The position numbers and the translations under genes are program-made. From positions 15,421,701 through 15,485,700 of the forward strand of contig NC_037272.1 in assembly GCF_000002425.4 (NCBI RefSeq): a DNA stretch of 64,000 bases, given 5' to 3'. Below, piece after piece: positions 1 to 64,000 of the stretch (the stretch's first letter is position 1; each line of letters opens with the position of its first letter). This DNA is from Physcomitrium patens (taxonomy: Eukaryota; Streptophyta; Bryopsida; Funariales; Funariaceae). The notes under the pieces are model-generated. The model saw nothing but the letters and a program-made list of their open reading frames with translations. It was not told where the DNA came from and searched no databases.

Positions 1-177
1 TCATTTTTTTATTTATTTATTTATTTATTTTTAATTATTTAGTTTGAGATTGATTAGGAAAAAGAGCTGTCGAAGAGGCAATGCATGTGAGTTGGAGCAC
101 GGAGTGTTTGAATGCTGGATGCATTTGGCTCGATATTAGAGACAACCGTACAAGGATGGACGAAACTGCCTTCGTCC

Positions 178-193
178 GGGTTTAGGGTTTAGG
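178..193 (+). repeat. short telomere-like motif (TTTAGGG x2)
   Basis: Two TTTAGGG units in tandem. This is the plant-type telomere repeat, but two copies are too few for anything but an interstitial motif or a telo-box. Confidence 0.6.
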
Positions 194-1419
194 ATCGACA
201 CCATGGCATAGAGGTAAGAAAGTTATCCACCCTAGGCATCAGATCCTACTTTGACCCTAGATTGACCCTATTGTTTCGTGAGGAGGAGGTTAATTATCAC
301 ACGACATGTCCTGATGGCACGTCATTGTCACTTTGTCACGATAGACAACCCTGAAATTGATATCCTATGGCAATCCATGGAATCATTAAATGCTAGTCAC
401 GGTGACCACCTTGAAGTAATCCATACTTCTGCAAAATGTTTCAATCATATTTGGATGGTGCTTGAAATTTTGGACATGATTCTCCAAGTTTCATAACACC
501 CAGCTTTTCACTTATTTACTCTTGGCTTAAAAAGTCCTCAGGTGCGCTATTTCAAATATCAGTCATATTATCATGAATGCAGATTATACCAAATTTACAA
601 CTATGTTTTCCTGAATGACACAAAGTAGACATTTGTATTGTTTTAAGGACTGATCTCACATGTCTAAAAGCCCCCACATAGTTCACAGTTTTACCACAGA
701 AATAAAAACTCTATTTTCATGGTCACATTACAATAGACACATCCTAAGATCTGCAATACTTCATTCTCACATGTTTCCGCATACAATTGTATTTATTATT
801 TTTGTACCCCACAGGTACACTTGATCCTTTAGGGGTCAGAGAAAAACCACAAACCCTGTGCAATCTACCACATATCTCATATAAGTTGAAAATAAGATCT
901 TCTGTTACATTTGCAAGAAATTAATCTTAGCAGTTTTTGATCAATGGAGTACAAATTCCTCTGAACTGCTTTTGATGATTTGTGTCACCTTCTATGATAC
1001 ATCACAAAATCCTAAACACAAAGGATATTCTTAAAACATGATCTTTAATTAACTACAGTATCAAAAAAATCCATACTAGATATCAATTTTCTTTTTTAAA
1101 TTAAAATTAAATTTTTAGAGGGAAGTCGGGACGTGATTCAAGACAATGTTTTGTTTGATGGACACACATTTTGAACACAAGTGATTTCATATATTTTTGA
1201 TGAAATGTAAATTTTTAAAGTATGTTGCAATGTTCTGTTCGGAGGACACAAGTTTTCCATGCTTTTATTTTATTTTATGTTATTACTTTGATACTCTTAT
1301 CAATGCTTTTGGAGATTTTGTACATTAACTTTCATGATTTTAGAAGTTTTTGTATATTTACTTTCATGCTTTTATTTTATTTGAAACGAGCTTGGGATGA
1401 TGGAGTTGGAAAAAACTTT

Positions 1420-1590
1420 TAGCTAAAAGGGAAGAAGGTCATCTTTGAGCATCTTCACATATGGAAATTGAAACAACATCCTATAATGAGAAGTGGCAAG
1501 CAGGCCATAATCATTGTTTTGGACAGATTAGGAGAGCAGATTGCTGACAAGTTCAAAAGAATCAATTTGTTTGTCCATTGGTTCTTTTAA
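1420..1590 (+). other. possible isolated exon or gene fragment
   Basis: An open stretch in one frame (KGKKVIFEHLHIWKLKQHPI..., ending in FVHWFF and a stop at about 1590) has a protein-like composition, unlike the surrounding poly-A/T frames. No family is recognised, no start codon lies close upstream, and splice sites are not convincing. It could be chance. Confidence 0.2.
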
Positions 1591-2454
1591 CAAATTCCAT
1601 CACACTGAATTTCATGTTAAGTGTAGTGGCTCTTTATGATTTGAAAGCGCTAATGCTTTTTACTTTTGGTGAAGATTTTTATTGAGAGTACAACTATATA
1701 TATTACTTAAGAGAGGGTGATCATTATCAACATGGTTGGTAAAATATTTATTGAGAGTAAAAACTTATAGAATTGATAAATCATATAGTGTACTTACAAT
1801 AAAAATAATATTTAGAATAGTTGATTTCCAAATTCCGAAGATAACTGATCTTTTTAGACAAATAACCTATATTTTTACAACACTAAAAATTTATCACATC
1901 ATTCATTTCATATAAGTTTAGAAGAAGATTCTATGGTTACATCTTCAGAAAGTTCATCTTAGCAAATTTTAATCAATGGAATAGAGATTCGACTAAAATC
2001 CCTTGGTCCTTTAGGGGTTAAAGATGAGGATATAGGGGATGGGAATGCAGATGATGATAAAGACGTATTCTTTTCTTTTTATTTGCCTTTGAAGATTTAT
2101 CTTGCCTTGCTTTACTCACATTTGTTGTAGCAATGGTGACAATACAAAACAAATAATCATTCCAATTGCCATTATGGAAATAAAAACCTTGCTAAAATAA
2201 TTTGACTTACATTATAAAAATCAACAAAATAAATAAGATAAGTACAAAAATACCACATAAGCATTCAATTAAACCTACAAATAATAAGTATGAGGTGAGC
2301 ATGGGATCCAAAAGATGTGTTGTCAAGACTAAAGAACTCCTCAACTTTGATTCCAATATATACCTACTCAAAAGTAAAAATAACCATAACATAAAAGAAA
2401 CTCTAAAATAAAAAAGTAAACTATCTAAAATAAAAGTAATTAGAAATTTTCAAC

Positions 2455-2750
2455 TCTCCAACTCTCTAACCTCTCAACTCTCCAACCCTCCAACTCTCTG
2501 ACTCTCCAATTCTCCAACTCTCCGATTCTCCAATTCTCCAACTCTCCAACTCTCCAATTCTCCAACTCTCCGACTCTCCAATTCTCCAACTCTCCGACTA
2601 TCAAACTCACCAACTCTCAAACTCTCCAATTCTCCAACTCTCCGACTCTCCAATTCTCCAACCCTCCGACTCTCCAATTCTCCAACTCTCCAACTCTCCA
2701 ATTCTCCAAATCTCCGACTCTCCAATTCTCCAACTCTCCGACTCTCCAAT
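2455..2750. repeat. 8-bp minisatellite with 24-bp higher-order unit
   Basis: About 37 near-perfect 8-mers of the form NNYTCTCC. They are often ordered as AATTCTCC, AACTCTCC, GACTCTCC, which gives a 24-bp higher-order period. Because 24 is divisible by three, the minus strand reads as an open octapeptide repeat (ESRRVGEL variants). The array stops exactly at base 2750, where the LTR of element A1 begins. Confidence 0.9.
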
Positions 2751-2789
2751 TGTTAGGAACATAGTCCTTAGACCTTTCTAGAGACAAGT

Positions 2790-2836
2790 TTCTAGAACCT
2801 TCTAGAAAGAAGTCTCTAGAAACTTCCAGAAGATTC
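2790..2836 (+). promoter_or_regulatory. heat-shock element array in LTR U3
   Basis: 2790-2807 reads TTCTAGAACCTTCTAGAA and 2819-2836 reads GAAACTTCCAGAAGATTC. Each is a perfect run of four inverted GAA/TTC pentamer cores with 2-bp spacing, the consensus bound by heat-shock factor trimers. Further two-core GAAGCTTC palindromes lie at 2964-2971, 2995-3002 and 3014-3021, closer to the TATA box. The same arrays occur in the A2 LTR (21201-21218, 21230-21247), and A3 has one at 18435-18452. Known parallel: the heat-activated Arabidopsis Copia element ONSEN. Heat induction here is inference. Confidence 0.8.
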
Positions 2837-3054
2837 TTTGAATATTCTCTTAGAATATTCTTCAAAGATTCCCTAAAGATTCTTTGAAGATTCTTTAAAG
2901 ATTCCTTTAGAAGACTCTAGAAGATTCTTAGAATATTCTAGTAGATTCTAGGAAGTTATTTGAGAAGCTTCCTAGCTCTTGGGTAGTTGCTCGAGAAGCT
3001 TCATAGTTCTTGAGAAGCTTCTTGATGCGCTTCCTTAGAACCATAGGCCAATAG

Positions 3055-3097
3055 TATATATAGAAGTCGAGGCTGAAGAGTTCTTCAGTCTCGACAA
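3055..3097 (+). promoter_or_regulatory. LTR core promoter, TSS and hairpin
   Basis: TATATATA at 3055-3062 is followed 32 bp later (3055 to 3087) by AGTCTCGACAA, which is also the sequence complementary to the PBS. The start overlaps an inverted repeat at 3066-3095: GTCGAGGCTGAAGA, a 2-bp loop, then TCTTCAGTCTCGAC, with 13 of 14 positions paired. The TATA-to-start spacing fits plant Pol II promoters and independently supports 3087 as the transcript 5' end. Confidence 0.75.
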
Positions 3098-3226
3098 CAC
3101 ATCTCTTGAAGCTCTAGCTCAATTCTCTTGGCGTTACTCTTGTACTCATCTGATAATCTAGTTCTTGTCATTTCTTCTTGAACTTCTTGTTTAGATTTCT
3201 TGTTTGTATTTTTGGTCCGCGACAGT

Positions 3227-3237
3227 TTGTCGAGACT
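3227..3237 (+). other. self-priming primer-binding site of A1
   Basis: TTGTCGAGACT starts two bases after the LTR end. It is the exact reverse complement of AGTCTCGACAA at 3087-3097 in the LTR, the inferred first 11 transcript bases. Tf1-type elements use this arrangement: the transcript 5' end folds back as primer. It replaces the usual initiator-tRNA PBS. Confidence 0.82.
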
Positions 3238-3248
3238 ACCTTTATCTT

Positions 3249-3622
3249 AATATCAGAGCTGAATCCTTCTTGTTTGAGAGCGGATTACCCCTCTTCTTAA
3301 AGGTATTCTAGCGCTTTAGGGGTTGCGGATTACCTTCCTCTAAACTGATATTTTCTCAATCACAATATCAGAGCTTAGTTCTTTGAGGCAGAGAGTGGAG
3401 TACCCCTTTCCTTGGAGATACTTGAGCGTTCTAAGGGTTGCGGATTACCCTCTCTTGGACTGATATTAATTCCTTCTTTTTGTTTAGCATAGCTAGTAGA
3501 AAAGACTGTTAACATCGATTTCAGAGCTTTGCCTTCTTGATAGAGTGTGGATTACCCCTCTTCTCGAAAGCATTGAGGCATTTTTAGAGGTTGCGGATTA
3601 CCCTCCTCTAAAACTGAAATCG
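3249..3622 (+). repeat. triplicated structured leader of A1
   Basis: Three units at 3249-3352, 3364-3467 and 3516-3622 (104, 104 and 107 bp). Each carries two GGATTACC-type motifs and is bounded by an inverted repeat: AATATCAG/CTGATATT in units 1 and 2, CGATTTCAG/CTGAAATCG in unit 3. An inner ACCCCT/AGGGGT-like pair is present. The arms differ between units but stay complementary, which suggests an RNA structure in the untranslated leader upstream of gag. Confidence 0.75.
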
Positions 3623-3742
3623 TTTAGTGTTTTTTTTTCTTTTCTCCGAGTAGGTTTTAGTGACAAGTAGTGCTACAATTTTTTCCAAGAGACGTAGCAA
3701 TTTCTTCTTCTCTCAAAATTTTAATCCATCTATTCTCTAAAT

Positions 3743-4792
3743 ATGGAAGTAGACCAGGTCATAGACAGTGCATCTCTACAAGTAGACAATAGAGTGGCAA
3801 CTCTTGCAGATCTTCAAGCTCTTATGAATAGTGTACGAAAAGAGATTACATTTCTTCGCAATTCAAGTAAAGAACCTCAAATTGATCTAGTGACCGAAGA
3901 AGCTAGATGCAAAATTCATAGCCTACAACAAGAGATTATTCGACTGAGAGAAGCCAGACATGTGTCACATACGACCCCTATAGATACTTCAAGGATTAGT
4001 ACGAAAGAACCAAAAGCGAGTATGCCAGACAAGTTTGACGGAACAAGAGCCAACTTCCGAGGTTTTGTGCAACAAGTACGGCTTTACCTATGCCTATATC
4101 CTTCTCGTTATCCGAATGGATTTACCTAGGTTGCTTTCATAGGTACTCTTCTATCAAGAAATGCTCACTCTTGGTTTGCTCCACTATTGGAGAAGGATTC
4201 TCCAATATTGTACGACCTAGAGGCTTTCATAGAGAGACTTACTGCTGCGTTTGGAGATAGCGATCGAGAAAGAGTGGCTGAAAGAAAGATACAAAATCTG
4301 CGACAAGGATCACGTTCTGCTACAATCTATGCTGCAGAATTTCAACAGCTTATATGTGATCTTGATTGGAATACTAAGGCGTTTATGACACAATTTCGAT
4401 ATGGACTGAGAGATGATGTCAAGAACTTATTGATCACCATGCCTAAGGCGGATACTTTAGAAGAACTTATATTTCAGGTAATTATTTGTGACAACCGCCT
4501 CTTTGAATTACGACAAGAAAGACGATCAGGCTGGAGAAATGATGGAGCATTTGCTACATTTTCAAAAGGTCCAGAGAATCACTCCACAGATCCTGAACCC
4601 ATGCAAATTGATGCGGTACGTTTCAAACCCCTCACAGTTGAGGAAAGGAAGCGACGATTTGAACAAAACTTGTGTTTATATTGCGGAGAAGCGGGCCATA
4701 AAGCTGTAGATTGTCGGAAGAAACAGAAGCCTCAAACAACAAGACTCAGGAGTACAAGCATGCAGGAAAACAAGGACGCCCAGCCACAATAG
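3743..4792 (+). pseudogene. gag: gag of A1 (one internal stop)
   Basis: One frame from the ATG at 3743 to the TAG at 4790-4792, interrupted by a TAG at 4127-4129. The product would be a retrotransposon capsid/nucleocapsid that packages element RNA. Visible parts are an N-terminal helical stretch, the retrotransposon gag core ([12 protein letters not shown] through [12 protein letters not shown]) and a C-terminal zinc knuckle [14 protein letters not shown] of form CX2CX4HX4C. The internal stop occurs at the same site in A2. Pol follows in the -1 frame and overlaps the gag end. Confidence 0.9.
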
Positions 4793-7700
4793 GGATCGTG
4801 CGGCTAGACATCTCAACATTCAAAATTAATGAAGGTCCCTTTCTCTCAGCTCAACCTTCAGATTGTTTTATGGTACCTTTACATCTCGGTATTCAAGAAC
4901 TACAAGTCGATGCTTTATTAGACTCGGATGCATCCGCTTGCTTTATAGATGAAGAGTTTGCCAAGCTTCACAATATTTCTCTTGTAAAGAAACTTAAGCC
5001 TGTCCATGTAGAAGTCCGTCATTTGTTATCCATGAAAGGACACGAAGACAATGATCGTCCGGCAACGATATCCATAAAACTAAACCATTGAAGGTACGTC
5101 TTGAAAACCATGAGAGCAATATTGTGTTTAATGTTATCAAGATCCCTTCATGTCCTATTATTTTGTGACTATCTTCGCTTAATAGATATAATCCATTGAT
5201 AGATTGGAAGTAGCGAAAAGTGACATTTCTAACAAACTCCTTGAAGGTGGAATCTGCCAAGACAATGTCTAAAAACAAATCCTTGTTTATAGGTGCAAGG
5301 GCTTTTATGAAGGAAGCGAAGCAAAATACACCTCTTCTCAACTTCGCAACTTCGACTCGAGAAGATGCAACTCCGACTTTGGTTATTCCAAAGCAGTATG
5401 AAGAATTCAAAGATGTCTTTGAAAAGAAGAATGTTGATATGCTGCCAGAGCATCGACCCTATGACTGTGCCATTGAATTGCAAGAAGGAGCACAACCACC
5501 TTTTGGACCAATCTACAATTTGTCGCAAACGGAGTTGACTGAGTTGCAGAAGTACATTGACGAGAATCTAGCCAAGAACTTCATTCGTCATTCGAAGTCG
5601 CTAGCTGGGGCACCAATCTTATTTGTGAAGAAGAAGGATGGCTGACTACGGGTGTGCGTGGACTATCGAGGTCTCAATAAGGTGACAAAAAAGAATCGCT
5701 ACCCATTGCCTTTGATCTCTAGTCTTCTAGAACAACTTGGGCATGCAAGGATCTTTACAAAGATTGACCTAAGAGGAGCTTACAACCTTGTGCGAATCAA
5801 GGAAGGAGATGAATGGAAGACAACTTTTCGAACAAGGTATGGCCATTTTGAATACAATGTCATGCCATTTGGTCTCACTAATGCTCCAGCGGTCTTTCAA
5901 CACATGATGAATGACATCTTTCGAGAGCATCTAGACGATTTTATTGTCATCTATTTAGATGATATTTTGATATTTTCTAAGAACGAGGAAGAACATGAGA
6001 AGCACGTTCGTCTAGTACTCAAAAAACTACGAGAGCGAGGACTCTATGCCAAATTAGAGAAGTGCTTATTTCACCAAACTGAGATGGAGTTTTTGGGATT
6101 CATCGCGACTACGAAAGGCTTGAAGATGGATCCAAAGAAGGTGGAAGCAATCATGTCTTGGGAAGTTCCGAAGACGGTTAGGGACATACAATGTTTTCTT
6201 GGATTTGCTAACTACTATCGGATCTTCATCAAGAATTATTCTCAAGTTGCTGCCTCCTTTACTCGGTTAACGTGCAAGGACAAGCTCGAATGGGGACCTA
6301 TCGCAGAAAAAGCATTTCAAGATTTGAAGATGGTATTTATTACAGCTCCAATCTTGGTACATCCGGACTTTACAAAGGCCTTTTATTTGGAGACAGATGC
6401 TTCGGATTTTGTTTAGGGAGCTGTACTTTCACAGATGGGCGTAGATTTGAAGCTCCATCCAGTTGCGTTCTATTCTCGAAAATTCTCTGCTGCTGAGATC
6501 AACTATGAGATCCACGATAAGGAATTCCTTGCTATAGTAGATTCTTTCCAAGAGTGGCGCCACTTTCTCGAAGGAACTACACATCCAGTGACCGTATATA
6601 CAGATCACAAGAATTTGGAGTATTTTATGTCGGCTCGAGTTTTGAATCGACGTCAAGCTCGGTGGAGTATGTCGCTATCCAGGTTCGACTTTGTTATTAC
6701 TTATCGGCGTGGGAAGCAACAAGGGTTGTCCGATGCATTATCAAGGAGATCATATCTCGCGCCAAAGGCTGGAGATGCAGCATTTGATCAAGAATGCACG
6801 ACATTGTTGAAGCTAGAGAAATTTCGGCTCAACGCAACTATTGTATCAATTGATGCTGACTTCCTTGACCAAGTACGGGCCGCAACCATTGAAGATTCTC
6901 TAGCCCTTGATATCAAGCAATATGCTAGTGATGATAAATTCAAGATGGAAGGAGATCTAGTATATTTCAAAGAGTGGTTGTATATTCCAAAAGGGTCAGC
7001 ATGACTCCGAGTTCTTCAATCTCGTCATGACTTTCCAGCTGCGGGACATTTTGGATTCAATAAGACCTTGGAACTTATTTCCCACGATTTCTGGTGGCCT
7101 CAAATGTGGAAGGATGGGAAAGATTTTGTTGTATCTTGTGACATTTGTTCAAGATCCAAAAACCCTCGACATCGGCCTTATGGACTTCTATAGCCATTGC
7201 CTATTCCGCGCCGACCATGGTCTTCGATTTCCATGGACTTTATTACGGATCTACCACCATCGAATTCATTTGACAACATTTTTGTTTCGTAGACCGGCTT
7301 ACAAAGATGGCGCATTTTGTCTCTTGCAAGAAGACATCGTCAAGCAAAGACACAGCAAGACTCTTTCTTGATAATGTGTATCGATATCATGGTCTACCAG
7401 ATGATATCGTATCGGATCGAGGAACCCAATTTGTGTCAAAGTTTTGGAAATCTCTTTTTGAAATATTGAAGGTGGATATCAAGCTTTCTTTGACATTTCA
7501 TCCTCAAACGGACGGTCAAACAGAATAGGTGAATCAAGTTTTAGAGAAATATTTACGTTGTACCATCTACTATCAACAAGATGATTGGGTCGCATATCTA
7601 CTGCTAGCCGAGTTCGCATATAACAACACCCTTCATGCGTCAACTCAACAAACGCCATTCTTTTCCAATTATGGATACCATCCGAAGCTTGACTTATGGA

Positions 7701-8290
7701 GTTCGTCAACGATTAACATTCCGGCAGCTGAAAGATTGGTGAAGGAGCTTTCACAGCTTCAAACTACCTTGAAGCTTCAATTGCAAACTACCCAAGAATC
7801 TTACAAGGCGTCCGCGGACAAATTTCGGAATCAGGCACCTAAATTCACGATTGGAGACAAAGTTTGGCTGCTTCGACGAAATATTAAGACCAAGCGGCCA
7901 TGTGACAAATTGGACTCTCGGAGATTGGGACCATTTGTTATCCAGAAGCAGATCAATCCTGTAGCGTATCGTTTGGAGTTACCAGCTACTATGAAGGTAC
8001 ATCCTGTCTTTCATGTTTCTTTGTTGGAGCCTTATCGAGAATCATCTTTTCTTGGAAGAGTAGAATGTCCACCACCTAGCATAGAAATAGAGAACCATGA
8101 AGAATACGAGGTGGAAAAGGTCCTGGATTCACGACAAAGACGGGGTAAATTAGAATACTTTGTGCATTGGAGCGGTTACGATATTAATGAACGAACATGG
8201 GAGCCGGCCAAAAATCTCGCGAATTGGCCACAAAAGGTACAGGAGTTTCATCGACGATATCCTGAGAAACCCAAGCCGGTTCGACGATAG
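4711..8290 (+). pseudogene. pol: pol of A1: PR-RT-RH-IN-chromodomain, broken
   Basis: Polyprotein remnant. The protease has LLDSDASACF where DSG would be expected. The reverse transcriptase (about 5420-6380) has [13 protein letters not shown] and YLDDILIFS. RNase H follows (about 6370-6760). The integrase has zinc-finger remnants, catalytic-core motifs [12 protein letters not shown] and HPQTDGQTE, and a GPF/Y module (RLGPFVIQ). A C-terminal chromodomain is at about 8090-8280 ([27 protein letters not shown]). Breaks include a stop at about 5091 with a frame change before 5220, stops at about 5645, 6416 and 7528, and frame changes at about 7000-7310. Several stops sit at the same sites in A2. 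Confidence 0.92.
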
Positions 8291-8435
8291 CTTCTTATTG
8301 AAGCTTGTTCATCCAGGAAACAGAAAAGAGGAGAGAGCACCACCAAAATCCATAGTTGATGTAGTCATTCTCTCCAAGATAGCGTAGAACTTTGTTAGTA
8401 GGCCAAGTTTGTTCTTATTGTTTTAGCCTTTGAAT

Positions 8436-8783
8436 ATGGATAGCCAAGATACTACACTTGTCATGTCATCTCAAGCAACTAGCTCACAAAGTCGACCGCG
8501 AGATGAAGAACCGCTTGCACCACGACGACGTCGAAGGATTCCGAGCAACAGATCGCTGATAATTGTATTTGAGGTCGAGCCTGCCTACAATGGTCAGCCA
8601 GAAGGAGTGTTTGCAGGACAATTTCACAATGAAGACACGGAGGTTCATGCTTGGTCAAAAGTTGAAGGCGTGGGCCACTACCGTTGGCTTCAAGGACCAT
8701 TGAATCACTTGCCTCGTGAACAACAATTGGAGTTCATAATAGAGGTTATGCGACAGATCTTCATTTTCTTGCGTTGGTATTGA
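8436..8783 (+). CDS. extra 3' ORF of chromovirus A1 (115 aa)
   Basis: Intact ATG-to-TGA frame between the chromodomain and the polypurine tract. The start is the ATG at 8436 (MDSQDTT). The N-terminal third is Ser/Gln-rich, then a basic run (APRRRRRIPSNRS) that could be a nuclear localisation or nucleic-acid-binding signal. The C-terminal part is compact and mixed ([22 protein letters not shown], ending FIFLRWY). No family is recognised. The older copy A3 keeps the C-terminal half as protein ([14 protein letters not shown]... FIFLRWY) despite many base changes. A2 has lost the ATG and gained a stop. No transmembrane or Env-like features are visible. Function is unknown. Confidence 0.65.
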   Translation: MDSQDTTLVMSSQATSSQSRPRDEEPLAPRRRRRIPSNRSLIIVFEVEPAYNGQPEGVFAGQFHNEDTEVHAWSKVEGVGHYRWLQGPLNHLPREQQLEFIIEVMRQIFIFLRWY

Positions 8784-8819
8784 CTGACGATAACATTGCT
8801 TCTCGAAGACCTCAAAGCT

Positions 8820-8833
8820 AAAGGAGGAGGTGA
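8820..8833 (+). other. polypurine tract of A1
   Basis: AAAGGAGGAGGTGA directly precedes the 3' LTR. The same motif precedes the 3' LTR of A3 (27966-27979), and A2 has a close variant at 27247-27260. It is the expected plus-strand primer. Confidence 0.8.
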
Positions 8834-9318
8834 TGTTAGGGACATAGTCCTTAGACCTTTCTAGAGACAAGTTTCTAGAACCTTCTAGAATAAAGTCTCT
8901 AGAAACTTCCAAAAGATTTTTTAAATATTCTTCTAGAATATTCTTTAAAGATTCCCTAAAGATTCCCTAAAGATTCTTTGAAGATTCCCTAAATATTCCC
9001 TTAGAAGGCTCTAGAAGATTTTTAGAATATTCTAGTAGATTCTAGGAAGTTACTTGAGAAGCTTCCTAGCTCTTCGGTAGTTGCTCGAGAAGCTTCATAG
9101 TTCTTGGGAAGCTTCTTGATGCGCTTCCTTAGAACCATAGGCCAGTAGTATATATAGGAGTCGAGGCTGAAGAGTTCTTCAGTCTCGACAACGCATCTTT
9201 TGAAGCTCTAGCTCAATTCTCTTGGCGTTGCTCTTGTACTCATCTGATAATCTAGTTCTTGTCATTTCTTCTTGAACTTCTTGTTTAGATTTCTTGTTTG
9301 TATTTTTTGTCCGTGACA
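8834..9318 (+). repeat. 3' LTR of A1
   Basis: 485 bp, TGTTAG...GACA. It matches the 5' LTR apart from scattered substitutions and small length changes in the AGATTC repeats. HSE cores, TATA box and hairpin are retained. Confidence 0.92.
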
Positions 9319-9357
9319 TTTATTAAGCTCGTTAATAATGGATATTTTACATGTATA

Positions 9358-9864
9358 TTATAAACTTACATATTTATTAAAAAGTAGATAAAAATAAATT
9401 AATTTCATAAAATCTTTTAGAAAATCTTCTTAAAAGCTTCATAGTTGCAATTTTAACTTTAAATGTATTTGTAATTGATTGATAGGTTAGAAACTTAATT
9501 AACAAATTAATCACCTGTCACATGTGCTGATAGCTTATTGAAAAAGTCAACTATGTGGTGTATCAATAAGAAACTTACCCTACAAGTTAAGATACATATC
9601 TTGCAAAGTCAAAACAAGTTGGAGGTCCTATAGAGCATTGTCATATAGCTTCTAATTTAACAGTATATATGGAAGTAAGAGTGAAGCTTTCTTCGCTCTT
9701 TTGAATATCTTTTTAGTCCTTAGTATTGTTTCAAGACTTTCTAATCTTCTTAGCAATAGCTATTCTAGTTTACTACTATACCATCTTTCAGTGGTTTTTT
9801 AGTCTTTTTGAGAGGCACAAGAATATATCGATTTTTTAGTTTTTTGAGATTCATATCTTTGATA
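9358..9864 (+). repeat. 5' LTR of B-left
   Basis: Aligns by eye with 56698-57215 along most of its length, including AGTAGATAAAAATA near the start and the GCAATAGCTATTCTAGTTTA-type block. It ends in GATA like the A3 LTR. The left boundary is uncertain because A1 ends only about 40 bp upstream. Confidence 0.7.
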
Positions 9865-11327
9865 GTTTAATAAGAGTACTAACTTATAATTCTTGTCTTC
9901 TTTTACAAGTGAATGAATTATCCTACTTCTATTATTATATTTTAAAGGTTAGAAATTAATCAACTTTAAGTAAATAATTTAGTTTTTAATATTAATCTTT
10001 TCCTTAAAGAGAGTGGATTATCTTTCTTTGTAGAAATATTCATTTGATATTAGAAGTTACGAATCACACTCTTTTAATTTATCATTTTGATTTTTTTTGA
10101 ATTTTTTATAGAATGAATGATTATAAATGCTACTCTTAGCAAAAGTTAGAACAAATTTACAACTATTATAGATCTTTATGAGTTTTTCAATATTCTAAGT
10201 GTAGAAATCTCATGTGATTCTAACATGAATTATAGAAGTAACCATCCTATGTATATGGAAGAAGTCTAGAATCTATACCAAAAAATTGTTCAGTTGAAAG
10301 AAACAAATAGATCAGCATCACAACCAAATTCAAGAAGTCTTGCTTCTATAAGTACTAAAGATGCAAGGATTAGTATGCTTAAGAAGTTTGATGGAATTAG
10401 ATCAAAATTTTAAGGATTTCTACAATAAATTAAGATCTACTTTAAGTTACATCTTTTCCAATATTGCAATAGATTTACTCAAATTGGATTTGTAGATGCA
10501 ATTTTATTGAGAAGTGTTTTTATCTTCATTTATGCTTTTGATGAAAAAATAATCATGACTAATCTATAATTTAAATTCATTCTTTGAAGTATTTATGGCT
10601 ACATTTAAAGAAAGTAATTGAAAAAGAATAATAAAGATCAAGTTCATATTACTATGACAAAGATTACTTTCAACTAATATATAGGCTGCTATATAAGTTT
10701 CTTTAATTACAATAGAAATCATGTGGCTAGAATCTTACATAACATTAAGAAAAGATCTTATTCTCTACTTAAATCCTTAACCTTATTTCACAATAGAAGT
10801 TTTTTTAGGACCTAAAAATCACAAAGTCTTAGTCTTATTAGATTTGAGAGTCTCATCTTGTTTTATAGACAAAGACTTTGTAAATAAATAAGAAATATTA
10901 TTAATCAAGAAACTAAACTAGTATATATAGAAGTCATAGTTGGTTATTTATTATCTTTTAAAGATGTTATCTATAAGACTATTCATTTAGATGTAGCAAT
11001 TAAAGTTTATAATAAGATGATAATATTTAATATAATAAGATCTTTTTTTAATCCAATTATTTTATGATTATCATGGTTGAAAAAATATAATCCTCAGATA
11101 TATTGGATTTCTTATGACCTTAACTTTTCTTATAATTTGATCCAAAATTTTATTAGTTAAATAAAAATACATAAGTCTAATACATCCAAATCCTTGATGT
11201 TAGATACAAAAGCTTTTATGCATGTGGCAAAAGAAAGGTCAACTTTTATTAAATATGCCAGACCTATTTTTGATAGTGAAAAGATATCAAGTGATATTTT
11301 TAGATAAAATTAAGCTTTCTAAGATAT

Positions 11328-11373
<46 letters not shown>

Positions 11374-11880
11374 GTATATATAAATATTCTTCTAAAGTAT
11401 CAATAGTATCATTGTTCAATTGATTTATAAAAAGAAACTCAACTATAATTCAAAGCAATTTATAACTTATTGCAAAATGAATTGGCTAAATTAAAGGAAT
11501 ATATTAACAAAAACTTGGCTAAAATTAAATATGCGATTTAAAATCTCTAGTAAGATTTTTTATCTTATTTATAAAGTGAAACAATAGAGCTTTGCAAATA
11601 TACATAGACTATTAGAAACTTAACAAGATCACGATCAAAAATATATATCTTTTATTTCTAATTTTAAGATTTCTTGACCAACTCAATTAAATAAAGATCT
11701 ATAGAAAAATAGATCTACAAGGAGCATACAACTCAGTCAGCATTAAAGAAAGAGATGAATAGAAGACTATTTTTTAAACTAAATATGGATATTTTGAATA
11801 TATTTTCATTTCGTTTGGACTCATAAATGCATCAATTTCTTTTATCATATCTCATAAATAACATATTTTGTGAATTTTTT
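9358..11880 (+). mobile_element. decayed chromovirus, 5' half (B-left)
   Basis: LTR (about 9358-9864), decayed self-priming PBS (TTAATAAGAGTA at 9867), leader with recognisable GTGGATTATC/GAATCACAC motifs (about 10010-10070), gag remnants at about 10290-10560 (ARISM.KKFDGIRSKF) and RT remnants at about 11690-11870 (KIDLQGAYNSV, KYGYFEY). Sequence stops resembling the family near 11880, before the RT catalytic site. Base changes are strongly biased to A/T, as expected after long cytosine methylation. The LTR matches the one at 56698-57215. Confidence 0.75.
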
Positions 11881-12479
11881 GATGATTTTATTATTTGTTG
11901 ATAATTTTTGATAATTTTACATGTAGTAAATGAGTTATTTTTTTTGAAGTTCAATTTCATTTTAAACGTTTTTAATTATTTAAATAAGTTTTTATTGAAC
12001 CCAGTCAATGATATATGATGCCATTTTTATTTTATTTTTCCTCAATTTTATTGAATTTCAAAAAAGTAAACTATTAATATGCCACAAGCCAAATTTGTTT
12101 TTCCGATGTAAATGTAAATGTGGAACACTCTCAAAACTAAAACAATTTTGCCACAATTTCATTATAGTGGTTTTTGTATTTTATATAAAAAAAAACATAG
12201 TTACAAAAAAAAAATCAATAAATTCTATTCTGTTTTTATAGATATCACTTTTTATATTAATGCATTAGAATAGAAAAATAGAGATTTTATAGTTGTCTGG
12301 GGTTTTTAGAATGTGATTTTTTTATTAGAGTTCTTAAGAATCACAAGAATTTTGTTTTAAATTTTCAAAATTTCAAAAAGAAATTATTAATTTAATTTAT
12401 ATATCAAAATCTGAAAGAACATTATCAAAGTTCACGAAAAAATATAAGAATTGATAACAGTAATTTTTAAAATTATCAT

Positions 12480-12515
<36 letters not shown>

Positions 12516-13363
12516 ATATTTCCAAATCATTGATAGTGACCTCAAATTTTTGTAGTTACACATGCACAAGTTCTGCAATTGCATCAAGACTCATTCTCAA
12601 TCTTGTGCTTCATAATTTAGAGTTACACACTTAAGAATAAAATTCTGTATGTCAACATATGTGATCAGCTAAGAAAAATATTAATAAGATGTTACATAAT
12701 GTATCAATATAATTATTATATTTCTTACACATGAAGGTTTATGTAATACTGTAAAGTTCAAGCATATTTATGTGTTTACAAATGTTAAAAAAATAAACTA
12801 ATCAAGTATTGAATGTCTAAACCCTAAACCCTAAACCTGGTCCAACGATGCATCTCTTGCAGGTGTATTATTGGACCACCAAGAAAGGAATTCTGAACTT
12901 TCCCAGCATACACACAGCCTCACTGACATCATTCTTATTTGAGCCTGTGTCATGGATCCACAGCATATGAAAATTTGAAAAAATAGTATCAAAAACCATC
13001 AACACCAACAGTTGCCATTGCACAATGTTCTAGGCTTGTGATCATTCCACTACGACTCATATTGTTCATTAGAATTGTATTGTGCTTATTGATATGAGCA
13101 TTTTAACTTCAGTATGATCAGTTTGAAGAGCACATCAGTAAATGATGAAATGAAAGTTAAATCTATTGATTTTCATTTGACGAGTGCTGGTGTTGTTTGA
13201 TTGACATAGGGTTTATAGATTCCAGTATTATTCTCATGAGATCTGGAATGGTTTATTTATCAATATTTATTATTAAGATATGTCTGTAGTAATGGATTTT
13301 GCAAGCACAGACTGAAATAGGGATGGGGAATGAATGGGGTGGGATAACCAGTGTTCACATTAG
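11881..13363. other. AT-rich spacer upstream of or within the CFAP57-like gene
   Basis: TA microsatellites at about 11335-11367 (inside the B-left remnant) and 12487-12511, a telomere-like motif at 12817-12838, and no recognised coding block. N-terminal WD40 exons expected for the gene downstream are not visible here. Confidence 0.4.
12817..12838. repeat. interstitial telomere-type repeat (CCCTAAA x3)
   Basis: Three consecutive CTAAACC units, complementary in type to TTTAGGG. Too short to be a telomere; it could be a telo-box or a break-repair scar. Confidence 0.6.
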
Positions 13364-14438
13364 GTGCTGTGACAGACATGGATTTTTGTCATCAACGTCA
13401 GGTCATTGCTAGTTGTGGCAAGGACAACATGGTCAGGCTATGGAGCTGTGTCACACCATCATGCAGAGTGGCCATGAGGTGGGTTTTACTGAATACTTGT
13501 AACTATAAATTATCCCACGCCCTTTAAACAATTGTCAAAGCTTAGCTTGTGGTGCACTGAATCTTTCCTTCCAATAGCTTCATGTAAAGTATGCTTAATA
13601 ACATATACACAGTGTGCAACAAAGAACAACCTCACTCTTCACTGCAGTGGGTACCATCTCATAATTATAATATGTGGTTCATCTAAACTTATGAGGTCAG
13701 ACACTAGAAAGAAAGTTGGGTCTCAAAGAGTTTTCCTATGTAGCCTAGGCACAAAGTTCTCGCTAGTTTCCTTACATTCCAGCATTTAAACCTTCACAAT
13801 ATGACTGGTTGTTGCTCTCAAAACATAAATACAAGGGGTTTTAATATTCAGGGGAGATGGTAACAACATTACAAATTTTACATCTTGTTATTGGCTGAAA
13901 TTTAGAAGTTTCTTTTGGTTGGCTTTATACTTTAAGAAATTTACAAGTTAGAATTATAAAAAATGAAAAATAATCAAGTTAAGAAGGAGAAATGCAATAT
14001 GTTTTTATGTATTTCAAAACTATAATATTCTAAATGATGACACTCAAAATAATTATGCAAGCAGGTATGAGGAGGAGCCCATTGCAGTGGCCATCTTCCA
14101 GTACCTTCTGATAGTGGCATTCCAACACAGAATCATGTGTTATTGCTTGCTGGCTCATACGTATGGTCATCTCTTCTTCCTTCAAATCTGTTTTCTTCCT
14201 TTACTCAATATTCATTCTATGGTGGTCTTCTCCATTTATTTTTTCACGGTTTATTTTTTAAATTGTGTAATTTTTTCACACCAAGATAAAGTGATTCCAC
14301 CAATAACATTTGCATCAGATAAAAATGTATAAAACTATTATTATGAATGTATGAATTCATTCTTGCCATCCACTGGGATAATAAATAAATAACACGTGGA
14401 TAATTTAGTTCATGAGGCTATGGTTCAACACATGAACA

Positions 14439-14477
<39 letters not shown>

Positions 14478-14566
14478 AGTAGTGTTAATGAGTGATACAA
14501 GTTTTGGCTTGGGTCGATGTGGTATAATTGAACTGATACCAACTTACATGGATTAATATCCATGTG

Positions 14567-14604
<38 letters not shown>

Positions 14605-16593
14605 TGCATGTATATCAAAAATAGAAATTTAATTGTGTTTATTATTTAAAAAATACATGTTTATTTTCTTATCATAAATGTATATATTAAATCAAGGCCA
14701 ACAAGTTGTTTTTAACACTCCTTTCATTGAAAAGATATCAAATGTACATGTTGGCTTATTCCAAAAGAAAGAGTAATATTTAATCAATGATTGATTGTCC
14801 CATAAAATGATACTTTTGAAAACACCAGTGGGTTCATTTTAAAATTTTTAGGTAGTTGAAGAAGAGATTAAATTATTATTTACATATTGAATATTTTATT
14901 CAATATCTTCTTCTGCTTCTTCTTCTTGTGCTGTTCACATGTACATAATACCCCCCTTTTAACCTCACAATTTTTTGAATAAACTTGGATTTAAGTGAAT
15001 GGTTGTAAAGGTGTGCAACCAGGACAAGTAATGAATCTTAATTCAGGACACTCCTCTGCACCTGCTGGATACTGAGAAGAAGCCCACATCCCGCCAGGTG
15101 CTGCCAGAGATGTTTGCTAATGACACTGTGGACCCTGCATCCCCCAACAAGGTCTATGCCCCTCACTCCATCCCGCAGCGCATGGGGACTAGCTTCTGCT
15201 CTTCAATCTTCAGGTACCTGCTTCTCTCTCATTGTATGCATCTTGTTGTATGGTACATGCAGACTGTATTCTACTGCATATATATATATATATATATATA
15301 TATACTTTACCCAACTTGAATACCCACACTTCCAATAATTCATTAAGTACCTCAAGAACCTTCTGGAGCTTAGGGAAGAAAAATACCAATCTTCAGAGAA
15401 AAACCCCATGGATTGTATTGCATTTGTTTTTGTTCAGTTTGCTGTGTGCTTTCTGGTTACAGAATATGTTAGTTTCTAATGCAGCAGATCAAATCTGTAG
15501 GTGTCAAAATAAAAAAATAAAGTATGTGGATGCATTGGCAGGCCTAGCATTACATATGAAATGAAGCCAAGGGGGGCAACCCATGTGGCAGCTATATTTA
15601 GAAGGGGGTTGCTGATTGCAGTCACAAACACTGGGTACCTCTTGCTCTACTCATTTCCATTAGGCAGGGACCAAACTATGCCTCTCTCTGAATGGACCAT
15701 AAATGCTGGTTCGTTGCACTTCTCCCCCCCCCCCCCAACACACAACTCCTGTTCTACTTTGCTCACCACAAGTGCAGAGTCAGAACCCTAAAACTTGCTG
15801 TCCAGTTGCAAAAGGAAGGAGGAAACCCTAACCCTCAGCATGCAGGTTTACAGCATTAGCTTCCTAGAGCTTTTCATGTGCCTGTTAGAGTTGCCCCTTC
15901 TGTCCTTGGGTGGATGGAGGTTGTTAGAACCAGGGTTTAGGGCTCCTAAATCCAAACACAACACCCTACACCTAATCAAGTACCACAATTGCATCCTTCT
16001 CCTACTGCTGCTGTTTGTATTGGATAACAATCAAAGCCAATGCACAAAGAGACAGTTTTCTTGTAACTTCTGCAGTAGACCCTGGTGTTCTAAAAATGCA
16101 TGAAGTGTATGATATGTGTGTTTATGTTTCTCTCTGTGTGTGTGTATGAATGTATATATATATACATATATATTTCATATGCATGTATACATGGCAACAC
16201 TAACACTTCTGTTCTAGGGGCACCTGAGTTGTAAACACAAATGGGATTGTATCACCTGCTGTTGTTATTTTTTTGCTTTTTCATTTGGATTAATAATCAA
16301 ATTGAGTGTTATGGTTGGGCATGTAACCAGGGGTCATCAGTAAGTTGCTTGTGGATGAGATGAATGGCAGAGTCATGATGGCATCATTGAATGGGTCCAT
16401 CAGCATTTTTGGCATTGAGGCCCTCAACCTGTTGTCAAACCCACCAACACAGCAACTGTGGGTTGGTGGTAGTGGTGCTCCTTCCTTTGTATCAGTTGCC
16501 CAATGCTCCTGGCCTGAGATGGGTGGCTCCAAGTATTTGGACATTGATTTCATTTTGCGCTCTGAAGAGAGGGATGCCACACTGGAAGCTCAG
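13364..16593 (+). CDS. CFAP57: CFAP57-like gene, WD40 exons
   Basis: Five exons. 13364-13478: [20 protein letters not shown] then MVRLW, a classic WD40 blade. 14065-14160: [19 protein letters not shown], resembling the blade where the family reads YQEEAYSIAL...VGF. 15047-15213: a Pro/Thr-rich stretch not seen in animal homologues as I remember them. 15542-15708: [20 protein letters not shown] then YLLLYSFPL. 16331-16593: [20 protein letters not shown], then [18 protein letters not shown], where the coiled coil begins. Splice signals are standard GT-AG. Intron 15214-15541 carries a TA microsatellite. The WD repeats diverge more than expected of a constrained propeller. Confidence 0.7.
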
Positions 16594-19500
16594 GTGCAAA
16601 TCTCTCACTCTGCATGTTCAATCTATACTCAGAACAGTTATTGCAATACTTGTACCATATTGATAGTATTGTATTCTGTTTAAAGAAATACTTATATTAT
16701 TCACACTAATATGCTTGTTTGTCCTAGTAGCACAAGAAGATCACTTCCTGAAATCACATTTGAAGCTTTGTAAGTATAAACTTAGACTGTTGTTAACCCT
16801 TCATCTCTAATTGATATTGTTACACCCCGCATGAACTCCCACTAGACAACTAGCTATTAATATGCCTCTTTCTTTTGCACATTTTTTCCTTTCTTTGGTA
16901 TAAGAGAGGGAGATAGTGGATATTTCACAAAAAAATAAGTTGCAAGTTATTTTTTTATAGAAAATGAATATTTGTTTTTAAAAGAATTAATTCAAAATTT
17001 TGTTTTTTTGTTATTATTATTATTATTATTATTTGGCTCCCAAAAATATCAAGAACTTATTTTTCAATTTATTCTTTTCTGGGTCAATATTGGAGTGAAA
17101 TATTAGACTGCCAAATGCACCCTAAGCATAGAAGTACATTTTTTTAGTCAATTTAAATCATGTGGAGGTGACATGGGATGCAACAATATCAATTGGAGAT
17201 GTAACATTAACAGTTTTTTAAATTTAACAAGCTAATGTACATATGCAAACATGTATACACATACATATACACTTTATTGATATATTACATAATATTTTAA
17301 AATCATCCAAAATACTTCAACTTCAATTGTAATTCTGATATTAAATTAATTATATTCAATTAACAAATAGAATTAGATATTACAATATATTTTTTTATTT
17401 TTACTTTTTAAATATTTAAAATAAAATAAGATGTTCAATCATGAATATCATGAAAGATGTCTGTATTTATATTTGAATTTTATTTTTATTATAGAATGGC
17501 AATATCGCAATGTTTTCGGTGATTTTGAAATTCTTGGGCAGCATAGTACAGTGAGCTATTTATCCAGTAAATTGGATTTGAGGAATTGATTGTAAGTTAT
17601 GCTTTAAATGTTTATCCAAATACTGTTCTTGGTGTGCCATTCTCTCTTTTTTTTTTTTTTTTTTTTTTTTTTCTTTGTGGGAAGGTGTTATTGTTGCTAA
17701 CCAAATTTCATATTTCATGGTTGTTCATTGCAGTGAAGGTAAAGTTAGAGATTATATCAGGTAAAAGGTGTGGAGATTACATTCTAATTAGCATGAAGAA
17801 GTGCATAAAAAACTTAAAGTATAATGAATGGCATTAGCAAACTATTCTTATCACCCTACCAAACAAACAAAGAAACAAACAAATAAAATCCTTTAAACGA
17901 TGACCATTGACATGTAAAGCCTACTTTTGCAATACCTTCACCTATGCATTTCACAATCTATAACATAGCTGCACATGCCACATGAATATCTGATGTTTGA
18001 TTAGGATGTTGGAAGTTGGGTTGATTTTGGGGTCATTATATCTAGAGGTCTATTTTGAAAAGTCATGGTAGATTTTTTTTCCAAAGGTTTTCTACATGGT
18101 GAAAAAAAGTCTTTGTTAGAAGTCAAGGTTTTTGAATACAATATAAAATAAAAATAGATCATGAAAAGGATCAATTCATTCTTCTGTTGTAAATCCCAAT
18201 ATATTATTTTATATCTTGATTCTCTCTCTCTCTCCAGATATATATATATATATATATAGATACATATTATCTATGAAAAAAGATTAAATTTAAAATCCAA
18301 AACTTGTATGTATGAATATTATTTTAAATATTTATTTAAGAGTATTAGGAACATAGTCCTTAGAACCTTCTAGAGACAAGTTTCTAGAATCTTCTAGAGA
18401 CAAGCTTCTAGAACCTTTTAGAAGCAAGTCTCTGGAACCTTCTAGAAGCTTCTTAGTTGGTAGAAGATGTTAGGGACATAGTCCTTAGAACCTTCTAGAG
18501 ATAAGTTTCTAGAACCTTCTAGAAGCAAGTCTCCGGAACCTTCTAGAAGCTTCTTAGTTGGTAGAAGTTGCTTGAGAAGTTTCATAAATAGAAGTATATA
18601 TTGGAATCGAGGCTGAAGAGTTCTTCAGTCTCGACAACACATCTCTTAGAGCTCTAGCTCACCTCTCTGGTGTTGTTCTTGTATTCATCTGATTAATATA
18701 GTTCTTGCCAGTTCTTCTTGAACTTCTTCTTAGATCTCAAGTCTGTATTTCTATGTCCATGATAGTTTGTCGAGACTTTGCTCACCTCAAATATCAGAGC
18801 TAGTTTCTTCTTTGTTAGAGTGTGGATTACCCCTCTACTTGGAAGTGTACTAGCATTTTAGAGGTTGCGGATTATCCTCCTCTAAACCAATATTGTCTTC
18901 TTGTAGAGTCATTTCTATCCTTCTCTTAGAATGGCCAAAGGCCAAGACATTAGTATGACGAAAAGTTCAGAGTCCAAGTTAGATGCTATCATGAATGCCC
19001 TTGCTACGTTATCGCAAAAAATTGCAGAGATTGAAGGAGTCGTGGCAAGGCTTCATAATAATGGAACATCTGGGATGGCACAAGCTAGGTTGCACCAGCC
19101 TCAAACTTTTGCACTTGGAGAAGCAACTTTGCCTCAGGTTCGACAAGCACCACTGGTTCTACAACATAAGGAGTCCCGAGTTAGCTTTTCGGACAAGTTC
19201 GATGGTACACGTTCCAAGTTTCGAGGATTCGTCAACCAAATCAGGTTAATAATAGTTTTACAGTCCGAACGCTATCCAATGGAGGAGTCATGTGTTGGGC
19301 TTATTGGAACCTTACTTACAAGACAAGCTCTATCATGGTTTGCTCCTTTGTTTGAGAAACGATCGTCCATACTAAACAACTTTGAAACCTTTTTGGAGGC
19401 GTTTGCGGAAGCATTTGGTGAACACGACAAGGTTCGATGGGCTACAACAAAGATCCGGTCACTACGACAAGGAATGCGTTCTACATCAATCTATGTATCG

Positions 19501-22500
19501 GACTTCAGGTAATTAGCATGCGACATCAATTGGGATGAAGAAGCGTTGATGAGTCAATTCTATTGGGGTTTAAGGGACGACGTGAAGGATTTGCTGTTAA
19601 CTCTTCCTGATCCGCAAACGCTCAATGAAGCTATTAGTCAAGCTGTGAAGTGTGATAACTGCCTATTCCAACGTCGCCAAGACCAACGTTCAAGACAACA
19701 TACCGTTGGCCACATCCCAACTATGTCGGCAAGCAGCGTGAATTCACATTCACAGGTAGAAGACATGCAAATTGATGCGGTACGTGTCAAATCTCTTACT
19801 CTAGAAGAAAAAAAGCGGCGCATGGAAGAAGGTCTATGCTTGTATTACGGTGAAGAAGGCCAAAAAGTGGGAAACTGTCCCAAGAAGCAAAATCGACGTA
19901 TTATCAAGACTAGGGGCACATTTATTCAGGAAAATGAAGATGCCCAGCCTCAATAGGAACTGTGCGGCTGGATAGTGAAATATCGCACCAACAACCAGGT
20001 TCCTTTCTTTCTGTTCAACGTGCCCTTTGTTTTACAATCTCTTTGCTTATTGGCCCTCAAAAACTCAGAACCTTAGCATTATTAGATTCATGAGCATCTC
20101 CTTGTTTCTTAGACGAGGAAGTTGCAAAGCGTCATAAGATCCCTTTAGTACAAAAATCCAAACCTATTCACATTGAAGTCATAGATGGACGACCTTTATT
20201 ATTTGGTAGTGTCACCCATGAATCATAACCTATAGAAGTGACGTTTAAGGGCCATAGTAGTCATATTATTTTCAATATTATTAAACCCCATTAAATCCTG
20301 TTATTCTTGGTCTTTCCTGGTTGGAAAAGCATAATCCATACATAGATTGGAAGTTGCGGAAGATAACCTTTCTCACAAAACCACCTAAGAGCAAGCCTAG
20401 TAGAAAACCCCGAATAGAAAAATCCTTCTTTATTGGAGCAAGAGCATTTATAAGATCGTCCAAGGAAGGCACATTGTTTGTCATTCATGCGACTCTAAGA
20501 TTGGGACCATTTATCATCCAGAAGCAAATCAATCTAGTGGCGTACCTTCTGGAATTACCGGCTTCAATGAAGGTACATCCAGTCTTTCATGTTTCTTTCT
20601 TGGAGCCTTATCGAGAGTTGTCTTTTCTTGGAAGAGTACAATGTCCGCCACCTAGTATTGAGATCGAGAACCACGAGGAATACAAGGTTGAAAAGGTACT
20701 GGATTCACGGCGAAGGTAGGACAAGTTGGAGTATCTTATTCATTGGTGCGGCTACGACATTAATGAGCGAACGTGGGAGCCAGCTGAAAATCTCGCTAAT
20801 GCGCCGCAAAAGGTACAGAAGTTTCATCAACAACATCTTCATAAACCTAAGCCGGTTCGATGATAGCTTCTTTTTGGAGCTTACTCACCTAAGAATATAA
20901 GAAAGGAGGAGAGCACCACCAAAATTCGTAGTTGATGTAGTTATTTTCTCCAAGATAAAATAACATTTTTTCAGTAGCCATAGTTTAGTCTTCTGATATG
21001 GATAGCCAAGAGATAGATACTATGCCAGTCAGATTATCTCAACGAACTAGCTCACGAAGGCGACCTCGAGATAAAGAACCACCTGCACCACGACGATGAC
21101 GGAGGATACCAAGTAACTGATCACTAGTGATTGTATTTGAGTCCGAGCCTACTTACGATGGTGTTAGGGATATAGTCATTAGACCTTTTTAGAGACAAGT
21201 TTCTAGAACCTTCTAGAAAGAAGTCTCTAGAAACTTCCAGAAGATTCCTTGAATATTCTCTTAGAATATTCTTTAAATATTCACTAAAGATTCTTTAAAG
21301 ATTCCCTAAAGATTCCTTTAGAAGGCTCTAGAAGATTCTTAGAATATTCTAGTAGATTCTAGGAAGTTATTTGAGAAGCTTCCTAGCTCTTGGGTAGTTG
21401 CTCGAGAAGCTTCCTAGCTCTTGGGTAGTTGCTCGAGAAGCTTCATAGTTCTTGGGAAGCTTCTTGATGCACTTCCTTAGAACCATAGGCTAGTAGTATA
21501 TATAGGAGTCGAAGCTGAAGAGTTCTTCAGTTTCGACAATGCATCTCTTGAAGCTCTAGCTCAATTCTCTTGGCGTTACTCTTGTACTCATCTGATAATC
21601 TAGTTCTTGTCATTTCTTCTTGAACTTCTTGTTTAGATTTCTTGTTTGTATTTTTGGTCCGTGACAGTTTGTCGAGACTACCTTTATCTTAATATCAGAG
21701 CTGAATCCTTCTTGTTTGAGAGCGGATTACCCCTCTTCTTGAAGGTATTCTAGCGCTTTAGGGGTTGCGGATTACCTTCCTCTAAACTGATATTTTCTCA
21801 ATCACAATATCAGAGCTTAGTTCTTTGAGGCAGAGAGTGGAGTACCCCTTTCCTTGGAGATATTTGAGCGTTCTAAGGATTGCGGATTACCCTCTCTTGG
21901 ACTGATATTAATTCCTTCTTTTTGTTTAGCATAGCTAGTAGAAAAGACTGTTAACATCGATTTCAGAGCTTTGCCTTCTTGATAGAGTGTGGATTACCCC
22001 TCTTCTCGAAAGCATTGAGGCATTTTTAGAGGTTGCGGATTACCCTCCTCTAAAACTGAAATCGTTTAGTGTTTTTTTTTTTTTCTTTTCTCCGAGTAGG
22101 TTTTAGTGATAGGTAGTGCTACAATTTTCTCCAAGAGACGTAGCAATTTCTTCTTCTCTCAAAATTTTAATCCATCTATTCTCTAAATATGGAAGTAGAC
22201 CAGGTCATAGACAGTGCATCTCTACAAGTAGACAATAGAGTGGCAACTTTTGCAGATCTTCAAGCTCTTATGAATAGTGTACGAAAGTAGATTGCATTTC
22301 TTTGCAATCTAAGTACAGAACCTCAAATTGATCTAGTGACCGAAGAAGCTAGATGCAAAATTCATAGCCTACAACAAGAGATTATTCGACTGAGAGAAGC
22401 CAGACATGTGTCACATACGACCCCTATAGATACTTCAAGGATTAGTACGAAAGAACCAAAAGCGAGTATGCCAGACAAGTTTGACGGAACAAGAGCCAAC

Positions 22501-25500
22501 TTCCGAGGTTTTGTGCAACAAGTATGGCTTTACCTACGCCTATACCCTTCTCGTTATCCGAATGGATTTACCTAGGTTGCTTTCATAGGTACTCTTCTAT
22601 CAAGAAATGCTCACTCTTGGTTTGCTCCACTATTGGAGAAGGATTCTCCAATATTGTACGACCTAGAGGCTTTCATAGAGAGACTTACTGCTGCGTTTGG
22701 AGATAGCGATCGAGAAAGAGTGGCTGAAAGAAAGATACAAAATCTGCGACAAGGATCACGTTCTGCTACAATCTATGCTGCAGAATTTCAACAACTTATA
22801 TGTGATCTTGATTGGAATACTAAGGCGTTTATGACACAATTTCGATATGGACTGAGAGATGATGTCAAGAACTTATTGATCACCATGCCTAAGGCGGATA
22901 CTTTAGAAGAACTTATATTTCAGGTAATTATTTGTGACAACCGCCTCTTTGAATTACGACAAGAAAGACGATCAGGCTGGAGAAATGATGGAGCATTTGC
23001 TACATTTTCAAAAGGTCCAGAGAATCACTCCACAGATCCTGAACCCATGCAAATTGATGCGGTACGTTTCAAACCCCTCACAGTTGAGGAAAGGAGCGAC
23101 GGTTTGAACAAAACTTGTGTTTATATTGCGGAGAAGCGGGCCATAAAGCTATAGATTGTCGGAAGAAACAGAAGCCTCAAACAACAAGACTCAGGAGTAC
23201 AAGCATGCAGGAAAAAAAGGACGCCCAGCCACAATAGGGATCGTGCGGCTGGACATCTCAACATTCAAAATTAATCAAGGTCCCTTTCTCTCAACTCAAC
23301 CTTCAGATTGTTTTATGGTACCTTTACATCTGGATATTCAAGAACTACAAGTCGATGCTTTATGAGACTCGGGTGCATCCGCTTGCTTTATAGATGAAGA
23401 GTTTGCCAAACTTCACAATATTTCTCTTGTAAAGAAATTTAAGCCTGTCCATGTAGAAGTCATAGACGGAGGACCATTGTCTTCGGTCAATGTTATCCAT
23501 GAAACTAAACCATTGAAGGTACGTCTTGAAAACCATGAGAGCAATATTGTGTTTAATGTTATCAAGACCCCTTCATGTCCTATTATTTTGGGACTATCTT
23601 CGCTTGATAGATATAATCCATTGATAGATTGGAAGTTGCGGAAAGTGACATTTCCAACAAACTCCTTGAAGGTGGAATCTGCCAAGACAATGTCTAAAAA
23701 CAAATCCTTGTTTATAGGTGCAAGGGCTTTCATGAAGGAAGCTAAGAAAAATATATCTCTTGTCATCTTCGCAACTCCGACTCGAGAAGATGCAACTCCG
23801 ACTTTGGTTATTCCAAAGCAGTATGAAGAATTCAAAGATGTCTTTGAAAAGAAGAATGTTGATATGCTGCCAGAGCATCGACCCTATGACTGTGCCATTG
23901 AATTGCAAGAAGGAGCACAACCACCTTTTGGACCAATCTACAATTTATCGCAAACGGAGTTGACTAAGTTGCAGAAGTACATTGACGAGAATCTAGCCAA
24001 GAACTTCATTCGTCATTCGAAGTCGCTAGCTGGGGCACCAATCTTATTTGTGAAGAAGAAGGATGGCTGACTACGGGTGTGCGTGGACTATCGAGGTCTC
24101 AATAAGGTGACAAAAAAGAATCGCTACCCATTGCCTTTGATCTCTAGTCTTCTAGAACAACTTGGGCGTGCAAGGATCTTTACAAAGATTGACCTAAGAG
24201 GAGCTTACAACCTTGTGCGAATCAAGGAAGGAGATGAATGGAAGACAACTTTTCGAACAAGGTATGGCCATTTTGAATACAATGTCATGCCATTTGGTCT
24301 CACTAATGCTCCAGCGGTCTTTCAACACATGATGAATGACATCTTTCGAGAGCATCTAGACGATTTTATTGTCATCTATTTAGATGATATTTTGATATTT
24401 TCTAAGAACGAGGAAGAACATGAGAAGCACGTTCGTCTAGTATTCAAAAAACTACGAGAGCGAGGACTCTATGCCAAATTGGAGAAGTGCTTATTTCACC
24501 AAACTGAGATGGAGTTTTTGGGATTCATCGCGACTACGAAAGGCTTGAAGATGGATCCAAAGAAGGTGGAAGCAATCATGTCTTGGGAAGTTCCGAAGAC
24601 GGTTAGGGACATACAATGTTTTCTTGGATTTGCTAACTACTATCGGATCTTCATCAAGAATTATTCTCAAGTTGCTGCCTCTTTTACTCGGTTAACGTGC
24701 AAGGACAAGCTCGAATGGGGACCTATCGCAGAAAAAGCATTTCAAGATTTGAAGATGGTATTTATTACAGCTCCAATCTTGGTACATCCGGACTTTACAA
24801 AGGCCTTTTATTTGGAGACAGATGCTTCGGATTTTGTTTAGGGAGCTGTACTTTCACAGATGGGCGTAGATTTGAAGCTCCATCCAGTTGCGTTCTATTC
24901 TCGAAAATTCTCTGCTGCTGAGATCAACTATGAGATCCACGATAAGGAATTCCTTGCTATAGTAGATTCTTTCCAAGAGTGGCGCCACTTTCTCGAAGGA
25001 ACTACACATCCAGTGACCGTATATACAGATCACAAGAATTTGGAGTATTTTATGTCGGCTCGGTTTTTGAATTGGCGTCAAGCTCGGTGGAGTATGTCGC
25101 TATCCAGGTTCGACTTTGTTATTACTTATCGGCCTCGGAAGCAACAAGGGTTGTCTGATGCATTATCAAGGAGATCATATCTCGCGCCAAAGGTTGGAGA
25201 TGGAGCATTTGATCAAAAGTGCACGACATTGTTGAAGCCAGAGAAATTTCGGCTCAATGCAACTATTGTATCAATTGATGCTGACTTCCTTGACCAAGTA
25301 CGGGCCGCAACCATTGAAGATTCTCTAGCCCTTGATATCAAGCAATATGCTAGTGATGATAAATTCAAGATGGAAGGAGATCTAGTATATTTCAAAGAGC
25401 GGTTGTATATCCCAAAAGGGTCAGCACGACTCCGAGTTCTTCAATCTCGTCATGACTTTCCAGCTGCGGGATATTTTGGATTCAATAAGACCTTGGAACT

Positions 25501-28500
25501 TATTTCCCGTGATTTCTGGTGGCCTCAAATATGGAAGGATGTGAAAGATTTTGTTGTATCTTGTGACATTTGTTCAAGATCCAAAAACCCTCGATATCGG
25601 CCTTATGGACTTCTACAGCCATTGCCTATTCCGCGCCGACCATGGTCTTCGATTTCCTTAGACTTTATTATGGATCTACCACCATCGAATTCATTTGACA
25701 ACATTTTTGTTGTTGTAGACCGGCTTACAAAGATGGCACATTTTGTCTGTTGCAAGAAGACATCGTCAAGCAAAGACACAGCAAGACTCTTTCTTGATAA
25801 TGTGTATCGATATCATGGTCTACCAGATGATATCGTATCGGATCGAGGAACCCAATTTGTGTCAAAGTTTTGGAAATCTCTTTTTGAGATATTGAAGGTG
25901 GATATCAAGCTTTCTTCGGCATTTCATCCTCAAACAGACGGCCAAACAGAATGGGTGAATCAAGTTTTAGAGTAATATTTACGTTGCACCATCAACTATC
26001 AAGAAGATGATTGGGCCGTATATCTACCGCTAGTCGAGTTCGCATATAACAACACCCTTCATGCGTCAACTCAACAAACGCCATTCTTTTCCAATTATGG
26101 ATACCATCCGAAGCTTGACTTATGGAGTTCGTCAACGATTAACAATCTGGCAGCTGAAAGATTGGTAAAGGAGCTTTCGCAGCTTCAAACTATATTGAAG
26201 CTTCAATTGCAAACTGCCCAAGAATCTTACAAGGCGTCCGCGGACAAATTTCGGAATCAGGCACCTAAATTCACGATTGGAGACAAAGTTTGGCTGCTTC
26301 GATGAAATATTAAGACCAAGCGCCCATGTGACAAATTGGACTATTGGAGATTAGGACCATTTGTTATCCAGAAGCAGATCAATCCTGTAGCGTATCGTCT
26401 GGAGTTACCAGCTACTATGAAGGTACATCCTGTCTTTCATGTTTCTTTGTTGGAGCCTTATTGAGAATCATCTTTTATTGAAAGAGTACAGTGTCCACCA
26501 TCTAGTATAGAAATAGAGAACCATGAAGAATACGAGGTGGAAAAGGTCCTGGATTCACAGCAAAGACGGGATAAATTAGAATACTTTGTGCATTAGAGTG
26601 GTTATGATATTAATGAACGAACATGGGAGCCGGTCGAAAATCTTGCAAATGCGTCGCAAAAGGTACAGGAGTTTCATCGACGATATCCTGAGAAATCTAA
26701 GTCGGTTCGACGATAGCTTCTTACTGAAGCTTGCTCATCCAGAAAACAAAAAAAGAGGAGAGAGCACCACCAAAATCCATAGTTGATATAGTCATTCTCT
26801 CCAAGATAGCGTAGAACTTTGTTAGTAGCCCAAGTTTGTTCTTATTGTTTTAGCCTTTGAATATTGATAGGCAAGATACTATACTTGTCATGTCATCTCA
26901 AGCAACTAACTCACGAAGACGACCGCGAGATGAAAAACCGCCTGCACCACGATGACGTCAAAGGATTCCTAGCAACAGATCGCTGGTGTTTGTATTTGAG
27001 GTCGAGCCTGCCTACAATGGTCAGCCAGAAGGAGTGTTTGCAGGACAATTTCACAATGAAGACACGGAGGTTCATGCTTGGTCAAAAGTTGAAGGCGTGG
27101 GCCACTATCGTTTGCTTCAAGGACCATTGAATCACTTGCCTCGTGAACAACAATTGGAGTTCATAGCAGAGGTTACGTGACAGATCTTCACTTTCTTGTG
27201 TTGGTATTGACTGACGATAACATTGCTTCTCGGAGACCTCGAAGCTAAAGGAGGAGATGATATTAGGAACATAGTCCTTAGACCTTTCTAGAGACAAGTT
27301 TCTAGAACCTTCTAGAAAAAAGTCTCTAGAAACTTCCAGAAGATTTCTTGAATATTTTCTTAGAATATTCTTCAAATATTTCCTAAATATTCTTTAAAGA
27401 TTCCCTAAAGATTCATTTAGAAGGCTCTAGAAGATTCTTAGAATATTCTAGTAGATTCTAGGAAGTTATTTGAGAAGCTTCTTAGCTCTTTGGTAGTTGC
27501 TCAAGAAGCTTCATAGTTCTTGGGAAGCTTCTTGATGCGCTTCTTTAGAACCATAGGCCAGTAGTATATATAGGAGTCGAGGCTGAAGAGTTCTTCAGTC
27601 TCGACAATGCATCTCTTGAAGCTCTAGCTCAATTCTCTTGGCGTTACTTTTGTACTCATCTGATAATCTAGTTCTTGTCATTTCTTCTTGAACTTCTTGT
27701 TTAGATTTCTTGTTTGTATTTTTGGTCCGTGACAGATGGTCAACCAGAAGGCATATTTGCAAGACAATTTCACAATGAAGACACGGAAGTTCATGCTTGG
27801 TCAGAAATTGAAGGAGTGGGCCACTACCGTTGGCTTCAAGGGCCGATGAACCACTTACCTTGTGAACAACAGTTGGAGTTTATAGCAGACGTTATGCGAC
27901 CGATCTTCATTTTCTTGCGTTGGTACTAATTGACAACAACATTGCTTCTCAGAGACCTCGAAGCTAAAGGAGGAGGTGATGTTAGGGACTTAGTCCTTAG
28001 AACCTTCTAGAGACAAATTTCTAGAAGCTTCTTAGTTGGTAGAAGATGTTAGGGACATAGTCTTTAGAACCTTCTAGAGATAAGTTTCTAGAACCTTCTA
28101 GAAGCAAGTCTCTAGAACCTTCTAGAAGCTTCCTAGTTGGTAGAAGTTGCTTGAGAAGCTTCCTAAATAGGAGTATATATTGGAATCGAGGCTGAAGAGT
28201 TCTCCAGTCTCGACAACACATCTCTTACAGTTCTAGCTCACCTCTCTGGTGTTGTTCTTGTATTCATCTGATTAATATAGTTCTTGCTTGTTCTTCTTGA
28301 ACTTCTTGTTGAATCTCAAGTCTGTATTTCTGTGTCCGTGACAAAGAGCCACATCTTGAGATGGACCCAAAAGAAATCTTGGATGGTAACACTATTCATA
28401 CCATTAAGAAAAGAAAAAGGAAAAGAAAAAAACCATCTCAACTTTTCTTCTTAAAGCTTTAAACTGATTTTTGTAAAGCCTAAGTTCAAGTTAATTAGTC

Positions 28501-31500
28501 CCCTTTATTTTTACCAAACAAAGGATTTTAAAAAGTTGCATTTTCACCTCAGTCTCAAAGCCATTGCTGCAGCAGTATGTGTGATCTCTATAAACCAGTT
28601 CATTGACATCTAGGAGGGTTGAAGGAGCCTAGCTGGCATTTATAGCCCCATGAAGCCTCTGCTTTGCTAAAATTTGATGTTCAATCTTCATTTTTATTTT
28701 CATTTTTTTCTTTATTTTATTTTTCCTAAATGCAGACAAAATTAGACTGAGAGGTGGTTGAGAAAATTTATGATATCAACCTCCATCTTGATGGATGTGC
28801 TACAGATGTTTACCAGCAACCCTGGATTTTGTGCAGGATGCACAGGACTTGTTCCACTTGTTGAAAGAACTGAATTGTTTGTATTAGACACTGTTTCAAC
28901 TTTTTCCCAATCCTTGATAAATTACAAATTTGAATCAAATGATGAATCACACAAGATTAGAGATCAGAGTTCAACACATCATGTTTTGACAGCACCCTAA
29001 AAGACATGTCCAATGATGGTCTATTGTGCACCTTTCAAGTTTTTTTTATTAAATTGACCAAACATGATAATCTGCAATACAAGGCAGAACTTGAATGTAA
29101 AAGATGATTAAGAAATAAAAGTGACCATTGAAAACATATCATAAAGAAAATATAAATACACAGAGATGGATGGATGTGTGTGTAAGAAACAAGAGAGATC
29201 AGTTCAACAATAGATTAAATGTTTTCAAAAAAATCGCCATATAATTTTTCATTTCATTTTATTTGGTATGAAACTCATTTTAAGAGGCTAAATTTTATTT
29301 TTATAATTTTCATTTTTGAAAGGTATATTAAAATTCCAAATATGCATTAATAGTGCATTTCATATAGAATAATCTATTTATAGTTCAGATAATTGAAAAG
29401 AAGGTTAAGATATTTTAGTTCCAAATGCTCAGAAGACATTTTCTTTTAAAAAAAAATTATATTTTTTAATTATTTTTTCAAACATTCTTCTTAATATGTC
29501 TTAGCTCTTGCATATACAAGGGGGAGAGAGACTTGTTGGAGATGGTCATGAAGCAGAAGGAAGAGCTGTTTGTAGAAGAGGTGGAGGACATGCAAGTGCA
29601 GCTGCAAAGGTGCAAGCACTTCAGGATGCCCAAATCCAACAAGCACAAGAAGCATGCTGCCAGGATGTGGGGTCTTACCAAGTGAGCAAGTTACCAGCCT
29701 CATCATCATTGACATATAAATTAGAATCTTAATTTCATTCAATACAATTTCTTTTCAATTACTACAAACTCTTTCAAATTCAAATGTAATCATTTTTATT
29801 TATATATTAAGTGCTTTTAAAAAGCATTTTCAGTGTCAAAGTTAGCTCAATTTTTGGTGTTATGTTTCCATGAATCATAACTATTAAAATTTGGAAAATT
29901 CTTTATATATATATTTATAATTTAGTAACAAAAATAAAAATGTATGATAAAGTGTGGGAAATAAAAGAAATTATATACTTATTGATATGGATAATTCACA
30001 CCTAGTTTTGGTCACCAACTTATAATAGTAATAATCTGGTTATAACATCACATGATTGCAGTACTGTAATTAGATATGACATTGCCTTAATAAATAATAC
30101 ATAAGGTTAGACCTATGTTAATTTATGGACTTCGAATTTATTTTTATGACTATTTTTCAAGAATAAGATCTAATGATGTATGAAGAGTTTTGAAAATTAA
30201 AATTACCAGGTTTAGTAAAACTTTGGATATGAAAAGTTCTACTTGAAAAAGAAAAAAGAAAAATCTACTTGAGAAATATGAAAAATAAGTCTAACATATT
30301 TTTTATTTTAAAAATAGTTTTTGTGATGGTATTGTGGAGTCTAATATAATCAAGACCCCAAAGAAGGATCATTGCATTGCTACCCACTCCATCTCTTCAA
30401 TTGTTGTCTGTAGACTGTGTGACTCTTGCTCCTTTGATGATAGCTAAGTAGCACAAATTCTTTGGTTTTCTTAGCTTTGAAGTTGCGCATCCTTTAATTT
30501 GGGTCTCAATCTGGAAAGGCTATTGGGTGCTTGGATGCTCTATGGTATTGCCCAATCAGTGCTTGGATTGGCTTGTTGTTTTGTGTGCACATCCAAGTTC
30601 TACAAGTTTTCCTGTAGATCTCCCTTAGTAATTGCACTTTTATACCAGACTCCACGATCCCATCACAACAACTGTTTTGATAATTAACTTTTTTGTCATA
30701 CCTGTTTTAATATATTAGAATCTATCAAACCCACTATTGATATTTTATAATATTATTTACATTATAATAAATTTTAAAAAACTATTTTTTCTAGACAGTA
30801 AAAATTAACTAATCAATCAATGTAATAAGTTATTGGATTGACATCTTAAAGAATTTAAGGGTATTTGGTTGTATTGAGATGATTCTAAAAGCTAGTTTAT
30901 TTCCAATAACTCTGCCTAATTTTACTATCTTGGTTAAATGTATTAATGTTAAATTTTGTAGAACTTAAGTTCTAATAACAAGCATGATCGTTTAAGATAT
31001 TGATATCAATGTCAACACAATTTAGAGTGAATATCATTATTTTTGTTTAAACTCTCATGTGAAATTGGAGTTTATTAGATGTTCTCTGCACACACACTAT
31101 TTCTAGTTATACTGTACTAAAATTTACAACCGTAATCTATTTTTTTTTGAGAAAGTAACTTGAAATTAAAATTCTCAGCATGATCAAGATTTTTAGGATT
31201 ACAATCAATGTTTTTGTGTAATTTGAGGCTGAAACAAGGGAACAAGGAACAACAAAAAATATTGTGAATTCTGCACTATTGGATAGCATATCACAGAATG
31301 ATTTCATCACACATTCAAGAATGTAGCAATAAATGCATTCAAGTTCTAGCTGAACCTGGTAGTGTCTATTTTTATAATTGAACTAGAGTTTGAAAGTTTA
31401 CATCTTATCACTACAAAGGTTACATGTTTAAATTATTTAGCATTTTTTTCTGAATTATTTTTCCACAATTCTGCATATATAGAAGATTATATTTATCTTT

Positions 31501-32926
31501 AAGAATTATTTTACTTCAACTGCATTAGACTTCCCAATGTATGCTGTTCTATTTACCTCTAATCATAAGCTTGTTTAAAAACCACATACATCATTAAATC
31601 AGAGTGTTAAAGAACAATTCAACGTGCTTAATCAATAATAGATTTTCTTGAATTTGTTCATCCTAATCATGAGGATTGTCATAATGTTCTATTGGTGAAA
31701 TAAAACCATTAATAATATGTTAGAACCGTTTTTTATTCATATTTTTTAAATTAAAATTTCTATATCAAAGAGCCTTCAGCATTTTTAAGGAAGAAGTTAT
31801 TTTTACATACATGTATCCCAATGCTTGTGAAATTTTAAATGTTATTATTTTATTAGAAATTTAAAAATATATTGTAAATTATTTAAAAATATAAAAAATA
31901 TTTCAAATATATTTTTCAAACAAAATCTATCCATATGATTTTTATAGATATTTAATGATTGACCTTCAGTAAAATTTCACTTGTGTGTATAAAACAGCAA
32001 TTTTTTGATTTGGATTTTCAAATCTTAAGCGAAGAACTTGAAGTTTTATGGAAGGATATGAAAACATCTCTAGAAAAAGAACATATAAGAGAAAGAAATG
32101 CTATGGAGAACCTAAATCGTGGAAAAAGTTTATTAGAATATGTTCAACTTCGAGCTAGAAAATGTGATGAAGAAGAAAAAGCATATTCGGTTGCTCTTCA
32201 AGAAATAACAGAAGTAAGGTCATCAAGTAATTTTGAATATTTTGATAACATGGTGAAAGTTTTATAAATTTCATTATCTGTAATTCTAATCATTTAGATT
32301 TTTATGCAGTATTTATATGTCTATAGTATTAATTTTCTACTGAACTTCGATGTAGGATTGTTAGAAATACATGTATTAATTTTGTACATAATAAAAATGA
32401 AATTCTCTTTCTTTTTCGTATAAAAAAATATCTTTAATTATTATTACATGAGTTAGTGTATAAAAGATATTTTCAAAATATAAATGCATAAATTAGTTAC
32501 TGTGATTCATAATAGTATTTGAGGATAAGTAAATTATATATCTATACCTACACACATTTTAATGATCTAATACTCCACTAATATAAATCATCTAAAGGAT
32601 TAAAACATAAGAAAAGTTCAAATTATGTTTGGTATTTCACTTTTCCTATTAATTAACATGAAAAAATAAAAAATAAAATTGAACCATTGCTTTACACTGA
32701 AATTATATAATTACTTACACCAGTAACTCCCATTTCATAGAAACAAAAATTTATGTATTTATTTTTGTTTATAATCTATATAGTAACTTGACTGACCATT
32801 CTACAAAGTATCTGTGATTTATACATACCATACCAGCTTGTAAAGATGTGTTATAGTGTATTACCCACATCAGTTTATTTATTTACATTTTCATTATTTC
32901 TTTCAGTTTTAAGATAATGAAATATC

Positions 32927-32964
<38 letters not shown>

Positions 32965-35674
32965 ACGTATGTAGATTTATTTATTTATTTTTGTACTTCT
33001 TTGTGTTAAATATTTCATGAGATAACAAATCCTCAATGTTGCATCTTCTACCTACAGAAATTGTTTCTTCTCTTAATCAGATTGTGTGAATGCCTCTCCA
33101 CACACACATGTGTATATACTATATATATTCAAATTTATGTACACACACAAATACATACTGTCTCTCTCAAGCAATAAAATCATTTTGCAAAAAGCTTGTA
33201 TTTAAAATTGAAAAATACATACACTTGACACTGAATCTAGGAAAATGAGGATTTGAAGGAATTGGTTGTGGACATTAACCATCAGCAAGCCTACACTAAG
33301 CAAGTAATGTCTGAGACAGAGGACAAAAACCAATCTCTCTTGAAGCTCCAGCAGGCACAGCAGTTCATGGCCTTGGTCCGTCACTTCAAAATCACCCAGC
33401 TTCTCCTTCAACCCTATCAAGCTTTCTTCATTTTTGTGCAGCAATGAACCACTCCATTCATTTAATTGAAAAGACATACATAGAATTCAAGGTGATAAGA
33501 TAGATTCACCATAAGTATATTTTGCTACAACACTTGTTTTGGTGGACAGCACATATGCTTGCTTAAAGAGATACTGCAACTGCAATCTTAGGTATTATTA
33601 ATTTGGGCTAACTACATCTTCACAACACATTCTTTTTCTTGTGATACAAGACTTTATTTAAGTTGATTTCACCTTACCCACATTGAAGAACATAAAAGTA
33701 TGTAATTTTTTTATAATTACGAATATCAATTAAAATGCTGGAAACTTGTAATATTTTCAAATAAGATATGTTCTATGTAAATAAAATAAAGATTTTTTGT
33801 ATGTTTTTATTTAGATAATAAAAATATAAATCTACAATATCTAAAGTAAGCTATAACACATAATTACTGTAATTACTTGAATAATATTTGATGGTTTAAA
33901 GTCTTTATTCTTCATAAATCAAACATAGTAGTAAATATCTTCCTTTACATACAATATATGAAACAAATTTATTTTAAGGATCATCTTTGAAACTTAATTA
34001 GTTTTTCATAAAATCCACTAAAAGCATGGGTACTTTGATACAGTAGTTTAATTTTATTCATTACATCATTAATAATACTACAAAAGAAATAAGATTACTT
34101 ACAGCATGCTATCTTTTTAGATGATAAAAAATAAAATATAAAACAAAAAATCAAAGAAATTAATTTTAGCAATTCAAAATTAAAATTATATTAAAAATGG
34201 GGTAAATTTGTGAAACTCATACAAATGGGTGTGAGTAAATCATCTTTACTGAGATATATATTTTTTTTAGTCTTCCAGTGTAGCTGCTTCAAAAGTATAT
34301 TTTAACACCAGCAGGAAAATACATTATAAACAGATATGTTGTAGTGTGTTGTGAATTCTGTTTTTAATAGTTTAACTCACATTTACTTGATTGCTTTTAA
34401 ATGTAAACCAACAAAATAATTACTCTTTATTTTATTTATTTTTTATTGTCATTATTATTAATGTTATTGCATAAAACAAATCCTATCTTGATAATGTGAT
34501 TCATTTTGCAAAATCAGAAGGATCTGATATTGATGTTGTTAAACCCTAGTGCTATCTAATCCCCATACAATTGTTTAACACCAAAAATGAAAAAGAAGAT
34601 TTGATTTAGAATGGATAATATTATGTTGGAGAGTCCAGTAACTCCTATGTCACTGACATGGAAGCACTTGTATCTATGGAACTGGTGGGATAGCAGTTGC
34701 AAGCTGAGATTGCACCCAGGAAAGCAGTGATGAAGGGTTTTGAAGATGAGGCTGCCACAGTGTGCGCTCACCAGGTGTGCCCTGCAAACACAGTACCACC
34801 ACACCAAACTAGTTGAATCTACCATTACAGGGAGTGTGGAGGACATCATCTTGACTAGAGGAATATTGAAGCCCACTGTTGCTCAATCTCACTGCTTGCA
34901 AATTTCACACTTGAATAACAGGAAGGGCATGCAAATGAAATGAATGAGGCTCACAAAAGAATACAACTGCTCCAAGCCCGGTTGGGGGTTCAATGCACTC
35001 AGATGGGTCAAATGCACAAAAAGATACATGTTCTTGAGTTGCAATTGTCCATGATGTGTTGCACTCTCTGTCAAATTGTGGAGGAGAACAATCCTTCAAA
35101 ATGGGGGGCTCTTATCAAGTCTTTGTACATGATCCATGCAAAAGAGTCGTGGAGCACCATGAAGGCTGAGGGTTTTGAAACTGAGGCACAATTACTACAT
35201 CAGAGGTATCGAAGGTGTTCTACTTAGTTTTGTCTACGCTGTATGAGCAACTCGATTTTTGACCAGCCTTCAAAATGCAATTCACCATAGAATCACAGTG
35301 CACAACAATGACTAAGGTTGAGCACAGTGATACCACATTCTTGCATCCAATTTGATGTAGGAAAACATTGGAACGCTATATCGTTGAATTGGAGAAGTCA
35401 ATCACTATTAGGAATGGTGAATTTCAGCAAGAGGTACAGCATTACAATGCTGACCACATGCGATTGCTGCATGAGTGTTCACAATCCAACCAAAATGTTC
35501 ACATTTTGGCACAGCAAGTGAAGGATCTTCAGGTTTGGATAACATGGATTGATCATATATCTTGCATGCCTCCTACACTATAACAACCAAAAGAAATATT
35601 ATTTTTCAAAACATCAAACAGGCTCTTCCAAACTGTTTGCTTCTTACAAGGGCCCTGTATTATTATTCTGTAAT

Positions 35675-35706
<32 letters not shown>

Positions 35707-36777
35707 CCTGCAATATTTGGTGTTCAAAATCAAATGTCTATATCCACACAAACACACAAAAGCTTATACTTCCAGATTATGACTTGTTGAATGAATTATG
35801 TTCATTTATTAATGTTATTTTCATCCTTAAAATTTTTGTATTAGAAATTTTCACAAATGAAAACTTCAATAATGAATAGCTAAACTCTTTCATAAATGAT
35901 AAAATCACTATACCATCAACAACTACATCAGCATAAAAACATCACTAACAAAGATTGTACTATTCTTGCTAATTGCTTGATCAAATATAAAGTTTAGTAA
36001 TCTGAGTGTAGGAAAAATCCAATTTTGTGACTTGCAGTGTTCATTTGATTTGAGGAAGGGTTAATTCTATGCAGTGATTAATAACTCTCTCTGAAGCACC
36101 ATACTTTTATTCCTTTGTTTACATGGATGATAGTTGCTACCCACTGTGTTTAGCTCTGAAACCCATCTTCATGTCATGCATAATTTTTTGTCATGATGGT
36201 GTAGGGACAAGTTGCCTACATGAAGGAATTGGCAGCTAAACACAAAGAGGCAACATCAGAGAGTCTTTCACAGTTGTTACAAACTGCTGAATGTACACAT
36301 TCTTCAAGTTTATCTACAAGAAGTCAAAACACCAGCTCAATATTAGGGAATCGAAAGCCCTTGTGTAAGAAGTTTCATGGAGAGAATTCATCAATTATTT
36401 GTGTCAAGTTTGACCCTGACCAACAACTCCTTCAGCAATTACGCCAAAAGACATTGTCTACTACTCCTCTATCCAACATCATAAAGCCTTACATGCACAG
36501 CAGTTCAACTAAAAGGCATGTTTCTATGCAGCATGGTTCAACACAATTAGTTACTAAATCAGAGAAACTAGAGGATCCAGAACTTCTGAACATTTTGGAA
36601 AGAAATGTTGGGGAGAAAAAGAGGAGAGAGGAGGAAATGGAACAAATTCAAAGCCACATCTACCATATTTCTGCACAGTCCTACTTACATCCAAATACTT
36701 TGCTATCAAGCCAGACCCAAAATTTAAATCAGTCCTTACATGACCAATTGACTCCACAAGCATCTCAGCTTATCTAG
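13364..36777 (+). CDS. CFAP57: CFAP57/WDR65-like flagellar protein gene (partial model)
   Basis: Two halves 13 kb apart match, in order, the N-terminal WD40 and C-terminal coiled-coil parts of CFAP57 (WDR65), an axonemal protein that supports inner-arm dynein assembly in motile cilia. Exons: 13364-13478, 14065-14160, 15047-15213, 15542-15708, 16331-16593, about 29505-29681, 31998-32213, 33241-about 33375, possibly 34697-34774, then 34922-35205, 35361-35532, 36205-36777 (stop). Phases fit exactly at 13478/14065, 15213/15542, 15708/16331, 35205/35361 and 35532/36205. The phase does not fit at 14160/15047, and WD repeats known from the family are missing there, so exons are unseen or lost. The start exon is not found. 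The large intron holds retrotransposons A3 and A2. A decayed gene is possible. In a plant it would act in sperm flagella. Confidence 0.68.
14441..14471. repeat. mononucleotide T31 run
   Basis: 31 consecutive T. Similar T-runs occur at 17647-17672. Confidence 0.9.
18338..18342. repeat. target-site duplication of A3 (AAGAG)
   Basis: AAGAG immediately before the 5' LTR of A3 recurs at 28344-28348 immediately after its 3' LTR. This defines A3 as one insertion event. Confidence 0.85.
18343..18764 (+). repeat. 5' LTR of A3, with duplicated terminus
   Basis: Starts TATTAGGAACATAG (decayed from TGTTAG) and ends GATA. Within it, a second TGTTAGGGACATAG start occurs at 18469, so the first part of U3 is tandemly duplicated. 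The 3' LTR carries a similar duplication. Perfect HSE at 18435-18452. The TSS/PBS-complementary AGTCTCGACAA lies near 18627. Confidence 0.85.
18767..18777 (+). other. self-priming PBS of A3
   Basis: TTGTCGAGACT, two bases after the LTR, identical to A1 and A2 and fully complementary to AGTCTCGACAA in its own LTR. Confidence 0.8.
18790..18895 (+). repeat. single leader module of A3
   Basis: One copy of the leader unit found three times in A1 and A2: AATATCAG, GTGTGGATTACCCC, GTTGCGGATTATCC, CAATATTG. This shows the single-unit state from which the triplication could have arisen. Confidence 0.75.
18931..19956 (+). pseudogene. gag: gag of A3 (one stop, degraded zinc knuckle)
   Basis: One frame from the ATG at 18931 to the TAG at 19954-19956, with a single TAA at about 19510. 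The gag core is clear ([22 protein letters not shown]). The zinc knuckle reads [14 protein letters not shown], so the second Cys and the His are lost, consistent with inactivation. The N-terminus differs completely from A1 gag, so this is another subfamily. Protease would follow in the -1 frame. Confidence 0.88.
19957..20864 (+). pseudogene. pol remnant of A3: protease joined to GPF-chromodomain
   Basis: Protease-like sequence with stops (LALLDS, stop, ASPCFLDEE) runs to about 20490. It then jumps to the integrase C-terminal module ([23 protein letters not shown]) and chromodomain ([25 protein letters not shown]). Both parent sequences contain GACTC at the joint, which suggests a microhomology deletion or template switch during reverse transcription. 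Confidence 0.85.
21157..21161. repeat. target-site duplication of A2 (GATGG)
   Basis: GATGG just before the A2 5' LTR recurs at 27735-27739 just after its 3' LTR. The two sides rejoin the A3 3' ORF. Confidence 0.88.
21162..21666 (+). repeat. 5' LTR of A2
   Basis: 505 bp, TGTTAG...GACA. It carries HSE arrays at 21201-21218 and 21230-21247. It is longer than the A1 5' LTR mainly through an extra repeat of the GAAGCTTCCTAGCTCTTGGG block near 21380-21430. The predicted transcript start reads AGTTTCGACAA, giving one G-U wobble against the PBS. Confidence 0.9.
21669..21679 (+). other. self-priming PBS of A2
   Basis: TTGTCGAGACT, two bases after the LTR, as in A1. Confidence 0.8.
21691..22064 (+). 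repeat. triplicated structured leader of A2
   Basis: Same three units and spacing as A1 (3249-3622), with only scattered substitutions. Confidence 0.75.
22189..23240 (+). pseudogene. gag: gag of A2 (stops and frameshift)
   Basis: Colinear with A1 gag from the ATG at 22189. It has a stop near 22287, the TAG shared with A1 near 22573, and a 1-bp deletion near 23092 that puts the zinc-knuckle region out of frame. The core [13 protein letters not shown] is intact. Confidence 0.9.
23230..26716 (+). pseudogene. pol: pol of A2: PR-RT-RH-IN-chromodomain
   Basis: 23477-25975 stays in one frame apart from TGA at about 24068 and TAG at about 24839, both at the same sites as in A1. The protease has the canonical [12 protein letters not shown] but a TGA just before it. 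RT motifs are [13 protein letters not shown] and YLDDILIFS. The integrase zinc-finger region ends [10 protein letters not shown]. Integrase core motifs are [34 protein letters not shown] and [12 protein letters not shown]. Later stops at about 25973, 26303, 26461 and 26594 interrupt the integrase C-terminus and chromodomain. Confidence 0.93.
26862..27179 (+). pseudogene. extra 3' ORF of A2, inactivated
   Basis: Homologous to 8436-8783 of A1. The start codon position reads ATT, an in-frame TGA falls in the basic run near 26955, and an early TGA ends the frame at about 27179. The middle ([20 protein letters not shown]) is unchanged. Confidence 0.75.
27261..27734 (+). repeat. 3' LTR of A2
   Basis: 474 bp, TATTAG...GACA, preceded by AAAGGAGGAGATGA (polypurine tract). 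It differs from the 5' LTR by substitutions and by lacking the extra GAAGCTTC block, so the two LTRs are not identical and the insertion is not very recent. Confidence 0.9.
27980..28343 (+). repeat. 3' LTR of A3
   Basis: TGTTAG...GACA with a second TGTTAGGGACATAG start at about 28048, the same kind of terminal duplication as its 5' LTR. The first unit is shorter here. It is followed by the AAGAG target duplication. Confidence 0.87.
29505..36777 (+). CDS. CFAP57: CFAP57-like gene, coiled-coil exons
   Basis: Helical exons rich in Glu, Lys and Gln. About 29505-29681: [20 protein letters not shown]. 31998-32213: [20 protein letters not shown]. 33241-about 33375: [20 protein letters not shown]. 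34697-34774, tentative: [20 protein letters not shown]. 34922-35205: [20 protein letters not shown], later [18 protein letters not shown], which aligns with the family's short break in the coil. 35361-35532: [20 protein letters not shown], then [10 protein letters not shown]. 36205-36777: final exon, [20 protein letters not shown] to a stop, with a low-complexity tail. The order and the position of the break match the CFAP57 C-terminal half; middle exons may be missing. Confidence 0.65.
32928..32964. repeat. compound TA/TG microsatellite
   Basis: A TA run followed by eleven TG units, in an intron of the CFAP57-like gene. Confidence 0.85.
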
Positions 36778-39700
36778 GATCCACATGCAGGACATTTATT
36801 CAATTCCGTACTATCACATGTTTTTAAAAGAATATCAACACATAAATTTAGTTCTTAGAAAGAAAAATAAATATTCTCAAACCATACTTGATTGTGTTTT
36901 ACAAAAAATTAACCATGATGTTCCAGTGGTTTAAGACTGCAAATACTATCAAGATAAAATAATTATATGCATGCATATGTATATACAGTGGGTGTAAGTT
37001 ACAATTTCATGTTGTAGATAATACAAATGTTTCTGTTCAAATAAACAACAAAGTCTTTTTAATTCACATAAAAAACCAAATATATGTAAGGAACTGTAAA
37101 ATTAATGGGAAAATATCATACATACCCCTCAAACATGTTGAAATATCAAGCATACCCCTACATTCTTGACAATAGCAAATGTATCCCTCAAAGTTTTGAT
37201 AATAGCAAATGTACCCTGAGTATGATAAGCTATTTCTATTCTCACAGAGGCCCTTGGGTTCTATTACTTTTGTTTGTTTTGTATGCAGCACAAAGCTCGT
37301 GCCTTTAAGATGTGCCTTTAATTGTTTGTTTGTTCTGCACTCTCTGGCAACTATGGCTACGACCCCTAGCCCCCTCATTATCTGTCCCCGCAGCACCCTC
37401 TTCTCCGCAGCACCCACAAGCCACAACTATTTCTCCTGCAAACAACATAATTTCCCTGAGGGAAGGTCTAACAAAATGCTATAATTTATTTTAATATTGC
37501 TTTAAAACCTAGAATTCTTCACCTTTAAATTCTTTCTTGTTATACATTTTAAAAAAAGAATTGTAGTAGTCGTTTCCTTTTAGATGGATTGATTGTGGTA
37601 ATGTACTTAATATAAATAATATATATATATATATATATATACGATTGAGAATTATAAATTGTTGTTATATATGTTGTCTTGTTTGAGAATGCAAGAGCAC
37701 TTGACTATGGAAGGTGAACTTGAATTTTGCAACTTTTTAAAAAACCCTTATAGATTTTGACTTACCAAGAATAATGTCATATAATTTAAAGCTAATAATA
37801 TTTAATGTTATTATAAAGTTCTCAAAAAAATCTTTTTAATAACCACAAGCATATATAAATTATAATTAATTTTTTAATTTTATCCTATTAAAACCTCAAA
37901 ATTTTCTTTAAAATATTAATCATAGTCAACAAATTTTAGCAAGGCATAGCTCTTATTTTGAAAATTCAAATGGTATAAAATTTTGCACACTAATACTACT
38001 ATAAGCCTTCTACATGCTTACAAAAATTTAGCACAATCCAAGATACAAATTGTATGAAAATACCAAAATACCATAGTAATGTCTGTCAATCATTAACTTA
38101 AAAGTTGTTGAAGAAGTTCCAATATCAATTATTCTTTTCCAATTGTTGATATTTGTTTGAAATCGGTTTATAGCTTGGTTATTAAGGTTTATAACTGTAT
38201 GCCAAATTTAATCTCATTCTAACTAGTGGATCTTTAAAAATTACAAAAATTCCATCTAATCCTAAAATATTCTAAATTTAGGACCTCTTTGAACTTATGA
38301 TTAGATATCTTTTATTTAAACCATCACTATGACATAGGTTTTTATACACATATACTACACACAATCAATCATTCTCTTAAGAAATTCCTATTGTAGATGT
38401 TACTTAGAATGCATAAACTAGCTAAGAATGCTATACTTATTTTTCTTGTATCAAATGCTAATTGCAAATATAAACCTTGACTTTAAATAACTCTTTTATA
38501 GTCATATTTAAATCAATAAAAAAAAACTTCTTGCATCCAAAAGAAGTTCAAAATTAGCTTGCTAATCCTATGTGTCAATCTCCAATGCCCTTATACTTTG
38601 CCCTATGCAATTGTTTTAATTATGGATTTGATTTTAATCATGACTTACAAACAAATGTCTGCCAAGTATCATTCCAACCAATTTCAAGTTTCTTTTAGTA
38701 CAATCCTATACTTAGTTTCAATAATATCAACTATTTTATCTAACCCACTTCATCTTTACAATTTTATGATCTTTTTAAAGTAATAGAAGCATTTTTACAT
38801 AAAAACTTAGCCTTAAAGAAGAAATTACTAACTAACTTTAATCCATTAGATATTAAGACAAGCAAAATAAACTAGGAGGCTTTCATAAAGCCTTGTTTAA
38901 ATGTCTTGAATTCTTATTGAACAAAGAAGATGGAATATTAATTAAAAATTTATTTTAAAAATATTTTTACTATATAATTATATTATAATATAATATTTTA
39001 GAAATAATAATTAATGTACTATTGAAATTATCTATTTCTAAATAATAAATAGATTAAGCTTTTTAAAAACTTATATTTTTAAAATTTAATTATTTTTAAT
39101 ATTATAAATGTTAAGGTGTGATTTATTATTAATTTTAAATAAAACTTATTCTATTTTAGAAATATTCAAATTTTTTTGTAGATTTTTTTTTCTTTATTTT
39201 TATATAAAATATATTATTTCTAAATTTTTACTTTTGAATTTATAGGTAATTAGAATAATTTAAAATATATATTATTTTAAAATAAAAACATATTGTAGTA
39301 TTAAAAAATAATAATTTCTCAATTGTATTGTATAGTATGATCTTACTAGAAGAATATAATAGAAGATATAATAGACATTTATTCATATTTACATAGCCCA
39401 TATATACCTTTGTTTTAAAATCAAGATCATAGACTCAACATTTTTCCTTCAACTAATAATTATCTTTAATAAAACCACCACTTACATTTCTTTTAGCTAA
39501 ATGAAAAAAGTATCAATTATCGAATATATCATTAGCAAATTATAAAAATATTTTTGTCATTTTTTTGGCAACCAAGAAAAGTATCTCAGAAGATGAGACT
39601 TAAATAAAAAAAATTCCTCAAACTCATGAGTAGCCAAATGTTGCTTTAGTTGTTCTTCAATTCTGTCAAAAAATGATCTTTTTGTAACCCTCTTACACCT

Positions 39701-41843
39701 TCATCAAAGAATTCCTCTCATTAAAAGCTTCTGTTTTCTTTCTTAAATATCAAAATTATCTATGTTATTCATATTATTTTATTCTATCATGGACCTTTAA
39801 AATAAGAATTAATTCAAAAGTAGAAATTATTTTAGATTCATAAAATTTATGTATTTTTATTTCACATATAAAAGCTTAAAAACATTTAGTAATATCTTGT
39901 CCATAAAAATGTCCAATTTTATCAACCACCTCTAATAAAACTTTGGTTCACTCTTCTCACTTGATTTTTATCTATCTCATTTTTTAAATGATCTTAGAAA
40001 TATATTTATAAGCTGACGTGTCTCTTAAAATTTGTTTTTTTTACTTCCTCTCTTTTAGTAACACAAGGATAAATTATGTCCTTAATTTTTTTTCAAGATT
40101 TATATCCTTAAGAATAGGCCAATAGAAGAATCTCAATGACTTAATATTGCTTAAAATTAAGGGAGATACTTAAAGGAAAGGAAGAGAAATAATATTTTTT
40201 GGAAGTGGTTTTTAATGAAGACAAGAAAACCGATTATTTAAATAGAATATTAAATCTTAGTTCCAATTTTATTTTTTAATTAAAAAATATTTACATCACT
40301 TAATTTTTAACCCAATATAAGAAAATTATTTTTTATTTTTTATTCTTTTATAATAATAATTATTTATTCCATGTATATCTATTTTTATTAGCATTTTTTT
40401 TTCTTTTAGTTGTTTTATTTAAATTTTAAAGTAGTACCTAGAGCCAATTAAAAGTCTTGAATATTTTTGAACACAAGTAGAACTTGAAACCGGTTATAGT
40501 ACCAATTATATTGTGAAATATTTTTATACTATAGAGTATTTTTTAAAAAAACCGTGAAGATAGTGGAATTAATAAACAAGAGCTTAGAATTTTTTATAAT
40601 TTACTATTCTTTTTTTTTTTAATATGCTAAAATTTTATTTTAAAGACAATAAATCTCTTTTGCACTAAGAAACAAAACTATGCCTGTACAATACATTTAG
40701 TAGCTAGTACTTCATTAATTATATATTTGAATTTTTTAATATTAAATATAATTTTAAAATTTTACAACTATTATTTAAATTTTATTTTTAAATTTAATAA
40801 TATAAAAATAATAATTATTTTATGAAAAAATCATTTGACTATCATTTGTTTAAAGTAAAAATTATTTTTATTTAAATAAAACCAAAAAATTATTTTTAAT
40901 TTTAGAATTTAAATATTTATTTTGAAATATTCTAAAGTTTAGATGTGAAATTAAAAAAAATTGATAATCAGGTTTTTAATCTCTAAATTTACAGTTTAAC
41001 CATTTAAAATCATTTGTAATATTAAGTTTGTAGTAATCTAATCTTATTATATAAATCATAGTTCAGATTTTTTTATAGGTAAATGCCAATAAAATCCCAT
41101 AAAAATTAAATAAAATATTATTATTATTTTAAAATTATTAAAAAAAATTATTAATAAATATCAAAAAAATCTAATTATTCAAAGGCCTGTTTGTAAAACA
41201 TTTATTGTTAATTCCAATTTTTTGTTAGCCATTATATAAATTTAAACACATATTTTTTAAAAAATTAAACTTTAAATTAAAAATTTAGAAATAATTTTAT
41301 TTGTAGAGTTTTTCAAATGATATTAATCAATGACATATGTCTAGTTGATTTATGGTTTTAGATTTGAAATAAATTAAGTTGCAAAAATAAAAATATAACA
41401 AGAATCATAATTATAACTTTTTCGTTCTTACTTTTTTTTACTTTATTTAAATATTAATTATATCATAACTTAGAATTTAATTTTTAAGTATTGTAAGTAA
41501 ATTTAAAGATATCATTCAATAACATTTATCTTTTTGATAAAATATATAATATTATTGGATATATTCAAGATTTCAAAAATATAATTATTTTCTTACAATA
41601 TTATTTTTATAAAATTTAGGCTAATACATGATGCTCTTTATTTATTTTTTTATACATTTTACTTGAATTTTTATCAAAATATAAAATTAACTAAGTGTAA
41701 TATACTATATTTGTAATATGCCATTTTTAATTTACTTTATTTTCTTTTTAAAGGTAACACTTTGGATGTATAAGTTTTGCATAGTAATAGATATCATGGT
41801 GTATGAAAAATTTGAATTTCAAAACATATTTTAGTTAAATAAT

Positions 41844-41883
<40 letters not shown>

Positions 41884-42071
41884 TCAAAACCAATTATTTG
41901 AATAGAAGAAATAGTTTTAAACAATTTTGTATGCAATGATATAAATTTACCTTATTTTATTACAAACGATTTTATTAAAATAGTATCAAGTCAACTGGTA
42001 AAAAACAAGGACCTCTAAATGTAAACACAAAATGATATATTGTTTTAAGCTTGAAGTTTTTTATTTTCTAT

Positions 42072-42110
<39 letters not shown>

Positions 42111-42288
42111 CTTGCATTAATGACATGGTAAGAAGGATATGCAAATATCAATCATTTTAAATACACGAGTATATGTGAATACTGATTATTAAACAAAAGA
42201 ATTGAATCTTCATTTTGTAATACTTCCATCATATTTTTTAATAATTATATTTCTATAAGTTACAACAATTCCATGAACTTTAAGTCTC
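36778..42288. other. AT-rich gene-poor spacer
   Basis: Above roughly 75% A+T, with TA microsatellites at about 37617-37640, 41846-41884 and 42074-42108. The only coding echo is on the minus strand at about 40000-39550 (KVLLEVVDKIGHFYGQDITK and FDRIEEQLKQHLATHEFEEF, with stops), which resembles the gag of element D and may be a very old relative. No other feature is supported. Confidence 0.45.
42074..42108. repeat. TA microsatellite
   Basis: About 17 AT units. A second, interrupted TA run lies at 41846-41884. Confidence 0.85.
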
Positions 42289-45200
42289 CTACACATCAGG
42301 TTTACAAAAAGATAATGTTATCTTATTTTTACTATTTCCCACATCAGAGATCAAATTGGGTGTATTGAATAATTTGTACTTAATGTATATGATGCAAAAT
42401 AGCAACAGCATCAACAACAGAGAAGCAGAAACAAATGAAACCCAAAGCATTGTGAGACATTTTTTTAATGGCATACAATGCTGCTTTATAATTTCTTCAA
42501 ACATCAATTTCATAAAATCACAAGTAATGATATGAAAAATGGTTGGTAAAATCATATATACATTTTTTGTTGCATTCATTGCTCGTGTTGCATCTAAGAA
42601 AGCAAATTTTGGAATTGGTGTAGATTTTTTGAAACAATCATTTATATCATCTGAAAGGCAACAATATTTTTTATAATCCTGCAACATATATGTAAAGCAT
42701 TCAATCTGGAGTCACCTAATAATTTATTCCGAAGTTATTTTTTTAAAGTTAATGTACAAAATTGATATCACATTAAATAGACTTAAAATGTGTGTGTAAA
42801 TATATATATGTATATGCCAAAACCATCATCAGCATTGAAATGTTAAAGATGTACATTAATCCATCCATGAGGAGAAATGTTTAACATTTTTGATTGAAGT
42901 TAATCATATTTAGATATGGATACCTCAACAAATTGCACAAAGGATCCTTCAGCAGGACTGCACTCCATAGGGATAAACTCTGGCTCTGGACCATAAGGGT
43001 CACAGATGTGTGGCACAATGGTGGGGTGAGACAGCCTGTGCCTCTCCACCAGCTTCCTCTCCTGCATATTGAGCACGTCCACCCATGAATTAGAGCCGTG
43101 GATGACTGTCTTTATTGCCTTCTTCACACCACTCAAAACCTCTGTGGCTCTCTGTGGCGTCAGACAGGGCAGCAGATGTGTAATGCTTGAGCTGAGGGGA
43201 CTCTTGTTGTATGATTGCATGGCTTGGCATCCATCCACTACTAATCTGCATGCCATTTGAATGAATTCTTTCAAGTACTTGTGAACACAACTCACACATT
43301 CACTGCATTCATAAACCCCTCAACACTATCAACTTTGTTTGCATTTTGTGTTGCATTCTCACATGACCATAACCCAGATATAGCTTCCACCCGCCTCCAA
43401 TGATGTATTTATCTACTTTGTTGGCTATTCCAAAACTTTATACTCATCCAAAAAGATCTTTAAGTGTGAGAATGTTTTAAAATTATATAATGGAAAACAG
43501 TGACAATAAAAATGTACTGAATTTTTTTGAATGACATCTTTTCAAACAAGCACACTTACATGGCAACAGCAAAACCAATTCCAGCAATCATCCATGATGC
43601 AACCAAGGTAAAAACTGCACCAAAACACATACTACACCAAAACAATCATAAAACTCTATTACCTTAAAGATAACATACACATACACACAATTTTTATGAC
43701 ATATGTGTAAACACACAATTACAAACACTTTGGTTTTCATTCAACTTCATTTTATTTAAACTTAACACAAGATTTACTCAAAGATTGTAGTTTTGATGAG
43801 GAAAATAATTCTAAGTCCATTCACAGCAATAAATACAAGAAAAGAACATACAATGATAGAAATGTATGCCAGCATTGAAAAATACTGCCTGCCAAATTCA
43901 CTCAAACAATTGTAGCTCAATTTCATATAAAACATTTCTTAATTTTTTCCCTAATTTCAATATATGCATCAAATTTTATGAGATAAAATAATTGACATGT
44001 ATGTGAAACAGAATTAAGAAGATAACAAAATAAACCAAGATTATTTTTTTAGTGAATTTGAGACAAATATGTTTTATTTTTTTATTTTATTTTAATTATA
44101 AAACTGTATAAAAGTTATACAGCATATCATTGAAAGTATTGATTATGGTCTGATTGGTTAAAAATTCCTATATATCATGTACAAATGACAATTGTTCAAT
44201 CTTTTACTACAATAAGTAACTCAGTTGGTTATGACAAATTATACATACTTTTTTCATGTTATTTTATAAAGAAAATAAACAGTATAACTAAATTTTTGTT
44301 TTTGGATTTAAAGCATAATCTTTTGCAACCTGGTAACAGGGATTAGGGTTTGATTTTACTAAAAATATTATGAAAAAGATAGTTGATTGGAAACAAGTTA
44401 ACTTTCAAAATTTTGGAAACCTCTTTAAATGTGGTTCAAATATTCTTCATTCAAATTTTGAACCCAAAACACGTGTTGAAAGCCAATTTAATAGTAACAT
44501 GATATAATAAGAAACCTTAATGCTGAGTTTTTTTCATTGATTTAAAATTTAAAGTTTTGAAATATTTTTAATTTGACTTTGAAAACACCAATTGTTATTT
44601 AAAAATATATTCACACACATATAAAAACAACAGCTTTAGGAATGGAACGTTATTTAATATTTAAATGGAAGATGCATAAATTTGGTTTTACCAAAATATT
44701 TTTGATTATTAGTTTTAATTCCTGTTTTGAGATTTTCAAAACATTCATGCTGGAATTGTGCAGGAAAATACCATTTACTTTTAAAATTTAAACTCTGTTT
44801 TTTCTGAATGTAATTTTAATTTTGATTATGGATGACTCAAACCCATAGAAAACCTTTGCAATTTGCAGTGTGCTGTTTAAAAATAGTATTTTCACAAAAA
44901 AATAAAAACAAGATAAAGGGGAAAATGAAAAAAGAAAAAAGAAAACAGAAAGAGTTGTCTACCAATGCCAATTATCACCATCAAAATCATCAGAGACGCA
45001 ACCATAGACACAACTATATTTCTGCACACATCAACAAAACATCCTCAATTAACAATTTTGAATATTTATTTAGTTAGTTTGCAGTTGATCTGTTGCCTCA
45101 AAGGTATGAGCAAGCTATTGCATTTCAAATTTAATATTATTTTTTGTTGAGTTTTTTCCTATTTTTCAATTTATTACATTTACACGTTTCATTACTTGAA

Positions 45201-47109
45201 ATGGGGATGGAACCTTTGATACTTACACAATGTCAAAAATTTTGTAGGCATGAGACATGTGTGATTTAACATTTTGTGTAAGATTTCTGAATGTGTCACC
45301 AAGGTTATTACAGGCAGAGAGGGTACTCTTTGCCATATCCTGATTTGCCATGGGACTGATGTTGGATAAGGGAATCATGTTAATAGCTCCATCAACTTGC
45401 AACTGCAAAACCCTCAAGAGTTACATAAAAATGTAAGCCATTCTATTTGGGATAATTGTGAAGAGCCATCACAAAGCTATTTAAGTTATCACTTACATCT
45501 GTGGAAATGAATAAAAAGAAAAAAGAAAGTGTAAATATTTAACATGTTTTTTTAGCAAAATACTGGAAAAGTGTAGGAAGAAATAAGGAGATTTCAAATT
45601 ATCATCCAGTAAAATATATACAATTTGCCTTTGATGTAAGGGTTTTGCAATGTGCATACAGTGACTTGGTCCACAGTGCTAACCAAGATCCCTCCAGTTT
45701 TCTTTAGTTCATGGACAAGCCTATCATTTTCCCACAATATTACACCACTGGCTCCTCTGCAAAGCATCTGCATTTTTTAAGTCTTCCAGTTTCTACTAGT
45801 TTTATGGCTACAGTTGCATGGCTCTGAAGTGTGGTATACATTTTGATTACTTCAAATTATTTTGAATTTATCAATATTATTCCAAATTGCTTCCTTGCTT
45901 TCAGGTTAAAACATTAAATGAAACAAAAGGAAAAAAAAAACATATTTCTACATGACAAAATTGAAACAGAAATAACTGCCAGAAGTGGGATGGAGCTGAC
46001 AAAAGGAGTATGCTGAATTGTATCATGCAGTACACAGATACACTGTGAAGCTTATCCAAAGAAGGATTGAAAGTGGTTTTCTTCAACTCATAACGCCAGT
46101 TGTAGTGCTGCCATATGACTGACCCAACTCCAAATATGAGGCAAGAAGCAGCAATTATGTAGCCCCAGATTCCTGTGTAGGCAAGAGACTGTTTACTCCA
46201 CAACAAAGCCCATGAAACCATTTTATGAGAGTGAAGTTTCCAAATTGAACATAAAAGGATTGCAACCCCCTCCAATAGTATTTTTTCACACCACTGGATT
46301 TCCAAATTCAGAAGAAAATATTGCAGATTGGAAACAGGAACATTGCATGAGAGCAAGTTGATTATGGAGCTATTCAATGCAATGAGAATATAATCATCCA
46401 CCAGCAAGAGCACCTTATGAAAATAGATTTAAATGGGGCTTTAAATTAACCTAAACTTTCACACAGCACAAATACAAGACATGCTGCTAACTATATTCAT
46501 CTTTTACTGGTCTCCTTTCATACACAGAAAAATTTCCTCTCAGTGATCACAGAGGTTTGGGAGCAGGAAATTTGATGGTGACATCAAGTCAGAGTTGCTT
46601 TGGGATGTTGAATGATTGGTTGTGGAGAAGAGAAGTGGTGTAAAATTCTTCTGAAAATCTTATTTGTGGACAAGCTACTTGGAAATAAACTGATCATCAC
46701 AGAGAAAGCATCATTTAGACCTTGTTGTTTTTGAAGGCACAATGCAAAGGTCAAGGGATCATGAGCAGAGGAAGTTCATGTGACTATTCCTAGAATTGTT
46801 GCAAGGTGACAACTGCAATGTTGTCACAGAAAGAAGTCTTTGCCTTGAAAAACTTACACTCCAGTAGTGCATGTTGGTGACATCAAAGCCTCCTCTGTAT
46901 TTCTTCAAATGATTCAGAGGGTCCAATCGTGGGAACATGCCTCCACAAATGTCTACTGATAAGGTCAATGGCTTCTCCAGCAATACTGTTGCCTGATGCA
47001 ACACTAGCCTGCTCTGGAGCACAATGGGTGGAATATCAGTATATTGTCCACTTAACTGAAGTCCTCTGATAGAACAACTGCTACCTAAATGTATCCACAC
47101 AGATTGCAC
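42289..47109 (-). CDS. plant multi-pass membrane protein (At2g12400-like family)
   Basis: Eight exons on the minus strand: 47109(or about 47085)-46858, 46188-46034, 45756-45660, 45402-45227, 45021-44963, 43614-43560, 43245-42924, 42678-42289 (stop). All seven junctions have GT-AG sites with matching phase. Features: RYGG-type motif KKYRGGFDVTNMHYWS, TM1 (GIWGYIIAASCLIFGVGSV), a long extracellular-type helix, TM pair IVVSMVASLMILMVIIGI and FTLVASWMIAGIGFAVA, a Cys-rich loop (LPCLTPQRA, ICDPYGPEPEF) and a last TM (WVSFVSASLLLMLLLFCIIY). This layout matches the plant plasma-membrane family of Arabidopsis At2g12400/At2g25270, sometimes likened to tweety or prominin proteins. The first exon (signal peptide and ATG) is not found; the frame at 47109 starts with GTG. 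Function is poorly known. Confidence 0.72.
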
Positions 47110-49300
47110 ACATCCAAGGCATCATTTAATAGGGTTTTATTCTTTGATTTCAACTAATATACAGTGAAGCAACAACTATACAAGGCAAGGTCTCATCACA
47201 AATAAATGCATGTCATGCTGATCCAATCTAGACCTGCAGCAGCCAATAGAGTTTTGGCTGTTAACTGTGCGACTGACCATTGAATGTTACTGATTGGTGA
47301 AATTGTTGTGGTGCATGGGTGAATTTTGGATCATAGATGTGCTTATTCTGGGCTAGCATTAGATGTCTCCCAGACTAGAATCTTAGTAATTTAAAAAATT
47401 CATTAATAGATCTTTGACAACTCTATTTTTGTTTTAATGTGCCTGCCCATGCTTGTCCACACAAATTGGGAGCTCAAAGTTGAGAGAAAGGGAAGAGGCC
47501 AAGGGGCTAAAGGAAGAAGGACAAAGGGTTGCAAAGCCAAAATTGAACTTGAAATAAAATTTAAAAAAATATTTCCATTGTATCTTTTAGTGATTGCACT
47601 TCAAAACTTAAAATTCATGTTAGATTCTTATAAACATCTTGTAGTTTTAAGTTCATAGGTCAAAAAAAAAAATTATTTTTATTTTAAATTCAAAAATAGA
47701 TAGTTAGTTTTTATTTAGTCTACCAATAGGTTGCTAACCAAGCATATGTTTTCAAATAGGTTATTACAAAACAATTAGTGGTTATAACCAACCACACTAT
47801 TAAGTAAGAAAGTTCCCAATGGAAAAAGATTCTTTAGTCGAGGGAATGTTATCAACCAAGAAGGATTGAATACTTGAAAAATAAAGCATCTTCTTTTTAA
47901 TTAAGTGTCTTCAAGTATTTTAAGTGAAGGTGCATGGTTATACCAAAAAGGAAGTAAATCATTTCAAGCAGTCTACAAAGAGCATAAATTGGAGAGAATT
48001 GTATAGCCAAATGAAAGATAGGTAATTACCTAATTGGTGTTTTGATGTTGTTAAGGTCCCAAACTACAGCTAATAAGTATTAACAACATGATGAAGTCTT
48101 TGTTTTTTATTAAATTAGATTTAATTAATATATTACTGCAAATTGACATTGCTGTAGTTAGAAGATAATTGGATTTGTGATTGAAGCGGATTGCTTACTT
48201 TTTATTTAATTTTATTACCATTAAAAATCTTTTAGATTAATAATAACTATTAGAAAAAAAATCACACTAATTTATATTAGATTCAAAGTTTATAATCTTT
48301 TTAATTAGACTTTTTGTTAATTTAAAAGAAGTTCATAAAAAAATAACAAGAAGATAGTTCTATTTAAATTAGTCATAAACAACAATTGTATTAAATCTAA
48401 TCCAAGACAAAAATTTGGCAAGTGTAGTTATACTAATTGTAGTTAATACCAATTAGTATCAGTCATAAATTAAAAATTATTGAAAAAACTTATTAGACTA
48501 AAATAATTGGTAATTACTTCTATTTATCTTAATTTTTCTATTTGGCAATTTTCCTCCATGTATTTGAATCTAATACAATATAAGTCAAATTAGAAGAAAA
48601 AATAACATTCAATAATTTTTTTGCTATTTGTATAAGTCCTTGTAGTTGGTAAAAATATTTACCAATTTTATATTATTTATATTAATAAAAATATTGTCCA
48701 ATCCACTATACAGTCATTGTTCCAAAGTATTAGATAGATAGTTGATTATACAAAAATTTATAATAAAATCATAGATAAAATCTTATAATGTAGTATTTAT
48801 TTGTAGTTTTAATCTAAGAAGTATTTTATTACATTACTTTTTAATATGCATCTATAAATAATAAATATTTATAAAGAATAATGAAGATTTTTTTGACTTT
48901 ATCAATACTAACAAAAACTATTTGTGAGCTTCTATTCAAATATCTATATTTTTTCTTTTTTATAGTTCTTATCTATTTTTAATAAAATACCTAAAAATTA
49001 TCTTATATGCAAATTATTTATAAAATTTTTTTTATTTAAATTAATAGTTTAAAAAATCATAAAAAATAAAATTATGATTTTTTGATAATATATGTATAAT
49101 TTAGGATTAAACTTTTTTAAATTAATTTTTTTGTTATATAATATAAAATAAAGATGATAGAATAGTCTTGATTTATTTTTGCAATTTAAAAAATATTTAG
49201 AAATATATTTTTAATTCATTAGTAATTATTAAAATAAAATTTGAAGATTTTTGTAAAAATTACTTTCTTGATTTTTAAATTCTATTATAAAAAATTACAT
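47110..49300. other. AT-rich spacer 5' of the membrane protein gene
   Basis: Should contain the promoter and first exon of the minus-strand gene, but no clear signal-peptide exon is visible. 47.7-49.3 kb is extremely AT-rich with no recognised element. Confidence 0.4.
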
Positions 49301-50965
49301 CAGATTTAGAGTTTAGAATTTAGAATTTTAGGATTAAATATTTAGGATTTAGAATTTATATTTAGAGCTTAAAATCAAAGGCTAAAAATTTAGGATTTAA
49401 GATTTAGGAATTAAAAGTTGAAGATTTAGAATTTAGAATTATAAAGTTATGATTGATTTTTTGACTCTCTTATGTTTGGATTTTGACTTAATGTACATTG
49501 AACTTAGCCACTCCATTAATTTGGTGAGGTATAAAATTATACTCACTCCATTAATTTGGTGAGGTATAAAATTATACTCTCTTCAGTATAGTTGACCCCT
49601 AATGCTTTCTTTGAATTTGGATTCATAAGCAGGCTCTATCCACCCTTCATTTCCTTCTTTATTTGCTAATATGTTTCAGTAAAGCTCATGAGTCTAAGAT
49701 GGACTAAGAGATGAAGTTCTAAATGAATACCCATAATCAAAATGAGGTCATGACTTGGACTTTTTGTAGTCACATACTTTTTGATGTGAAAAAATTATTT
49801 TGAGGTTTATTTATATTTATTATAGTGTTTAAATTATATAAGATTTAGATATTTAGAATAAAGTTATAAGAGAAGATTGGAGCTCAAAGTTGAAGATTCA
49901 AACTATTAAGAAGCTTATTTGGAGGGATGAAGGTAAAGTATGGATGGATGAAGATAACAGATGAAGATCTTCATCCCTATTGATCGAAGGCTATGCCCAA
50001 TAGGCTTTTAGGAGATAGTCTGCAACCATGAGAAGATTTTGTAGTGACCTCAAAAGAACATTTGAGAATCAAAAGCTAGAATTATAAGTTTTAGGATTTG
50101 GACTATAATTTGGATATAAAAATTAGTGAGTTTGGAGTTAAGTTGAAGAAATTATAGCTACTTGAAGTTAAGATATCATTTTAAGACATACTATTGTTCT
50201 TTTGAGCATACGAGGAATTTTACAATAGTTTTTTGAGATTAAAAGGTGCAATTAGAACGGCAATTTCATGACTTACATCTTTTATAAAGAAATTATTATA
50301 TTTAAAGTCTAGATGAAGAAGTTATAGAGAGTTGAAGTCAATACATTTAAATTAAAGGCAATAAGTAAGTGATTTTATTCAAAGTAATGATTAGAGCCAT
50401 ATCTTAAGTTGTCGAATGAATTTTTGGCTCAAATATTTTAAAAAAGGTGGAATAATGTATTAAAAAGCTATATATATAAAAAATTTGATATTTGAGTACT
50501 TAGTTTGTGAGATATAAAGAAAATTATATGTAAGTATATAAAAATTAAGGTTTTGAAGCTACTTTTAGGGTTTTGGTAATATCTTAAGATCCATGATGAA
50601 TTTGTAGTTGAAATTTGTTGTGGTAGTTTTTAGAAGTACATCAATACTTTATATAATATTTGAGTATGTTTGAATAGTCCAATTGAGAGATATGAGTTGT
50701 TGAAGTTTGAAAATAATATCCCATAAGAATTTATAAGGATTTATAAGGATTTAGAGTTTTTTTTATTTTTTATTTTTTATATTATATTTTGGATATTTTT
50801 GAAAGGATATATATATAAATTTGGTCTTTTTTATTTGAAGACTTGATTAAGTAATTAGTGACAGCTAGGAGCCTAGTGCTTTCTTGAAGCAAATTCTCTC
50901 TATCTTGACATATTGATGCTTCTATTGAGAAAGCTTTAAGATACTAATTATTTCAATAAGTTAAG
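49300..50965. repeat. degenerate telomere-like and dispersed repeat region
   Basis: 49310-49440 is a decayed run of TTTAGRATT-type units. 49511-49580 holds a perfect tandem pair of about 36 bp (core CCATTAATTTGGTGAGGTAT). The unit GGATTTTGACTT...CCATTAATTTGGTGAGGTAT resembles the 147-bp repeats at 62.2 kb. Between 50.1 and 50.7 kb similar phrases (GAAGAARTTATAGNNANTTGAAGT) recur at about 170-bp spacing. Part may be the leader or LTR of element D. Confidence 0.45.
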
Positions 50966-51955
50966 ATGGGAGATCAAAATCATGGATTTTCATTACTAGG
51001 TGGAGTGGGTGCCTATGATTTATTTATGGTATTTGCTCAATTTATGGAAGAGAGACAATAAGTACATGGAGAAAATAAAAACACTACTAAAGCTTTATAA
51101 GTAGTGGTGGATAAGGTTAGAAGATTTGATGGAAGGAATATTTTTAAGCTCCTAAGGATTTATACATATGAAATGGAAGTGTATCAAGTTTCATAAATGA
51201 AGATAATTACCACATTTGATTTGGCAATGATACCAAAAATCAGAGAGAGAATATAAGAGTTACATACTAAGGCTATATTATAGAAGAAATTTGAAGAACT
51301 TTTGAAGGATGAATTTTTTGAAGAAGATTCAATAAGAATGACTAAAGTGACTTTTTTGGAGTGGATCAAGCAAAGGCCGAGAAATCAAATGGCTCCAAAT
51401 GAGTTAATTAAGGAATTTGAAACTAAGTTTGGATAATTGTCATGACAAGAGAGACAATTCTTGGAAACAAAAAAAATTGAATTATTCTTGCAAGCAGCTA
51501 ATGAATATTTTGAGAATAAGATACTCTTTTATTTGATAGATAATAAATCTAAGAGTAGTTTTATAAATAATTAGAAGCTACTAAAAGAGACAATGGAGCT
51601 TTTGGCTAAACAACAGAAGATTAAGACTTGTGGTTTAATATCAAGGTAGAGCTAGTGCTTGAATTTCAAAATCTAGTGCCACCTCAAAAAGTAATTAAGA
51701 CTATAAAGGATGATGCTCTTGAAGAATTAATCAAAAGCATACAATATTTGAAGGTGAAAATGATTAAATTAAAGAAATCCTACATGACAAGTTCATCAAA
51801 GACAATTGAAGGATCAAAGGGATTTGTAAAAAGATATATGTGGTGTGACAATCCAAACCACAAGCATGGTGAGTATGATAGCTACAAGGCTGCAATCAAG
51901 GATGGTATTGTATATTTTAAAGAAAGTAGGATAAGACTTACAAGGGCCAAATGAA
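50966..51955 (+). pseudogene. gag: gag remnant of element D
   Basis: ATG at 50966. Blocks include KVRRFDGRNIFKLLRIYTYE, a gag core with SIRMTKVTFLEWIKQRPRNQ, and after several stops the knuckle-like CDNPNHKHGEYDSY, in which the final Cys position is Tyr. Followed by YFKESRIRLTRAK and stops. Confidence 0.65.
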
Positions 51956-53912
51956 GACTAATGTTGAGAAAGGTGGTATGAAAAAATTAGTAGAGGACCA
52001 AACATTAAAGAATAATGCCATATAATGAAAAGGAATTGAGTCTTACTTTATTATAGTTGAAGAAAAAGTAGTTAAGGCTATTTCTTTATTAACTACGGAA
52101 CCTATGATCAAAGGATCTAAAGCTATGAGAAAAATAATTAGATGGAATGATTTAGTTGATGCTATTAGTATTAAAATATTTTTATGTGGAAACAAACATA
52201 ACAATAAATTACATGATGCCATGGTTGAAGAAAAAAAAATAGAGCCATTGATGAGGAGGATGTTGAGTCTGAAAATAAAAAGAGGTCTCTAAAAAACAAA
52301 GAAGCTTTTAAAGAGAAAAAATCAGAAAAAATGCCTTCTTCTACTTATTTTGGTGGTGCATCATTACCAAAAGAGTGGTGGAAGAAGGCCAAAGAGAAGA
52401 AGAAAGATGATACAAGCAAATCTAAAGATAAAAATCTTACTTCTAAGCTTCAATTTGATATTGAGACATCTATAAATATGAAGAGCATTTTAGAGGAAAA
52501 GATCTTAGATGCCAAAATTGAATTCACTCTAAGATATACCTAAAAAGGATTTCTATGAGTTGATCATTAATGTGATAAAGAAGAAGAGATAAATGACAAC
52601 TAAAGCTATTATGGTAGAGGCATTGAATACTCAAATAACTGTGGATGACGAAGAAGAGATAAAACAAGTATTTACACAATTTATAATGCCAAAAGTTAAA
52701 AATAAGGTTGATATGAGAGACAAGGCTTTAACTAAATATGAAGAGGCTATAGAAGAACATCAAATGAAATATACATCTATAGAATTTATTGAGATAAAGA
52801 AGAATACAATAGAAGTATGTATAAACACTTGTTCTAAATGTGATAATGATGGAATAGGAAGAAGTAGCTATTTAGTTCTTTATTGGACTAGAGCTACAAC
52901 AAAATCATATATAAAGTTGAGAGATTTTAAAGATCTAATTTTGGCTTTAGTTGATCATAGAAATAAAATCAACATTATGTTAAGGGAGATATATGAGAAG
53001 AACAAGTGGCCAATTGATATCAACCATGCTTGAATAATTAGAGCTACAAAAAACCAACAAGGTGATTTATATTGAACTTGTTTAGCCGTAAAGACTAAGA
53101 TTGGAGATATAGAAGTGGAACAAAATTTCTTTGTGTAAAACATTGCTTCATATTTGATAATACTTGGTCAACCTTATATTACAACTGTTATAATAGAAAC
53201 TTGAATCTTGAATGATGATTCACATTATACCAAGATTCGTAGTTGGGATAGAAGAAAAGCTGTGTAATTTATTACTGTAAAATCTATCCATGAGAGGCAC
53301 AAAGAAAAATTAAGAAAGATGTCTTTGGAGCTAAGAAATAATTTTGTGGATTTTTAGAGAGTACCCCTGTAGGATGAGGATACATGGATGTAAATAAATT
53401 GTTTGCAAAGTCCAATGTAAATAATATAAGTTTTGGATTTTTGAACTTGATTAATAATAGATTTGTGAATATTTAAAAGATTAAAGATTTAGATTCTATA
53501 AATAAAAGAAAGATAAAGAAATAAGATTTTTTTATAAAAAGAATGGATTTAGTTTCAAATGATGAAGCTATAGTTAGAATAATAGAAGAAATAGGTATAA
53601 AAGATGATTTGATAAAAGTTCTAGAAAATTTAGCTATAAGCAAGGATAGAGATGTTAAAGTAGAAATAAACTCAAGAAAGATATATGAAGAGTTAAAAAG
53701 GATAGTAGAAAATAGTGAGCTAACTATAAGCTATAGATTGAAACATGAGGCAAAAATATACATTAAATATAAAATTATAGTAAGAAAGGTAAAACCTAGA
53801 GCCATTCAATTATCAATTGGTACTATAGAGTATATCAAGCAAATAGCTAAAAAACAAAGTTTAAGAGAGAGAAAAAATTACACATTAATTTGCTTAAGAA
53901 TCATTAGTTAAA

Positions 53913-55127
53913 TTGAAGATTGAAAGAGATGATTTCTCAATATCAATGAAAAAAAATATGTTTCAAGAAATACTTATTAGACATGGTAAGACATTAGCCT
54001 TGAGTCTTAATGAGATTGAATGTGTGGATCCTAGTATTGTGGTACCTATGGTGATCTTTATAGTACCACATGTTCCATGGGATTTAAAGCCTTTACTTGT
54101 GCCTAGAACTTTCCTTCCAAAATTGATAGGATTATTAAAAGAAAAGGTGAAGATGCATATCTTGGAACCTTCAATTGTTCTTTATTCTAATAGATGATTC
54201 ATAGTACTCAAGAAGTCAACAACATTAAGCTTCATTTAGGATATGCAACCTACAAACAAAGTAACTATCTAAAACATGAAATCAATTTCCATAATAGATA
54301 AAGTGGTTGAATAATTTGTAGGTCATACCATCTATTATATTGGAGACTTGTATCTTTGGAATGATCAATTTCAATTGACTGAGGAGAGTAGACATTTAAC
54401 TACTATGAAGATTCTTTTAGGTTTAATAAAGATATATATATTACCTCAAGGTGCAACCAATTCAGTGGCTCATATGCAAAATGCTATGAGCAAAATATTG
54501 AAAGAATTTGTGCTTGAGAAAAATATTCTATTTTTGGATGATATATCTATAAAAAGAAATAGAAAAGAAGACAAAGATGAGAATATAGAAGTTAAAGGTT
54601 GCAAAAAGTTTGTTAAGAGGCACATTAAAGATGTAGCTAAGATATTGGAGACATTGAAATCAGTTAATCTCATATTATCTTTAGAAAAATCAAGCTTTGG
54701 AGTTGATGAGATTCTAGTGGTAGGACACATGTGTGGCACATTTTGTAGAAAATCAAACCCTGATAAAATTGATGCTATATTAAGAATGAAGGCTTATAAA
54801 AGTGTTACAAAAGCTAGAAGGTTTTAAGAAGCATGTGTATTCTATCACATTTGAGTGCCTTACTATGCTCATATTTAAGAGCCACTATACAAGTTATTAA
54901 AAAAGATTAAGAATTTTTTTTGGAAAGAAGAACAAGAGATAGCTGTGGAAAATCTCAAAAAAATATTGAGCTCTCCATCTGTACTTAGACAAGTGGATTA
55001 TCAATGTGGAAGACTACTAGTTGTAATAATGGATACAAGTCCTATAGCAATTGGTCGGACTATGAGACATGATGATGTACAAGGAGATAGATTTGTTATA
55101 AGATTCAGGACAAGGATTCTTATATAG
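53913..55127 (+). pseudogene. pol: RT/RNase H remnant of element D
   Basis: Pre-RT DFSISMKKNM... and VPHVPWDLKPLLVP. RT blocks NKVTI, YIGDLYLWNDQFQLTEESRH, LPQGATNS, FLDDIS, VVGHMCGTF. RNase H-type block VVIMDTSPIAIGRTMRHDD. Stops at about 54196, 54315 and 54825. The RT core is unmistakable, but the family is distinct from A. Confidence 0.75.
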
Positions 55128-55239
55128 AAGCAAAGGACTTATCTACAAGTTAATAGTTTAGGGTTTAAGGTTTACGATTTAGTAACTCTTAAAAAGAGGT
55201 AAAGGGCTTATCCAAAGTTTTTCTTGACAATATTTTTTA

Positions 55240-57215
55240 CTATTTAGGATTCCACAAGGATATTATATTGATGCAAAAGACTCAATTTATATCAAGATTT
55301 TAGAAATCTCTTTTAAAGATTCTAAAGGTGGACATGAAGCTATTTCAATCTTTTATTTTTAAATTGATGGATAAGTGAAATACATTAAAGATGTTTTAGA
55401 ATTACATTTAAGATATACTATCAAGTAACAATAAGATAAATAGACAATTCTTTTGACATTGGTAATTTTTTTTTATAATAACATAATACATTCTTTTATG
55501 CAATAAATACTTTTTTTTATTAATTATGGTTATCATCTACAATTTGACGTTTTTGACTTCTCAAAAGTTAATAATCCTACAACAAAAGATTTGGTGAATC
55601 ATTTATGTGAGCTACATATAATAATATAGCTACAATTATACGAAGTTCAAGAATAATAAAAGACTAATACAAATGCCTATCACAAAGAGTAATTTTAATT
55701 TTATGTTATTAATAAGGTACAATAACTTCAACACAATATTAAGACTAGCCATTCTTCTAACAAGTTGGATTATTATAAGTTTAGACCATTTTCTATTTGT
55801 AAAAATTCCAATCATTTTGCTTATTGATTATATCTACCAAAGTCTATGAAATTCTATCCCATATTCTACATATTTCTTTTTAAATAATATAAGATAGTGA
55901 ATATCTCACAAAAAAGATAAATGCCACTTCTTTCTATAGAAGCGGATAATAATCAAGAGTTTGAGGTGGAAGAAGTCTAAGATTCAAGGCAGTACCAAAA
56001 TAATTTAAAACATCTTGTTCATTGGTATAGATATAATATTAGTGAATGAACATGGAAGTCAAAAAAAATCATGCAAATGCATGAGAGAAGATTGAGGCTT
56101 TTTATTTATGACATTGATCAAAATCAAGATGAAAGATTAAAAAAATATTGTTATAAAAGAAACAAGATCTAAAAAAGATAGCATTCTATCTTTTATCCTT
56201 GTTTCTATTTTTATATAATTTTGGCACTAATGAAATGGAAAATCAACAACAAGTAGATTCAATTCAAGAACTATCATTTATTAACTTACTAGATTAGATA
56301 TTGCAATTGTTATAACTTTTAAGATGACATAATCAAGTTGAAGATCCTCAAGAATAAGATGTTTTTCTTTGAATAGACGGTAAGCTACAATGTGTTTAGT
56401 ATCATGACCTTGGAAGAGTCTTCCAATGTTTGGTGATTTTATTAGAGATAGAAAAGTCTTATGACAATATTTCAATTTTTTTTTTTGGAAGAATTTATGA
56501 AGGCTTCAACAATGATCAAATAACAAGGTGGTCTTTCTGCCTTAGTTTGAAATATTATTGATAGCTCAGATGACCTATCAACTATCTTCAAAAACAATAA
56601 AGATCAAACTATCTATCAAACGTGATTCTCCACATCTTAAACTTCTCCAATCTATGTTGACAACTCTTCGTAGAATTTATCCTTAGCAGAAAGATACTAT
56701 CATAGACATACATATTTATTCCAATAATTACCTATATGATTAAATAGAAGTAGATAAAAATAGATTAATTTTATAATATCTTCTAGAGAAGCTTTGAAGA
56801 TGCGGCTTTGATTTTATATATGTTTGTAAGTTTGAAACTTAGTCAACAAGTTGGCCAAATGTGATATGTATTGGTAGGTTGTGGAACAATCTAACTATGT
56901 GGTGTATATTTAGAATACTTGCCTTGCAAGTTAAGACATGTGTCTCGCAATTTGAACACATGTTGAAGGTCTTATAGAATGTTGTCATGTAGTTTTTAGT
57001 TAGATAGAATATATAGTGGCAAGAGTGAAGCCTTCTTCACTCTTGTCAATTTCTTTCTAGTCCTTAGTCTTATTTCAAGACTTTCCAATCTTCTTGTTTT
57101 TGGCGATAGCTATTCTAGTTTAATATTATACCATCTTTGAGTGATTATCTAATCTTTTTTGAGTGATACAAGAGTGTCTTGATCTTTCATTTCGTCAATA
57201 TTCATGTCCTTGATA
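55240..57215 (+). mobile_element. decayed chromovirus, 3' half (B-right)
   Basis: Integrase core remnants (about 55260-55640: KVDMKLFQSF, YNNIIHSFMQ, FFINYGYH), chromodomain remnants at about 55955-56090 (FEVEEV, DSRQYQNNLKHLVHWYRYNI), a possible 3' ORF start at 56235 (MENQQQVDS, compare MDSQ in A), and an LTR at 56698-57215 that matches the B-left LTR. No 5' half is present; element D lies where it should be. Confidence 0.7.
56698..57215 (+). repeat. 3' LTR of B-right
   Basis: About 518 bp, starting near TATCATAGACATA and ending GATA. It contains a hairpin GAGTGAAG/CTTCACTC near 57018-57041, at the position of the transcript-start hairpin of family A. Its CACTCTTGTCAA is complementary to the decayed B-left PBS when G-to-A and C-to-T changes are allowed. 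Confidence 0.7.
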
Positions 57216-58279
57216 ATAATGGATTGTAATAATACCATTACAATTAAAAAATTTACCATCAATTTTTTAAAAAAAGTTATATATACCTACCAATTATTGA
57301 CATACAAAGTGGTCTATATAGACAAAATTCATCATATTAATGTAAAAATAAAAATAAAAAAAATACCACAATCTTTTGTCATTGGTGGAATGAAAAATAG
57401 AAAAATTGAGTAGGACTATGAGAATAAAAGTATGTGACAATTTGATTCACATAACTTTCAATTATAAAGTGTCCAACAAGTGAGTTCATAAATAAAAACA
57501 AGTTTTTATTTATATAGAATGAAAATTCCAAATAATTACCACATTAGGAATGTCGCAATTCAACTCCATTCAAACAAATTTCATGCAAAATTGGCCTATT
57601 CTTTGTTTGTAATGGAAATTTAGAAATAATTTTTATGTTATGTTTCAAATTTTTATTAAAATATTGGTGATAGCAATAGCAAATCTAACCATATAGATGT
57701 AGTGTAAAATTCAACATCAACAACTTTTGTTCATACATCACCTCCACATTCTTCTCCCGAGTTGTATTTTATAATGGATCCTCACAAATCTTCAAAAACA
57801 CAGACTCCCTGTAACCTGAACACGTTAAAGTTGAGCCCAGCTTTTTACCAACGCAATAACGGGCGTTCCAAGATACGGTACCTACTTTAGGACTGGTTTG
57901 GCTAAGTGATAGTTTGAACGTGGTTTGGGATTCGGTTTAGGTGGGTATTGGACAGTTTTGATCTGGGTATCGGGGTGCTCGTCGAGGTTTCGAGTTAGGG
58001 TCTACTTCGTCTCATTTGCTTCAACTCAGCGACTTCTTTCTGACGATTGGGACGTGAGGTGCTGGACATTTATGCCGGTGGACATTCTGGACGTTGATAT
58101 AGATAAGTTTGCTGCACATTGATGCTGGTGCAAGGGGTCTTGAAGTTGGTGGAAGCGGTGATGAGGACTTGTGCTCTGAGAGTAGCGTGGAGAAATCATC
58201 GTCTGGGGGTATAGGGGGTCGTGTTCCTCAGATCGGGCTCGCCTCGTTGGTTGCCTATTGAATTGGGCCGTGGAGAAGA
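57216..58279. other. transition from AT-rich DNA to GC-richer gene island
   Basis: 57216-57760 is AT-rich with nothing recognised. From about 57770 GC rises sharply. A short frame at 57774-57890 (MDPHKSSKTQTPC...) is not recognised. 57880-58279 has no long frame of note and probably holds the promoter and 5' leader of the gene starting at 58280. Confidence 0.4.
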
Positions 58280-61200
58280 ATGGCTGACAGTGGTGGAAAT
58301 TCGGAAGAGCAGATACGAAGCGTGGACGACCAGATACGAGGCTTGGACGACCAGATTCGACGTGTGCACGAGCAGATAAGATTAGTGGAAGAGAAGATAG
58401 AAAGATTGGAAGAGGAGATCAACAGATGCCCTAGCGATGAAGAGAGGAAGCTATTGCGGGGCAAGGAAGCGCTACTGCGAGGCGAGAAAGCGCAACTCCG
58501 GGATGAGAAAGCGCAACTCCGGGACGAGAAGTCGCAAATCCTGCAACGACGAGGTCACTCCTATCACTCGTCACTTGTCATTGAAGGCCCATCTTCTCAG
58601 GTTTTTGTCTTTTTATTGTTTGCGGGGGGACGTTTAATTTGATGGTTGTGGAATTAGGAATGGCATAGGATTGGATAGTTTACTTCATTGACCTCGATTG
58701 TTCCGTAGCCGGTTCTTTGTTGCCGAACTAGGTGTTCTGGGTTATGTGTACTCTTTATTGTGGGTCGTTTGGAGGCGATCCGTCCATAGGGTTGTCCTAG
58801 AACCTGTTTGGATCCTCCTCGGATTGGTGATGCTTGTGAAGGTGCGTGTATATCAAGTTCAATCTTAGGTTGTGTTGTGCATGCAGACCTGGGCACAGAA
58901 TATGAGTGGCTGGTGCAGAAGGTCGTGCCGCCGACTCGCTCTTCACGGGCTGGCGTTTACCCAAGCAGCTCGAGCCATGCACGGATGTGGTTACCTGTCA
59001 GAGTAGAGCATTGGGATGTAATGAACGAGATCGAAGAATTTCTAGAAAGCGCAGATAGAAGGAGGCGTGTGTTTCGAATGGCTGTCACCGCTTTCACTCA
59101 GGACACTAGACTGGAAGAGAAGCATGAGAATCATCACATCGCTTTTATCCTGGGGGAAATGGTATCTTTTATGCAGAAGAAGGAGCCGCAGTGTAACCTT
59201 CACTTTAAGTCGGAATTCATAATCTTGAGCAAGAGAAAAGGGGGAAATGACGGGATAGGATCGAGTGAGGGTGCGAGTTCAAGTGCCATGGTTGACGTTT
59301 ATTCCGGAAGCCCTAGAGCAGATTTCGTAATCACTTTAAGGGAGAAGAATGCTTTGGTCTTCGAGGTCAAGAATGAAGGTCTGGGAAGTGACGGAGATGA
59401 CCCCTGGTTTCTCCACCGAGTTTGGACAGATTGCTCTTGCACATCAGGTTCTATCTGGCCCTATCCCATATTTTCATAGTGTGTTCCAATTCTTACATTG
59501 TTGCAAGCATTCTGACAGAGGTTCCAATAATCGCAGGAGAGGGCAGGTGCGGGTTCGCCGTTTGTGGCATCACGCCATCTCATGGTGAAAAGATCATCCG
59601 TTGTATTAGTCAGTTGTATGAGTACATGGTTCTGTAAGCTTCTTTTGAACCCCTGATTATCTCGGTAGTTTTTCCTCTTGGCCAGATTCGCTTGGAGCTC
59701 AGCGTTTACGTGCTTGGCCTTTGCCTTTTCCGATCCCAATAAACAAGAAACCCTTTTTCTAACAAGCTGCATTCTACTGCCTGTTGATCCTGGTTCTACG
59801 TTGACTCACTTAAGATGATCTTGTTCTCTTCTTCTTACTTGTATCTCCCTTCGTCCTGCCAGTGGGATGTTCTCGTACCGTCTTGGTTTTCCGATCTACG
59901 TTTGGCAAAACCACAACATGGAATGCGGGGCAGTTCTCATTTTGCTATCCCTTTGCTCTGAGTTGCAGGTGTAAGGTGGGTTACGGTGTTCTAACCGATG
60001 CAAGAAATTGGTATCTCTTCAAACGGGATAATGACGGCTGCCTCAAAATATCAGCTGGTATTACGGCGAGTGCTGAGCCCCCGCGTGTGCTCGCTGCGTT
60101 GTCATATTTGGTGCACGCTGCTGCAGTGGATAACTCTGAGTTTGGTGACCCAACGGGGAATGGCCAATTTCCCTTAGTTCATGAAGCTGCCCCCTCTGAA
60201 CATTCCGACGAAAGCAGTGATGACGACATCAATGATCGAACCTTTACAGCACGTGTGAGACAAAATATGTCTTCCTCTGGAAAACGAAGGTAACTTGTCC
60301 AGCCAGCTATTAAAGTTTGTTCCATGAAGTCGGACACGTAGTCGAGAGCAAATGGTGAAATGACAGCAACTGCATTTGCAGGTCTGAAAGACATAGCTCG
60401 GGTGGGGCGCAGCTGGCTTTGGAAGATGTCCCCGCGGAGGACCTGAACCTGAAAAAGGCGGGCGGTGTCATAAGTAGTGAGGGGTGGAGTGGATGCGTTG
60501 TTAATGGCCGTTTGCATGGCCAACTTGTTGCATTGAAGTTTGCCCACTTAGGCACAGAACGTGCGGAGGTGAGCCGGAGTTTCGTCATGTGGAAATGTTG
60601 CGTTCACATCTCAAAGTGGCTGCTACTTCATCTAATCCGGGGACTGAGGTGGAGAGGTCCTGTTTGTGACATCTTTACTGACAGGTAGTCTTTGGTAGAT
60701 GCAACGTGGAGCATGCTGGTGTTCAAGTGCACGTGCAGTTTGCGGCACTTACCTGTTTGTGATCTGACTCTGCCCAGCCCATCTTTGGCCGCGCTTGTGC
60801 AGGCTCTCCTGAAGGAGGTGGTTGCCTATACGAAGATGGAGAAGCTTTGGGGGGTTTTTGTTCCTCGATTAATAGGATATGGAACCACAAATAACGGTCG
60901 GGTTGTATTTATCGCGACTGAATTGATTGACGGTGTTGAGCTTGGAGAAGGTAGGATTTCTTGCAAAACTCTCAGATGCGGAGCATCCTACTCTCCGTAT
61001 TCTGGTCTTGAGGGTTTCTCGTAGCCTGGGCATGGTGATTCTATGAAGTGTTTTTTTTTTTTGAAGGGCCAATACCTTTGACCACCTGCAATCTGCTGGC
61101 AGAGTTGTCATTTATTTGCCTTTTGTGGTGATTATGTTTCAGTGGCGGTGACCCGGGAGGTGGAGACTGCAGCGCTTGAAGCGCTTGCTGCAGTCCATGC

Positions 61201-61423
61201 ATGCGGGTTGCTTCATGGAGATGTTTCCTTAAGTAACATTATGGTTGTGTGGGGAAAGAAGCCTACTGTCCGCATCCTGGATTTTGGCTTCTCGTGTATT
61301 ACCAGCAACAAGAAGTTACAGGAGGCAGAGCGCGTGCGCTTAAAGCGTCTTTTTTTCACACATGGTGGAGCAGTGGGGGAAGAAGCAAATGATGCAAGAT
61401 ATCCTTGTATTCTGCCTTGTTAA
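58280..61423 (+). CDS. Crinkler-type protein: coiled coil, REase-like, kinase-like
   Basis: Exons: 58280-58600, about 58919-59447, 59521-59633, 59969-60289, 60382-60568, 60803-60950, 61143-61423 (TAA). Junction phases fit. Exon 1: N-terminal coiled coil with repeats (GEKAQLRDEKAQLRDEKSQI). Exon 2: PD-(D/E)XK-type nuclease core (SPRADFVITL, ALVFEVKNE). Exons 3-4: AGEGRCGFAVCGI, YGVLTDARNWYLFKRD and an acidic linker. Exons 5-7: kinase-like lobe with VALKF (lysine), KEVVAYTKM, catalytic LLHGDVSLSNI and ILDFGFS. This architecture matches Crinkler (CR) proteins, thought to act in conflict with pathogens or mobile DNA. Exon 2 needs a 1-base frame change near 59400 to join EVKNE with STEFGQIALAHQ, so it may be a pseudogene or contain an assembly error. 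GC is well above its surroundings. Confidence 0.72.
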
Positions 61424-61826
61424 ATGCAAGGCAAGCCCTTGTCCAAGGAACTTTCACTTATCGTGTTACAGCTAGAAGTACCGTGTTAATGGCATCAGAG
61501 CAGGGTCAACTCTCCATTTGGAGAGTGCTATCGTGCGCTTGATACTTTGCGGCGTGTCTAGAAACAGAGGGATTTGTGAATCATGCATTTGCATCCATGC
61601 TCGACTAGGTCCAATTTGAACCAGCTGACAGATTCTGACTGGTTATGTGTATCTGTTGCTGAAGGGTTACATGTATCTGTAGAAATTGATGCCAGCAGGC
61701 AGGTAGGCTTGCACTATTTTTTGGGCTCAAAGACATACATTGATAAAACATGATGTGCAGAGGGGACGGTGGATGTACTTTTCTACTATTTCTATATTCA
61801 AATAGAAATAGCATAAGTAAATGTTT
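61424..61826. other. 3' flank of Crinkler-type gene
   Basis: Moderate GC falling to AT-rich near 61770. Probably the 3' UTR and downstream sequence. No second gene is recognised. Confidence 0.4.
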
Positions 61827-62770
61827 TTACTCCATTAGAATCACAACCTTTGATAATGGAAGGATAGGTCACCTCCAAATTCTAAAATTCCAAAAATATA
61901 AGAATTTATCAATTTTACAATTTCTTTTTAAAACCTCCATATCATTCAAATCATATATTCTTTGAAAAATTAAATACACCACTAAATTCACAATATTTCA
62001 AAATAGGGGAATAAGTTTCTTCAAAATGTTGAAATTCTTCATCAAAAAAAGAAGTCAACTCTACATCTCAAAATGAAAGTGTTTATATCTATCAAATGCT
62101 AAAAGTATAAGTGAAGTTAATTGCACCATTGGAACCACAACTTTTAAAAATAGGGAGGGTGGATAAATTCTAAATTCTAAAAAACCAGGTTTAGGGTTTA
62201 GGGTTTAGGGTTACAAGGGTGTCCCCGGTTTTTGGGCATCATTATTTTTGGATTTTGACTTGACCTACCCCCCCATTTATGGTGTCTAGGATGTCAATGG
62301 TATAATTCTTTTCCTATACAAGTTTATAGTTTGGAAGATTTAGCTACTTTGACTTGGAGTTTAGGGTTTTGACTTTTGTCATACAAGGCTTTTTGAAATT
62401 TTTGAAAAGTCCATTGGATTTGTTTGAGGGTTGCCAATTATAAATATGTGCTTGAAGTTTTGAAAAGGCGCATATGTTTGTAGTTATTAAATGTTTGACT
62501 ATTTTGACTTTTGAGTTGACTTTGCATATGAATAGGAATTTTGAAGTTTTGATTTGAGCTACCCCCCTATTTTAAGGGTCTAGGAATCTAGTGATGGTCT
62601 TGAAATCCTATACATGTTTTTCAATTTTGAGATATAAGGCGTTTGACTTGATACAATTTTCTGTTGACTTTTTGTGTACTTTGTTGTCTTGAATTTTTGA
62701 TTTGACCTACCCCCCTATTTGTCATGCTTCTGATTCCAATGGTATGTTTAAAATTTTCAGAAAATTAATA
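61827..62770. repeat. diverged tandem repeat, about 147-bp period
   Basis: Related phrases recur at about 61846, 61990 and 62138 (CACAAYNTTTNAAAATRGG; spacing 144 and 148). A second set recurs at about 62253, 62547 and 62693 (TTTTGAYTTGACCTACCCCCC; spacing 294, which is 2x147, and 146). Secondary TTTGAC...GTTGACTTTT phrases recur at the same phase. A telomere-type run lies between the two sets. Confidence 0.55.
62189..62213 (+). repeat. interstitial telomere repeat (TTTAGGG, >3 copies)
   Basis: GGTTTAGGG followed by two further perfect TTTAGGG units and a partial one. Perfect, unlike the decayed 49.3-kb run, so younger or selected. Confidence 0.7.
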
Positions 62771-62988
62771 GTTTAGGAGATATGAGATTTTCAAAATAGC
62801 AAAATTTGCCTTTTATTAATATATGAAAAAAATATTATAAAAATATGAAATAAATACATAGAGACTTTTGGACATTATAATAATATATTGAATAATTTAT
62901 ATAAGTAAATGTTTTTTTTTTTTTGGAAAATATCATATTTATATTATATGTATATATGATTTAACTTTATATTATATGTGTTCTAAGC

Positions 62989-64000
62989 CTATGCAATGGA
63001 TTGAACATGATTCCGCCAATTTGCACCATATTCTTGAATGAAGTGGCGAGCTCCTCCAACACGATCTTCATACACTCCATCCTTTTTCCAATATGCACCA
63101 CTATTGGTCTTCTTTAACATCAAGCCATCTACACGTCTATCTACGACCCTACTATGAACAAACCAATGTGCATTGTGAAGAAATTCAAAGATGAGAGGAC
63201 GAATATTTAGATCATCTTGCTTCCAACCATCGTAGAGGAATTGCCCCACTTGTATCAATGCTTGTTGACTTGCTTGGGCACTTCTCCAGTCTCTTGCTTG
63301 TTGAAATTGTCGCTCCATATGCTTACCACTCCATCCTATTGCTTGTCTAGCAAATGTTAAGGCACTCTTGACTCGAATAGAAGGTGCATATGAATTTCTT
63401 CCATGAATCTCATTGGCCAACGTTGCTAAATGACTATGGCATATTTGAAAGAATCTTTGTAAAGATCCTTCTCGTATATCAAAATGACCTCCTATAGCTC
63501 TTTCTATGCCAGAATATTCAAAAAGGTCAAGATTACTACAAAGTTTACGTCCATCTATTATTTTCTCTGTACGAACACTAAGCTCCAATCTCATGCCTAA
63601 AAGACAATTTCTTGATATATCTTCAGACATTCCTTCCCACTTTGCTAATAGGTCTCGCATTTGATTTAGTCTAATACGCATAGTACGAATTGTCCTAGGC
63701 ATATCATCTAAACATTGCTTTTGTATGACAGCCAATATTGCATGGCATAATTCTTGATAGAGCTTGACTTTGACTATACGATTGTCTATCTTTGGCTTAA
63801 AAGATAATGATCCATATCCTTTTACATTGCACATTTCGTATACTTGATTTTCTATAATCCTTTGACTTTGTAATTGAGCATTACTAAACTTGAAGAGCAT
63901 AATATTATTCTCTGGAAAATTGACTCCATAGTCATAGATATTCTTACCAAGAGAAAAAGTATGACCCATTTCTGCATGGTAACATTCTATGAAAAAATCT
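62989..64000 (-). CDS. long open frame of unknown family, 5' end outside window
   Basis: At least 326 codons from an ATG at 63969 down to the stop at 62989, with the frame open upstream to the window edge (FFIECYHAEMGHTF spans the ATG), so the true start is outside. The product is hydrophilic to mixed, with no signal peptide or obvious TM helix. Notable stretches are RTMRIRLNQMRDLLAKW, LLGMRLELSVRTEKII, EYSGIERAIGGHFDIREG, SALTFARQAIGWSGKHM, FLYDGWKQDDLNIRPLIFEF and the C-terminal EYGANWRNHV. I recognise no domain. A single long exon in AT-rich, repeat-flanked DNA suggests a transposon or integrated viral ORF more than a host gene, but that is inference. Confidence 0.6.
   Translation of the reverse strand, partial: DFFIECYHAEMGHTFSLGKNIYDYGVNFPENNIMLFKFSNAQLQSQRIIENQVYEMCNVKGYGSLSFKPKIDNRIVKVKLYQELCHAILAVIQKQCLDDMPRTIRTMRIRLNQMRDLLAKWEGMSEDISRNCLLGMRLELSVRTEKIIDGRKLCSNLDLFEYSGIERAIGGHFDIREGSLQRFFQICHSHLATLANEIHGRNSYAPSIRVKSALTFARQAIGWSGKHMERQFQQARDWRSAQASQQALIQVGQFLYDGWKQDDLNIRPLIFEFLHNAHWFVHSRVVDRRVDGLMLKKTNSGAYWKKDGVYEDRVGGARHFIQEYGANWRNHVQSIA

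Follow-up and report, generated by a model that had tools for sequence, protein, structure and literature searches.

How does an LTR retrotransposon start reverse transcription when its primer-binding site (PBS) is complementary to its own LTR? This question is raised by a 64,000-nucleotide stretch of Physcomitrium patens DNA (the window, by which I mean the whole stretch that was analysed). Three LTR elements, called A1, A2, and B here, were found in the window (Table 1). Pfam domains of gag, RT, RNase H, integrase, and chromodomain were identified, and a frame at the expected position of the protease had no Pfam match. The preliminary description had placed all three elements in one family. 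Instead, A1 and A2 form one family, while B is more diverged and hosts A2, which is nested inside it. The gag-pol region of A1 is split over several frames, the coding frames of A2 and B are broken, and most of pol is missing from B. The two LTRs of each element are 94.5% (A1), 95.5% (A2, with the first four bases of the 3′ LTR left out, as it was entered from 27265), and 93.9% (B, with the LTRs covered from 18468 and 28047 only) identical. A1 has no target site duplication (TSD), its flanks being CCAAT and TTTAT. An array of units of about 8 bp of the CTCTCCAA type at 2396-2770 ends at the 5′ LTR of this TSD-less element. On the minus strand, an eroded LTR remnant at 2320-2330 carries TATATATTGG and AGTCTTGACAA as well as the decayed arm of a hairpin; this deaminated remnant is probably an old piece of the A/B group.

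Table 1. Features of the A and B elements, with positions counted from the first base of the window
Feature	Position	Strand	Remarks
Element A1	2751-9318	+	LTRs 2751-3224 and 8834-9318
Element A2	21162-27734	+	LTRs 21162-21666 and 27261-27734; TSD GATGG at 21157-21161 and 27735-27739
Element B	18343-28343	+	5′ LTR 18343-18764, 3′ LTR 27980-28343; TSD AAGAG on both sides
TATA box of the A1 5′ LTR	3055-3062	+	32 bp before the primer
13-bp U3/R hairpin, 3′ arm overlapping the primer	3066-3095	+	copies 9160-9189, 21508-21537, 27576-27605, and both B LTRs
Self-primer AGTCTCGACAA at the predicted 5′ end of the transcript	3087-3097	+	further copies 9181, 18627, 27597, 28206
Two-base spacer GT, LTR end to PBS (A1)	3225-3226	+	
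Self-PBS TTGTCGAGACT	A1 3227-3237; A2 21669-21679; B 18767-18777	+	two bases past the LTR end
tRNA-Met-PBS-like 12-mer TAATATCAGAGC	3248-3259	+	10/12 to plant PBS TGGTATCAGAGC; overlaps the 5′ strand of module 1
Leader module 1	A1 3249-3352; A2 21691-21794; B 18790-18894	+	
Leader module 2	A1 3364-3467; A2 21806-21909	+	
Leader module 3	A1 3517-3621; A2 21959-22063	+	
A2 open frame, RT and start of RNase H	24077-24841	+	counterpart in A1 5652-6416
A1 open frame, C-terminal portion of the integrase, including SH3_Tf2-1 and chromodomain	7529-8290	+	aromatic residues Y, W, Y line up with CDYL/CDY chromodomains
Polypurine tract AAAGGAGGAGGTGA before the A1 3′ LTR	8820-8833	+	similar tracts precede 27261 and 27980

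The PBS TTGTCGAGACT is the exact 11-nt complement of AGTCTCGACAA in the LTR, and TATATAT begins 32 bp upstream of the latter. The spacer between the 5′ LTR and the PBS is GT in A1, A2, and B. Thus, the preliminary description was right that in three elements the PBS follows the LTR at a distance of two bases and that an 11-base complement lies 32 bp from the TATA box. There is a one-base exception in the 5′ LTR of A2, whose primer copy at 21529 has a C-to-T change (AGTTTCGACAA); because of this single change, the longest exact complement there is only 7 nt. The three 11-mers of B are intact. The two 11-mers have 8 exact occurrences in the window, compared with 0 in 100 shuffles. The match had also been called hard to get by chance. 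Indeed, of 20,000 shuffled LTRs, only 25 (A1), 31 (A2), 22 (B), and 38 (L001, a relative from another source) had an 11-nt complement at any position, and these counts of 22 to 38 leave the position of the TATA box out of account. Since the distance from the TATA box is fixed and the arrangement recurs in other families, chance is untenable as an explanation of the complement. Folding of the RNA start, one of the checks that had been proposed, predicted pairing of the primer with the PBS within the first 214 nt at 0.71-1.0 per base.

Is this arrangement common in the host genome and elsewhere? Another proposed check was a search for LTRs with a complementary 11-mer just past the LTR. In the host genome, a search for such pairs gave 1429 exact primer-plus-PBS pairs (737 + 692) at 115-145 nt, compared with 0 for the reversed-pattern control. 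L001 has a 12-nt complement. The sequence TTCAGTCTCGACAA has 2096 + 2114 exact places in the same genome, compared with 2 + 2 for its reversed form. From 147 places found by RT, 20 upstream stretches were drawn, and 19 were examined after L028 had been left out. In 17 of the 19, the TATA box at -32, the primer, the two-base spacer (GT in 16, AT in L023), and the PBS are all present; the remaining two have one changed PBS base. I also opened the first 30 places of the genome-wide pair search, all of which lie on contig C1 and some of which are near-duplicates; the TATA box lies 32 bp upstream of the primer in 29 of them and 30 bp upstream in one. Identity among five family representatives is 1.00 for the primer, 1.00 for the PBS, 0.97 for the hairpin described below, and 0.96 for the TATA box, while it is 0.54 in the upstream U3, 0.77 in the rest of R-U5, and 0.26 in the spacer from the PBS to the first module. 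An identical 11-mer is carried by 34 of 36 TATA-context sites, and among the loci examined the primer and the PBS never change together, so no compensatory change supports their pairing.

L001 has 92% RT identity, and 142 nt separate the arms of its 12-nt complement. It lies on a contig in a cyanobacterial MAG, which I take for moss contamination. L001 and L005 are two chromovirus contigs in a genome deposited as a cyanobacterium (AVDCRST_MAG81), and both are probably eukaryotic contamination. Seven of the loci L002-L009 have no primer/PBS pair with a TATA-like box. L003 has a 9-nt pair with arms at 2368 and 2629; the latter arm lies within the RT match, and the pair was judged to be due to chance. 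No relatives were found in viral_contigs, either by RT or by a 25-base LTR pattern.

How the 5′ primer copy is told from the identical 3′ copy is a question for any self-primed LTR element. If the present reading is right, the element RNA suggests an answer. A hairpin (GTCGAGRCTGAAGA..TCTTCAGTYTCGAC) is predicted around the presumed start, with a folding energy of about -22.5 kcal/mol and z scores of -5.6 and -6.1 in two copies; it is weaker in the 3′ LTR of B (-14.4 kcal/mol). The predicted energy is -15 kcal/mol or better at 31 of the 36 TATA-context sites and at 28 of the 30 genome places, two sets which overlap by one or more sites, and weaker at the other 5 and 2, respectively. Because the predicted transcription start falls inside the hairpin, the 5′ primer copy would lack the U3 arm, which is present in the 3′ LTR. 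The idea of a guard comes from this difference: by masking the 3′ primer copy while the 5′ copy remains accessible, the hairpin would reserve the PBS for the 5′ end. In the folding model, the gain from primer-PBS pairing is -15.6 kcal/mol without the U3 arm (free 5′ end) and 0 with the arm (3′ copy). In the same model, the hairpin would compete with PBS pairing or prevent it if transcription began more than about 16 nt further upstream.

A promoter palindrome, that is, a protein site or an initiator with no guarding of the 3′ primer copy, is a strong competitor of the guard idea, with a chance that I put not far below even. The hairpin arm sits between the TATA box and the predicted start, so a promoter function could explain its conservation, and the TATA box is equally conserved. 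However, the 3′ primer copy is part of the stem, from which the 5′ copy would be left out, and the stem abolishes the predicted PBS pairing of the 3′ copy. Moreover, both arms are conserved in the five family representatives where the remaining U3 is not.

The leader 3′ of the PBS has tandem modules of 104 nt, each predicted to fold into a three-way junction. There are one to three modules per leader: three in A, one in B, one in L001, and two in the RT-picked elements. The 30 leaders of the genome search all have at least one module (one to three), with extra modules in two of these loci. Are these simply repeats without an RNA function? Duplication can yield tandem copies, and the varying number would fit, but this explanation is very improbable given their presence in all 30 opened leaders and their covariation, which lies far above the shuffled and slid controls. 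When 8 copies (7 distinct) were aligned with MAFFT, double changes were seen in 14 of 38 pairs, compared with 6.3 after shuffling, and the 7 distinct sequences have 25 double-change cells, compared with 8.8. The signal in this alignment is abolished by sliding the pairing partners. A larger set of 32 distinct module rows, whose alignment was made to the model and so leans to the structure, behaves likewise on most measures. It has 113 double-change cells, compared with 43 after shuffling, and 15 double-change pairs, compared with 10.8 (reached by 6 of 500 shuffles), while the number of pair types in the 32 rows is no better than after shuffling (155 of 500).

The predicted folding energy of the modules alone is modestly unusual (z from -1.5 to -3.4), and a search of Rfam gave no match at the gathering score. 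Weak Rfam matches at 2776-3034 lie in the repetitive U3, not in the leader, and were rejected. A weak match to the module model (24.9 bits) at 9988-10086 is outside any A or B leader and was left out of the later analysis. Most likely, the modules serve as a packaging or dimerisation signal or as a scaffold of the primer complex. As covarying units, they are a concrete target for tests of packaging or primer assembly.

Which primer is used can be read from the ends of the LTRs. The right end of an LTR is set by the minus-strand primer, and integrase usually trims two bases. Among the 16 readable elements (of the 19 RT-picked ones), 14 have an exact 5-bp TSD directly past the 3′ LTR end GACA, and the other two have a TSD matching at 4 of 5 positions. 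At nine control offsets, +23 among them, no TSD match was found in these 16 elements. Thus, the TSD places the right end of the LTR two bases before the PBS and locates minus-strand priming at the self-PBS, no more than about two bases from the LTR. If integrase trimmed two bases as usual, this geometry is indirect evidence that synthesis of the minus-strand cDNA sets out from the LTR-proximal edge of the PBS. The PBS begins with TTG, not TGG, and therefore no CCA-ending tRNA fits; a TGG-starting tRNA PBS, as in CRM, Tekay, Reina, and Galadriel, was not found in the first few bases past the LTR. As in Tf1, the PBS is complementary to LTR sequence and not to a tRNA 3′ end.

The absence of an initiator-tRNA PBS, as claimed in the preliminary description, holds for this site. 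However, a similar sequence, TAATATCAGAGC, lies 23 nt past the LTR end. Does a tRNA prime there, the 11-nt match being secondary? The tRNA matching TGGTATCAGAGC is presumably initiator Met. The available text of PMC7215508 quotes this 12-mer as a plant PBS that is conserved and complementary to a tRNA. It is matched at 12/12 in 15 of the 19 RT-picked elements (leaders of L019-L038), at 10/12 in A, and at 9/12 in B. Nevertheless, priming at +23 would leave 23 extra nucleotides on the 3′ LTR, which was seen in 0 of the 16 readable elements. The 12-mer is also unevenly conserved: only 3 of the 30 leaders of the genome pair search have the exact form, the others having AGATATCAGAGC (14), TAATATCAGAGC (6), TAGTATCAGAGC (4), TGGTATCAGAGT (1), or other versions (2), and L001 lacks it. 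In addition, it overlaps a covarying stem strand of module 1. Thus, priming by tRNA-Met is very unlikely, and it was rejected mainly on the LTR-end geometry, more than on the uneven conservation. I read the 12-mer as a coincidence or a relic; within the stem of module 1, TGGTATCAGAGC is possibly a fossil of tRNA priming. Scarcely credible is priming of the same PBS by a cut internal tRNA fragment or another host RNA ending in AGTCTCGACAA: the PBS position would suit every primer that ends in this way, and half-tRNA priming has been predicted for plant copia lineages (PMC6317226, available text), but the same 11 bases at TATA+32 in the LTR would be left unexplained, and no tRNA gene was found within the window.

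Self-priming of the Tf1 type is thus the best explanation and is well supported. In this reading, which was also that of the preliminary description, the complement, the TATA+32 position, the LTR-end geometry, the cross-family conservation, and the genome counts stand, while the transcript start and the cleavage are predicted. A1, A2, and B are very probably degenerate members of a large group of self-priming moss chromoviruses that are of the Tcn1 (Tf1/Sushi) type. The chromodomain match has an E value of 3.5e-16, and the integrase chromodomain has an aromatic cage; the Y, W, and Y of A1, compared with CDYL/CDY, are presumably the cage positions. The host is a non-seed plant, as expected for the Tcn1 clade. 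The nearest named RTs are from a frog (60%) and fungi (56%), and that of Tanacetum is 46% identical. An unrooted tree of 17 RT rows, in which 6 of 14 inner branches are open, joins A1, A2, L001, and L018 firmly to one another but not to any wider group. The RTs of A1 and A2 are 89% identical to that of L018, which belongs to the abundant RT-picked family. This family is probably RLG1, a very abundant gypsy element of P. patens with an integrase chromodomain (PMC7466625). A1 and A2 belong to a related family, and the available text of that article does not treat priming.

The core of this reading is already known as a prediction. Neumann et al. (2019) predicted self-priming for the Tcn1 chromoviruses of mosses and club-mosses (PMC6317226), so self-priming in a plant is no surprise, and the moss group is a well-supported instance of it. 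According to the available text of the same article, that clade shares with the present elements the moss host, the aromatic-cage chromodomain, the lack of a tRNA PBS at the LTR, and the predicted self-priming. In contrast, the U3/R hairpin, the leader modules, and the LTR-end test are not mentioned in that text. Likewise, no report of the hairpin or the modules was seen in the titles or abstract openings of the matches listed. For SM-Tcn1 of Selaginella, the authors of PMC2864245 found no evidence of self-priming. Self-priming was proposed for the fungal Tcn1 of Cryptococcus neoformans (PMC7175516, available text); a Cryptococcus RT match, perhaps Tcn1 itself, is 56% identical.

In Tf1 of Schizosaccharomyces pombe, the first 11 bases of the transcript are complementary to the PBS (available text of PMC7175516 and PMC4600332). 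The moss elements have the same 11-base complement, while the host, the sequence, and the leader differ, and the cleavage has been shown experimentally in Tf1 but is assigned to the moss elements by analogy. Transcription of the LTR is predicted to begin at AGTCTCGACAA, 32 bp past the TATA box. The first 11 nt of the transcript would fold back onto the PBS TTGTCGAGACT, two bases past the LTR. The RNase H of the element, the domains of which are present, would cut between nucleotides 11 and 12 as in Tf1, and by the same analogy DNA synthesis would run from the released 3′ OH into U5. Meanwhile, the primer copy in the 3′ LTR would be locked in the 13-bp hairpin by the U3 arm just upstream, and the 5′ copy, lacking that arm, would stay available for the PBS. 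The modules past the PBS may serve in packaging, dimerisation, or scaffolding of the primer complex. If this is right, a very abundant moss retrotransposon group, probably that of RLG1, needs no host tRNA to begin reverse transcription. As a tentative and rather speculative extension, these parts may form a two-part RNA device: the hairpin split by the start site would expose the 5′ primer and lock the 3′ one, the modules, each with two GGATTACC-type hairpins, would recruit Gag or RT and set the primer complex, and the tRNA-Met-like strand of module 1 may be left over from an ancestor that was primed by a tRNA.

The window has a few other features. Frames at 51628-54827 are apparently another retroelement; they include an RT fragment (RVT_1, E value of 5e-11, 54348-54824) and three neighbouring frames without a Pfam match. 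A long ORF on the minus strand (62992-63969) has no Pfam match and 20 database matches, the three named ones being one from Physcomitrium (44%) and two from Sphagnum (45% and 41%). Finally, a 269-bp direct repeat pair, 75% identical, lies at 9483-9751 and 56827-57095, 47 kb apart.
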